From Anarhynchus alexandrinus (lineage: Eukaryota; Chordata; Aves; Charadriiformes; Charadriidae), in NCBI GenBank assembly GCA_008711295.1, contig VUYV01000061.1:2021731-2085730 (forward strand): a stretch of 64,000 bases of DNA, in the 5' to 3' direction. Within the stretch, counting starts at the first letter, position 1. Every line of letters starts with the position of its first letter. The notes under the pieces were generated by a model. That model did no database searches and was not told the DNA's origin. It worked only from the letters and a program-made list of their open reading frames with translations. Below are positions 1-64,000 of this stretch, one piece after another. A program made the translations under genes and the position numbers.

Positions 1-329
1 CCCCCTTCCTCCCAGCCCCCCGCCCCGGCCACCTCCTGTCCCAGGCAGCCCGAACCGGGCACCGCACCCGGGTGGGGTCCCAGCAGTGCTGCGGGAGGGA
101 CAGATCCACCCCCTCACCCCACTGCCCACGCACACAGCTGGCCTGCAGTCAGCCTTTGCCATGAGGACACACTGCTGCTGCACCGCCACCTTCTTGTCCT
201 CCAGGACCGTTTTTGCAGAGCTGCCTCCTAGGCAGAGGCCCCAGGCCGTCCTGCAGCACAGGGTTACTCTACCCCAGGAGCACGACTTTGCATTTACCTT
301 TGAACTCCGTAATGTTCTGGCCATCCTGT

Positions 330-1510
330 GTTTCCAGCTTGTCAAGGCACCTCTGTCAAGGCTCTGCCCTTCAGCTTGTTGACCGCTCCTTCCATTGTAG
401 TGTCACCTGCGGGTTTGCTGAGTGTGTGCAGTGTCCCATCCTCCAGTTCATGAATAGAGGCATTAAATGGTGTTGGCCCTTCTCTCAGTAGCTGACCACC
501 GACCGGCCTTGGACCTCGGTGGTCCAGCCAGTTTTTCATTTGCCCAATTTGATTATCAGCCTGCACGTCACCTGTGTGGCTAGAAGGGTACCACGGGAGA
601 CCACACTAAAAGCTTTCTTGAGGTAAACAATGTCTGCTGCTCACCCCTTTTCTGCATAGCTACTCATCTGTTCGCAGAAGCCAGCCAGGTTGGTCAGGCA
701 TTATTTGCCATTGGTGACTCTGTCTTGGCTGCTCCCAGTCCCCTTTTTGTTTGTTGTGCAGCAGGAAGTGTTTCTTGGAGCATTTGCTCCATAACTTTCC
801 CAGACATGGAGGTGAAGCTGACTGACCTGCAGTTTTCAGGACCTTTTTTCTTCGCAATCTTGCAGGCTGGTGTGACTTTTGCCTTTTTCCAGCCATCAGG
901 AGTCCACCTTTACCACTGTGACATTTGAGCACTCGCAGGGATATCAGCCATCCCCCTCACATGTATCCTGTCTGGTGCCATGGGCTTGTACGTGTCCCGT
1001 TGGCTTCAGCAATCCTTCCCTTGATCTTCTGTGTAATGCTGCATTCCCACAGACTCTGCCTCTGGGCACAGGGACTTGGGAGGCCCAAGGAACCAGGCAA
1101 AAAAGCAGTGAACACCTCAGCCCTTTCTGTGTCTTGTGTCACTAGGTCCCTTGCCTCAGTTATCACCAGGCCTTCCCACAGAAGTCAGGGTGATTGATGT
1201 CCCCTATGGGGACTGGGGCCTGCAATCGTGAGTCTTCCTCTAGCTGTCTAAAGATGTACCCATCACCTCCCAAGTGGTTATTACCTGCTCTGAGGCAAGA
1301 CTCTGTGTTTAGGCTTCTTTGCACACATCACAACCCCTCCTACTTGCCTCCTTGCCCTTCTTTCCCAAAGAGCCTGTGCCATCCATTGCAGATCTCCACT
1401 CATGTAAGCTTCCCACAGTGCCTCTGTGGTGCCAGCGGACTCGTACCTTTATAGCTGTGTGTGGACTCCTTATTCTTCCTGCTTGTTCCCCTGTCGTGTA
1501 CTGTTTGTGT
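330..1510 (-). mobile_element. Old CR1 LINE fragment (reverse strand) in HTRA2 intron 1
   Basis: Read on the minus strand, this stretch follows the avian CR1 order: an endonuclease-domain segment (right side, near 1195-1260, where the plus strand reads ATTGATGTCCCCTATGG) through the early reverse-transcriptase region (660-1000) toward the mid-RT region (330-600). It is heavily mutated, with no long open frame, so it is an old copy. Bases 1-330 and 1510-1711 show no recognisable feature; HTRA2 exon 1 was looked for here and not found. Confidence 0.65.
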
Positions 1511-1711
1511 GGACTCTCAAGATGGGGACCTTTCATGGGGAAGTGAAGGAGTCTTCCCCCACTGTACTGTTGCCCAGATATCCTTACTATCCCTTGCTTC
1601 TTTCCAGGCCTACCAGTCTGGGCCACCCAGTTTGCCTGGGCGCTGCCTGCCCACCCCCCTAGTCCCCTCAGGGTTCCTACCACCCCTTCCTGACCTGTGC
1701 CCACCTTGCAG

Positions 1712-3038
1712 GCATCCCTTTTCGGGCCGTGATGTGCCCATCTCTAATGGCTCGGGTTTCCTGGTGTCTCCGGATGGGCTCATTGTGACCAACGCGCACG
1801 TGGTGGCAAACCGGCGGCGTGTGCGGGTGAAGCTGGCCAGCGGCGAGCAGTATGACGCTGTGGTGCAGGATGTGGACCAGGTTGCAGACATCGCTACCAT
1901 CAAGATCAAGCCTAAGGTGTGCATTGTGGTTGTGGAGACGCTCCCTTCATTCCCTCCCATCCGCTCACCATCCTCTTCTCTTCCAGCACCCGCTGCCCAC
2001 CTTACCCCTTGGGCGCTCCTCCGAAGTGCGGCAGGGAGAGTTTGTGGTGGCCATGGGCAGCCCGTTCGCCCTGCAGAACACCATCACCTCCGGCATCGTC
2101 AGCTCTGCCCAGCGGGGCAGCCGGGAGCTGGGCTTGGCCACCTCTGACATGGAGTACATCCAGACTGATGCTGCTATCGATGTAAGGGGACCTTGCGGTG
2201 CACGGCGGGTTGGCACCTCATCCTGGCTGCCCTCTTTGGGGAGGGGGGAGCTGGGGAAGGGCTGAAGGTGCCGTGAGGTCAGAGGAGGCTAAGCACAGAG
2301 CACTGGGAGACAAAAGATTCTGACCCCTCACCTGGGCGCTGGCTGCGTTTCTCGGCCTGACCCTGTTCTCTGGACTCTGCCTCCCTGCCGCGGGTCCTGC
2401 TGTGCGAGGATGTCTCTTTCATGGCCTGTTTACTGCTCTCTTCTCTGCTGCAGTTTGGGAACTCCGGGGGCCCCCTCGTCAACTTGGTAAGTTCTCCCAC
2501 TTGTACCTGCACTGGCCGGGGCAGAGATGTGTCGCGTGCCCTTCGGTCTGTGCCCCCTGGGGCTCGGTGGCCCTCGGTGGGCGCACTTGTGGGTGCTACA
2601 GCTGCTGGGAGGGAGGGACTGTGCATGCTCCAGGCTCTTTGTGAGGAGGAGCAGGGGATCAGCCCAGTGTGGGAGCCCTGTGCAGTGTCTGTTTTGGGGA
2701 GCCTGAGCCAATGGGACTGTGGTGTGCCTGGTGAGGCCAGCATGGCTGATGCTGGCAGGGCAGAGGAGGGGCTGTGTGGGCTGCAGCCTGTGGGACCGGT
2801 TCCTGGCCAACCTCAGCAGGGTTGGGCAGAAGAAGCAGGCTGGGAAGGGATAGGTGCACAGGTGGGACTCCAGGCTTGCACGGTAGTTCTCCTCCTCTCT
2901 ACAACGATGCAGTGCCCTTTCCTCTGCAGGATGGCGAAGTGATTGGGGTGAACACTATGAAGGTGACATCAGGCATCTCTTTTGCCATCCCCTCAGACCG
3001 GCTGCGGAAGTTCCTGCAAAAGGAGGAGCAGCGCAAAA
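1712..3038 (+). CDS. HTRA2: HTRA2 trypsin-like protease domain exons
   Basis: These four exons carry the protease core. The catalytic triad is complete: His in TNAHVV (near 1797), Asp in VADIAT (near 1889) and Ser in GNSGGP (near 2466). The Ser sits in a 33-nt mini-exon (2454-2486) that encodes only [12 protein letters not shown] recall the same small exon in mammals. The oxyanion-loop neighbourhood is [18 protein letters not shown], followed by [20 protein letters not shown], both HTRA2 signatures. Nothing suggests inactivation. Confidence 0.95.
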
Positions 3039-6000
3039 GTGAGTTGCGTGCCTCCCTGCTGGGGTGTTGGGGGAAGGAGAATGAAAGAGGGAAGCTCTGG
3101 CACAGCTGGGCTCTGGGCCCTTCTTCTGAGAGAAGGGCAAGCAGAGCGGGAGGAAGAGTTTTTGGGGGTAAGAAGAATCTCCCATCTGGCATGAAACTCC
3201 CCTCTCCCATGGGAAAGCTGTGCTGTTACTTCCCTGCCCACAGGGCCCTAACAAACTGCAAGGAGGATGCTGGCCTGCATCCGCTGCAGATAAAGACTTT
3301 TAAAGTGTCCCAAGTAGCTTGCATTTAAGTCCCCATGGGTAGGGGAGGATTTTTTTTTTTGTCCATTGCTACTTTCCATTAGATCTCAACATATGTGTAA
3401 ATCAGTGGACCATTTGTTGGTGTTTAAAAAGGGAAAGGATGACCTGGAAACCGGAGGCTACTTAGCCTTGTGTATACTAATGGAAACGCAGGCGCAGGAT
3501 TCAGCTATATTGTAAAGGACAGGTCGTTAATTTAGTCCTGTAGAACACTGCCTGGTTTTGTTCCTTTGTGTTTGCGATAATTTATTTAATGCACTCTTGC
3601 TATCTGGTTCTCATGTTGACACCGTGGGGTGATATTCTCAGTCAAAAAAATGACAACTCAAACCAGGAAAGCGAAGTATGCAATACCTATAAAGTTCTAA
3701 CTGCTCAATGGAACTTAAATAAGCCGTTGGTAGGGAATCAGAATGACTCCCTCCCCACGATGTCTGCCTTGAGGTGTGTGGACTTTGTGACTTGGGGTGG
3801 CTCAGATCAGCCCTATTTTGAATGCATGTCTGTTTTCAGCCTTGTCATTTGATGTCCTTTCCTTTGACAGGCTCTTGGTTTGGCAATACAGAGACAAAGC
3901 GCCGTTACATAGGAGTAATGATGCTGACTCTTACGCCAAGGTACGTGTTCTAAGGTTGGGGTCCAACAGGCCAGTCTTGTTGGGGCATGGTGACTGTGTG
4001 ACGGGATCTTCCAAACTAACTGCGAGTGCCTGTTTTTGGGAGGATTGTCTTCACAGCTTAAGCATTCGCTCTCAAGTCATTTTGTGCTCATGTTGTGTAT
4101 AGACTCTAGGCTGTGTCAGAGGTAAATTAGAAGCTTGCAAGTTTCTAGACTTGTGGCAGAATCTGCAAGCAGATAAAAAGTCCCTGAAACTACACCCCCA
4201 GAGTGCCAGATCAGTCTACAGTCATTGAGGGGAATTCAGTAAGGAGCCCTTGCAGCACAGCATGAATGAAGAGCTCCCAGGAACATTGTATAATTAATAG
4301 ATACACAATGTATCAACTGAAAGTTGTGATGAAACAGTTGGGCAAGTTGTATTTTCTGGGAGGAGGGATCTACCAGGTGAATTGCTGTGGTGCAGAAACC
4401 GTTCTAGAATATGGGACGTTCAGAAAAAGAAATTGAAAGTTTCCCTGCAGTAGAGTCAACTGAGGGAGGAGGTGAACAGGTAGAAGAGCAGGCTTTGTTG
4501 GTGCAGACACAGCGTGGCTGCCACCTGCATGGTGGTGAGAGGCTCATGGCTGTGGCTTGGGAAGGGCATTGTGTTATCTCTGCATCTCAAGGAATGCTCA
4601 GGTCAGCAACGAGGACTGCGGTCAGACAACCAGCTTGGGTGTGGTATAAGGATCACCTGCTACCCTTGCTTCAGCTGGTCCCCAAGACACGCCTGTGGCC
4701 TTGGCGGCCAACCAAGCACCCTGAGACAGGTGCCCTGCAGGCAGTGGCAGCTGTGCCGTGCTGAGGGCTGGACAGCCCTGGTCGGGTCTGCAGGGAGCTC
4801 CGCTCAGGGCAGCGAGCCCTGGGAGGGAATTGCTGCAGGAGCTATACCTGAGTGCCTACCAGTAGCCTCCTAGATGCAGCAAGTGCATGTGTTAGGATTG
4901 TGCTAGACCTGCACTCTCACCTCTGAGAGCGGTTCTCCTCTGGTTCCTTGGCTCTTAAAAGTCTCTTGAAAGATGGTTGTAACTGACTCTTTGGGCTCAG
5001 CATGCTAAGTGGGGTTGGTTGTAATGTGCTTGGCAGAAAAACCTTTCAGGGCTGTGCTCTGCCCTTGCTAAAGCTCTCGTGGCTCTTGTATGTTGGTTTG
5101 GTTTGCAGGCTGTCTGCACCTCTGGACACCATGAGCAGTCGCTGGGATTCCTGCCTGGGACACAAACAGAGGAACAGATGCTCTGTTCCTCCTGAGATTT
5201 GGGGCAGTGGGGTTGGTGGGGGAACACTGTCAGCATTGCTGGTGTGCCCAGTAGGTGCCCAGATGCCCAGTAGATGGTGCTGGTACTCGGCAAAACCCGT
5301 GGGAGGTGGGAGTCCAACCTCCTCCTGCTTCACTGGAGAGGCGTGCAGGACAAAGTCTGTCAGGGAAGAAGCGTGAAATGCTTAAGACCTGGCTCCTAGG
5401 AAGTGGGTCCAGCTTCAGCACAGCCAGCGAGCAGTCTGGCAGCAGGTCCTTGGAAACCATCTGACTGCAAGTCTTGTTTGTGCCCAGTTGCTGGGAAGAT
5501 CTCTCAACAAGGGATTGCTCGCCTTGGAACTGGGTGATCACGCTGTCTGAACATGCTCATTTGAAAGGCCAGAAACTTACCCTAGCACAGGAAAAAGGAG
5601 AAGCTCCATGTTGGGTACCAGCTCCTTGGCATCCTGGTCCTGCTGCACAGATTGACCGGCAGGCAGGAGCTTCCCGAGACACCAGACTTTTGCTCTGCTG
5701 CCTGAAGGGAATGGAGGTGTGCCACTGGCTTTAAGCTCAGCTGTGGTGGAGCTTGAAGGTATGCTTGCCTTGGCCACAGAAAGCCAGGGGAAGAGACAGG
5801 GCCCTGGCTAGCACAGCCTTCTGCAGTCATCTTACAGCATGGAGTAAGCAGGGACTGAGCAAAGGACTTTGAAAACAGCAAAGGAAAGACGTGATTATTT
5901 GGAACAGGTTCAACGTGAAACTGCTGCTGGGGTGTGTTGCTGGTCAGGGCTGTTACTAGAGGGACTCCAAAACAAGGGTTGGTTCTTCATGCGTTGTGTG

Positions 6001-8616
6001 ATAAAACTTGCTGATGTTGTAGGGTTCAAAAGAGCAACTAGAAAACTTTACAAAAGAAAAATCTTACTGGCTTTTAAATGCAAAGATGCAGCATTACAGC
6101 TCAGGAGCTTCTTGATCTGGGCAGCTGGAGGCCATAGGCATCTGGGGAATGATCTCATCTGCAGCTGGCATGGTAGGTGATAGGGTGGTGGGGAAGATGG
6201 ACCCCTCATCTCACTGACCTGTGGACTGGGTCCAGCTGAGATGGAGTCATTTTCTTCATAGCAGCCCATGTGGGGCTGTGTGTTAGATCTGTGACCAACA
6301 CTGTTGGTAACTCACAGATGTTTTAGCTGTTGCTGAACGGTGCTTGCATGGCATCATGGCCTGCCCTGCTTCTCACTCGCCACTCTAGGGAGGAGGCTGG
6401 GAGGGGACACAGCCGGGACAGCTGACCTGGACCAGCCATGCCGTATGACGTTGTGCTCAGCAATAAAACTGGGGGGGAGTTTTTCCAAGGGAGCCATTGC
6501 TCGGGGATTGGCTGGGCATCAGTCTGCTGGTAGGAGGTGGTCAGTGAGTGCCTTTGCATCACTTGCTTTCCCCCCCCCCCCTCTTTTTTTTTCTTTTCTT
6601 TCTTTCTTCGTCTGTTAAACTATCTTTATCTAGACCCACAAGTTTTCTTGCTTTTGCCCTTCCAATTCTCTCCCCCATCCTGCTGGAGGAGTGACCAAAC
6701 TGGGTGGGGACTTATAACCTGCCAGCTGGGGTCAACAGCCCACTACAACCGGGTACTCTACCCAGCACTCTTAGTGCTGGGTAGCCTAAAATCACAAAAT
6801 CACGCATTTACTATGTTTGTAGAGAGACCTGCTTAAGGGCATGTATTGTTCAGTGTTAGTGACTGAGGTGAAGAAGCAGACTTGACTTTGTAAACGTGCA
6901 AACCACATCAAATCGATAGTTCTGTCAGTGGTGCCCAGTGACAGCACAAAAGACAGCAGGCAAAAACTGAAACACGTGAGATTCTATCTGACCACTTTTT
7001 TACTGTGAGGAGGGTGGTCAAAGCCTGGCACAGGTTGCCTGGAGAAGTTGGAGAGTCTCCAACCTTGGAGATACTCAAAACCTGACTGGACAGAGTCCTG
7101 CACAACCTGCTCTGGCTGAGCCTGCTTGAGCAGGGGGGTTGGACTAGGTGATCTCAAGAGGTCCCTTCCAACCTCAACCGTGCTGTGATCCTGTGAAATC
7201 GAGAAGGGATGGCAGTTTGCAAAGGTGTGTGAAAAAGCACAGTAGAGTTCAGCAAGGACCAGTGTGAAGTGGGGAGCCATAACTGGCTCAACAGGTACCT
7301 GATGAGGAGCAAGGAGCTGGACATAGTGGCTGTGGGAATTTCTGGGGCTGCAGTGGGTCAGAGCTGAGGCCCAGTGTTTGAGGGAAGAATGCTGTTTACA
7401 TGATGCATGGTCCCTCCATTCTGGTGAGATCCAGCTGGAGTGCTGTGTCCAGTTCTGGACACTTTCAGGAGGGGTGAGGAGCAGTGGGAGAGAGTCCAAA
7501 GAGGAGCAGTGAGAGGTGCAGAATCTAAGCTAGGTTTAGAAAACTTAATCTGTGGGAAGATTGGAGGAACTGGGATTGTTTAATCAATAGACTCCAGAGG
7601 AGGGGTGCGGGTATACCTCTGCTTGACACGTTTGGCAAAAAGAGGGGTCACAGCTTTTGTTCTGTGTCCAATCTGCCAAAGGCAGAGAAGTGAAACTGCA
7701 GCAGGGGAGGGGTAGACCTGATAACCACGAAGGGCAGTCTAACATGGGGCGGCTCAGACAGGGGACTGCATCACAGCAGCTGTGATCCAGCTGGCAGCTG
7801 CTCTGGCAGTTTCCAGCTTTCGCTGGCACAGTCGGGGCTTTTGTCCTCTAGTTTTTGACAGGAAGATGGTGGTGTTTGGGTGCCCCTGGGGTTTGCAGAT
7901 GGTCACTTGTGCTTAGCAGTGTGCTGGGATGCAGGAGGAGAGGTTCTGCGCCGTGGTCTCCAGGCCTGTGCAGGCATGGCAGGTTGGGAGCCCTGCTCTG
8001 CCTCCCAGGTCCTTACTATGATGCTGATTTTCACTCTGCAGCATCCTGGCGGAGCTGAAGCTGCGCGACCCCAGCTTCCCCGATGTCTCCTATGGAGTGC
8101 TAATCCACAAGGTGATCATTGGCTCCCCGGCCCATCAGTAAGTGCTGCCCTGTGCCTTGGCGGGGTGGCATGGGAGAGCAAACTATGCAGCACGGGATGT
8201 ATTTAGCTCTGAGTGTTTTGCTCCAGAGCAGCAAGGCTTGGGCCCTGCAGCTGTCAGTCTGCAGCAGAAACCGACTGATGATCCTTGCCCAGGCTTGGTG
8301 TCCTGTTGGCCAAAATGCCTGTATGGCTGGAGGAACGCCTGGTGCGGCAGCCCAAGCCTCCCGTAGTGCCTGGCTCTCCTTCCTTCTGGGAAGACGAAGC
8401 CGAGCATCTGCTTCGCCCGCTGTACGTTCCTGTTATCGTTCTCCCCACAGGGCAGGGATGAAGGCAGGTGACGTCGTGCTGGAGATCAACGGGCAGGCGT
8501 CGCGCCGCGCAGAGGATGTGTACGAGGCAGTACGGACGCAGCAGAGCCTGGCCTTGCTGGTGCGGCGTGGCTACGACACCTTGCTGGTGAGCGTCGTCCC
8601 TGAGGTCACGGAGTAG
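1712..8616 (+). CDS. HTRA2: HTRA2/Omi serine protease, exons 2-8 (5' end missing)
   Basis: Serine protease of the HtrA family; in vertebrates HTRA2 acts in the mitochondrial intermembrane space in protein quality control and, when released, in apoptosis. Exons read from splice sites and frame: 1712-1916, 1987-2181, 2454-2486, 2930-3038, 3871-3940, 8042-8137, 8451-8616 (stop TAG). Together they encode about 291 residues, matching the human protein from the start of the protease core to the C-terminus. The first exon (mitochondrial presequence, IAP-binding motif, start of the protease fold) is not visible and should lie left of base 1. All internal junctions are GT-AG and phases agree. The seventh and last exon ends PEVTE-stop as in mammals. 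LOXL3 lies tail-to-tail downstream, as in human, which supports orthology. Confidence 0.96.
3871..8616 (+). CDS. HTRA2: HTRA2 PDZ-domain exons
   Basis: Three exons (3871-3940, 8042-8137, 8451-8616) encode the linker and PDZ domain, which in this family gates access to the protease and binds hydrophobic C-termini. Landmarks are [13 protein letters not shown] at the domain start, the carboxylate-binding-loop region [21 protein letters not shown] and EDVYEAVRT near the end. The 4.1-kb intron between the first two of these exons (3941-8041) is unusually long for this gene and carries CR1 fragments. Confidence 0.93.
3941..7004. other. HTRA2 intron 6, no gene seen
   Basis: About 3 kb of intronic sequence with only short open frames lacking family resemblance. 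It includes AT-richer stretches and a pyrimidine run at 6569-6612 (C then T/C tract). The preceding intron (3039-3870) is also AT-rich and featureless. Confidence 0.6.
7005..7195 (+). mobile_element. CR1 LINE 3'-end fragment
   Basis: This matches the CR1 3' terminal region: a tract reading TGGCACAGGTTGCC, then GGTTGGACTAGGTGATCTC and CCCTTCCAACCTCAACC, ending in a degraded version of the ATTCTATGAT tail. It lies in HTRA2 intron 6, sense to the gene. Confidence 0.85.
7425..7620 (+). mobile_element. Second CR1 fragment in HTRA2 intron 6
   Basis: This resembles the part of CR1 just upstream of the 3' end (a run about first-half RT C-terminal codons: AGATCCAGCTGGAGTGCTG, then TTGGAGGAACTGGG and TGTTTAATC). 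Because this upstream-type segment lies downstream of the 3'-end fragment, the two are separate insertions or a rearranged copy. Confidence 0.6.
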
Positions 8617-8808
8617 CGGTGCTGTGGCGCAGGCTGCTGCGGGCGCTGGCTGGCGGTGCTGGCCAAGAGCCGAGGACACAGGACTGAGCCGTGACTGTGC
8701 CGGTCAGGGAGAGACTGAGAGCTTGTGAGGGACTGGAAGGGGCCAGGCAGAGGGGCCCAGCCCAGTGCTTGGGTGGACTTGCAGTGCAACTGCTCCCTTC
8801 TGTACTCA

Positions 8809-8814
8809 AATAAA
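8809..8814 (+). terminator. HTRA2: HTRA2 polyadenylation signal AATAAA
   Basis: AATAAA lies 193 bases after the HTRA2 stop codon, giving a short 3' UTR of about 220 bases, and is followed by a GT-rich stretch (CAGTGCTGTGTGG). Confidence 0.85.
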
Positions 8815-10788
8815 GCACTTTTCTAGGGACCCTCCAGTGCTGTGTGGCCTTCTTCCCACGGCAGTGGCAGTTGCTTAGGGGACATTGGGCTGTGTGGGAC
8901 CCTGTCCCTCCTGTCAGTCCTCTGGGGACTTCCAGCTGGGGAGGAGCACAGCGGCTGTGCCTCCAGGGATCTCCTCGGTGTTAGAGTAGAGGTGTCCTGC
9001 CATCCATTTGGCACATGCAAAGGCTGTGATCCAACTCTTCCATCTGTAACACGTGGGCACCTGTCAAGCCATGGCTTGTGAGGCCACCTCCTCTGCGAGT
9101 GAGAGTGGCCCTGGAGCTGCTCTGGGGCAGGCTTTGCCAGGGCGGCTCTCCCTGGTGTGTGGGCTGAGCTGGGCCTCGGCAGCACTCCTTGCTGTGGCTG
9201 TGCCCAGGAGGCTGGAGGGACGTGGCAGACGTCTGCCTCGTCAGATTGCATCCACTGGGAGCACTGCATCCACATCTTGCACCCATGGAGCAGCTTTCTG
9301 GGCCGTGGTGAAAGGGGTGTCGATGTGGGACTCTGAGATGGCCGGGGCAGCGTCTTGCTGGCCCTGATGTTCAGGAAGGCCGAAGGTGGGAGCCTGTGCC
9401 GGGGCTATGCGTGCCTCCTTGGTGCTGCCTGTCTGTCCCTCCCCCAGCCCGGCGTCTGTCCGTGCCAGAGCGCTGCTCTCCCACGCACGCAGCCCGGCCC
9501 CTGGGGACAGTTGGGGCCCTCCCTGTGCTCTGCAGCTGGTGGCCGAGAGCCCGGCCGGCCCTTCTGGGAAGGAGCAGCTCTGGCTGTTCTTCGCCTTCCT
9601 GGAAGAGCCCCTGCTCTGCTCCGGCCCCTGCCAGAGGCTTTGGGAGGCAGGCAGCTCTGCGGCAGGGGCTGCCTTGAGGGGCCGTGTCCAGCCCGACTCT
9701 GGTGGGAGGAATGTGCGTGTCGAGCCAGGCCCCCGCTCCTGACGGGGCTCCCAAGCCCTCGCCTCTGCCTGTTATTTTTAGGAGATGAAAGAAGCACAGT
9801 TCCTTGGGGGTGCTGTGGCAAAGGGCGGCTCCGAGCCGCTGCTTCCCCCCCCTGCGCTCTTCCCGCCCCAGAGAACAGGCCTCCTTTCAGGCGGCCCTGG
9901 CCTCGCCAGAGGAATTTGCTCCCCCGGCAAGCCCCAGCCGGCTGCTCGCAGGGGAAATAGCTGAGACGCCGGCGGCGTTTCTCGCATAGCTGCTCCGGCA
10001 GCGCTGACCGCAGCGCTTTCCACTGCCTGGAGCCAGGGCTTGCCCCAGCCCAGCCGCCGGCTGCCCCTCTCTTCCTCACCGGGCACAGAGCGGAGCGGTC
10101 CGTGTCCCCCAGCCGCAAATGGGACCAGAGTGTCGGGCTGAGGTGGGGTGTTCCTGCTTTTGCCTTTGTGTCATGTCCTCATTCTCCGTCCCAAGTGCCT
10201 CTGCCCCTGGCTCTGCTGGGCTCTGCTCCCTCCACGCCAGCCAAGGCAGCCCATCTCCGCTGCGGGACGGCAATCCCTGTGGGTCACAGCCCTGTGGTGG
10301 GATTTCTGCGTGATACCATTTGCATTACATCTGGTGTGGGGGAACCAGCACTTCACCGCATCCCTGCTGCGCCAGGGTGGGCCCGTCTGTTCCCTCTGGT
10401 GTAGTGCCACGGGGGTGCTTCATGACAGAGCAGCTATACTTGGGCTCCTGCTGGCACCTTCCTCTCACCAGCACGGCCTTCTCCCAGAAGGATCAGTACT
10501 GTCCTAGCCCAGCAGTGGCTGAGGGTGGTGCAGGCAGGTGAGGGGGAACTGGTGTGTGGGGCTGGTCCTCGCCCAGCTGGGGCTGTGCAGGCAGGGGGGA
10601 GCGTCCTTGCTCCGCGTGGGTATTGGAGGTGGGTGTAGGGGATGGTGGGGGGCAGCTCCCCGCGGTCTGTGCCGGAGCGTGCCAGCCAGCCCTGCAGCAT
10701 GAGCCATGCTGTGCCTCCCAGTCCGGCCAGGCTCCTCATCCCACCCCAGAGAAGAGCCAGCAGCCATTGGGGAAATAGAACTGACAAC
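8815..10788. other. HTRA2-LOXL3 tail-to-tail spacer
   Basis: Intergenic sequence between two convergent genes. Open frames here (for example 9405-10118 minus) are GC-driven and match no family I recognise. CpG density rises by eye around 9770-10100. No RNA gene was recognised. Confidence 0.5.
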
Positions 10789-10794
10789 TTTATA
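10789..10794 (-). terminator. LOXL3: Possible LOXL3 polyadenylation signal (TATAAA variant)
   Basis: On the minus strand, TATAAA lies in an AT-rich patch (AATTTTATTTTCTC just before it) about 610 bases after the LOXL3 stop. It is the only AT-rich candidate in an otherwise GC-rich 3' region. The canonical AATAAA is not present nearby on this strand. Confidence 0.45.
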
Positions 10795-11402
10795 GAGAAA
10801 ATAAAATTACAACTAAGAGATGGGTGTGGGATCTGCTGCCGGGCAGCTGGAGGCAGTGCTGCCAGGGCATGGGCAGCCACACCATCCCTGGGGGACAAGG
10901 GGCTCCCCAGGGCTCTGCCAGTGCTGTGCAGGGGTGCGAGTTCCTGCGTGGGTGGTGGGTCCTGGGCTCTGCTGGGGTCAGCTGAGGGCAGAGCCCTGGG
11001 GTGGGCTGTGGGGGTGAGAGGAACCAGGGCAAGATGGGGGAGCAGGAGGTGGGGTGCAGCTGGGACGGCAGGGACTGGGAGCAGAGGGGAGCACGGTGTG
11101 GGGTACAGGACCTCCTGGACCATACCCATGTGCCGTAGCCCAGGGGACGTGGGCGCAGAGTCTTCTGGCCAGTGGTTGGGGTGGTGGCCCCAGGCTGGGA
11201 GGTGCAGGTGTGCAGTGCCTCCAGCACCAGCTCCCCGAGGCGGGGAAAGGCAGCTGGTGACGGTGAGAGTCCTGGGCAGTCCCCGGCAGGGCACAGTGGC
11301 GGCGGTGCCGGGCATGAGGCCTCCCTGCCGGCCCCCCAGCAGCTTCTTCCCACCTGTGCGGGGCGAGGGAGGGAGATGCCTGTCTCCCCAGGGGCCGGAG
11401 CC

Positions 11403-13773
11403 CTATGAAATCTGGTTGTTGAGCTGACCTGGGTACTGCTCAAACCGCTTGTTGGCCTCCTCGCTGAGCGCATCGCCTGGGTGGGCAGAGGGCAAGAATC
11501 ATAGAATTATAGAATTGCTGAGGTTGGAAGGGACCTTTAAGATCATCAAGTCCAACCATTAACCTACCCTGACAAAACCACTTCTAAACCATGTCCCTAA
11601 GTACCACATCTACCCTTTTTTTAAACACCTCCAGGGATGGTGAATCCACCACCTCCCTGGGCAGCCTATTCCAATGTTTGATAACCCTTTCAGTGAAAAA
11701 ATGTTTCCTAATATCCAGTCTAAACCTCCCCTGACGTAACTTGAACCCAAGAAGGGCTGTCAGCTCTGGCACTGCACGTCGCCTATCCCGCCAGCACCTC
11801 TGCTCCCACCGCAGCTGTCCCCAGGACCGCAGCCACTGCCTCCCCGTGCCAGCCCGGCCATTCTGCCCCAAACCCCACAGCCTGTCCCCAGCCCCACTGC
11901 TTCCTGCAGCCCCCTCATTGCCCTCCTCCTGGGCCACCCCTGCCAGGACACCCCTTGCCCCGGTGTGCCCTCGCCGCTCCACCATGCGGCGTCCCGAGAC
12001 TGTTACCGATGTGGCAGCTGTGCACCCAGATGCGGTGCCCGTCGTACTTGCAGTTGCATTTCATGGCATTGTTGGTGAAGTCGCTCTCCGCCACCTCAAA
12101 GTTGGGGTTGATCACCACCTGTGGGGCACTGTCAGTGAGGGTCGCGGCCCCCTGCCCCACAACCTGGCAGCGCTGCAGCCCCGTGCCGGGTCAGCTTTGC
12201 CTTCCCGGCCTCGGTGGAGCTGCTGCCTGTGCCCAGCACCCCACCCCTGGCAGGACTTGTCTCCCCAGCTGCTGGAGGGCTCCGAGGAGCTGGTGGCTGC
12301 CGCTGTGGTGGGGTGGCCCTGTCACTGTGGACCACGTGCCCATAAGCAGCGTTGCTCAGAGGAGGAAAACCCAGGCTGAAGCATGCACGAGCCCTGCGCA
12401 TCTCCAGGCAGGGGGACAGGCAATGTCCCACACCAGCACACACCGTGCTCCAACCTGCTCAGAGAGCAGGGGACAGAGGGCCAGGTGGCTCGGGGACACG
12501 GAGAGCTGGGGGTGCAGGGGCAGAGGGTGGGAGTGCAGGTGGGAGGGTTGCAAGAGGGGCTGGGGGGGCAGTTGGCTCAGCTGCAGCACCTGCAGGATGT
12601 AGTTGCCTGGCTTGACATCAGTGATGTCGATCCACTGGCAGTCGATGTCATGCCGGTACAGGTCCCAGCAGCCCACAGTGATGCCCTGCTCCCCAAAGTT
12701 GGCACACTCGTACCGCTTGGCCACATCTGCAGGCAGAAAGACAGCACGGTTCATCCCTGCTGCAAGCCCCTGTGTCGCCACCCCCCCATGCCTGGCCCCA
12801 GTGTGCGCAATGGCTGGGGACGGGCAGCCCCACGGTGGGGACATGGGCAGGGACAGTGCCGCAAAGCCTCACGGCGCCCACCTTCCTCGCACTCGGTGTC
12901 CTCGAGGCAGAAGCTGGCCTTGTGTCCCTCCGCCACCTTGGTGCCATTGGGGGTCAGGATGTCGTAGTGGGTGAAGATATCCATGCTGTGGTAGTGCCTG
13001 CAAGAGGGAGCCCGCAGCGCCCCGGCTGCACCAGTGCCCGGGAGCGCGGGGGGATGCTCGGGGCAGAGGAGGACCCCCAAGGAGCAGACAGGACACTTGC
13101 CCTGCCCTGTGGCGGGTGTCCCCCCCAACCTGCCCAGCCCCTCGCTGTCGGGGAAGGTCCCCACAGCCGCTGCTCTGAGGCCGCAGTGCTGCGAGGTCGG
13201 GCAGAGCTCAGTCCTGCCCTGGGAAGGGACATGGCTGTCCCCAGCCAGACAAGCTGGGGGCTCAGCTGCAGGGTGCAGCCTGCAGCCCTGTCCCTGGCTC
13301 CCCCAGCCCCAACACTGCCCATCCAGGGACAGCCCTGAGCCACAGCAGGCGGAACTGGACACTGGGCAGCAGAAGGTGCCTCACCCAGTGCCACCCTCAC
13401 CCGGCATCACCCTCACCCAGCCCACCCAAGCAGCACCATCATCCTCTCCCAACCCTGCTCCCCCCCCAGCCTCCATCCCAGGCTGTTCCCCTGCCCGCAC
13501 GCCCATCCCTGCCCGTGCCGCGCACGCACCGGTGGCACTCGTGCCAGACCCAGGAGTGCCGACCGGCCTTGGGGCGGAAGTCGGCGCGGCCGTTGTTGTG
13601 GATCTGGGAGGAGAAGCGGAGCAGGCGGCGGTGCCCGTAGGGCCAGTTGGCCAGGCGGGCCGAGCTGGAGAGGCAGTTCTCCTCGGCGGCGCAGTACAGC
13701 ATGTGCAGCGGCCGGTCCTCGATGTAGGCTGTCTCCTGCACCAGCGGGGCGTGCAGCAGCAGGTCGGAGGCGG
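11403..13773 (-). CDS. LOXL3: LOXL3 C-terminal lysyl oxidase catalytic domain exons
   Basis: Exons 13773-13530, 12997-12882, 12726-12590, 12118-12007 and 11476-11403. The copper site is intact: [14 protein letters not shown], with ligands H607, H609 and H611 by my numbering. The lysyl-tyrosylquinone precursors are both present: K634 in [10 protein letters not shown] and Y670 in [11 protein letters not shown], 36 residues apart as in LOXL2. The cytokine-receptor-like stretch YDGHRIW and the C-terminal ERF-type tail ([14 protein letters not shown]) are also present. Everything needed for amine-oxidase activity appears to be there. Confidence 0.96.
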
Positions 13774-16700
13774 CTGGGGAGCAGGCGGCTGCTCAGGGAC
13801 AGACGGCTGCCCCGCTGTTCGGCGGGCAGCAGGGACGGGGCCAGCGGCAGGGACGGGGCCAGCGGCCAGCGCAGGCAGGGCTGAGCCAGCCGAGGGCATG
13901 CGTGCCCTCCCCGTCAGCGGGGCACAGGCCAACACTGCAGCCCCGCCATCTGCAAACACCATTGCCTGCAGCCCCATTGCTCACAGCCCCTTTATCCGCA
14001 GCCCCTGGCCCCACAGCACCATTGCCTGCAGCCCCCACCGCCTGCGCGCCCCATTGCCCACAGCCCCCACGCCCCATTGCTCACAGCCCCTTTATCTGCA
14101 GCCCCCACCGCCCGCAGCCCCCACCGTCGCTCACTCTCGGAGCAGATGACGCCTGCGGCGAAGCGTGTGCCCGTGTTCCTGCAGCTCAGGCTGGTGCCGT
14201 GGTGCTGGCAGTGGCTCAGGGACATCTCATGGCCGGCGCACTTCACCCCGCTCAGCACCATCTCCGTCACATTGCTGGCGTCCCAGTACCACGTCTCCTG
14301 GGGAGGGGGGTAGGCAGGCTGGGTGGCAGGGCTGGCTGCCGTGGGTGATGCGGCTCTCGCGCGCACCCAGGCTGCAGCCAGCACCCAGCCACGCCACAGC
14401 CCTGCCCACGTACCCAGGCTGCCCACAAGGGTCCCGTCCCACGACACAGAGCAGCCACATCCCTTTGCCCCCATACAGCCCCACAGCTGTCAGGGAAGCG
14501 CCGGTGCCTGTGCTTGCCGAGGTGTCACCGGGGGCCTCCCCGCCGGCACCTACCGTCACCGCGTGCAGGGAGTAGCCCAGGCCGAGCTGGCGACAGGCCA
14601 CCATCGCCTCCTTGGTGGTCCAGCCATCGCTGCACACCGTGCCCCACTTACTGCCTCGCTTCACCTCCACGCGGCCCTCAAATGTCGTCCTCCCGCCGGC
14701 TAGGCGGATCTGCGGGGAAGCCCTGGGGCCGTCAGCAGGCACCCCACGCCATGCCACCTCCCACCCCATCCCTTGTCCCCCCTGTCCCTGTCCCTGTCCC
14801 CATCCCCGCGGAGCAGTGGTGGTGGTGGCTCGCTGCCCTAGCCAAGCTGGTGCTGGCACCTACTTGTAAGCCGTGGTTAGCGAATCCCAGACCCAGCTGG
14901 CGACAGGCCACCATCGCCTCCAGCGTACCCCAGCCTTCGCCGCAGACCAGACCCCAGCGGGGCTGGTCCCCATCACCAGACCCCACCGCCACCTCGACCC
15001 GCCCCTCGAAGCGGCTCCGGCCCCCGCTCAGCCGAATCTGCGGAGAGAGGCAGTGGCAGCATCATCATCATCATCACAAGTGATGCTCCTGCTAATGGGG
15101 CTGCGTCCCGCAGGTCGGTCCTGCCCGGCACCCAGCTGTGGTGCCCAGATGGGCCCTGAGCTCGGGACTTCAGGGCACATAGGGAGACAGCAACCAGGAG
15201 CTCAGCAGAGCCAGCCACAGCTTTGGTCAGCAGAGACCTCACCAAAAATGGCGGGTTTGGGGCCAAGAAATTGCTTGTGAGTTTGGAAACTGTCTCACCA
15301 AAGCAGGGAAGATGGTTCATTTTGAAATGGCATTCTCATTTCAGAAATGACAGGTATGAGAGAGTTAAACATTATTAAAAAGCCCAAAGCAGATGAAATG
15401 ACAGGCCAGGGCAAACAGGAACACACGGTTCCATTTGCTCATTTCATCATCAGTAAAAAAAATCTCTCTTGGTTGGCCCATAGTGATTTTTTTTTTTCCT
15501 GGTGCTTCTGCTGGGGAGCTGGCATGGGCTGGCAGCAGGGAGAGCAGCGGGGAGCAGTTGCCCCACACCACCCCACACAGCAGGGCACCACGGGACACCC
15601 ACAGCCCCCCATGCCCCCCACCTTCCACCCCTCTCCTCACAGGGGCAGCTTGGGACTCCCACCCGCAAAATCCCCAAGCCCCCCAGGGCAGCCCTTGCCA
15701 CAAACCAGGGGGAAATGTGTGGGGTGCAATGGGGTGCAGAGGAGGAGAGAGATGATGGGCTATCCTACAGCTGGTCCCATGGGCCCTCCCCCAGCAGCCC
15801 GCTCCAGGGGCCCCGATGCCGGGATCTGCCAGGCACCGTGGCCCCATGGATGCTGGCAGCCCCCCACGGTGCGCACCAGGTTCTCGTAGCCCATGTAGGG
15901 GATGTTGCAGCGGACGGCCGCGTCCTCCGTGTGCTTGCAGTCCTCCTGCGTGATGTTCTTGAAGGGGCAGCTCCAAAGGGACTTCTCAGTGCCCAGGCAC
16001 TGCACCTCGTTGATGTGGATGGGCCCCGTCCCTGCCGGGGGGACAGAGGGGGCTCAGGGCCCAGTGACAGTGGGATGGCCATGGCCATCCTCTCCTCATG
16101 ACTGCCCTTGCTCCTTTGCGTGCATCGAGGGAGCCTGGCGCACTCCTGGCCCCCATGGCTGCTGCCCAGGGCAGCTCGGCTGAGTGGCCACGGTCCCCTG
16201 GAGATGCTCGGGGCAAGTCCCACACCACATGTGACTGGCAGCCAGGTGCCCACAGGACAAGCCCAGCCATGGCTTCCCCCAAGACCAGCACAGCCTTGTG
16301 CCCAGACAAGCGCCTTGTCCGCAGGCAGGAGGGCGATGCCTGGCCCCTCCACCCCAGCACCCTCACCTTGGCCCATGCGTGCCCCGGTGAGGGCCTCCTT
16401 GGCGCTGCCGAAGCCCAGCTCGCGGCACACCACGCTGGCTGACAGCAGGTTCCAGCGGTCGTCGCAGATGGTGCCCCACTCGCTGCTCTTGAGCACCTCG
16501 ACGCGGCCCTCGCCCACCTTGGCACCACCCTTCAGCCGGATCCGCGGCTGCAGGGGAGCAGGGGTTCAGGGCACGGTACGGGACAGCGCGGTACGGCACG
16601 GCGCTGAACGGCATGGTGCGGCACAGGGCAGCGCAGCATGGCAGGGCACAGGGCGGCACAACACAGTGCAGCACAGAGGTGGCTGGCCATGACGCTTGAG

Positions 16701-19700
16701 ATGCGCAGGGACAGGACACCGTCCCCATCTCCTGCCCCATGAGTCGGTCACCCAGGGACCCGCGTGCCCGCTCTCAGGTGCAGCCCAGGGGACAGAGCCC
16801 TGCACAGTGGCCAGCTGTGGGCCACCGCAGGACTCGGCCCCCCTCCCTGCGGGGCTCACCTGGCCCTGCTGCTGCTGGCGCTGCTTCTTCTTGTGGGCAC
16901 TGCCAGTGGCGAAGAGGGGCCCCGGCACGCAGCTGACGACGGCGGGCATGCCGGCCCCGCAGGCGGCCGAGGCGTTGCCCCGGTAGAACTCGAAGGCGCA
17001 CATGGAGAGGTGCACCTCCGTCCCCGTGCAGGACACAGAGTGCAGGCGGTAGTTGAGCTGCTGCCGCTCCGTGAAGAGCCTGCAAGGAGAGAGGAGGCCC
17101 TGAGACAGAACTGGCACGGCCAACTGGCAGCGGACGTGTCCATGGCCACCCTGCCTGTGGCTGCACTCGCTGTCCGTGCCCCTTGCACTGTCCCCCGGGG
17201 AGAGACGCTCCATGCCTGCAGGGCGCCCACCCCTCGCCGGCTGCCTGCCCCACATCCCCGGCAGCATGGGGGGACACACATGGCATCGGTGGCACGGAGT
17301 GGGGCTCCTGGCACTCAGGCTCTCCACTGGAGCCATTTACCTCTTCTTGGACCCTACGTCCTCCCTGCGCTTTTGTTTAGGCTGAGATTTGGAGGCCAGC
17401 CTGGAAAACAGAAAAGAACCGTCAAGGAGTGCGGGGCCTCAGGCTGTCACCTCCACTGGCTGCAGTGACACAGGGAGCACAGCCTGCCCTGGTTGTCACT
17501 GGAGACTGAACTGGGCACGTTGGCCTCTCCGGGAGACTCGTGCATGTCCCCTTCATGTCACACATGGGTGCAACAGCATCATCTGCTGCCAGCAATGTGA
17601 CACAACTGCCCTCCACAGCAATGATGCAGTTTCCTGCCCACATCCCACCAGGAAACCGTACCGGATGCAGCGACATCCTGTGCTGCCTTGTCACACAGCA
17701 GAAGATCAAACGCCACCGGCAAAGATTTGATCTGTTGGGTACAAGTGAGGTGTGCCCATGTCCTCGTCCAGACACCAGACAACGTCACCGCGCCATGCTC
17801 TGAGGTGAGCAGGACGCCGAGCAAGCACAGCACCAAGCAAGCAGTGCAGACGGTGGGTGCTGTCCCCAGGGCCACAGGGGACGGTGAGACTTGCTGCAGG
17901 CTTGCGAGGACCCACTGCCAGCAAGGGGAGCTCCCCGGGCACACCCTGAGCGGTGCGGGGAAGAGGAGGCTGCCTGGGGCCTGGCACACACGTGATGTAG
18001 GTACGGTCCCACTCAGGGAGGAAGATGCCAAGCAGGGCCAAAACCCCAGGGACCACAAGGAGTGAAGAGCAGAGTGCCCCAAAACAGGGCAGGGGACTGA
18101 TCACCCACCCCAGGGACAAGGCAAAACCAAGCCTGGCAAGCGACCCCACTGGCCGGCGGCAGGTTTGTGTCAGCCCGCACAGCCCAGCGAGCCCCAGGAC
18201 ACAGCACGGGGCCACCAGGAACTGGGATTCAAATGGCCGGACAGGGGACATCAGTGCCCATTCGCACTCATGAAACCACCTTTCAATCCTGCAACCAGTT
18301 CTGGGTCCCCAGTACAAGAAAGACATCAGCTAAGTAGGGCAAGCTCAGGGGAGGGCCACCGAGACAGTTGGGGCTGGAGGAGAGATGGGGGCATAGGGCT
18401 GCTCCAGCCAGGGGCCGAGATGGCTTTAGGGGGCTCTGGCAGCAGCTGACCTGTACCTGCAAGGGGCTGTCAGGGAGCCAGAGCTCTTCTAGCCGTGGGA
18501 GGGAAGAGCACAAGAGAAAACAGGCGTGACTGGCAATGTGAGGTTCAGACTCAGTGTAAGGAAAACTTTTTCCCCATGAGGGCTGTTCAGCGTTGGAGCA
18601 GAGGCCATGAAGCTGTGGGATCTCCATCCTCGGAGGTTTTCAAAAGCCAACTGGATGAAGTCCTGGGCTGACACACAGCTGGCCCTTCTCCAAGCGGAGG
18701 GTTGGACCAGGACTCCCCGAGGTCCATTCCAGCTGGAATTAGCCTGTGACCCCATGTATGAGGGCAACCATGCAGCCCCGAATTGATCAACCCCAGCAAA
18801 CCAGTGTGTGGCTTTCAGGAGACAGCTTCTGCTTCGGGCAGAGGGAAGGGAGCAGACTGCAGTTTCATGGACTTTGCAAAAAATTTCACTCGGTGCTGCA
18901 GGGGAAATACCCACTCATTGGAAAAGGGGCAGGCAGCACCAAACTAGACAAATAACAGCATGTTGCAGCGAGCGGGACCTGTGGGTGGGGGCTTGAGGCG
19001 ACCCAAAGGCTGACCCCATCTGGATTTCCATCACCAGCACAGGTGCCAGCAGGAGCTGGCAAGGACACCTATTGGGGACACAAAGCTGGGAAGTGTCACA
19101 ATGAAGAGATCAGGATGGGGCCAGAGTGTGGGGCACCTTCGGTACCAGGGAAGGTGGTGGGACCAGGGACAAGTCCTGTGCTGGGGGCAGAGCAACGTCT
19201 CTGTGCGGCAGTGGGCTCAGGTGAGAGGTGCCATGTCATAGCCAGGAGAGGATGGGCTCTGGCTTGCTGCACCCACCACCAAATCTGGCAGCAGGATGCA
19301 GGGATGGAGGGAAAGGGCAGCCAGACTATCCCTGGGACTGGCAGAAAGGCAGCGAGAGTGAGTGGGCAGAGGGTGCAAGAGATCCCCAGCAGATGCAGCA
19401 CTCATGACAAGACCTGCCACACTGTACCCATGGCCCTGGTGACCAGCACTGCTAGCACTGCTGTGCCCATCACCCTGGTGACCAGCACTGCTCAGCAAGT
19501 GCTCTCATGCCCATGCCAGCCCACGCTGCCAGCCCACCCTGCGGGGAATGGAGGGGTGCGCAGCCTTTCCAGCTCCCCCACTGCTGCTTTCTGCTGAAAG
19601 CAGCCCATTTCCACAGCCCTCCCTCCCCATCCGCCAGGAGAGACAGCTCCACTCCGAGGCCTCCAGGTCCCCGTGGAGCCACAGCACAGGACACCACAGC

Positions 19701-22700
19701 CCTCTCCGTGCCACCCAGAGGATCCTGCCCACAGTGGGTCTGCGTTGCAGACCCTGACCCCTGTGCCAGGGCTCCTGCTTGGTACATGGAGTGGGGGCTG
19801 CTCTGCCTGGGGCATGGCCAGCCTGGGAGAATGATTGTCTCTCGTGGAGGACGGGTGACCCCGGTGCGCACAGGCAGGTCCCACCAGGGTGGAGTTCGTC
19901 CTGCTTGCCTAGCACAGCCCAGGCCCTCGGTCTGCTCCATCTGGATCCATTTGCGCCAGGATCCGTTGTGACAGCAGAGACCATCAGGGCTGGACAGCCC
20001 GGCTCTGCCAAGGGCTCAGCAGATGGGGCGTCCCAGCCCCTTACCTGCCACCTGGCTTCAGGCTCCGGCCCTTCATCCTGGTGGCGCGCTTCAACCGCCT
20101 GTGGGAGCAACACCGTGGCTGCCCGGTCAGCGCCAGGAACCATGCTGGGCACCATGCTGGGCACCACACCGGGCACCACACCATAGGCATCCTGCCTGTG
20201 CCCACTCCCCTGGGCCCCTCATTCCAGCCACGGTGCTGCTGGAGCATTCCTGCCTGGCTCTGCTGCAAACCTCCGCTCGGCACAGAGACCCCCGCACTCC
20301 ACACCGGAGAGAAATGTGGAGGTGCGCCACTGCCAGGGAGCAAAAGCTACCCTCTTTTATACCTCTGGAGCAGCATCTGCAGTAGTGCGTGGGGCAGGTG
20401 GGCAGCCATGGCCCCCCAGCTTGGTTAGCGAGTGGCCATATGGCCAGCTGGGGCTAGCAGTGGTGAGCAACAGGGATGGGAAGGATGCTGGGGAGCCACA
20501 ATGCCCAACAGCATGGACCCCCGCTGCCCCCCCAGCACTGCCCCATGTCCCTGGCACTGTCCCCAGCTCTGCCCTAGCCCTGTGCCCCCAGCTCTGCCCT
20601 GACACCCCAGCCCCACCGGCTCCCTGTTGGCCTCACTCACTTGTAGAAGTTCCTGTTCACCTTCTTCTCAGCAGGGAAGCCCATCATGCCACAGACGACA
20701 TGGCTGTTCTGGCTGTTCCAGCCCTCGTCGCAGATCTGTGCCCAGCCATCCTTGTAGCGCACCTCCACAATGCCTTCTGTCACTGGCAGCTGCCTCCGGG
20801 CCCCGGACACCACTGGCCGCAGGCGGACCTCCTCCACGTGGCTCTGCTCGGTCTGCAGGGCACAGGTCAGCACAGGCTTCCGCTGCACCCCACCACCCCA
20901 ACTCCCTTCCAGCCCTTTCCCAGGGATGTCCTGAGGATGCAGGTACCCACGGGAGATGGGGTCTCAAGTCTCAGGTGAGGAACAGGGACAGCCAGGTCCT
21001 GTATCCCTGCAGGCCACATCTGATGGCCCTGGGCAGCCATGGACCTAATTCTATCCTGTGCAGCCAATGTCCCACATCCCCCTGACCCCCTGGGTGCACC
21101 TCCTGGGAGCGCAGCCAGAAGAGCCAGTGCTGCCGTCCTATCACCTCGGGACCCTGCACCTGGAGGACCTCCCCATGCCCAGGCACCCACCCAGAGCAGG
21201 ACAGCAGCAGGGGCTGCTGGGACCCTGGCACAGCCTGCAGGACACAGCCCCAGCCCTCCTCGCCTCGCAGGAGACCTGATGTCCCACGCCCAGAGCTGTG
21301 CCATGTCCCCACACTCAAGCCACATCCCGAGCAGAGCCTCATCCTCCACAGGCACCGTGGCTGGGGTGGACAGGGCCCCCAGCCGGGAAGACAAGGACAG
21401 CCACAAGAGCTGGTCTGAGAAACAGAGAGCCTGGAAGAGAGAGAGGGAGAGGCCAAGCATGCCAGAGGAGTGCGGCAGGGAGTAGCAGGTTTGAGACCGA
21501 GGGTCCCCGGCAGGCAGGAGAAAAAAGAAAACAGGCTGCAGGGGTGTGACGGACCCCCTGGCGCAGAGAAGATGCTGGGGGAAGCGGCAGCTCGGGATGC
21601 TCAGCGCTGCGCTCCCATGCAGGGCAGGGGAGGGATGTGCCTGCTGCAGGGTGGCCCACAGCAGTGCCGACTGCTCCCTACAGCCCCAGAGCCCGTCTGG
21701 GCGCACCCCAGGGAAATAGGTGCTCAAAAGACTCAGGGGCACTGTGGGTCCTGGAAGGCAGGGCAGTGGGGTAGCATGCTCCCCTTTCCACGGGTAGAGG
21801 AGGACAACCCGTGTGCTAGGGCTGAGGGAAGGCACCGACAGAGTCCCCTGGTCCTGCACATGGGAGCCTGCCAAGTGTGTGGTGGTGAGGCTGCCTCTGA
21901 CTATTTAGGGAGGACTGAGGGCAGGCTGGGCTGCCCCACGGCAGGGCTGCCCCACAGCAGGGCTGCTGGCAAGCTGGCTCTGCGGGATCCTGGGCCCACC
22001 CTGGCCAGCGGCTTCCTCACCTCGATGACATTGGAGTCCTTGAAGCCTGGGATGCGCTCGTCCTTGCAGATGACACCCGCATCTTCCTCGTGGCTGCAGT
22101 CGCTGTTCCCCCAGCCCCGGTGTTTGCAGTCCCCAATGCTCTTCTCACCTCCGGCACAATTCACATTGTCCAGCCAGATCCGCCCTGCCAGACATTGGGG
22201 ACAGGGATGAGGGCGGGGGGACAAGCCCACACAGCATCCTCCAGCAGCAGAGAAGGTACCCCTGGAGCACAGCTGGAGACCATGCAGGTGTACAACAGGA
22301 GCATGGATGTTGGGCTGGGGCAGCCCTCCCTCAGCACAAAGCCAAGACTAGAGCCCTGAGTAGGGGATCTGCAGATGGGGCGTTCCCACCTCCCCAAGGG
22401 GCTGTTCTGCTAGACATAAAGCCCCCACGTAACGCGTGCCTCGGGGGTCTGTACAGCGTCTCACCTGCAGCACAACCCACAAGACCTGCCTGCCCCTGCC
22501 TCCCTGCCCGCCACCCGTGCAGGCAAACCTGCTGTGGCCCTGGCCCCCGGCCCATGCAGTATAGGGGGGCTGTGCCCACCGCCCCTCTCTTACCGACGCC
22601 TTTGCCGTACTTGGCGCTGTGGGCCCAGCCGGTGGCGGCCACAAAGCCAAGGTGCCGGCACAGCACGTGCGCGTTGGCCAGCGTGAAGTCATCGTCGCAG

Positions 22701-22903
22701 ATGGTGCCCCACTCGTCGTTGTAGAAGACCTCGACGCGGCCCTCGTTGTGCTTGCGCGGGTAGCCAGCCAGGCGAAACTTCAGCTGGGGTGCGGGGGCAT
22801 GCGTAGGGCCAGGGGGGGTGGGCTGGGCGCTGCCCACCCACAGCCACACGCTGCTCAGCAGCACCAGCAGCTCCTGCCGTGCCCACGTGCCGCAGCTTCC
22901 CAT
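11403..22903 (-). CDS. LOXL3: Lysyl oxidase-like 3 (LOXL3), complete coding sequence
   Basis: Secreted copper-dependent amine oxidase that oxidises peptidyl lysine in collagen and elastin. Coding exons (minus strand): 22903-22594 (ATG, acceptor just upstream at 22915), 22184-22021, 20852-20641, 17079-16860, 16547-16367, 16031-15877, 15037-14864, 14297-14135, 13773-13530, 12997-12882, 12726-12590, 12118-12007, 11476-11403 (TAG). All junctions are GT-AG with matching phases and sum to 2,262 nt, i.e. 753 residues, the length I recall for human LOXL3. Order: signal peptide ([15 protein letters not shown]), four SRCR domains, C-terminal LOX domain. The ATG has a GCCGCCATGG context. Alternative exon 14709-14554 and candidate cassettes 20098-20045 and 17400-17341 are listed separately. 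An acceptor 12 nt before the ATG implies a non-coding first exon further upstream. Confidence 0.96.
11496..11765 (-). mobile_element. CR1 LINE 3'-end in last LOXL3 intron
   Basis: The left end on the plus strand reads ATCATAGAATTATAGAATTG, followed by GGTTGGAAGGGACCTTTAAG, the inverted CR1 3' tail. The minus-strand frame gives NIRK-like [19 protein letters not shown] and [19 protein letters not shown], the CR1 reverse-transcriptase C-terminus. It sits 20 bases from the acceptor of the last LOXL3 exon, leaving that exon intact. Confidence 0.93.
13915..14125. repeat. Degenerate minisatellite in LOXL3 intron
   Basis: Repeats of units such as CAGCCCCATTGC(T/C) with CACAGCCCC and TTTATC(C/T)GCAGCCCC. 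It lies between the SRCR4 and first catalytic exons, right up to the 14135 donor. It produces long spurious Pro/Ala/Ser-rich frames. Confidence 0.7.
14135..14297 (-). CDS. LOXL3: LOXL3 SRCR4 second-half exon
   Basis: Acceptor CCCTCCCCAG, then [20 protein letters not shown] and [11 protein letters not shown], ending AAGVICSE with one base of the next codon; donor GAGA|GTGAGC. It is the common partner of either version 9a or 9b. Confidence 0.93.
14554..14709 (-). CDS. LOXL3: LOXL3 SRCR4 first-half exon, duplicate version 9b
   Basis: 156 nt, phase 0 at both ends, acceptor CTTCCCCGCAG and donor ACG|GTAGGT. It encodes [38 protein letters not shown] and [10 protein letters not shown]. It is homologous to 9a: both contain the identical DNA GGCGACAGGCCACCATCGCC (plus strand) and both donors continue GTAGGTGCC. 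Only one copy can complete SRCR4 with the following ETWYW exon, so the pair is a candidate mutually exclusive exon set. Using 9b would give a 747-residue protein with six fewer residues in the first half of SRCR4. Confidence 0.85.
14864..15037 (-). CDS. LOXL3: LOXL3 SRCR4 first-half exon, version 9a (human-like)
   Basis: 174 nt, phase 0 at both ends, acceptor CTCTCCGCAG and donor CAA|GTAGGT. It encodes [35 protein letters not shown] and [10 protein letters not shown], which is the form I recall for the human protein (ending NHGLQ before ETWYW). Its near-duplicate follows 154 bp downstream. Joining 9a directly to exon 14297-14135 gives the 753-residue protein. Confidence 0.9.
15877..16547 (-). 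CDS. LOXL3: LOXL3 SRCR domain 3 exons
   Basis: Exon 16547-16367 starts [20 protein letters not shown] and runs through [13 protein letters not shown] to ARMGQG. Exon 16031-15877 continues [27 protein letters not shown] and [16 protein letters not shown]. The second exon's donor is CTG|GTGCGC: a use two codons downstream would add residues that do not fit the alignment with IRLSGG of the next exon, and the chosen site keeps the spacing found in human LOXL3. Confidence 0.93.
16565..16680. repeat. Short tandem repeat (GCACGG/TACGG type) in LOXL3 intron
   Basis: Imperfect 10-15 bp units of the form GGTACGGCACGGCGC, GGCATGGTGCGGCACAGGGCA, immediately upstream of the SRCR3 exon acceptor at 16547. 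Confidence 0.6.
16860..20852 (-). CDS. LOXL3: LOXL3 SRCR domain 2 and basic linker exons
   Basis: Exon 20852-20641 encodes [14 protein letters not shown]...[16 protein letters not shown] through [12 protein letters not shown] and ends with two bases of a Lys codon. Exon 17079-16860 continues with [21 protein letters not shown] and [10 protein letters not shown], then a basic Gln-rich linker ([10 protein letters not shown]) before SRCR3. In LOXL2 the SRCR2-SRCR3 linker is a proprotein-convertase processing region, so this linker may be cleaved similarly (inference). The 3.6-kb intron between the exons holds the two candidate cassette exons. Confidence 0.93.
17341..17400 (-). CDS. LOXL3: Candidate 60-nt LOXL3 cassette exon (5b)
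   Basis: Strong acceptor with a long pyrimidine tract (GGTTCTTTTCTGTTTTCCAG) and donor GAG|GTAAAT. It is 60 nt and phase-matched to both flanking SRCR2 exons, so it is skippable without frameshift. It encodes about 20 residues, including [11 protein letters not shown] and SKKR, and is AT-richer than its surroundings. Inserted between the FYK and LFTERQQ segments of SRCR2, it would add a second basic patch. Splice signals are better than those of 5a. Confidence 0.55.
18285..18755 (+). mobile_element. CR1 LINE fragment in LOXL3 intron
   Basis: CR1-like order: CTGGGTCCCCAGTACAAGAAAGACAT at the left, AGGTTCAGACTCAGTG(T)AAGGAAAA in the middle, then GGTTGGACCAGGACTCCC and a degraded CCATTCCAGCT end. 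It is antisense to LOXL3 and lies between candidate cassettes 5a and 5b. Confidence 0.75.
20045..20098 (-). CDS. LOXL3: Candidate 54-nt LOXL3 cassette exon (5a)
   Basis: A short open exon with acceptor ...TTGCTCCCACAG and strong donor CAG|GTAAGG. It starts and ends in the same phase as the flanking SRCR2 exons, so inclusion keeps frame. It would add 18 residues beginning [11 protein letters not shown], very basic and in the middle of SRCR2. The version without it aligns better to human LOXL3 as I remember it, so it is alternative, lineage-specific, or a chance site. Read support is needed to call it real. Confidence 0.4.
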
Positions 22904-22915
22904 GGCGGCTCGGCT
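22021..22915 (-). CDS. LOXL3: LOXL3 signal peptide and SRCR domain 1 exons
   Basis: The first coding exon (22915-22594) holds the signal peptide and a Pro-rich spacer, then the SRCR1 start [18 protein letters not shown] and WGTICDDDF. The second exon (22184-22021) gives [16 protein letters not shown] through DAGVICKDE, completing the cysteine-rich fold. The exon joins codon 104 (ggcgtcg with ggcggatc). The 3' splice site CCTTCCTGCCCTTGCAG just before the Kozak sequence shows that the start codon is in exon 2 of the mRNA. Confidence 0.94.
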
Positions 22916-24939
22916 CTGCAAGGGCAGGAAGGGTCAGGATGTGGGATGCGGGATGGACGAGCCATGTCGAAACACCGGCTCCCCTCACCCAGGCCCATGC
23001 TGGTTAAACCCCGCTGCTCACACGCAGCTCCGCTCAGCACCATCACACCCACGTATCCCATCCCCGGATGGAGCCAGATGGTTCTTGCTGCCCACCTGGC
23101 TCCTCCTGTGTGCAGCCCCCTGCACTGGCCCTGCGCCCTGCTTGGCTCCCCGGCACCTCGCACCCCTCCGCCGACAGCCACTACGGAAATCCCACTGCGC
23201 CGCCAGGTCACATCTCCTGCGCCAAAGGGCAGTGACAGCAGATAGGCAAAGGGGTGCGTGTCACCCCCAGAAGAGCCAGCTGTAAAAGAGGGGATCGGCT
23301 GCCAGAGCAGAGGGAGCTGGAATGGGACCAGAGCCCTGGGAAAGCCCAGCCAGGAGCTTCATCCACCACAAGCAGTGCGACAGCCACTGGTGGTGGGGTC
23401 CTGCCAGCCCATGCTTCTGCCCACGGCAAGCAGCAAGGCAGCCGGAGCCTTTCACATTCCCCCCTGCACGGCATTTCTCCAGCCCTCCAATAACATCTGT
23501 GGCTCCCTGAATACCTGAGGGAGATGTGGTATTCCTGCACCAGCCCCATCAGCTAACAATGGTGAAAACATTTCTCTGTGAACCACCTTCCCATGCTCTA
23601 TCCCCATTCATCCCGTCAGGAGACCACTTTAACCCCACGGGTGCCGCGGCAGCCCAGGAACAGCATTTCTACATGGGCAATGTCAGCCCTGGTCCAGGCT
23701 GGGCTCGCTGAGCTTTTGACAGCAAAACTCCCATGCTCAGCCAGCATGGCGACCCGCCTGCCTCCCGCCACCGCAGCCTCACGTCACTCTGCCAGCCAGT
23801 CCCTTCCACAACTGGGAAAGCACACCCCCAAACCTGGGAGCCCCCCCTCTCCCCAGGACAGATCCACCAGAAATATGTCTCTGTGCCCTACATCCCCCAC
23901 CCTGAGCGCAGATCCTGCACGCTGCCCCTTTGCTCCTGGCCCCTCGGCACCTGCAGGGTGACAGCAAGGTCCCTGTGGTGGCCTTGGGAAGGGTGAAGGG
24001 GGTGGGGAGTTCCCCCTTGGACAGCACAGCCTCTCCGGGGTCTCACTGTCAGCCTGGCCACCAACATAGGGCCAGGGTCTGGCACGATCGACCCACCACC
24101 CCGCTGGCACCTGGGGCAGGGTCTCTGCAAAGGCTCCACCAGCAGGAATCAGCCCCGTTCCTGCTCTGTTCACTTTTCCAGATGATGGAGGCCAGGTCAC
24201 TCCTCCAGCCTCTGGGAATGCCTCCTGGACCCAAGGCAAGGACGAACCAGGTGGGTGCCCAGAGACAGCCCCTTTTCCATGCCCATTGCACCAACAAAAC
24301 TCCCTGAAGATGGTGCCCAGCCTTGCTGCCTGCCCGCCCCTTCGGGCACGCACCACATTGGAGGTGCCACCTTGGGATGAGTGTCTGGTGGCCACAGGGA
24401 TGCTCAGGGAGAGAGGGTGAGGGCTAACAAGGATCAACACCACCCGTCCAGGCCAATGCAAGATATTGTGGAGGGAAGCACATCAGCCCCCTCGAGGCAA
24501 TCACATCAGCACCGGGTCTAGCTCTCTCATCTGTCACAGCCTGGGGCATGGGGGACACCACGGTGCTGATGGAGACACAGGCAGGAACGCGCCCCAGCTC
24601 AGGGCAGCCCACGAGCCCTGGGGTTGGTGGGAGCTGGCTCCGGGCTCCCCGCACCTCAGCTGCCTGCTTTGGCACTGCGAGAACAAAACAAAGCCCAGCA
24701 GGAAGCATACTTGTGGGCAGGCAGCAGGGAAACGCTTTGCTGAACCATTTAATCAGCCTGTTACGGCAGGAGAAAGAGGAGAGCAGGCGCAAAGAGCCAC
24801 CCCGGCCCTGCCAGCGGCGCGGGGAAGGGGGTCTCCAGGCTTGCCAGGGGCAGGCAGGGCAGGAACGCCCCATCCACATCTCTGCTCTGTCTGGAAAGCA
24901 GCGAAGGGATGAGTTTACCATCTCACAGCAGTAATAAAA

Positions 24940-25460
24940 CACTTCTTATTCCGCCCATCGGTCACTGAGGGGACATCCCCCCTGCCCAAATGAAGCATTC
25001 GAAATCCTCAGCGCTATACCACTTTGCACACGCCGCACAAATTCGGACCCTCTCGGTGCTAACTGTAACACACCTTGGGAGACCGGGAAAGCTGGAAGCG
25101 CATAAGGGCTGAAGCTTCACCAGCACGTGCACCGAATGAGCAAGGTAATCTCCGCTGATGCGGGCTGCAGGCAGGCTCCAGGCTGTTTTGCAACAGGGTC
25201 AATACAATGCTAAAGGACAGCAGCGCAATTAATGCCAATCTCCCCAGTTCTGCAGAAATAGCCCGTGTCAGAAAGCTGGTATGACCTTTTATGAGATCAC
25301 AGGTTTGGTTAATTGGAGTAACTGTGTTGATATAACAGGCTGAGACTGGAAGGCATTCAATTCATCTTGCACCACCTTTTAATGAATAATTAGCACTCAA
25401 CAAAATCAGTGCACCTTCTACTAAGTGGATTAAAACTGGTCACCTGCTGGAACTAAAATG
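24940..25460. promoter_or_regulatory. AT-rich candidate enhancer block in LOXL3 5' region
   Basis: A half-kilobase stretch of balanced or AT-rich unique sequence inside GC-rich DNA. It has homeodomain-type cores (AATTAATGCC, GGTTAATTGG, GAATAATTAGC) and no open frame or repeat signature. This is how vertebrate conserved non-coding elements often look, but conservation cannot be seen from one sequence. Confidence 0.35.
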
Positions 25461-28394
25461 TGGTTACAATGGGGAAGTCACCATTCAGTGGGCTTTCTGG
25501 TGAGGATCACATGCTTTTCAAAGCAAAACCATGTCTGAAGGAAGAAAAAAGTCCTCTCATGGTACAGTCTGCAAAGACACAAATGGGCAGGAGTGTGCAG
25601 AACTGTGATGGGGACAGACCCGGACAGCCTGGTAAAATGGCATCATGCAGCCTATATCCTTGACTACAAGGGAAATTTAAGCTCGTGCATTTAGGAACAA
25701 AGCGTGTAGGACCAGAGACCAGAACACCGCACCTGAGAAAGTGCTTGGGCTTTGTGCAGCAAAGCACCAAGTCCCCCCAGAGCCCCATTCCCCACCGAGC
25801 CCCAGCAGTATGACCTCCAGGATCCTGTATGCTCAGACTGAACAGGATTACCAAAATCATCGGTGTCAGTGAGACCGCTTGGCTTGATGACAGGTCTCAG
25901 ACCCAGCCCTGCAGCGACGTGGGGCAGCCCCACATGTGCCTGTGGTCTCACAGCCCTGCCAGATGAGTGCCTGGCCCCACATCTGGCTGGGTACGGGGCA
26001 CAGCCAGAAGAACTGGTGCTGGGAGGGCCTCCACCTCCCGACACCATGGTGGTCGGTGAGAGAGCCATATGGCTGTGTGAAGCCAGGACAATGTCCCTCA
26101 GCCCAGGACCCCAGTCCCTACAGCAGCAACAGGAGGTGCGCTGGGACAGGGCAGGGAGGTCCTGCTGCAGCCCCACTGGCACCCCCAGCTCAGCTACCTC
26201 AGCCTCTGTATTTAAAAGCCCACTGTGGATTTCTCTTCCTCACAGTCCTTCAGTTGCTCAAACTTCTGCCATCCATTTCTGCACTAGCCCCAGCTCGCTG
26301 CCACCCTCCGCACTCTTCTCCGGGGTCATGGCTTTCCTCTGCTCAGGCTCCAGCGTCCCTCGTCCCCACTGCACTTCCTCTGCCCTCAGCAGCTCAGCCT
26401 GTCCCCAGCTCCTGCCACTCATCTCACAATTTCCCAGTGAAATGCCCTGCTGGGGTGCCTGCACGGGCCGATGGCACTTCCCGCACCCAACCTAGGACAG
26501 CTGTCAGGCTGGCAGTGTGAGCTCCCCGGGGCACAGCACGAGCCGTTTCCCTGTTTCTCTACTATCTCCCTCTCCGAACGTGCTCCACATCCATGTGCCA
26601 GGGAGATCAGGCTAACAGGGCTCTCATTGTCCACATCACTTTTTCCACGTTCCCAAACGCAAGCGGTGCGTTTGCTCTTCCCCAGCCACGTGACGCTGCC
26701 CGACTTCCCCGCTCGGCTGGCAGCCTTTGCTCCCCGGGAGCCCACCCCCAGCCCCGACGGGGCCGTCCCGGAGAGCTGTGGCACATCTTTGCAGGCCGGC
26801 GGATGAGGCTGATCTGTGCGCGGCATCTCCTGCTTTCAGCCTGGGGCCCCTTCCCTCCAGCTGGAGGGCCAGCCCTGACACAGCCCTAAGGGACCGCAGT
26901 CCTGCCGGCTGGCACGGCAGGAGGGCAGAAGATCCGTGCCAGGTCTGGGGCTCTTTGGCTGGAACAGACAAGCCGGGGGGGTGTCCCTCCACTCTGGAGA
27001 GGCTGATCAGCCAGCACAAGAGTTCCAAGGGGGATTTCCCATCTCCTTCCTGTCTTTGCTCAGCCTCCACGGGCTATTCCTGCTGAGAGCAAGGGTCCCA
27101 CAAGGGTGATGGCTCCCACCCTGTCCGCACATGGGACAGCGGTGCCACCAGCAGCACAGCAGGAGGACGTGAGCACCTGTGCTTTCAGAGGACCGGGAAT
27201 CTGCAGGAACCCCACGCATCCCCTGGAGAAGGTGAAAGGCAGAGGTGCAGACAGCCTGGGCATGGCCAGCCAGCACCTGAGGAGGGGCAGGGGGCTGGGA
27301 ATTGCCTGGGACAGGGACAAGGGGTCCAGGTGTGTCCCCTGGCTGCTGCCACTGCATGTTTTAACAGGAGCCGGGCACAGTCCTGCCTGGCCTCGCCTGT
27401 CCCAGTGTCCCGGCCATCCTGCTGCCAGCTGCCTGCTCCAGCCACGGGCAGTCTCCTCTTGGACTGGAGCTCCTGCCGGAGCCACTGGCCGGCCTGTGCC
27501 ATGCTGCGCTGAACGTGCCCGCCCCGGCGTGCGAGCGGGATCAGACGCACAGCAAGCGGAAAGGGCTCGGGAGGACGGGCTGGCCCCGAGCTAACGCTGG
27601 GCGTGGGAGCCGGAGAGCAGCCCAGGTCCTCAACACTGCCCAGGAAACCTCAGGAATGTCCCGGCCGGGCGTGCACAGGGCCCCGAGCCACATCCCGGCC
27701 CACGGCACAGCTGGCGCTGGCAGCCGGGCGTCCGAGAGCCCTGCAGGGCTGAAACCCCGGGGGTCCCCACGCTCCCCTGGCCCCGGCCCTGCGCTGCCGA
27801 GGCTGGCACGGGCGCAGGGACCCTTCAGTGCAGAGGGCAGCCTTGCGCGGCAGCAGGAGCCACGGCGCTACTTGACCTGCTCCCACACCAACCCCACCGG
27901 CTCTGCCTGTCCCAGTGGACGATGGGGACTCCTGTGCCCCCCCAGGACAGAGCCACCCGTGCAGGGCCTGCAGCCCTCCTGGCCAGGCGCTGCACTCACC
28001 ATCGCTCCGCTCCCCCGACTGCGTCTTGCACAGGGGCTGCACCTCCCAGAGGGACTCGGCTGTGCCAGCGGGGCTGAGCGGTGCCGATGAGGGCTGCCCG
28101 GAGCCCGAGGGGGCTGCTGGCACACAAGGACTGTTCAGACCTGATGTGCCACACGCCACTCACCAGGCACTCAGAGGGGTATTGGTCTGCCCTGGTAAAA
28201 CCCCAGTGAAGGGCAAACAGACCTCAGGAACGGGCAGCTCCTGATGAACCAGGGTCCCTGGCCGAGTTGGCGTGTTTGATCAGCGTATGTTAGGGCAGCC
28301 AAGCGCAGGGCATCCTTGTGGCACGGGGACAACATCCCAGCCCACAGCAGCAGGGCCATGGCGGGCACCGCAGGAACATGTTCTCTTAGCAGCA

Positions 28395-28560
28395 GCCTTG
28401 AACACACTCATGGGGACATGGAGCAACCCAGGCACTGACAACTGGAAGGACTCAGAGAAGAGCAGCACGAGTGACCGAAGACCTGGGAAACCCGCCAGCA
28501 CAAGGAGGAAGAAGCTCCCTCTGTTTATCCTTCCTTGGGAAGATTAAGAGATGACACAGT
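28395..28560 (+). mobile_element. Probable old CR1/L3-type LINE remnant
   Basis: The order ACTGGAAGGACTCAGAGAAGAGCA, CCGAAGACCTGGG, TTGGGAAGATTAAGAGATGACA resembles the CR1/L3 region encoding RT C-terminal residues. It is strongly diverged. Confidence 0.4.
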
Positions 28561-29969
28561 CGCACTCTGCCGAGGCCCACGCCAGGACATCCCTGAGAGT
28601 GTGGGGTCGCGTCCCCAGGACTTGGGTCAGGAGAAGGTCTGGTGGGTCCCATGGCTTCAGGCACTGGGCTCCATCCCTCCCCTTCTCCCCAGGGCCCCAG
28701 CACACACAGCCCAGCGCTCGCCCTTTCGCAATCCTGGCTGCCTGGATGGGCCTGCTCCGCTCTTCCCGCTTCCTGGCAGTCCTGGGGTGCTGGGAGTGTG
28801 TGTGCCTGAGCTGGGGGAGCCCTGACACCCCCACCCTGCTCAAGCCAGGACCAGCCAGCTCCTTGCCTGCCGGGACCCCATGGGATCGGAGCTCTGAGGT
28901 GAGCGCAGCCAAGATCTGGAGGGCAGCAGGGCTCCACAGCTGAACTGGTCCCAGAAGCACCGGGGAGCAGTCCAGGGCCACCACAGGAGCCTGGCAACCC
29001 TGGCAGGCCTGGGGACACCCCCCGATACCACACACCTCTCACTGGCTGGGAGCTCACTGCCCAGAAGGCAGGGTGGCCTGGCCACGCTGTCCTGCTGCGT
29101 GCCCCCATCCTGGGCAGTGACAGGGACGCTGCTGTGGACAGCACACCCCAGCTCCCAGGGCTGCCCAGGGTGTCCACTGGGGCAGAGCACTGAGCACACA
29201 CTGGGGCTGTGCTTCCCTTCCCCTGCTGACTTCTGCGTCCAGCCCCATTGGGCTACGTGATGTCCCCCTGTCCGGCTGTCACCCGCTAAGCCAGGGCAGG
29301 TCACAGTACAGCTCTTTGCAGTTCCCAACACCACCCAGTTTCCCCAGGACACAGCAGGGCCCCCAGCTCTGCCAGGGGCTGCCTGCTCTGCTCTGGGCTT
29401 CCCCGGGGCTCCGGAGGGGCAGCCCTGGGAGGAACCAGCTGCAGGCGGGAGGGAAAGACCCCAGAGGAATGTGCAGACGCTGCAGCCATCAGCCACACGG
29501 TCTCAAGAGCCCAAACAGGCTGAGGGGCAGGCGGTGGGTCTGGGGGGCCCCAGGCACCCCAGAACAGAGAGGCAGCCTGCTTGGAGCTACAGGGAGATAG
29601 GTGACCTGCTCAGCTGCCTGCCTGCTACTCCGGAGAGCAGCTGGGAAGATGCAGGGCCAGCAGAGAAGAGGGAACGTGCCCCCAGCCGTCACGCCTCACG
29701 TCCCTGCATCCATCCTCTCTTCCAAGGGCCACAGCAAATTCCATCTTCATGGAAATCCTGAGTCTCCACCGGCCTTTGTAAACCACAGCTCAGCAAACAA
29801 ACCTCCCGAAGCCCGCAGGCAGCACGCTCGGGGATACCGTGCGGCTGCACAGCCCCCGACGTGGCACCCCACAAACCCGCCAGGTCTGCTGGGTGCCCCT
29901 TCCCACCGGGCAGGCGGGAAACCCACACCCTCTCACCCTCCCACGCAGGGACAGGCGGCACAGCCGAGG

Positions 29970-31010
29970 GCATCACACAGCCCCCTCACCGCCCTGTCGC
30001 CGGCAGGGCGCACAAAGCAAAGCTTTCTGCGGCAAACGCCGGGCACCCTCCCGGCAACCCCGGCAAGGCGAAGCCCGTGGCCGCCAGCACCCCACAGACA
30101 CGGCGCGGACACGCTCTGCCAGCCACGGGCGGCGAAACCCCCACCCCCGCAACACGCACGGCGGGGACCCCCGCAGCCCGTCCCTGCCCCGGCGCCGGTG
30201 GCCGCACAACCGCCGCACATGAGACACCCCCAGCCCTCGTACCCGGCCCCGCTCCCGGGGCACCCCCAGCCCCACGGCGGCACCGGCAAGGCGGCACCTC
30301 CGACCCGACAGCCCACGGTGGCCCCCATCCCCATCCCCACCCCCGCCCGCGTCCCGACACGGCCCGGACGGGCTCCGCGGGCGCCGGGCACGGCTCGGCG
30401 AACCCAACCCCGCCGCTCCCCACCGGCGCCGTTCCGGTCCCGCTCGGCTGCCCCGGGCGGTACCTCTCGTCCCCGCGGGCTGCGCGGCTCCGGCAGCGCC
30501 GAGCGAGAGCCTCCAGCCGAGTACCGGCCGAGCCGTGCCGAGCCGTGCCGTGCCGCCCCTCTCCGCCCCGGCCCGCCCCACGCCGTGCCCAAGTGTCCGG
30601 GGCCGGCCCGAGCCGCCCCGAGCGGCCCCGGCCCGGCCCCGCCGCCGGTACGGCGAGAACGGGCCCCCGCCACCCCGGCCCACGCCCTGGGATGGAACCG
30701 GCCCCACCGGGGCTCCCGTCCTGACCGGGCTCCGCTTCAGGGCCGGCACCGACCCCCTGGGACGGAGGTTCTGCCCCGCCGCTCCGGGGGCCGCGGGACG
30801 AGGGGGACGAACACGACTGTCCTCTGCGGGGGGGCAGCCCTGGCCTTCCCCCGGACAGCCCAGCCCTCTCCGCCCGCCCGTGGGGGGGTCCCCGAGCCTT
30901 GCTCCCACCCGCGTGGCCGTGGGCACTGGGTGCCACCAGCCCGGGAGCAGCGAGCTCCCCGTCCAGCCTGGGTCACCCTCGGCAACAGCGGGTACAGGGA
31001 CAGGGCTGCT
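29970..31010. promoter_or_regulatory. CpG-island-like block, probable LOXL3 promoter region
   Basis: Dense CpG by eye (for example GCCGAGCCGTGCCGAGCCGTGCC near 30530 and CCCGAGCGGCCCCGGCCCGGCC near 30617). LOXL3 needs a non-coding exon upstream of 22915, and this is the only CpG island between it and the next gene, so it is the likely start. The orientation of transcription is not shown by the sequence. The long open frames through it (29601-31325 plus and several minus) are Pro/Arg-rich GC artefacts. Confidence 0.5.
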
Positions 31011-31659
31011 GCCACCCTTCGGAGCGGCTCTCCGGGGGCACAGGGAGCCAGAGGGGGCTGGCAAGGGAAGGGCAGGGCTGCCCGCGTTCCCCTCCTCCTC
31101 GCTCCTGATCTCTCAGCCACCCCGGCCCCATCCTCTTCCTCACTCCTGGGGCCAGCTCTGGAGGGTGCAGAAGAGGAACCTTCAGTGATGGTTTGCTCCT
31201 TCTACCCCTCCTTCCCAGCACTTTTCCAGAGGCTGCAGCAGGATGGCTGGACATACACCCCCTCCTTGGTCCCCCTGCCCATCCTGGATGCGCAGCGGCC
31301 CCCTGGACACACAAAGCAGCCATGACCACAGGAAAGGCCCAGGCCTGGGGTGTCCCATCCCGCAGGAGAACCCCATCCTGGTGGGGAGCCCTGCCATGAG
31401 TGCAGGCTGCCAGCTCCTGGAGCTCCATCCCGGAGCATGGTGCCAGGGGAGGCCAAGGGCTGGTGAGCAGCTGGAGAGGCAGATGTGTTAAGAGCTGCTT
31501 CGTTTGAGGTTACATAGGACCAGCTATAACAACGGCTGGTGTGAGGTGAGCGGACAGGGCTGCCTTGGAAGATGAGCATGAGGGTGTGAGAGGGACATGC
31601 TGGTGGCACCCCAACACTTTCCCCCAAGAGACAAACCACGGTGAGAGCCCAGCAAATGC

Positions 31660-31665
31660 TTTATT
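31660..31665 (-). terminator. OGA-like gene polyadenylation signal AATAAA
   Basis: The plus strand reads TTTATT here, i.e. AATAAA on the minus strand, 423 bases after the OGA-like stop codon at 32088. It lies in the only AT-rich patch downstream of that gene. Confidence 0.7.
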
Positions 31666-32087
31666 GCCCAGGACAGCGCTAATGCACTGTGCCGTGCTCT
31701 GAGACCACCACCCTAAATACTGCCCGTGTGGCTCCCACCAGGCCTGGTGATCTGCCGGCATCTGGGGGATGTTGTGGGCTCTCCCGCAGAAGTGGAGGGT
31801 GCTCAGCAAGCAGGAAGAGTTGGGGGAGGAGTGCAGGGACCCCGGTGCCCGAATCTCCTGAGATGGCAGAAATACCTCTCTGTTGCCCAAGGACCCTCAC
31901 AGCCTTGTGCCCTGCGCACATCCCAGTGATGTCCTGCTCACCCCCAGACCGTGTCCCCCATCACAGGTACCTGCCCTGTTCAAGGTGCCCTGCTGGCTCC
32001 CACTCCCTCAGGCTGATGCTGTGTGGGATGGGGAGTCAGGGTGTCCCATGGTGCCGCCTCCCCGTGCCCGCACCCAATGCGGTGGGC

Positions 32088-32224
32088 TCAGAGGAGGCGT
32101 CCCAGAAGCCGAGCGTCGGGAGAGTTGCCCCAGGCCACCGGCAGGGCGACGAAGCCCAACTTGCTGTAGAAGCTCAGCTGCTGCCGGTCGGTGGCACTGA
32201 CCTGGCAAAACACTCCCCGAGACC
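32088..32224 (-). CDS. OGA-like last exon
   Basis: Acceptor CCTCCCTTCCAG, then [29 protein letters not shown] and LLGRLL-stop (TGA 32090-32088). Human OGA ends FYSKLGCFEIAK...LGRSL, so the C-terminus is homologous to the last residue. Confidence 0.93.
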
Positions 32225-35200
32225 CTGGAAGGGAGGTGAGAGATCAGGCCTCTGGCACCAGTTGGGGCTGGGGGCCAGTAGTTGGGACCCCCTCCACAAG
32301 GGGGTCAAACCTCTCCGCTGCCCTTTGGCACTGTGTGCCTTCACGTTGCCCTGAGACACGGATCCACGTGTCCCCTGGTGCAAAGGGAGGGCACGGTGCG
32401 TGGGAGCTGGGGCCAGATGGCATCAGAGAGGGGATGGGGCTGAGAGGTGGGGTGCAGGTGGGGCCAGACCCTGGATCTGGGGTGGGCAAGGGAGCAATCG
32501 GGATGGGGTTGTGCTGGATGAAGGGGGCCTCAGCCCGCCCCCCACTCCCCAGCAAGGGGTGGTCATGCTCACCGTTGGCTCTGAGTGCGCTCAGCAGGCA
32601 GATGGCCAGGCTGCGGCTGGCCCCCACGTCCAGCACGTNGTGCCCAGGTCTCGGGGGTACTTGTGCCGTACGGCCGGCAGCCAGCTGCTGTCTCGCTGTT
32701 GCAGGAAGCCTTCAGCGCAGAGCGCTCCGGCTGCGTAGCCGCAGGGACCACCCTCATCCTCCAGCACAAAGGTGTACTCGGGGCTCAGGCTGAGGAAGCT
32801 GCCCAGCAGCCTGACAGCCAGAGCAGGAGCACTGCTGAGCTGCTGCCCTGAGCCCAGCCTGCCCCAGGGAAAGCTCACACCAGCCAACCTCCACCTTCTC
32901 GCCCCAGCAGGACAACATCCCTGCACCCACCGGTCCATCCCTTTGATACCCCCTCCAGCCAAAGCCCTCAGCCTCCTGGCCCCNTTGGCTCTGAGTGCGC
33001 TCAGCAGGCAGATGGCCAGGCTGCGGCTGGCCCCCACGTCCAGCACGTGGGGGGCCGTCCCCAGCTGCACCAGGGAGGGGAAGCGCCGCAGCACAGGCAG
33101 GGGCACAGCCGGTGGCTCTGCGTGGAAGAAGAGCAGTGCTTCCTCCAGGGCATCCTGCAGGCGACAAACACAAGTGAGGAAACACCCTCCATCCCATCCC
33201 TCCCCCCCCNCAGCAGCCTGACAGCCAGAGCAGGAGCACTGCTGAGCTGCTGCCCTGAGCCCAGCCTGCCCCAGGGAAAGCTCACACCAGCCAACCTCCA
33301 CCTTCTCGCCCCAGCAGGACAACATCCCTGCACCCACCGGTCCATCCCTTTGATACCCCCTCCAGCCAAAGCCCTCAGCCTCCTGGCCCCCTCCTGCAAG
33401 GTGAGGCCATGGCCAGCCGTGGTGCAGGCAGAGCTGGTCCCCGCAGGGATGCGAGGAGATGCCCCTGCCTCACACCACGGCCCTGCGTCGCCCTGCTCAT
33501 GGCCGGGCTCAGCACACGCCTGGCAAGAGGGAGCCCCAGAGGAACCACGTCTCACCTGTCACCGAGGAGATCGGGGTGGGCCGCAAGGATCTCTGCGATT
33601 TTGGGGTCGCAGTCCAAACTCTCCCGGCACATTCGGTAAAGCTCTCCCTGGAAGACGCCCAGACCCACCTCAGCCCTGGCTCTGCCTGCCCTGCCCAATC
33701 CCTGCCCCACTGCTGCCCCCTCGGCTGCCTGCCACCCCCGCCACCGGCCCTGCCGCAGCATGGTGTACCAGCAGCTGCCCCAGTTGACCATAAAGACAGA
33801 CTGGAAGTGGGGCTGTGGCTTCCAGCGCATCCCGGCCAGGGGAAGGCATGAAGGTATGTGGTTCAGCCATCCAAGGGCGCTGGCCTCTGCGCCAAGTGAT
33901 GCGCCGTGCACCACCTTCCGCTGGCCTCTGAGGCTCATCGCCACAGCACAGCAACACTTCAAACTGAGAAATTGCCATTCCGGTCAGGCATCCCAGAGCA
34001 GCAGCAGCTGAGGAAACGCCGCTCAGCCCCAGGACGGAGCATGCTCTGAGCAGCCAGAGCGGCAGCGAAACAAATACTGAATCTCAAGTCTCCACAGAGC
34101 ATGTGCAAAGTGGGACATCTCAAAATTTCCTCCCTCTTGGTCAGATTTGAGTTTGCTGCTGCTCACAGGATCAGCGAAAAGAACCTCCCGATAAAAGCTT
34201 TGCTTCTCAAAGGAAAGGCCGCCCTGCTCGCTGGTGGACAAGGGCAGCACAGCGCCCTTCTGAGCGCCGTCCCCGCAACGGGCTGAAGTGCTGAGCTGGA
34301 TTTTTCTCTGGAAGTTTCACTGGACGCAGACATCCAGCTTGTTAAAGTTTAGCCTGAGCAGATGAAATCTGACAAGAGGCAGTCGAAAACAAGCTCTTGC
34401 AATGGGAATTGCTGGCAGCCGCAGCCTGACATTACAATCTGCTCTCATGTGCTTGCAACTCCTCCTCTGCTATTTACAGGCGCTGCAGCTGCGCGTTGCC
34501 GGGTACTGTATTTAGCAGGGATGCGCCGTTGTGTCCATGATGGCTGGATTTGCAGCGTTAGCACTTCCTTTAGCTTGGAGAGGGCAGCGGGGTGAGGGAG
34601 CGGGGTGTTCGCCGCAGGCTGTGTGTTACATAGGGAATCCAGGGCTCTGCTGGATTTGGCAGCAGTTTAACTTGTGTGTCCACCCACCTCCAAATTCTCT
34701 CTTTCCCTCCCCATCCCACCAAACTGCTGGGATGTCAAACAAAGCGGTGTGGGCAAGCAGGCAGACAGAGGCTGCTGCCTCTCTAGTGGGGAATCATTCT
34801 GTAAACTGGATGAGTTTTGAACAAGGGAGTGATTTGGAGATGAACCTCAACACGCTCAGGCAGTGCCCTGAGCTGCAGACTGATGAAGGTTGCAGGAGGT
34901 CGCCATCCAGACTTGTCCTGTTCTGCATCTTTCCCAGCACCTGCTCGCGGCCACCGCTGGAGATCAGCGCTGGGGGTGCTCCGGAGATCGCCCTCGCAGC
35001 CTGGCGACCCCAAGTCTCTGCCAGTTTCCCTGTGGCTGTGCCTGCCGCTCACTTCTGAGCCGGGTCTCCCTCCCCTGCCGCTGGCTGCCAGGAGGGGCTC
35101 TGCCCAGGCACTTGTTGCAGGGGGGCAGGTGATGGTCTTTGCCGAGGCCGCTGGCCACAACACCCGCTGTCCATCCCAGGGGGCTCACATGCTGCTGGAC

Positions 35201-38200
35201 ACAGCCCCAGGTGACCTGCCCCAGGCTGGCCTGCTCTTACCAGGGGCTGGACCTCAGAGGTCCCCTCCAACCTGCATCACCCTGCGCTGTGAGCTCAGCC
35301 CCGGGGTCAGCAGCAGACGAGCACGTAACTCGTTAGCACACGTACAACACAGGCCATGCAAAGGGGAGCTCCGGCCTGAGCGGAGCGCGTCACCCCTTCG
35401 GGCCGCGGCTCTCACCTTGTCCAGGGGCAGCAGCGGGCGCAGGAGGTACAGCTGGCTGGACGGGAAGAGCGGAGGTGGGTGGTAGAAGAGGTCATAGCTG
35501 TTCCCCACGGGCAGCAGTGCCTGGAAGAGATATGTTCCATCAAGGAGCAGGTTGTCCTGGCTCCAAACCTTGTCCTGGAGGGAGCAGGAGGAGGGTCCCT
35601 CCGAGGCACCCTAAACCGCGGGAGCTGCAGCCAAGGTGCAGAGGCCCGGGGCAGCTCTGCCTTCCCAAGCTTGCAGCAATCCAACGGCAGGGCCAGGAAC
35701 AGCAGCTGGGATCCTGGCTTCCCAACAGCTCCTTCAGCCCCCACAGATATGGGCATGCTCTCACCTGCAGCTCTCCAAAGAGGCCCCCACGACGTGCCCA
35801 GGGTTCAGCGTCCCCCCCCAGCAGCATTGGGGCAGTGATGCTCTGGCACCCTGGAGGCAGCAGGAGACAGACACATGCGAGGTGAACAAAAACCTGCTGG
35901 GCCAGGGGGAGATCAGCCTCCGCCGCACAGCCACATCACAATCGCACTGGTCACAGCTCCAAGGATCTGCCCCCACAGCCGTGCAGCCCAAGCACAGGAC
36001 CTCGCCTGGGCTTGGGGGGCCAGCCCCATGCATTGGGGTAGCAGCACACCCTCCACAACAGGGCTTGAAGTGGGGGAATAGGGAAAGGTATGATCTTGCC
36101 TCCATGAAAGGTGTAAGGTAAAGACAAAGCTCCTGACTACAGCTGGGAAGCTGCAGCCTGACATGGAGAGCAGCGCCTGTGCCTGTGACAACTTGCCCCG
36201 CATGCAGCTCCTTCCCTGTGGAAGTGGTTCAAGGCACACGGCTGCGTCCCACACTGGACTTGGAGACCTTCTCAGGTTGTCATCTGGTAACACTTCATGG
36301 TTACAGAGGTCACAAGGCCCACAGAGCAACCGAGGAACCCTAAACCAGAGGAACGGGGCCTCCCAAAGTGATGCACAGGCATTCAAAATCCAACCTCACC
36401 TCTGTCATCCAGGGCATTACTGCTCCCAATGGCCCATGGAACCCTTTTACCAGAAAGGTCCTTGGATTAAAAGGGCTGAGGAACCATGCCCTAGAAATAG
36501 GCATTCCCTCTGGACTGCGAGAGATGGTGAAGAGCTGCTCCGATGACTGCCCTGTCCCCAGCACCAGCGCCCCATTGTGCCTCAGTGTGTCAGAGCACGC
36601 AGGGCTGCCACACTTCCCATGGCCATTCCCGCTCTGCTCGGCGGGCAGGGCATGGGAAAGGGCAGCCTGATGGCCAGTGCTGGCTGCTGCTGTGGGGCTG
36701 GAGGTGACAGAGGGCAGCAGCCAGTGCCCCACCACCCAGGTGGGTGCTCCAGGGCAGCACTGGTACTTACAGCCAAAGCAGCTTCCCCAGGTGCCCTTGG
36801 GGTCAGGGTCGCAGAGGAGATGGCCATCTGCAAGGGAGGTGAGGTGGTGAGCACGGGTCAGTGGTGGGGAAGGTGTCAAGGGGAGGTGTGCTCCCAGGAG
36901 AGACCCTGGCACCCCTGGCTGGACACAGGGACCCCAGACCTCTGGGAGGGGGTCCCATACACCTTCACCTCTTTAGGGGCAGAAACAGTGCAGAAACCAC
37001 AGAACAAGCTTCAGATGCCCTGGGTATGCCACAGCGCCCCGGGGGCCCTGTACTTCAACATGCCTGGATTTGGCCAGGGCAAAATATGAATATGAGCTAT
37101 GGGGCCACAGGGCCTGGCTCAGGGCTGGCATCAGCCACGTACCCAGCCAAAAGATGAAGGCACTGGCGGCCAGCAGCATGTTGCGGATGTCCCAGAGGTA
37201 GGGGTGGAGGTCGTAGAGCAGTGCCCGTCCAGCGCTGCTGACGAAGCGGCTGTGCAGGCGGCACGTCTGAGCGCAGAGCAGCTGGAAGGACTGGGCTCGG
37301 CCACGCCACCGCGTGCCCTGTGGACGGACCATGTGTCAGCGCAACTGTGACAGGCACCATCCCGCAGCAGCGTCTGGACCAGTCTTACCCCACAGGCATC
37401 AGATGCCGTGGCCGGGACCCCCACGCTGAGGCTGTTTGCCCGGAGCCACCGAAAGTGCTCCAGGAGATGCTGTGCCTGTGGCCCGTGATGGTAGGGCAGA
37501 TAGAAGAGCTCCACCAGCATCCGCACCTCCTCCAGAGTCAGCGGTGCTGTGGAGTTGGACCTGGCCTCCTTGAGGGTCAGCAGTGCCGTAGGGACAGACC
37601 CAGCCTTCTCTGGAGTCAGCAGTGCTGTGGGGCTGGACCTGGCCTCCTCTGGGGTCACCGGTGTGGGGCTGGACCTAGCCTTCTCTGGGGTCACCAGTGC
37701 TGTGGGGCTGGACCTGGACTCCTCTGGGGTTACTGGAGCTGTGGGGCTGGACCTGGCCTCCTCTGGAGTTAGTGGTGCTGTGGGGCTGGACCTGGCTTCC
37801 TCTGGCATCACCGGTGTGGGGTTGGACCTGACCTCCTCTGGGGTCACCAGTGCTGTGGGGCTGGACCTGGCCTCCTCTGGGGTTACTGGAGCTATGGGGT
37901 TGGAACTGGCCTCCTTGAGGGTCAGTGGTACCATGGGGTCAGACCCAGCCTCCTCTGGGGTCAATGTTGCCACGGGGCCAGGGCTAGCACCAACCTCACC
38001 AGTGAGCAGTGCTGAGGGGCCAGGGCTGGTGCCAACCCCATCAGTGAGTGGTGCTGGGGGGCCAGGGCTGGCACCAGCCTCAGGTCCTGGGGGTGTCTGG
38101 GGCATGTCAGCCCTGGTGGCCTCAGGCTGGGTACTGCTGGAGCGCTGGGGGGGGCTGTCACCCCCTGTCCTGGCATCACTGGTGAGTAGGGGAAGGTTCT

Positions 38201-41200
38201 GGCTGGTGTTGGCCCCATTACTGCAGCACATCACGGTACCTGGGCTGTGGAGGGTCTCAGTAGCCACCGGGGTTCCTGTGTACTGGGCAGTCCCAGCTGT
38301 GCTGGGCAGAGCAGAGGAGGACTCACAGCTTGCTCTGCTCCCTGTGGTGAGCTGGTCCCCATCCCCTGCGGGGCTTTGCTGACCGCTGGCAGAGGTCCTG
38401 CTCCCACTGCCCTTCTCGGACTCCGAAGTCACCTTCATCCTTCCCTCCCCTGGTGCCACGCCGCGGGGCTCAGGGCCATGCTGGTCTGCCCCACTGGGAA
38501 CAGAGTCATGGGGCTGGGGGTCGGGCATGACCTCCTGAACTCCTGCTATGCCGGGCTGCAGCCTCGTTCCTCCCTTGAGGCTGATGCTGGGGTGTCCTTG
38601 GGTCCTTCCTCCTGGCAGAAAGGAGCAAGGGGGCAGCGCCTCTGGCACCTGCATGGAAACTGCTGCCCATGGGGCAGGACAGCCCTGGAGTGGCTGTGCC
38701 AGGAAGCTCCATTTCTGAGCTGTCAGGGACCGGAGTACTGTACTCTGGAGTTTGGGCCTCCGTGGCTGGTGAGGCCAGAGGCAAACAGTGCCAATCTCCA
38801 AGCATGCACCTGGCTGAACTCCCTCTTCCAGAGCCATACCATGGCCCAGGCTCCCACACTGCCAGCCGAGGAGATCCCCTCTGGGATGCAGGCAAGGCAG
38901 GAGCACCCGTGGGGCAGCATGGTGCAATGGACACCCATACCTGCCCACCATGATACACAGAGACCCCGCTGCAGCACCAGCCAGAGCGCCCCATCCAAAG
39001 GGGCAGGGCATGGGGCTCACCCCACCGATCTCCCAGCAGAGCTGGTCCAGCGCTCCTGGGGAGGGGGGTGAGGGATGCTGCATGGGGTGAGGGATGCTGC
39101 ACGGTGTGAGTTCATACCTGGCTCCAAGGCCTGCCGGTTTATCTCGGCCACCCAGTCAAGCAGTGCCAGCTCCAAGGCCTCCTGGGGGCTGTAGCTGCCC
39201 TCCTGTGGGTCTTGGCTGTCCCCTGGAGCTGCCGCAGTCTCCATCCCTAAGGAACTGGAGCTCATCAGCCTGGGCAGCCCCACTCTTTGCTTGATGGAGC
39301 TATCCCGTGCCACACTGAGGGTGGGCAGACTCCCCTCCCTGCCCCAAGGAGATGCCCCCAGGATGGATCCCATGCCCCAGGACGTCGGGTGGTGCCCAGG
39401 GAGGTGAGACACCTCACCCAGGCTGCCATGCATGAAAGCCTACAGGGTCATGGCAAAGACGGGCAGCAATGGCCAGGGCCCTGCCCCGGGTGCACAAGCT
39501 CACTGCCAGCGCTGGGGCCCCACGTACAGAGCTGCCTGGGGTGCGGGGGACAGGTACCTGTGTGATCAGGGTGGGCACAGCTCCCCAGCTCACTCTGAAA
39601 CCAGCTGCCCAATGTGTGTATGGGGATGAAGTTGGCCTGGAGCTCGCAGTTGGGGTTGAGGAGCAGTCCATGGAGCTTGGCCATGAGGCCAGGGGCACGT
39701 CCCGTGTAGGGGCCCAGGAAGACACGTCTGCAGTCATAGTCGTTGGCATACAGGTTGTCCCAGATGACAGGGCGGCGCCGCAGGACACCCTCCACCTCCT
39801 CCAGCAGTGTGGCTGAGAGCTCCTGTGATACCACCTTTGGTCCTGGAGCATCACGGCACAGACACGCGTGGAGCAGCAGGCAGTGCCGTCCATCGCGCAC
39901 ACTCACAACAGGGACATGAACGTCTGGGCACTGAGCGTGCACATGAGGGTCAAGTCACCCCCACCCCCCCCCCCCCCCCCCNGGGCTGCACAGCCCTACA
40001 GAGCCAGGCCAGGCGCTCACCTGTCCAGATGACACCGATCTCTGGGAGCAGCTCCTGGCCGAGGGTCAGCAAGTAGCAGGACTTGCTGGGGCTGGGAGAG
40101 CACAGAGAGCTGCAGTACTCTGGGGAGAGAGCACAGAGCATCCCTTGAGGGGCAGAGAGACTGGGAGAGCAGAGGCTGCCTGGGATCAATGGATAGGGGC
40201 TGGGGAGATACACAGTGCAGGGAATAGAGCATGCACTGCAGCCGAGTCCTGTACTGGTCCCGACATCTCCAGGACTCCTGCAGGAGCATGAGGGGGCTGG
40301 GGGGAGCCATGGAGGCTGTCAGGACAGTCAGCTCTCAGCGGACACAGGTGCTGGGTGCAGCCAGCCGAAGGGCACCTCGGTCTGCTGTGGGGTACCGTGG
40401 CTGGCCAAGCACCCGGCTCCCAGGGATGGGGTGGCTGGGGCTGCCCGGCTGCAGCTGGTACCTGTAGGGCAGAAGAGGAAGACGGAGGGTTGACCCAGCT
40501 CCTGGTACACCTCGTTGGCCACAGACGCCTGAGCCTGCGCCAGGGAGGGGAAGACGTCTCTGTCAGCCTGGCACATGCAGGGGTCGATGTCGTCGAAGAG
40601 CAGCGCGAAGGAGCGGCACCCCATGGCAGCCACCTGCGGGCATGGGCACGGGCTGCTAGGATCCCTGGGCAGCAGAGAGAAAGGAGGCAGCAAGCCCAAG
40701 ACGAGCCCCTGCCGCCTGGGCCCCGTAAGGACAGCAGAGGTCTGGGGTTCCTGGACAGATGGGGCGGGCAGAGCAGCCCTCACCGTGTCCCCCATGCCTG
40801 CCCAGGGGATGCCACGCACAGCCCCATGGCCACAGCCAACCTCGCTCCAAGCCCATAGGGCAAACCCACTGTGCCGGAGGCTCTTTACCCTCCCTGGGGA
40901 CCGCAGGCTCAGCACCAGCCTGCACCGGCCTCTGGTGCCGCCCAGCAAGTTCTGGGGCTTGGCTGGTCCCTCTCCTGTCCCCAGCGCTGCCCGCTAGCAG
41001 TCAGGCATCCACGGAGCCCTCGTCTCTCTCTCTGCCACCGGGCACCCCACAGGGCTGCTCCCTGATGGGGGTTTACAGCCCCACACCAGCCTTTGGGGTG
41101 GACATGGGGCCCACCCACAAGCATGCGTGCCCCTCGCCTGGGGGTGGTGGGATGAAGGAATGGCCCACGGTACCTGCCTGAGTTTTTGCTGCAGCAGGAG

Positions 41201-44200
41201 CCGATCCCCGGCACTTGAAAACACCATGTCCTGGCCAGCAGAAATGGCGAAAATGAACTCCACACCCTGCTCTTGGGCAGCTTCGATGAGAGACCGCATG
41301 CGGGCTGGGGACAAAGCAGAAGGGGTGCTGTGAGCGCTGGGAGGCAAGGGATGGTGGGAGACAAGGGATGGAGGGAGAGGGAACCACAGTGGCCTGAAAG
41401 GAAGGAGCTGAGGGCATCGGGACGCATGAGAGAGCATCTGGAGGGGAGACACCCAGGGGAGACAGTTCCCAGTCCCTTGGGACACAGAGGGCTCTCCACA
41501 GGGGTCTGTGGGCCCTGGCACATTAGAGCATGTTGCCAGAGACCCACGTGTGGAGCTCCCCATGCTGGGTGGGCTCCAAGGTGATTCCATGTGATGGGCA
41601 GGGTCTGAGGAGGGTCCTTGTACAGGGCAGCATCTGGGGGTCTCCTTGCACTAGGCAGGGCCTGTGGGGCTGCCTGAAATGGGCAGGTTCCTGGCGGCAA
41701 GAGCAGTAACAGCCAGTCTGACCCTGGCTGAGATGCAGACCATGCTTCACCCTTGAGGACCCGGGACGCCTGCAGCCCACCCGTGCTGGGGCCCAGCAGA
41801 GCCGCTACCTGCCTCATGTTCTGTGTAGGGCTCTCGCCAGAGCAGTCGGTGCTTCAGCTCATCCTTGGGCGCGTACATGTAGCAGTTCAGCCCCCAGCGT
41901 TTCAGCCTGTGCAGCAAGGAGAAGGGGTCACCCGAGGCTCCAGATGGGCTCTTTGCAAAGAGCCATCCGGGCAGTTGCCAGCCCGCAACACCAAGAGCTG
42001 CTTTGGCACATGGCTCCCTCTCCTCCCCCAGAGCTGCACCATGTCCTGCAGGCTTCCAGCCTCTTCTCACACAGAGCCCCTCAGAGTGTGGAGCCACAGC
42101 TCTGCCCCTGCACAGGGAGTCCTGCCCTGCCTACTTTTGACGGCCACACGGAGACATAAATTTCACCCGGTGCTCCCAGTGCTGAGCCCAATGATTTGTG
42201 TTGTTTAGGGGCCTCCAGAAAGACAGTGCATCTGGATGAGAAAGTCTCAGAGACCGGCAGGACATTGCCTCCTGGGAGCTGGGTTGAGTTAACACCCTTG
42301 CTGTGGAAAAAGCGGGTGGGAAGGACCAGCTTAGCCTAAAGAGCCTGTTTTAACCACTTGGCAAAGTCCTGTGATGATGAAAAGCTCAATGTCCTAAGGA
42401 ATGGAAGACGGGCGAATGGCCAGAGCAGCCTCTGGGGGAGGAAGGGGGAATCCTTTGGGGAAACTGAGAACAAAATGGCCAACAAGAGAGAGGATGGGGC
42501 TGGAGCCGATGGAGGGAGAAGCTCAGCGGTCTTCTGCTCCATGCGGCCCCCTGAGGGTGCAGGCGTCCCCAGCCCTGGAGTCCAGCTGTGGGGCTCCATC
42601 AGGCCAAACCACCCCTGCAGCTTTGCAGCACCTCTTTCAGGGCTTGCAGTGAGACCTGTGAAAGCACTTAGCACCTTGTGGTTGGTGTGGGTTTCTTTTC
42701 CCTTTCTCACCAGCTATGCTTCTAATTGTGCAATCAAGAACCAAGCTTGTTTGTAGCCCAACCACACAGGCTGCAAGGTTGCCTGTTGTGACAAGTGACT
42801 CTGGATGAAGCAGGTCCAGCAGGAGCAGGACCAGTGGAGGCACCCTGGAGAGCTGGCACCTCACCGCTCCCCCAACCTCAGTGTCCAGGAGTGGGGTGCA
42901 CCTGCCAAGCACAGTCTGGCCTGGGGGACTCAGCCCGGGGTACCATGGCAAACTTGCCCGGGGTACCACGCACACCCAGGGAGCCCTCACTACTGCAGAT
43001 CCCCTCATGTCATCTCCTTGAAAAGCTCATGTCCTGTCTCCAGGATGGCCTGACTCCAGCAACAGTCCCAGCTGTACCATTCCCAGATCATGCCTTGATC
43101 ATTTGAACAGGTCAAGACCTTCAAAGCTATCACTCTGCAATGGTTTTTGCAGCTACTGGGTCTCACTGGGGCTCTCTTGCACTCTTGCACTCTTTTTCTC
43201 TCTCTTCTCCAGTGAGACACCAGCATCGGACACAGGCTGCAGCCTCCTCACAGCTGCTGGGCTGTCCCTTGCCTGCCCTGGTCTCCCTTACCCCACACTG
43301 TGGTCAGACATACCCTGCTATTACCTGCACAGCTCGTGCACAAACGCCTTTTTCTTGGGCTGTGTTAGGTGGCATTTCAATGGAAGGGGGCCCAGAGGAG
43401 GCTGTGTGTTTGCCGCTGGGATGATGTGTGTGCCACATGCCACCGTGGTGTGACACAGACCTCCAGAGGCAGCTCTGAGGCAGCTGCTGTGCACACCCTG
43501 ACATCGAGGCTCACAGACCAGCTCCAAAGAGCCTGTACCCCTCTCTGTTGCACCCATTTAATGTGGGGTCCAGTACTGCCACTGTAACTAGGATTTACCA
43601 AGGTGCAGCATCTGGCATCAGCAGTAACTCTGCTTTAACTGAAGTCCTTTTACAAGGAATTAACAAGCTGCTGGCATTAGAATCACACAATGGTTTGGAT
43701 TGGAAGGGACCTTTAATGATCATTCAGTCCAAACCCCTGCCACATCTTTCACTAGATCATGTTGCTCAACCTGGTCCAACCTGACCTTGAACACTTCCAG
43801 GGTTGGGGCATCCACAGCTTCTCTGGGCAACCTGTTCCAGTGTCTCACTACCCTCACAGTAAAGAATTTCTTCCTTATGTCCAATCTAAATCGACTTTCC
43901 ATTACCCCTTGTCCTGTCACTACAGGACCTGGTAAAAAGTTTGTCCCCATCTTTCTTTATAAGCCCCCTTTACGTATTAAAAGGTGACTATAAAGTCTCC
44001 CCGGAGCCTTCTCTTCTCCAGGCTGAACAACCCCAACTCTCTCAGCCTGTCTTCAAAGGAGAGGTGTTCCAGCCCTTGAATCATTTTTGTGGCTCTCCTC
44101 TGGACCCACTCCAACAGGTCCATGTCTTTCCTGCGCTGAGGACCCCAGAGCTGGATGCAGTACTCAGGTGGGGTCTCACGAGAGTGGAGTAGAGGGGCAG

Positions 44201-47200
44201 AATCACCTCCCTCAACCTCCTGGCCATGCTGCTTCTGATGCAACCCAGGATACGGTTGGCTTTCTGGGCTGCGAGTGCACATTGCCAGCTCGTGTCCAAT
44301 TTTTCACCCACCAGTGCCCCCAAGTCCTTCTCAGCAGGGCTGCTCTCAATCCCTTCGTCCCCCAATCTGTATTGATATTGGGTATTGCCCCGACCCAGGT
44401 GCAGGACTTTGCACTTGGCCTTGTTGAACTTCATGAGATTTTCATGGCCACTCCTCAAGCCTGTTAAGGTCCCTCTGGATGGCATCCCCTCCCTCTAGGT
44501 GTTCAACTGCACCACTCAGCTTGGTGGCATCTGCAAACTTGCTGATGCAACTCAATCCCACTATGTCAATGATGAAGATATTAAATAGTATTGGTCCCAG
44601 TATGGACCCCTGGGGAACACCACTTGTTACTGGTTTCCACTTGGATGTTGAGCCATTGACTGCAACTCTTTGGACACAGCCATCCAGCCAATTCCTTATC
44701 CATCAGCTGTAATATGCATTACTTAGTAATCAACCCTGACTGTAGTTTTGATAGGTTGAACTGGCTGGATGGTCGCACTCAAGGAGTTGCGGTCAACGGC
44801 TCCATGTCCAAGTAGAGACCAGTGATGAGTGGCGTTCCTCAGGGGTCGGTACTGGGACCTGTACTGTTCAACATCTTTGTTGGTGACATGGACAGTGGGG
44901 TAGAGTGCACCCTCAGCAAGTTTGCCAATGACACCAAGCTGTTTGGCGAGTCAGACACGCTGGAGGTGAAAGATTCAATCCAGAGGGACCTGGACAGGCT
45001 GGAGAGGTGGGCCCAAGCCAACCTCATGCAGTTCAACAAGGCCAAGTGCAAGGTCTTACATCTGGGTCGGGGCAATCCCAAGCACAAATACAGGTTGGGT
45101 GGGGAATGGCTGGAGAGCAGCCCTGAGGAGAAGGACCTGGGTGTGCTGATTGACGAGAAGCTCATGAGCCAGCAATGTGCCATCGCAGCCCAAAAGGCCA
45201 ACTGCATCCTGGGCTGCATCAAGAGAAGTGTGATCAGCAGATCAAAGGAGGTGATTCTGCCCCTCTACTCTACTCTCGTGAGACCCCACCTGGAGTACTG
45301 CATCCAGCTCTGGAGTCCCCAACATAAGAAGGACATGGACCTGCTGGAGTGCGTCCAGAGGAGAGCCATGAGGATGATCCGAGGGCTGGAGCACCTCTCC
45401 TATGAGGAGAGGCTGAAAGAGTTGGGGCTGTTCAACCTGGAGAAGAGAAGGCTCCGGGGAGATCTTATTGCGGCCTTCCAGTACCTAAAGGGGGCCTACA
45501 GGAGAGCTGGGGAAGGACTTTTTACTAGGGCATGTAGTGATAGGACAAGGGGGAATGGCTTGAAACTGGAAGAGGGCAGGTTTAGATTGAACATTAGGAA
45601 GAAGTTTTTCACTTTGAGGGTGGTAAGGCACTGGAACAGGTTGCCCAGAGAGGTTGTTGAGGCCCCATCCCTGGAGGTGTTCAAGGCCAGGCTGGACGTG
45701 GCCTTGGGCAACCTGATCTAGTGGGAGGTGTCCCTGCCTATGGCAGGGGGGTTGGAACTCGATGATCTTCAAGGTCCTTTCCAACCTAAACCATTCTATG
45801 ATTCTATGATAATATTGATGCACAGACATTAAAAGGCCTGTCAGAGGAACTCTTTGGGACTGCAAGGTTTTTGTGGAGACCTGCAGGTGGAAAGCCCCAG
45901 GGTGCTGGAAAACGGTGAGTGCTGAAGCAGAGCTTTGGCGAGGAGGGGGGTGGGCAGCAGACCTGGCAAGCGTGAACCCGTGGCAGGACGCTGCGCCTAT
46001 GCAGTTTGTAGGTGACAAAGACTAAGTTGGTAGAGAATAAAGGAGCAAATACAGCACTCAGATGCGGTGATTTGAGCTGGCTGCTAAAAGCTGGGCTTCA
46101 GCAAGCGGTATACTTCTTAATACAGCCAAGCATAAAGTCCTACCTAGGTAAACGAATACAGAAGGTACGTTGTCTGAACTCAGCTTAACAAGCAATTTGT
46201 TGAACATGAGTGTCCTCTGCAATGCCACTGGTAACTCAGCATAACAGAGAGCCCTGGATGAATCACTGCAGAGAGTCAGGTGGGACTAGGGAGATTTGGT
46301 GACCTCTGTGTGGGCTGCAGATGCTGCCAGAGCAGCGACCACAGCGTGGGAAGAACACTGATAAACTAGGGTGAGTCTGTCAAGGAGACACACACACACA
46401 GGTGGAAAGCCTGTGGGCAACAGAGTCTTGGAGCCCAGCCTGCTCATCAACCCAGGGAAAAGGCTCAGCCTGAGAGTGCTCTGGAGGAGCGAAAAGCCAC
46501 ACCCGGCAGTCTGGGACATGGCGGGGTCCAGGGGTGACTCATGGGGACACGCATTTGGGCGAGACAGGAGAGGAAAGCTCTCCAGCTCTCCAGATGCTCC
46601 ACTGCAGTCGGAGCTGAAGGGAAGCAGGTCTGAGAGAGATCAGGGCTTGCCTGCTTCAGGAGACCAGACTGCACTGTCATAAGGCCCTTTCCGGCCTCAA
46701 AAATCACAAATTCCTTCCACAGTCTCCCCAGCAGTCCAAGACTCACTGGAAATTGTCAGGATGGGGCAGACACCTCTCTAGACAGCTCTTTTGGCACTCC
46801 TGTATGAAAGCCATCTGATATATTCATTTATTTTTATTTACTCTCCTTAGTAGATGATGTTTTACATTTTCCCACAATGAACAGACTGAGAAGGACTTCA
46901 TGTACCACACAAGTGTCTCATCTTGTTTCTTTCCAGAGAAGAAAACCACCAATGAACATACTGCTCACATGTGCAAACACATGAACATACATCCCAGTCC
47001 AGTCCTAGACAAGGCCATCGTTAGATCTTCTCATTCCTAATGCACTTTAAAACATCACATCTTGTTTTCCTTCCTGCATGTTTTCCCCAAATTTTCTAAG
47101 CTACATTTTTCTGTATCTGCATCTCTGGTCCCTGAACTATAGTCTTTACTTGAACTTGTGACTGCCCACACTGTCACCAGTGCGCTCTCACAGCATGACC

Positions 47201-50200
47201 AGCACATTTCCCATGCAGTGGGTGGCTGCCAGTGCCATCACCAGCACAGTCACCAGCACATGGCCCTGCTGTCTCTGGCCCACTGCCTGGCCACCACCGG
47301 TGCACTGCCCACGCTGTCACCAGTGCACTTCCCATGCCAAAACCAGTGCACTGCCTGGCCACCACTGGTGCACTGCCCACGCTGTCACCAGCACACTGCC
47401 CATGCTGTGACCAGCACACTCTCCACACCATCCCCAGCGTGCTGCCCATGCAATCACCAGGGCACTACCCACACTGACGGGTGTGCTGACCAGCCCATGA
47501 CCATCGTACTGCCCATGCCAGATGCTCCACGGGAGGCCCTGTGGGGCCCCAGTCTGTTGGTGGCAGGTCTCGTCAGTGCAGCTCATCCCACTGATGGCCA
47601 GCGCATGGGTGCCAGCTGCCAAGAGAGGTCTTTTTCTCTCCTGCACACATCGACTCCCATCCCAATGTGACTCTCACAACCAGCCAGTGACAGATCCTGC
47701 CCACATCCTTCCGTCACAGGGACACATGGTGACACACAGACATACTTGAGGACTCACAAGGACACAAGGGCCACCTCCACACCATGGCAGGGATGGCAGC
47801 CTCAGGCTAAAGTGGTCACCTGTGCCCACGGTGGAGTGTTGTGGGTTTGCTGTGCTATTTCCACTATGATAAGCCCGGCTCCAGAAAGTCTGGGCTGGCT
47901 GGAAGCACCTGCTTGGTGCCCTCACTGGGAGCACAGGGCAGCAGGGATGGTGGCCCCAGGCAGGATGAGCTGGCCACTTGCTGTGGGTGGCAGCGGGCAT
48001 GCAGTGTGCTGTCCTGTGGCCAGTGCACCCACAGGGGCTGGTGCCATGTGGCACTGCCCAGGACTGTGTGGTTCAGAGATGTGGCAATGGGCGCTTGTCC
48101 TGCCAGGTCAGCACCCGAGGTGGGCTTCCAGCCTGCTAAACACCCCCACATTCTCTCCCATGCAGATCTGACTTCTCATTTCCAGCCCCAGTCCCTCCAC
48201 CCGCTCCCTGACACCTCCCCTGCGCATGGGCTGCCGTAACTGACCCGTGCCATGCTGCAGTCAGGGCAGAGCAGCTTTTCTGGTGCCTCCAGAGGCAGCA
48301 CCGTCAGGCTCCAGTAGCCCCCACACTCCTCTCCAAACCTCTCCCAGCTGCCATCGCTCCTCCCGTGGTGCGGGCATCAGTGTCCGACCCGATCCCACCG
48401 ACAGCTCCCGGTGTGTCTGCACCCTCACTGGGGCACCCGTGCCAGCTGTGCAGTGCCAGCACGCAGGGCCTGGTGCCCACCCGGCCCCTTCCGGACCCCA
48501 TCCCCAGACCCCATCCCCTTGGGGTGCCCAGCCCTGGCCCAGGCCCCTCAGCTAAGCACATCTAGCTGCCGCTGGGCTGCGGCGGAGTCCCAGCACCATC
48601 TGCCGGCACAGGGCAGCACAGCCCGCATCTGTCCGGGCATCCTTGGGCTGCCCGTCCATCCCGCAGCCACCACACCCGGGCCCAGGGCAGGGGGAGTCTT
48701 TCCCCAGGCTGGATCCGAGGGTGCAGCAGTGCTGGGACAGAGGGGGCACTGGGAGAAACCCGAGACCCCTTCGCTGCCGTCACCCCGGTGTCCCAAAGGC
48801 AGGCCAGCCCCAGGAGCCTCCCTCCAGCACATTTTCCTCACCGCTCCTGCCTCCGCAGCACTCTGGCTTTCACCTTGTCACTCTGCCACCGGCTAGTACC
48901 TTCAGAGAGGAAAATTCAGGGTACTTGCCATTGAAAGAGAAGTTTCCTCTGTTCCATAGACCATGGCCTCCCGTAGAAACCTGTAAAAGGGGAAAAAAAC
49001 CAACCAAAATGCAGTTGTCAGTAACTGTCTTAAAACAGAATCTCCCTATACTATCCCTAGGTGGCTGCTCTCAAACCCAGAGATCCACCATCTGTCCACC
49101 TCTGGGTACTTCAAGTGTCTGTTATCCTGCTACGGTCTTGCTGGGCATCAGTATTCAAGCAAGCGGTTATAATGTCTGGGGTTCCATCCTTCTCAGAAGG
49201 AGACAGCTGGGAAGAGTTGCACAAGGTAGCACTTAACCTGGGAGAAGAATTTGCACAGTAAAAGCCAAGCCTAGAGGAGACTGCTGAGGGCTGGCTAGGT
49301 TCTAAGGCACTCTAGCATGATTTTGGGGTGCACCAAAGCACAGACCTATTGTACATCCACCCTACAGTTTTCTGCCTGAGGTTTTTCTTCTTTACAGAGA
49401 CCAGCTCTGTGTCTCTTCGCGTCTCTCTGTGTCTGGGTAGTGTCAGGCTTTGTCAAGTAAAGCATCATCACTCCTGTACGGGCCATAAAAGCTGCTCTCT
49501 CTGTCTTAAATCACTGCACAACAAACTGCACCAAAATCACGCTGACACAGCTCTCCCCTGCACCCTGCAAACACAAACCTGCAATGCAGCAGGGCAGGAC
49601 TTTGAGGCAGCATCCCTGTCCCACGGCAAGCTGTTCAGATCCGGAACACACAACCAACCTATGGAGATGCCCACGAGTGCTGGGACTGTGACTCCACATG
49701 ACATTTCACAGGCACCTTGGCTGTCCCTCACTGGAAAACACCATCCCCATAAGCTTGCAAAGGGAAAATCCAGAGAGGGAAAGCACACCGGGGAGCAACC
49801 TTACCAGTTGTCTGCTAACAAAGACACTCATCAATGAGCACCAAGGCTGGCTGCAAGGACATTGCCCTTCCAGAAAGTTCACATCAACAAAACCAGATGC
49901 AGGAACTACAGATCTGGAGTCAGCAAATTCCCAAGTGTTTCTTAACATTTCCACTTCTGCTGCTTGCAGGCTTTAGGTGGTTGTTGGGCACCAGTGTCTG
50001 ACACAAGCTTGAAGCTGCATCTGACAGTCTGCCCTGTGCTCTGTGTGGCAGGGAAGCAGTCTGTGACTGGATATAGCGAGCAGGGGCACTACCGGACATG
50101 CAGCACCCATTCCCCTGTTGGGACCGCTTTCAAGGAAGGGCCCTTCCTATTTCTGCTTGTAGGAAGACCTGGGAGGTGCAGAGTTGTCTGCAAAGCCAGA

Positions 50201-52669
50201 GGGAAAGAATACCCAGTGGAAGGTAAGCCAGTTCACTTGGGGGCAATGGGAGAATAGGCAACTAAATGGGTTTGGAGAGATGCAGATTTGACAGCTTCTT
50301 AAAGAGGAGGTTAAGGGGAACCTGTAAGTGTTCCAGCCCAGACCTGAAATTTAGCAAGAGAAGGATCTTTAGTCACTTCAAGTCTCTGCAAGATCTGGCA
50401 GCTGCAATGTGAAGTCTCGCAGAAAATGCATTACGTCTTGAACAGTGATGGCAATTAGCCATCAAGGCAGCTTCCCAGTTTTGGATGGGCTCTGCATCAT
50501 GGGAAAATTAAATCAGTCAATGCACTTTCTAGCAGACAAAGCCAACAGAAGCAGATATTGAGGGAAGTGAACGCATTCACCGAACTGGGTGGCGCACAAG
50601 GGCAGATCACAATGACTCTGTTAGTCTGGGAGAAAGGACCGGCTCTCAGCACCTGATCCAAGGCCAGCATTGCCCAGGAAAGCGCCCACGTTTCCCCAAA
50701 GCACCTGTGTGGACCGGAGCTGGTCTACCTGGGGGGGACCCCAATGCCCTGCTCCCTTTGGCAGGAGCCCACCCTGCAGCCCTCAACACCAACCTTGGGC
50801 AATGGTGTGTTAGGTGGCACCACAGCACACACCGAACATTACCTTCTTTGCAGGTAGATCTTCTACTCATAGACCCCGGATACTTCCCAGGACTGCCCCC
50901 ATCCCCCCAGTAGATCTTCTACCTGCTTGAACATCACTACATGGTTGTTCCATCTACTTTGAAATAATATATAGTCGCCTTGCTAGCCATGCCCCACCAT
51001 GCATGGGGCCAAATGTGTGGCTACTCAAGGATCCCAGAAAACATTTCACACAAAGAAAGTATTTCCATGATAAATAGATTTTCTGTTTCCCAATCCACAG
51101 GAACTCCTGCTCAGCTCTCAGTGAGGTCCCAAGGGTCCCTGCACAGCATATGCCTGCCAGTGCCTCACTCACACTTTGCTGTGAACTGACACTGCCTTGC
51201 AAGTATGACATTCATGCCCTACACATGCCCTGCCAGCAACAGCTCTGTTGAAAATGCCATCCTAGTGTATTCTGCCCAGTAAACTGGCTTAAATTGTACC
51301 AGCAAAATCCCGTCTGTACCTGCAGCTGCATCTCCAAAGGAGTAATGTTGGTGCTGTTTTTTTGAAGACAGATGGGCATTGATGAGTGCTGCCGTGCATT
51401 TGCACCTCGGCTGTCCCATAGCCCAGATCACTACATCAGTGACCCATCAACACCACTGCTTGCCAAACTCTGGGCCATCTGGGATGTCCCTCAGCAATTT
51501 CCTCACAACCGTTAGCAAAGTCCTGATGAACACATTGGGACGCAAAATCTCTAGGCTCCAAGTGTTCCCTAGCCCCTCATCTGTCCTGTGTGCAAGTCAC
51601 CCAGAGGCATCAGTCCATCCGTGCTCTCTGGCTCCTGCTAGCAATGTCCAGAGTGTCAGGAGGGAGCAGGGGACTCTGTGTAGGACACGCTACTCCTGGC
51701 CTGCCTTGGCCCTGCCACAGCTGTACCCTGCTCAGCAGCCTGCCACCACAGCGCCAGCCTACGTTCCCTGCCAGGGCCTGTGCTACCAGGGTGAGGGATG
51801 CAGCCAGGAGGGATGACCTCCTCCTCCTGGAGTGGCTCTGCTGGCAGCATCTGTGCCCTTCTCTTTCCCACATCAGCTTTCCTATATCAACGATTCTTTC
51901 TGAGTCATATTTCTTTTTACTATCAACTTCCCCATCCCTGCACTTTCTATTTATTTTGTGCTTATTTGCACGGTGCTTTTGCTTCCTCCCAGGCCAGACA
52001 GTAGGCTGTGGGCTCCAGCGGGGTACTGTACTGCCAGGAAAAGTGGAGATGCTTTTGCCTAGTGGGTGCCAGGCCTGGCCCAGCTCCAGAGGTGCCGTGC
52101 TGCAGAAACAGAAGTTGGGGGCGGGGTGGGGGGGGATGGAGAGCAGAAGGACGGGGCTGAGCCATACGGAGCTGCCACAGGAGACCAGGCTCTTCTTGGC
52201 TAGCTCTGGGCATGGCCCAAGGCAGCGTTGCACCGCGGGCAGGGAGGCAGGAGGGGCACACGCCGGGATGCTGCCCCCATGCCCAGGGCAGAGAAAAAAA
52301 CCACACTGCAGCATGCTGGAGCCAAGAGCAGCGGATCCCCATATCCCACTGCGAAGGAGGGTCGGCTGTGCTGGGGTGGCTGCGGGGTGCAGCGGTGCTC
52401 TGGGGACGAGCTGGGGAGCGTCAGCGGGGGGTGTAGGTCCCGTACCCCCGGGCAGAGATAGGGTTCTGTGCAGGGGCCCGGATCCCTGTCTCCCCAATAC
52501 CCGGGCTCCCGGGCGCCGCTCGGATCCCGGCAGCCCTTCCCGGCCCCTGTTCGCTCTGGGTGGACCGGGCCAGCCCCTGCAATGCCCGGGCGGGGCACCG
52601 GCCCCAGCCGCGGCCCCGGAGGGACCTACCTTCCACCACGCCGCAGAGGAAGCGCGGCCGCCCCGCCAT
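32088..52669 (-). CDS. Protein O-GlcNAcase-like gene (divergent OGA paralogue, GH84 + stalk + pseudo-HAT)
   Basis: Predicted glycoside hydrolase family 84 enzyme removing O-GlcNAc from Ser/Thr of intracellular proteins. Exons (minus): 52669-52630, 48980-48929, 41906-41809, 41304-41174, 40633-40462, 40119-40021, 39842-39594, 39246-39118, 38611-37389, 37317-37143, 36827-36771, 35850-35765, 35520-35416, 33647-33556, then two exons scrambled by assembly (32810-32640 and 33154-32986 with 32638-32573), and 32224-32088 (TGA). Phases agree throughout; about 1,060 residues against 916 for human OGA. It follows OGA from start to stop but is much more diverged than vertebrate OGA orthologues are from each other, hence a paralogue. 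Weakest boundary: start of exon 39246. The 36827-36771 exon may be optional. It lies between LOXL3 and DOK1, which I recall as adjacent in human. Confidence 0.92.
32573..33217 (-). CDS. OGA-like pseudo-HAT exons 15 and 16, scrambled by assembly
   Basis: Exon 15 (32810-32640, [20 protein letters not shown] ... PRDLG) and exon 16 (33154-32986 plus an overlapping copy 32638-32573, [13 protein letters not shown] ... [11 protein letters not shown]) appear in the wrong order on the minus strand. Exon 15 also has its first 7 bases repeated at 33217-33211. Its 3' end is lost at the n at 32639. Both match the human OGA acetyltransferase-like domain. The coding content is complete apart from a few bases. 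Confidence 0.85.
32639..33210. other. Assembly gaps and overlapping contig ends
   Basis: Single n at 32639, 32984 and 33210. Bases 32575-32638 equal 32985-33048 (offset 410), and 32804-32983 equal 33211-33390 (offset 407). The two small contigs 32640-32983 and 32985-33209 are therefore placed in swapped order; exchanging them restores the OGA exon order. Confidence 0.88.
33556..33647 (-). CDS. OGA-like exon 14
   Basis: It encodes [20 protein letters not shown] and HPDLLGD, matching human YKICREMYDDG...QPDLIGD. Donor CAG|GTGAGA; it ends with two bases of an Arg codon completed by the next exon at 32810. Confidence 0.9.
35155..35285 (+). mobile_element. Short CR1 3'-end remnant
   Basis: CCCCAGGTGACCTGCCCCAGG followed by GGGGCTGGACCTCAGAGGTCCCCTCCAACC resembles the CR1 terminal 130 bp. 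It is antisense to the OGA-like gene, in intron 13. The rest of this intron (33648-35415) has no gene. Confidence 0.5.
35416..37317 (-). CDS. OGA-like stalk-domain exons 10, 12 and 13
   Basis: Exon 37317-37143 encodes [29 protein letters not shown] and FIFWLG. Exon 35850-35765 encodes [21 protein letters not shown]. Exon 35520-35416 encodes [19 protein letters not shown] and the LRPLLPLDK end. Joining exons 10 and 12 directly gives [20 protein letters not shown], aligned without gap to human WLGC...GDQEPW. The stalk mediates the OGA dimer and shapes the substrate cleft. Confidence 0.9.
36771..36827 (-). CDS. OGA-like 57-nt candidate cassette exon in the stalk
   Basis: Acceptor CTCCCTTGCAG and a perfect-consensus donor T|GTAAGTA. 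Its phase is the same at both ends and it is 57 nt, so it can be included or skipped without frameshift. It adds 19 residues with three cysteines (core [16 protein letters not shown]) exactly where the exon-10/exon-12 join otherwise matches OGA without a gap. Human OGA has no counterpart that I recall. Confidence 0.55.
37389..38611 (-). CDS. OGA-like exon 9: long disordered linker and start of the stalk
   Basis: A 1,223-nt exon (about 408 residues), acceptor TTGCTCCTTTCTGCCAG, donor GGG|GTAAGA. First comes a Ser/Pro/Thr/Gly-rich linker without recognisable fold, then a tandem array of 12-13 residue units, then the conserved [20 protein letters not shown] and HFRWLRANS that open the stalk domain. 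The linker is much longer and different in sequence from that of human OGA. Such linkers are caspase-cleaved in OGA; no clear site was identified here. Confidence 0.88.
37545..37985 (-). repeat. Coding minisatellite in the OGA-like linker
   Basis: About 12 units of 36-39 bp. They encode variants of [13 protein letters not shown] (for example [37 protein letters not shown]). All units are multiples of three, so the frame is kept. The last unit runs without a break into the conserved stalk peptide PLTLEEVR, suggesting that the array grew out of it. Confidence 0.9.
39118..39246 (-). CDS. OGA-like exon 8 (helix before the linker)
   Basis: It encodes [19 protein letters not shown], equivalent to human YSPQMALKLALTEW. 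The 3' end is clear (CCAG|GTATGA). The 5' end is placed at TTCCTTAG|GG because it is the AG that fits the required phase. The frame remains open further upstream to 39433, so the exon could start earlier. Confidence 0.7.
39594..41906 (-). CDS. OGA-like GH84 catalytic-domain exons 3-7
   Basis: Five exons carry the catalytic barrel. Family residues are kept: the substrate-binding Lys in MYAPKDE, the paired catalytic aspartates in [13 protein letters not shown] (D121/D122 by my count), the Tyr in FLFCPTEYC, Trp/Asn/Asp in [13 protein letters not shown], and the Asn in NPNCELQAN. These correspond to human K98, D174/D175, Y219, W278/N280/D285 and N313. The domain ends at IHTLGSWFQ with donor CAGA|GTGAGC. 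No inactivating change was seen, so an active enzyme is expected. Confidence 0.92.
39958..39982. other. Poly-C run ending in an assembly gap (n at 39982)
   Basis: A run of about 20 C ends in n within the OGA-like intron between exons 6 and 7. It is probably a sequencing break; no exon sequence is lost. Confidence 0.8.
43680..44704 (-). mobile_element. CR1 LINE copy, reverse orientation (left arm)
   Basis: The left end is the inverted CR1 3' tail (AATCACACAATGGTTTGG, GGAAGGGACCTTTAATGATC). Minus-strand codons encode the RT C-terminus: [19 protein letters not shown], and [20 protein letters not shown] upstream. Several frameshifts interrupt it. It lies in OGA-like intron 2, sense to that gene. 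Confidence 0.95.
44758..45812 (+). mobile_element. CR1 LINE copy, forward orientation (right arm), open RT frame
   Basis: A 299-codon open frame (44822-45721) encodes the CR1 reverse-transcriptase C-terminal half: [18 protein letters not shown], then [11 protein letters not shown] at the polymerase motif (FADD expected), [14 protein letters not shown] and [19 protein letters not shown]. The 3' tail ATTCTATGATTCTATGAT at 45793-45810 marks a complete CR1 3' end. It is 5'-truncated. It faces the left copy, 50 bp away, making an inverted pair. Confidence 0.96.
45813..48928. other. OGA-like intron 2, 5' part: no gene seen
   Basis: Intronic. It contains a possible degraded LINE end near 46680 (ATAAGGCCCTTTCCGGCC), an AT-rich stretch 46800-47140, a minisatellite (listed separately) and GC-rich sequence up to exon 2. 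The intron's 3' part (41907-43679) likewise shows no gene. Confidence 0.55.
47160..47500. repeat. Minisatellite of CACTGCCCA(C/T)GCTGTCACCAG type
   Basis: About 14 imperfect units of 22-28 bp, such as CACTGCCCACGCTGTCACCAG, CACTGCCTGGCCACCACTGGTG and CACTGCCCATGCTGTGACCAG. It lies in OGA-like intron 2. Confidence 0.85.
48929..48980 (-). CDS. OGA-like exon 2 with GC-AG donor
   Basis: Acceptor TTTTTTTCCCCTTTTACAG, then (G)[16 protein letters not shown] and two bases of a Trp codon. It completes the family signature EGFYGRPW. The only donor that restores the frame and the family spacing to the next exon (LKRWGLN) is TG|GCAAGT, a GC donor. Using the GT three bases downstream gives the wrong phase for the next exon. 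Confidence 0.88.
48981..52629. other. OGA-like intron 1, no gene seen
   Basis: 3.6 kb intron between exons 1 and 2. The sequence is close to unique and moderately AT-rich from 49000 to 51600, then GC-rich. Open frames 51590-52807 plus and 51610-53115 minus extend into the CpG island and look like composition artefacts. Confidence 0.55.
52630..52669 (-). CDS. OGA-like exon 1 (start codon)
   Basis: It encodes [13 protein letters not shown] plus the first base of a Gly codon and ends [18 protein letters not shown] is the start of the GH84 fold in OGA; the long Ser/Ala/Gly-rich leader of human OGA before it is absent. It lies in a CpG island. Confidence 0.9.
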
Positions 52670-52726
52670 ACCCGCGCAGGAGCGGCCCTGCCGGTGCTGG
52701 GGCGGGCGGAGGGGTGCGGGGGAGGG

Positions 52727-52985
52727 ACGGAGGGATGCGCGGAGGGACAGAAGGATGTGCGGAGGGATGCACGGGCAGAGGGACGCGCGGAGGGGCGCGC
52801 CGAGTGATGCGCGGGGTGACGGAGGGATGAGCGGAAGGACAGAGGGATGCACGGAGAGATGGAGGGATGCGCGGAATGATGGAGGGATGCGCGGCGGGAC
52901 GGAGGGATGCGCGGAGGGATGGAGGGGTGCGAGGAGGGACGGAGGGATGCGCGGAGGGATGGAGGGGTGCGCGGAGGGACTCGTG
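52727..52985. repeat. G-rich minisatellite upstream of the OGA-like start
   Basis: About 13-15 units of roughly 20 bp built on GCGGAGGGA(C/T)GGAGGGATGC. It starts about 60 bp upstream of the OGA-like ATG and so falls in the 5' UTR or core promoter. It reads open in several frames (repeats of RGGTEGCAEG on the plus strand), which is not evidence for a protein. Confidence 0.9.
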
Positions 52986-53618
52986 GAGGGACGGCTCCGC
53001 CGCCTGCCCTCCCCCGCGGAGACGCGGCCGCCGCAGCGCAGGGGGCGGCCCCGGCGGGTGGGGCCGCGGCGGGGCCGGGGCGCGGGGCGGGGCGGGACGA
53101 CGACGACGACGACACCCGCGTAGCCCCGGGGCAAAACCGCCCCGTGGTGGGCCGGGCGCTTCAGCCCTCCCCGGAGATCGCCCCGGGAGCAGCTGCCCGA
53201 GCCCCTCTGCTGCAGCGGGGCCGGGGGTCGGAGCGAGCCCTCGGCAGCCCCCGCGGGGCCGGAGCCCCCGCCGCCCTGGTCACCGGGTGGTGCCGTCCCG
53301 GTGCAGCACCTGGTCCTGGACCCGCAGCCCGGTGCCGGCCCGGCGCTCCCGGTGCCCTGGGCTGCAGCCGCTGCTGCTTGCTGGCACCGGGGCCCAGCCG
53401 GGTGACCACACTAGCCCCCCGCACCATGTCCCCCAGTGTCCCCAGCTGCGGGTGTTCTCCCGGTGCAGGCCCAGGGCAGTTCTTTCTCCTGCCTTTGCAT
53501 CTTCCCGGGACCCAGAGCTGTTCCCCAGTGGTTGGGTGTCATTATCCCCTTGAATTAATCACTGAGCTGCACCTTTCCCGCTGGTACCCTCATGCCGGGC
53601 CCAGGGTGCGATGCCTCT

Positions 53619-55605
53619 CTGGCTTGCCTGGTCCATGCGATCAGGACTGTTCCATATGCCTTGCACGTGACTCACCTGCTTGCGTATGCCAGGCTGCTAT
53701 TTGCCTTTTGTCACACTGTTCTGAGCTGTTGACACATGTTTGGCTCGTGATCTCCTCCGTCCCACAGGTTCTGGTTTGCAGAAGTGCTGCCACGTCATTA
53801 GTTCCCTATCCTGCAGCTGCATAGTCACTGGTACGTACCTACTTGTGGGACTGTGTGTTTGACATCACTGAATTGCTCTGCTCTTTTCCTGACCACTTTT
53901 CCTGTTTGTCAGTCTCATTGTAAGGTGGACCTGTGTCATTGCAGCCTTCCCCAGCTGAACGGTATCATAACCCAGAGAGCAAATACATGACTTTGTTACC
54001 ATGCAAGTGTGAGGGATGGAGCCAGGAGAGAGCAGGGGTGCAATCCTCCGGCAGTGAGGCACTGCCAAGTGCCCTCCCAGCGGCTGGCACCACCTGCATC
54101 CATTTCATCTGACCCACAGGCATGGGCTTGCACAGGAGAAGTGGGCATCAGAGGCCTAGAAAATCAGGATCTGTAGTATCTCCCTCTTCCCTTTGTGGGT
54201 TAATGTAGTGCTAAGAAGCCAAGTCATGGTGTGTGGGCCATCAAAGCAGCAAGGAGCCCAAGGGCGACTGACCAGCAGTCAGGCAGGGACCTGGCAGGGA
54301 AGAGGCCATCAGAGTGCACCGTGGGCTAGTGAGGTCTGCCCAAAGCTCAGCAGTATGGCATGGAGGAGGCTGGGCAAAGCAAGGAGAGCCCAGAACACTG
54401 AAAGCCTCAGCCCCTGCACATGGGTCTCATAACCAGACTCATATACAGCAACAGAAACTGTGTGCTGGGTGCAGGACAGACAATGATGCTGTGGGAAAGC
54501 CAGCTCGGGGCTACCTGGTTGGGTTATTCACGTGCAGGGAGCAACTACTGGAGCTTGCTGGGCACAGGCCGTGCTCATGCCTGCTCTTTGCCTCATGGCC
54601 TGCACCAGCCCCTGCTGCGTTTTGCTGCTGGGGCACGCTGACTTAGAGCCTGGCCCTGGAGAAGGCTGTTGGGGCAGACTGGAGCAGCCAGTCATGGCAG
54701 GGACAGTGCTGGGAGCAGCCCAGTGCTCCTGGAGAGGTTGCAGTGCCCAGGAACACAGCATGGTTAGAGGCAGAGAGATGCGGATGACATTACCCTGTCC
54801 ATGAAGACTGCCAGAGAAGGAAGTCAGGCAGGACTGTGCATACACAGGTGTGTTTGCTGTGATTCCTCCCCTTCCCTGTTGTCTCTGGGAGCACCTGCCT
54901 ATTTGTTCCATGGTTTTCTTGGACTCTGAAGTTGAGCTAAGTGACCTCTAATTCTTCACTTGCTTTTTTTTTTCTCTCCTATCAAAGATAGGCACTGTGT
55001 CATTCCTTTTTTCTGTTCTCTGAGACCTCATCCATCCTCTACCAGTTCTCAACTTATCTTCAGTCCAGCCAATCTCATCACATTTTCCCTTATCTAGCAT
55101 GAGCATACATCTCTGTCACTCATGTTAGTGGTGTTAATCATGCCATCGCAGCCACCCTACTCAGTGTGGGCTGGGGGGAAGAAGCCACTGAGCACTTGAG
55201 TCCTGTCACCTTCTGCTGTCCCTCCCAGTATTAGTAGGACAGTGGGCCACATGGGCTGCTCAGTGTCCTCCTATTGACATCTTTCTTTTTGAAGGTTTTC
55301 TTGCAATCCTTCATGTTCCTTGCTAGTTACAATTAGTCTCATGCTTTGGCTTCCCTGATATTTTTTTTCTGTTCCTTATAGTTTTTTTCACCCAGTTTCT
55401 ACTTTTATGCCCTTCCTTCTGAAGTTTTGGGTCATTACCTGAACAATCAACCCCCCCTCCCCTCAGTGCTGGGATAGTTTCTGTTGTGCCCTATTGCTTC
55501 ATTAAAGCCCTGCCAGGTTTTCTGAACGTGTTTTGTTGGACCTGATCTCCAGCTCCCTGAATTCCTTACATTTTCTCTGAAAGGCACTTTGAAGTTGCTC
55601 TCCAC
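53619..55605. repeat. 1,987-bp sequence, first copy (probable unmerged contig end)
   Basis: This segment is repeated at 55607-57593 with a constant offset of 1,988. Only about five single-base differences were noticed (for example 53639 g versus 55627 a). The copy ends exactly at the n at 55606. It includes 53619-54860 unique sequence with no recognised gene. Confidence 0.93.
54860..55600 (-). mobile_element. Old CR1-type LINE fragment (first copy)
   Basis: On the minus strand this follows CR1 internal order: plus-strand TGTTCCATGGTTTTCTTGGAC and GAAGTTGAGCTAAGTGACC (RT region), then TTCTTGCAATCCTTCATGTTCCTTGC and CATGCTTTGGCTTCCCTGAT. It is strongly diverged with no long frame. Confidence 0.6.
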
Positions 55606-55606
55606 N

Positions 55607-57593
55607 CTGGCTTGCCTGGTCCATGCAATCAGGACTGTTCCATATGCCTTGCACGTGACTCACCTGCTTGCGTATGCCAGGCTGCTATTTGCCTTTTGTC
55701 ACACTGTTCTGAGCTGTTGACACATGTTTGGCTCGTGATCTCCTCCGTCCCACAGGTTCTGGTTTGCAGAAGTGCTGCCACGTCATTAGTTCCCTATCCT
55801 GCAGCTGCATAGTCACTGGTACGTACCTACTTGTGGGACTGTGTGTTTGACATCACTGAATTGCTCTGCTCTTTTCCTGACCACTTTTCCTGTTTGTCAG
55901 TCTCATTGTAAGGTGGACCTGTGTCATTGCAGCCTTCCCCAGCTGAACGGTATCATAACCCAGAGAGCAAATACATGACTTTGTTACCATGCAAGTGTGA
56001 GGGATGGAGCCAGGAGAGAGCAGGGGTGCAATCCTCCGGCAGTGAGGCACTGCCAAGTGCCCTCCCAGCGGCTGGCACCACCTGCATCCATTTCATCTGA
56101 CCCACAGGCATGGGCTTGCACAGGAGAAGTGGGCATCAGAGGCCTAGAAAATCAGGATCTGTAGTATCTCCCTCTTCCCTTTGTGGGTTAATGTAGTGCT
56201 AAGAAGCCAAGTCATGGTGTGTGGGCCATCAAAGCAGCAAGGAGCCCAAGGGCGACTGACCAGCAGTCAGGCAGGGACCTGGCAGGGAAGAGGCCATCAG
56301 AGTGCACCGTGGGCTAGTGAGGTCTGCCCAAAGCTCAGCAGTATGGCATGGAGGAGGCTGCGCAAAGCAAGGAGAGCCCAGAACACTGAAAGCCTCAGCC
56401 CCTGCACATGGGTCTCATAACCAGACTCATATACAGCAACAGAAACTGTGTGCTGGGTGCAGGACAGACAATGATGCTGTGGGAAAGCCAGCTCGGGGCT
56501 ACCTGGTTGGGTTATTCACGTGCAGGGAGCAACTACTGGAGCTTGCTGGGCACAGGCCGTGCTCATGCCTGCTCTTTGCCTCATGGCCTGCACCAGCCCC
56601 TGCTGCGTTTTGCTGCTGGGGCATGCTGACTTAGAGCCTGGCCCTGGAGAAGGCTGTTGGGGCAGACTGGAGCAGCCAGTCATGGCAGGGACAGTGCTGG
56701 GAGCAGCCCAGTGCTCCTGGAGTGGTTGCAGTGCCCAGGAACACAGCATGGTTAGAGGCAGAGAGATGCGGATGACATTACCCTGTCCATGAAGACTGCC
56801 AGAGAAGGAAGTCAGGCAGGACTGTGCATACACAGGTGTGTTTGCTGTGATTCCTCCCCTTCCCTGTTGTCTCTGGGAGCACCTGCCTATTTGTTCCATG
56901 GTTTTCTTGGACTCTGAAGTTGAGCTAAGTGACCTCTAATTCTTCACTTGCTTTTTTTTTTCTCTCCTATCAAAGATAGGCACTGTGTCATTCCTTTTTT
57001 CTGTTCTCTGAGACCTCATTCATCCTCTACCAGTTCTCAACTTATCTTCAGTCCAGCCAATCTCATCACATTTTCCCTTATCTAGCATGAGCATACATCT
57101 CTGTCACTCATGTTAGTGGTGTTAATCATGCCATCGCAGCCACCCTACTCAGTGTGGGCTGGGGGGAAGAAGCCACTGAGCACTTGAGTCCTGTCACCTT
57201 CTGCTGTCCCTCCCAGTATTAGTAGGACAGTGGGCCACATGGGCTGCTCAGTGTCCTCCTATTGACATCTTTCTTTTTGAAGGTTTTCTTGCAATCCTTC
57301 ATGTTCCTTGCTAGTTACAATTAGTCTCATGCTTTGGCTTCCCTGATATTTTTTTTCTGTTCCTTATAGTTTTTTTCACCCAGTTTCTACTTTTATGCCC
57401 TTCCTTCTGAAGTTTTGGGTCATTACCTGAACAATCAACCCCCCCTCCCCTCAGTGCTGGGATAGTTTCTGTTGTGCCCTATTGCTTCATTAAAGCCCTG
57501 CCAGGTTTTCTGAACGTGTTTTGTTGGACCTGATCTCCAGCTCCCTGAATTCCTTACATTTTCTCTGAAAGGCACTTTGAAGTTGCTCTCCAC
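55607..57593. repeat. 1,987-bp sequence, second copy
   Basis: Starts immediately after the n and ends where unique sequence resumes (57594, CTTCGACACC side). It is best explained as the beginning of the next contig, carrying the same locus (perhaps the other haplotype), rather than a genomic tandem duplication. Confidence 0.93.
56848..57588 (-). mobile_element. Old CR1-type LINE fragment (second copy)
   Basis: The same CR1 remnant as at 54860-55600, repeated because of the probable contig overlap. 57594-58269 beyond it shows no gene. Confidence 0.6.
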
Positions 57594-58269
57594 TTCGACA
57601 CCTTCAAGCGCTTCCTCTCTTTTATCTAAGGTAGGGTCTGGGAGAGCCTCCCCTGGGGTTTCCTGCACTCCCTGACCTGAAGCCTCGGTAGCCCAGGCTG
57701 GCGCAGGCAGCCGTGCCCTGGTGCAGGCAGCCCCAGAGGATGCCTGGCTGGGGGGGATGCGTGGGAGGCTCCATCAGGGAGTGGGCCAGGACGGTCCTGA
57801 CCCTGTGGCAAGCTGGTTTTCTCTCTCACCTTTCCCAGGTGACCTGCCTTCTGGCGGCCAGGGCCAGTCCGTACCTAGGGTATGCCCAGCAACATCTTCC
57901 TCTTCTGTGTTTGCGCTTTCTTGACAAGCTACACCCCGTAATTCCCAGCCCAATCCTCAGCATGTGTTATGCCAGTCAGATGCTCATTTTAGATGTCCAC
58001 ACAGACGTACTACAGCAGTCATTTGTTCCCTGTGGCACTTGCATAATTGCGCTGGTATGTGGGGCGAGGACCATGCTGCCCTGGGGGTGATGGCCCTGGA
58101 CGCCCGCCCTGTGGGCTCTGGTCAGGAGCTGTGGCCCACAGAACCTGCTCCGAGCTTGACCTTGCTCAGCGGCTGCCCTCGAAGACGTGAAAGCCGGAGG
58201 GTGGGAAGGCCCCCACGCCTGGGGAAGGGGCGGCAGGGATAAGGCCAAGGCTCCATCTCCTGCCCGGCC

Positions 58270-59430
58270 TCAGGACAGTGTGGGACATGTCCTCCGACGG
58301 CTCTGGAAGCCGAGAGCTCTCCCGTGGGATGCGGAGAGCGCGGCGGAGCGGAGCCAGCCACAGCGGAGAGGCAGCTCCTTCCCCGACCGGCCGCAGCCGG
58401 GGGCGCTGCCCGTCCTCTCGCCGCTCCCGCACCGGCACAAGGCGGAGGCGGCCGCGGGGTGGGGACGATCCCGCTCTCCCTTCCTCGCCCGGCGCCTCCC
58501 TCCTTCCCTCCCCGCCTCCCTTCCTCCCCGCCTCCCTTCCTCCCCGCCCCGACACGTGCGGCCCCGCGCGGCCCCGCCCCGGCCCCGCCCCACGGCGGCG
58601 CGAGCAGTGGCGGCGGCGGGCGGAAGCGCGCGTCGTGCGGCGGCGGCGGCGCGGGATGGACCCGCCGGCCAAGGAGGGGTCGCTCCTGGTGCAGCACAGC
58701 CACAAGTTTGGCACTAAGGTGGCTCTCCGCGGGGCGGGTGGGGGGACCCGGACCGGCACCGGGACTGGGCGGAGGGACGGGCTGGGGCCGGGGCTGGGTC
58801 GGTTTGAGCCGGGCGGGCTCTCTTCCTCCCTCCCGGGGCGCCGGGCGGTCTCCCTACCACTACTCGGGCCGGGCCCGCCGTCCCCGCTGCTCGCCGCCGC
58901 CCCGGTCGGGCGCGCTGCCGGGCCGCGGGCGCCGCCCGGCGATTGGGGAAGTGGGGCCGGGGCTGTGTCGGCCGCCGGCCCCGGGCGGGACGGGGCACCC
59001 GGGCGGGGGGTGGGAGTGGGAGTGGGACCGGTCCGGCGGAGCATCCCGGGCACCCTGGCGGGAGGGAGGCTTTTTGTACCGGCCCGCCGCTGCCCGGTCC
59101 CCGGCCCGGTGTGACCCCGCTCGCTGCCTTGCAGAGGTGGAAGCGGAGCTGGTTCGTGCTGTACCCGGCCAGCCAGCACGGCGTCGCCCGCCTGGAGTTC
59201 TTCGACTGCAAGGAGCCGGCGGCGCCGCCGGAGCGGCTGGGCACCAAGCGGCTGGACAAGACGGTGGTACGGCTGGCCGACTGCACCAGCGTGGGCCCCG
59301 TGGCCGAGAGCGGCCCCCGGGCCGGTACGGCCGTCTTCCGCCTGGAGACCAGCGACAAGAGCTACCTCTTCGCAGCTGACAAGCAGCAGAGCGAGGAGTG
59401 GGTGGCCAAGCTGTGCGAGATCGCCTTCCC
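58270..59430. promoter_or_regulatory. DOK1: CpG-island-like promoter and exon 1-2 region of DOK1
   Basis: CpG-dense block with a CT-rich repeat (CCTCCCTTCCTCCCCGCCTC, 58498-58552) and GC-box-like motifs just upstream of the DOK1 ATG at 58656. It extends through exon 2. Confidence 0.65.
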
Positions 59431-62400
59431 GGTGAGCCCCCGGGGCGAGCGGAGCAGCTTCCTGGGCACCTTGCCCGGGAGGAGGGCTGCCACAGAGCCT
59501 GTGGGGTGGTGGGTGGCGGTGTGACCACTTCCTACACAGCTGGAGGGCCCGGCAGCACGGGGAGGGGGACACTGAGGCACCCCTGAGTGGTCCCAGGTGG
59601 TCAGAGCACCTGACCCTGGGACTCCCGTCCCCTCTCGGTAGCTCCCGCCATGCCAGCAGCAAGGTGCGTTATGGGACTCCTCGTTGTGCTGTCATTAATT
59701 CATGGTTGCAGCTCCAAATTTGACGTCGGGCTTTTCTCTCCCAGTGTGGAGCCCGTCCTCACCCCCTCCAGAGACCTGGAGGGGGCCGGGTGATGGCTGA
59801 GGAGTGTTTCCTCTTGGCCCAACCACTGCTGCCTTTTTCCTGCCCACAGCGGTGGCGGAAGCGGAGCCCCGAGAGCGTTGCAGCGCCTGGCTCCGGGACC
59901 TGCCTGGCTTGGGGACCCACCTGGCTCCTGGGTGGCAGTGCCACCAGCTGCAGGGCCAGTGCACCCCCTTGCCCAGACATGGGGCTCGTTCCCGCCTGCT
60001 GCTGGGATCACCCCATCAGCGCTGGCCCTGCGGTACAGCCCTCCGGGTCCCCTGTCCCCTGCCTGCGCCCCCGTAGTGGCTCCACAGCCTTCCCCGGAGC
60101 GGGTGGTCAGCCAGCGCAACGCATCCCTGCGAAGGCAGTTTGGACAGCGGGTGGCCTACAAGTACGGTCGTCCACACCGTTCTGCGAGAGCACCCCGCTT
60201 CTGCCCTACCCCACGGATGCCCTGCTCGCCCTCCTAGGAGACGTTTGCCCAGCCTCAGGTTGTGCTCTAGCCGATTCCAGGCTTTGAGTGCTGCCTGGCA
60301 GGATGGATGGCTGCACAGCTGGTGATTCCAGGGTCTTCCCGCAAGGACCCGGGTGTTTGCCGAGCGTGATTTACCTTAAGCCTTTTTTTGTCCCTGCTTG
60401 CGTCTCCCTGCAGTCTGTTGTCAAGCCAAATGCATCTGTGCAGCAAGTGCCCTGCTGACCAGGACGAGACATTAGTGTGGTGCTGGAAATTACTCCGTGC
60501 TGGCATCTGTTTGGTGTAGACAGCGTTGCAGCCTTTGTCCTGAAAGTGGCTTGCCGGGCTGAGCTGGGGACGCAGCACGTGCCTTTGGAGTGGTACAGAG
60601 CAGTGGCAAGTCAGGGGAACATCTGCTCGGAGCAAGGGTCTGCTCAGACCTTCCATCACACGGTAGCTCAGTTGTGTGCTTGGTGGTCCAGAAGCGAGCT
60701 GACAGTTTAGGAAGCGGTGAGCAAACGGCCGCGAGGATGGCACATGTTCTAGCAAGGCCTGGCCTGGAGCAAGAGGCACAGGAGCTGTGTGTGGCCTCTC
60801 TCTAAAAAGCTGAAGATCCTCAGCTGTGATTTCTGGTCATCTGCGCGGAGACCATGATTTTGTGTCGTGTTGTCTGTTGCTGCCCAGAGGGTAAGCAGGG
60901 TTCTGTAGCTTGGGAACTGGGGCTAGGGATCATTTGGAGTTCAGAGCAGAATTTCTTCTCCTTTTGAAGATAAGGGAAAGTGCAGTCAAACGGAGCCCTA
61001 AAGGGCTCTGGCAGACCGGCTGGCCTTTGACTTCCCGATCCCAGGTTCCCTGCTGCAAGAGATGCTCTAGCTGAGCAGGAGCTGTTGCTATGGGCTCTAA
61101 GGACACTAGGTTTTAGCAGTCCACATTCTATTTAGGAGGCAAAGAAGAGGGCCTGATGGCCCTTTTTGGGCCTTGCCTCTTGATAAGAAGCTCATGTGGC
61201 TGGGTTTTAAACTGAAACTGTGACAACCTGCCTTCTGCAAGGCGTATGCTCTGCTGCAACCCCATCCCACGTGACCCTGAGAAACAGCTTCCAGCTCTCG
61301 TCCAAATTCAGACCCTCCCGCACCGGTGCGGGCTCTGCTGAAGCAGCTCTTGCAGGGGCATCTGCGAGCCTTTCATTTGCCTGGGGCTTCCCTGCAGAAG
61401 GGTCTTTGCTATTTGGTGGCAGCAGGAAGGGTGCATCCCCCACGCAGGCCCTTTGGGGACCCTTGCTGCAGGGACACGGTGGCTGACAGAGTGTGTGCGT
61501 TGCACTTTCAGTTCTGCATGCGCTAAAATAGAAGTGCTTGCTTCCCTTCTGCGGGCTGTGCGCTGGTACCGGCACCGCCTTCCCGCCTGTGCAGAAGCGG
61601 GACACAGACCCTTGTGTTACTGGGTCATCCCGTTAGCTCCTTCCCTTGCTTGTCCTGCTGGGAGAAGGTGCCTGGCCCCATGCGATGCTTTGGGCGCCGA
61701 TGTCGCCCTGCGCTGGAGCACATCGCTCAGGAAGCAGAGCTGTTCTCCGCCTCGGCACCAGGGCACCCGCACAGCCGTGCCATAGCCATCAGAGAAGCAG
61801 CAGTGGCGTGGGCATCATGGGACCCCTGGGTGCTGCCCTGCAGGAGGCCGTGTCTCAGTGCTGGGTTGTGCTGCACTGCGGGGCAGGGTCTGCAGGGCAT
61901 GGCTGCCGGCAGTAACTGCTTTTTTTCCCCGCACCCTGTCCAATGCACAGCCCAGTGGGGGCCCAGAGTTGTGCCAGGAGTTCATTCTGCGCTTCCTGTC
62001 CCTGTTCATCCGTGTTCATGTTGGCTCAGGGTGGGGGAGTCTGGGGTCTGCCGCCAGCTCCGGGCAGGGAAGGGCTTGGTATGGCTGCAGGACGGCCAAG
62101 CTGTGTGGGGTGGGATAGGCCCCTCGGGGAGGGGCGGTGGGGCCTCGGTGACGCTGGGCTGGGGGGACAGTGGCTGCAAGGGGACCCAGGGGCTGATCTG
62201 CTCTCCCTTGTCAGAGAAATGGCCCCAGCGATGCTGGTGTGGCGGCGCGCCGTGGCAGAGAGGACAGCGGGGAGGCACCGACCCTGGAGATGGCTGTGAA
62301 CTCCATCTACTACTCGAGAGACGAAGGTAGGACCTGCTGCTGCCCTGACTTTGGGCCACCTTCTGCAGGGCCTGTCCTCCTGCTGCCCCATCACCAGGGC

Positions 62401-62654
62401 TCTGGTGGACAGGGCGAGGCCTCGTCTGGAGCTGGGGACGTGGCATCCTCCACCCTTCCCTGAGCATCCCTGTCCCCACAGTGAACACCTTCTGGGTGAC
62501 GGTACAACGGACCGAGGCGGCGGAGCGATGTGAGCTGCGCGGCACCTACGTGCTCAAGGCTGAGCGTGACAGCCTCGTCCTGAAGGACCCACGGACAAAT
62601 GAGATCCTCTATGTCTGGCCCTACCGGCTGCTCCGGAGATACGGCCGGGACAAG
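58656..62654 (+). CDS. DOK1: DOK1 (docking protein 1), exons 1-4, 3' end outside the window
   Basis: Cytoplasmic adaptor phosphorylated by tyrosine kinases; its PH domain binds membrane lipids and its PTB domain binds phosphotyrosine. Exons: 58656-58718 (ATG in CGGGATGG), 59135-59431, 62215-62326, 62482-62654, all GT-AG, phases agreeing, 215 codons so far. The PH domain covers exons 1-2: KFGTKRWKRSWFVLYPAS, HGVARLEFFD, LADCTSVGPV and YLFAADKQQSEEWVAKLC. The PTB domain starts in exon 4: FWVTVQRTEAAERCELRG and VWPYRLLRRYGRDK, almost identical to human DOK1. No further exon was found up to 64000, so the rest of the PTB domain and the tyrosine-rich tail lie to the right. Confidence 0.94.
59432..62214. 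other. DOK1 intron 2, no confirmed exon
   Basis: 2.8 kb without recognisable coding exon, repeat or RNA. A short open stretch at 60076-60170 (APQPSPERVVSQRN...) is discussed among rejected items. Confidence 0.5.
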
Positions 62655-64000
62655 GTAGGGGTCGGGGGGGGCCCTGCGTGCTGTGTGCTGAAACCTGTTC
62701 CCCCGCAGGCTTTCCCTTGCCGAAGGGTAAGGAGCTGATGTGCCTGATCAGCCTGCGGCAGCCGTGCAGCAGACCCTGCCAAACGCCAGAACTGCTGCAG
62801 CCCTCGGTGACCACAGCAGAGTCCCCAGGGGCATCTGAGATCCCGTCTGTCCTCCACTCCCACCTGTGTCACCATGAAGGAGCGTGGGCTAGCAGGACAC
62901 CTGTCCCTGCTGTGCAGAGCCCCTCTCTGTATGATCCTTGCCCCACTCCCATGGGGCAAGCCCCTGCCAGCCCCTCTTCCAGACATCCCTGCAACTGGCT
63001 TGCCCATGTTCTCCATTCCAGTGCTCCCCAGCCCATGCTGTGGGCGGACATGTCCTTCTATGCTACGCGCAAGCTCTCCCCAGCCTCCGGGGACCTTGGC
63101 TCCTGCAGTTCCGGCTCTGCCCTGGATTCAGTTCATCTCTCCTGAAGGATGGTGGCCAGAGCAGGAGGGGCTGTTTGAGACATCAGTTACTCCAGATTTG
63201 TTCACCTTACTGGGTGCACTGCTCCTAGCCTGGCTGGTTTGTGTAGGTCTGTCCCCTCTGCAGCGTGTCCCCGATCTGTCTTGCTGCTACCCTGAGCGCA
63301 AGAGGTACCTGCCGTGCTGGATGGGGAGGAAGTGGTCACCCCAGGGCTGTGTACAGAGGTGATGGTGTCGGCTGCAGTCCGCTGAAGGTGCTTTCTGCGG
63401 CACTTTACTGAAACAGAAGTGGAAACAGCTGCTCTTGGGGAGGCATCTGGCTCATCCTCAGGGTCTGTGCCAGGGGCAGGATGAGAGCCACGTGGTGTGA
63501 GGTGCAGGCAGCTGCACCCACAGGTCCCCGAGTGGTGATGGGTTGGCTGTGCTTGTGTTTGGCAGCATTGGCCCACAAAAGGAAGTCTGGCCCCAGAGGC
63601 TTTTGCAGCAACCCCCAGAGACTGCTGCTGCATGTGAGAGAGCACCAGTGGGGCAGAAAACCTCACCTGGATTCAGGGACTGAGGTCCAGGCAGGGTGTG
63701 GGCGTCTGCTGGTGGGAACCTGCGCATGCGTATGTGTTCAGGCCTGGGGAACACAGCCTCGGTGCAGGACTTCTCTTTAAAGTACTTTATACCATTAACA
63801 TAGTAATGCTGGTAAGGCAAATGCTTTGCTTGCTGTTGGTAGCCAAGCTGCTGCTTCTGGCCTTTCTCCTGTGGAAAGTGGCATTCCTCCGCTTTCCTTC
63901 TGCCTGACTGATGCTGACTTACCCAAGATGCCCATAATAGTTCCCCCTGCTGAACTGTCACTCATCTTCTCGCCCTACTCTGTTCTCGGTGCTAACTGCA
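62655..64000. other. DOK1 intron 4 to window end, nothing recognised
   Basis: The next DOK1 exon (equivalent of human VMFSFEAGRRCPSGPG) was searched for by eye and not found. The sequence is moderately GC-rich with only short frames. Confidence 0.5.

Follow-up and report, generated by a model that had tools for sequence, protein, structure and literature searches.

The analysed window, a stretch of 64,000 nucleotides of contig VUYV01000061.1 (C61) of the Anarhynchus alexandrinus assembly, carries on its minus strand (52669–32088) a stop-free gene of 17 exons that encodes a full-length relative of O-GlcNAcase (OGA), designated here OGA2 (Table 1). The gene is placed between a lysyl-oxidase gene in the position of LOXL3 and DOK1; the name LOXL3 was given from the position beside DOK1 and not from a tree. 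A tblastn search with human OGA produced colinear minus-strand matches from the FLCGVVEG motif (about 52.65 kb) to the C-terminal LGR motif (32.09 kb), and exon-by-exon reading of the splice sites yielded 1073 codons with no in-frame stop. The 17-exon gene following human OGA between these two motifs, described in the first-pass annotation, is therefore present.

Table 1. Features of the window (window positions)
Feature	Position	Strand	Remarks
Lysyl-oxidase domain exons	12014..13765	-	PF01186, four matches over cut-off (C61:2033744-2035495)
OGA2 exon 17	32088..32224	-	terminates in LLGRLL and stop
OGA2 exon 15	32640..32810	-	pseudo-HAT; truncated by N at 32639; misplaced by scaffolding
OGA2 exon 16	32985..33154	-	pseudo-HAT; end duplicated at ~32573-32638
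OGA2 exon 14	33556..33647	-	pseudo-HAT
OGA2 exon 13	35416..35520	-	splice-site reading
OGA2 exon 12	35765..35850	-	stalk arm
OGA2 exon 11	36771..36827	-	57 bp; OGA2-only 19-residue stalk insert (20 letters with shared end codons)
OGA2 exon 10	37143..37317	-	stalk; Leu at human S652, Trp at human W645
OGA2 exon 9	37389..38611	-	linker, with a 39-bp (13-residue) unit repeated ~11 times at 37526-37963, followed by the first part of the stalk
OGA2 exon 8	39118..39246	-	end of catalytic part
OGA2 exon 7	39558..39842	-	WDN..ANDY and NPN motifs (human W278, N280, D285, Y286, N313)
OGA2 exon 6	40021..40119	-	Tyr equivalent to human Y219; Leu at human F223
OGA2 exon 5	40462..40633	-	catalytic Asp pair FALLFDDID (human D174/D175), codons 40594-40589
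OGA2 exon 4	41174..41304	-	splice-site reading
OGA2 exon 3	41809..41906	-	Lys equivalent to human K98 (YAPKDE)
OGA2 exon 2	48929..48980	-	FYGRPW...; GC donor, as in OGA1 of the same genome
OGA2 exon 1	52630..52669	-	no long leader; start identical in condor (P0009)
DOK1	59132..62657	+	tblastn, human DOK1: 59132-59431 (N-terminal part) and 62445-62657 (middle part), 52 and 55% identity

AG acceptors precede exons 2–17, and GT donors follow all exons except 2, 15 and 16: exon 2 has a GC donor, the donor of exon 15 is missing in an assembly gap, and the GT of exon 16 is visible only in a duplicated copy of the exon end. Intron 2 of the conventional OGA gene of the same genome (OGA1) is likewise of the GC-AG type (C11:4677714-4677779), and this shared oddity is thus probably inherited and has been kept since before the OGA1/OGA2 duplication. 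The joins of exons 7, 8 and 9 agree in position with the annotated proteins of gull (P0003) and plover (P0005), which are the nearest to window OGA2 by identity. Exon 11 was located via comparison with the gull and condor proteins; a protein of 1054 residues, lacking this exon, was used for the database, PDB and Pfam searches, the pocket comparison and the trees. Inside intron 2 lies an open frame of 301 codons on the plus strand (44816–45721), which in appearance resembles the reverse transcriptase of a CR1-type LINE. A GC-rich minisatellite (units of ~20/40 bp, 52693–52980) is located immediately upstream of the start codon and could influence the OGA2 promoter.

One part of the gene is disturbed. 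Single Ns at 32639, 32984 and 33210 delimit two small pieces within 32573–33390, where the segment 33211–33390 is repeated at 32804–32983 (180 bp, 100%) and the segment 32985–33048 at 32575–32638 (64 bp, 100%). Exons 15 and 16 stand here in swapped order, and eight residues of the plover, gull and condor proteins are absent from the window. The exactly duplicated ends at single-N joints indicate that the order of the two exons was swapped by a scaffolding error, so that the fault looks like one of the assembly and not of the gene. These gaps, together with the fast evolution described below, could be read as signs of a gene that is unexpressed or decaying in this lineage, but this is improbable, given that the open frame contains no disabling mutation (only assembly gaps), the splice sites are clean where readable, the near relatives gull and plover have identical junctions, and at least 120 bird clusters of the protein exist. 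A retrocopy is ruled out by the 17 exons, which are laid out as in OGA1.

Identity to the human OGA sequence amounts to 53% (182/343) over the catalytic half and 43% (157/367) over the C-terminal half, and among PDB entries the joined protein matches human OGA best (E 5.2e-221). The GH84 domain was detected by PF07555 (NAGidase) with 256 bits against a cut-off of 25, the stalk domain matches chain 5uhk_B (E 1.4e-43), and the pseudo-HAT domain, previously reported as kept, matches 6r45_A (211 residues, “O-GlcNAcase”; E 2.2e-19). OGA2 begins nearly at the GH84 domain and, consequently, appears to carry no obvious signal peptide; the absence of a long N-terminal leader is confirmed. In a structure model of ostrich OGA2 (mean pLDDT 69, with the linker and arm poorly predicted) the best-matched structures were human OGA entries, with TM-scores by target of 0.79–0.89 among the top 35 entries; the model supports an OGA fold and nothing beyond it.

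The profile search of the assembly located PF07555 at two places only, as three stretches in the window on C61 and three on contig C11. The latter belong to a conventional OGA gene at 4,682,280–4,658,740, with 15 colinear matches to dipper OGA1 at 84–100% identity in the 60 kb read, the lower identities occurring where a match overruns an exon end; dipper residues 661–687 were unmatched. With this gene in the same assembly, the case raised by the first-pass annotation, that OGA2 could be the sole conventional OGA of the species, is ruled out and retains practically no probability.

The active site is strongly conserved. The positions corresponding to human K98, D174, D175, Y219, V254, W278, N280, D285, Y286, N313 and W679 are unchanged in all 24 aligned OGA2 rows, and in the window gene every pocket residue checked is kept, which upholds the earlier statement that the catalytic Asp pair and the active-site positions are retained. 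At other sites, G67 is a gap or misaligned in three of the 24 rows, D177 is replaced by Ala in bichir, and W645 by Ser or Thr in both caecilians. We take K98, Y219, W278, N280, D285, Y286, N313 and G67 to be residues of the human OGA pocket. The assignment of D174, D175, F223, V254, W645, W679 and S652 to the pocket or cleft is backed by the available text of papers (including PMC5610315 and PMC12494797), and F223, V254 and W679 are described in the former, as far as its available text goes, as lining the pocket for glycosylated Thr. A wider set of 357 fetched proteins was divided, according to which of 14 reference rows each protein matched with the highest BLASTP score, into 223 OGA2-class and 134 OGA1-class clusters; this replaced a cruder split by score to the window or human protein (165/192), which had assigned several OGA2 rows of fishes to the human group. 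The Asp pair was found in 220 of the 223 OGA2-class clusters (164 by the narrower pattern L.FDD), PTEYC in 218, WDN..ANDY in 219, NPN in 217 and the Lys motif in 202.

Beyond the pocket the two proteins differ systematically, with 23 positions fixed (≥95%) to differing residues in OGA1 and OGA2. All 24 OGA2 rows have Leu at the position of human F223; Leu is present in lamprey too, and may thus be the older state. At the position of human S652, Leu occupies all 24 OGA2 rows and Ser all 22 OGA1 rows covering the site; the available text of PMC12494797 states that S652F alters human OGA.

OGA2 also contains 19 extra residues, with the rough pattern WLDGR.L......GSW..CF.WC, inserted after the stalk helix and ahead of the arm (human residues 665–685 according to the available part of PMC12494797). 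In the window they are encoded by exon 11, with good splice sites, and lie beside the substrate cleft. The insert is present in 21 of the 23 other OGA2 rows, one caecilian and the coelacanth entry lacking it, and in none of the 24 rows of OGA1 and lamprey that span this site. Its pattern occurs in 188/223 OGA2-class clusters and 0/134 OGA1-class clusters; nine of the 35 OGA2-class clusters without it show a clean skip, making alternative splicing or missed annotation possible.

The linker is very different from that of OGA1, as annotated earlier, and evolves rapidly: in four comparisons across vertebrate classes its identity is 10–16% for OGA2 against 68–82% for OGA1. The stretch from the catalytic part to the stalk comprises 405 residues in the window, 448 in gull and 352–495 in the other three neoavian rows, compared with 221–248 in ratites, chicken and crocodilians and 116–184 in ray-finned fishes and the ray, which suggests that the linker repeats grew in neoavian birds. 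When the window protein is aligned with those of gull and plover over the linker minisatellite (37526–37963), gaps correspond to whole 13-residue units. For the five pairs compared, in which the species were not always the same, each of the four regions shows lower conservation in OGA2 than in OGA1; in the GH84 domain of the ray-bird pair, subject to this difference of species, identity is 62% for OGA2 and 90% for OGA1.

A protein search with OGA2 listed, among the best 120 of 1307 matches, only bird entries by name, mostly “protein O-GlcNAcase-like” and with several isoforms per species. The corresponding search with human OGA (best 120 of 2521) listed OGA1 proteins, including those of birds at 87–93% identity to human. 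A shortened OGA2 query, taking proteins up to ~945 residues and leaving most long bird entries outside this length window, matched among the best 120 of 1577 proteins of birds (ostrich, rhea, chicken and others), alligator, crocodile, two caecilians, coelacanth, bichir, paddlefish, gar, bowfin, many teleosts and manta ray, as well as OGA1 proteins of lamprey and some fishes. Chicken and zebrafish OGA2 entries were among the matches listed, as were both copies for Apus apus, Microcaecilia unicolor, coelacanth, Megalops, Chanos and Anguilla. No mammal was named among the matches listed in the two OGA2 searches (best 120 each, the second up to ~945 residues). Turtles, squamates and frogs were likewise missing from these matches, which at this search depth does not demonstrate that they lost the gene. 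OGA2 was apparently lost in mammals; the loss proposed in the first-pass annotation fits this result and the placement of human MGEA5 at the LBX1 locus only, given in a legend in the available part of PMC2446394, but is not thereby proved. Two primate entries named “protein O-GlcNAcase-like,” of slow loris (P0144) and galago (P0216), are 89 and 82% identical to human OGA over the full length and look like extra OGA1 copies, perhaps retrocopies. OGA-like GH84 proteins of Verrucomicrobia and other bacteria (80 of 330 matches retained, L001–L080) share 39–53% identity with a vertebrate OGA in the best segment.

Phylogenetic analysis separated the two classes. In a tree of 48 rows, the 24 OGA2 and 22 OGA1 rows are on opposite sides of one branch (SH-aLRT 100 and 97). 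A rooted quick tree with eight bacterial rows supported OGA2 with SH-aLRT 89 and OGA1 plus lamprey with 93; its outgroup included one wrong-frame ORF (L002, branch 7.25), which was removed with 17 other rows in thinning before the final tree. The resulting careful tree of 38 rows, five of them bacterial, recovered the OGA2 clade, apart from OGA1, at 100/100 and OGA1 with lamprey at 97/92, in line with the search and tree that had been proposed as a check. No lamprey OGA2 was found among the best 120 of 1577 matches. Spanning the ray, ray-finned fishes, coelacanth, caecilians, crocodilians and birds, OGA2 is a paralogue older than the split of living jawed vertebrates, and the annotation as an ancient paralogue is correct. 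Measured by raw BLASTP score, the OGA2 rows of the ray, the coelacanth and several fishes are about as near to human OGA1 as to the window gene; the placement of these rows rests on the tree, the fixed sites and exon 11. The OGA2 branches are long and the tree program warned of long branches meeting, as would be expected of a recent duplication in birds or archosaurs that looks old through fast evolution. Such an origin is scarcely credible, however: forcing eight bird rows, OGA1 and OGA2 alike, into one group lowers the likelihood by 325 log units (p-AU 3.4e-7), the stalk exon is shared with the ray and ray-finned fishes, and two further sites link OGA2 to the bacterial outgroup. The position of human R84 is Trp in 23/24 OGA2 rows and that of Y101 is Leu in 24/24, and six of the seven bacterial rows agree at each site; lamprey has Arg and Ser, respectively. 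These states common to OGA2 and bacteria indicate that OGA2 retains some that were lost by OGA1.

Contig C11 likewise carries a lysyl-oxidase gene (5.29 Mb), at a distance of 0.6 Mb from OGA1, and two further lysyl-oxidase loci occur on C83 and C30, contigs with no PF07555 match; in the 60 kb around OGA1, no match to human NPM3 was found. Four Lbx/Tlx paralogons were described by Wotton et al. (2008; PMC2446394), the available part of which groups Mgea5 and Loxl4 with Lbx1, lists Mgea2 with Lbx2/Tlx2-Loxl3-Dok1 in chicken and teleosts, and assigns a “further Mgea gene” to chicken chromosome 4, together with Aup1-Htra2-Loxl3. A Gallus OGA2 cluster sits on a 90.9-Mb contig. Since lysyl-oxidase genes also occupy contigs free of OGA, the pairing of blocks, and with it the whole-genome-duplication reading, relies mainly on this published paralogon as far as its available part describes it, and not on the two marker families used here. 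The early vertebrate genome duplications are the most likely origin of OGA2.

The unchanged pocket suggests that OGA2 hydrolyzes GlcNAc by the same substrate-assisted mechanism as OGA1, and its faster evolution, stalk insert and cleft differences suggest an altered substrate choice or regulation. The same features, the unrelated linker among them, together with the change of W645 in caecilians, would also suit a protein that keeps the pocket but acts mainly as a regulator or scaffold, or on another GlcNAc-bearing target, with little bulk O-GlcNAcase activity. This is unlikely, as the fixation of 11 pocket positions in all 24 rows suggests selection for catalysis on GlcNAc. Judging from sequence, OGA2 most likely functions as a second O-GlcNAcase whose substrate selection is altered; the probability that it is an intact ancient OGA paralogue, likely acting as a second nucleocytoplasmic O-GlcNAc hydrolase with altered substrate choice, is put at about 0.78.

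On this reading OGA2 arose, most likely from the early genome duplications, before the living jawed vertebrates diverged, and was kept in the ray, ray-finned fishes, coelacanth, caecilians, crocodilians and birds but apparently lost in mammals. In its protein product, the Asp pair of the GH84 barrel would remove O-GlcNAc through substrate-assisted catalysis, and the active site would be covered, as it is in human OGA, by the stalk of the other subunit of a presumed dimer; the pseudo-HAT domain is retained at the C terminus. The range of glycoproteins accepted would be changed by the 19-residue exon, situated where the stalk helix ends and immediately ahead of the arm, and by the Leu residues at the cleft positions F223 and S652. 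The broader proposition that the first jawed vertebrates had two active O-GlcNAcases, that OGA2 acts on its own substrate set and that mammals are secondarily single-enzyme stands at even odds. If it is true, most O-GlcNAc research rests on a lineage, the mammals, that has secondarily come down to a single enzyme. Chicken and zebrafish have OGA2 entries, so OGA knockouts in these species may be buffered by OGA2, and inhibitors directed against the shared pocket may, given its identity, hit both enzymes. The OGA2 exon beside the substrate cleft offers a natural experiment on OGA substrate choice. The second OGA, which the first-pass annotation discussed in terms of O-GlcNAc cycling in birds, is also present in fishes, coelacanth, caecilians and crocodilians.

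A second vertebrate OGA does go beyond the single-gene view, as held in a 2025 structural paper whose available text derives vertebrate OGA isoforms from a single gene (PMC12494797), but the gene itself is already known, both from databases as “O-GlcNAcase-like” and from the 2008 report of “Mgea2” in chicken and teleosts (PMC2446394, available part). OGA2 is the same protein as the “protein O-GlcNAcase-like” models of NCBI and UniRef, automatic names for which the listing states no distinct subfamily. It shares the locus of “Mgea2” and is by inference the same gene, which in the available part of Wotton et al. (2008; PMC2446394) serves as a locus marker, with no active-site, exon or functional analysis there. 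In the literature searched, which includes few subscription papers, the name “mgea2” appears in PMC2446394 only and no report of OGA2 activity or of the OGA2-only exon was found. The present analysis adds a broader distribution of OGA2 across jawed vertebrates, a rooted tree, a comparison of pocket and cleft, and the OGA2-only exon. Compared with OGA (MGEA5, NCOAT; GH84), OGA2 has the same order of GH84, linker, stalk and pseudo-HAT, the same exon layout and the same catalytic residues, but differs in its short N terminus, unrelated linker, 19-residue stalk exon, 23 near-fixed substitutions and locus. Trichoplax adhaerens is likewise an animal with two functional OGA genes, but its second OGA, according to the available text of PMC12494797, is a short form without the C-terminal domain, unlike OGA2.
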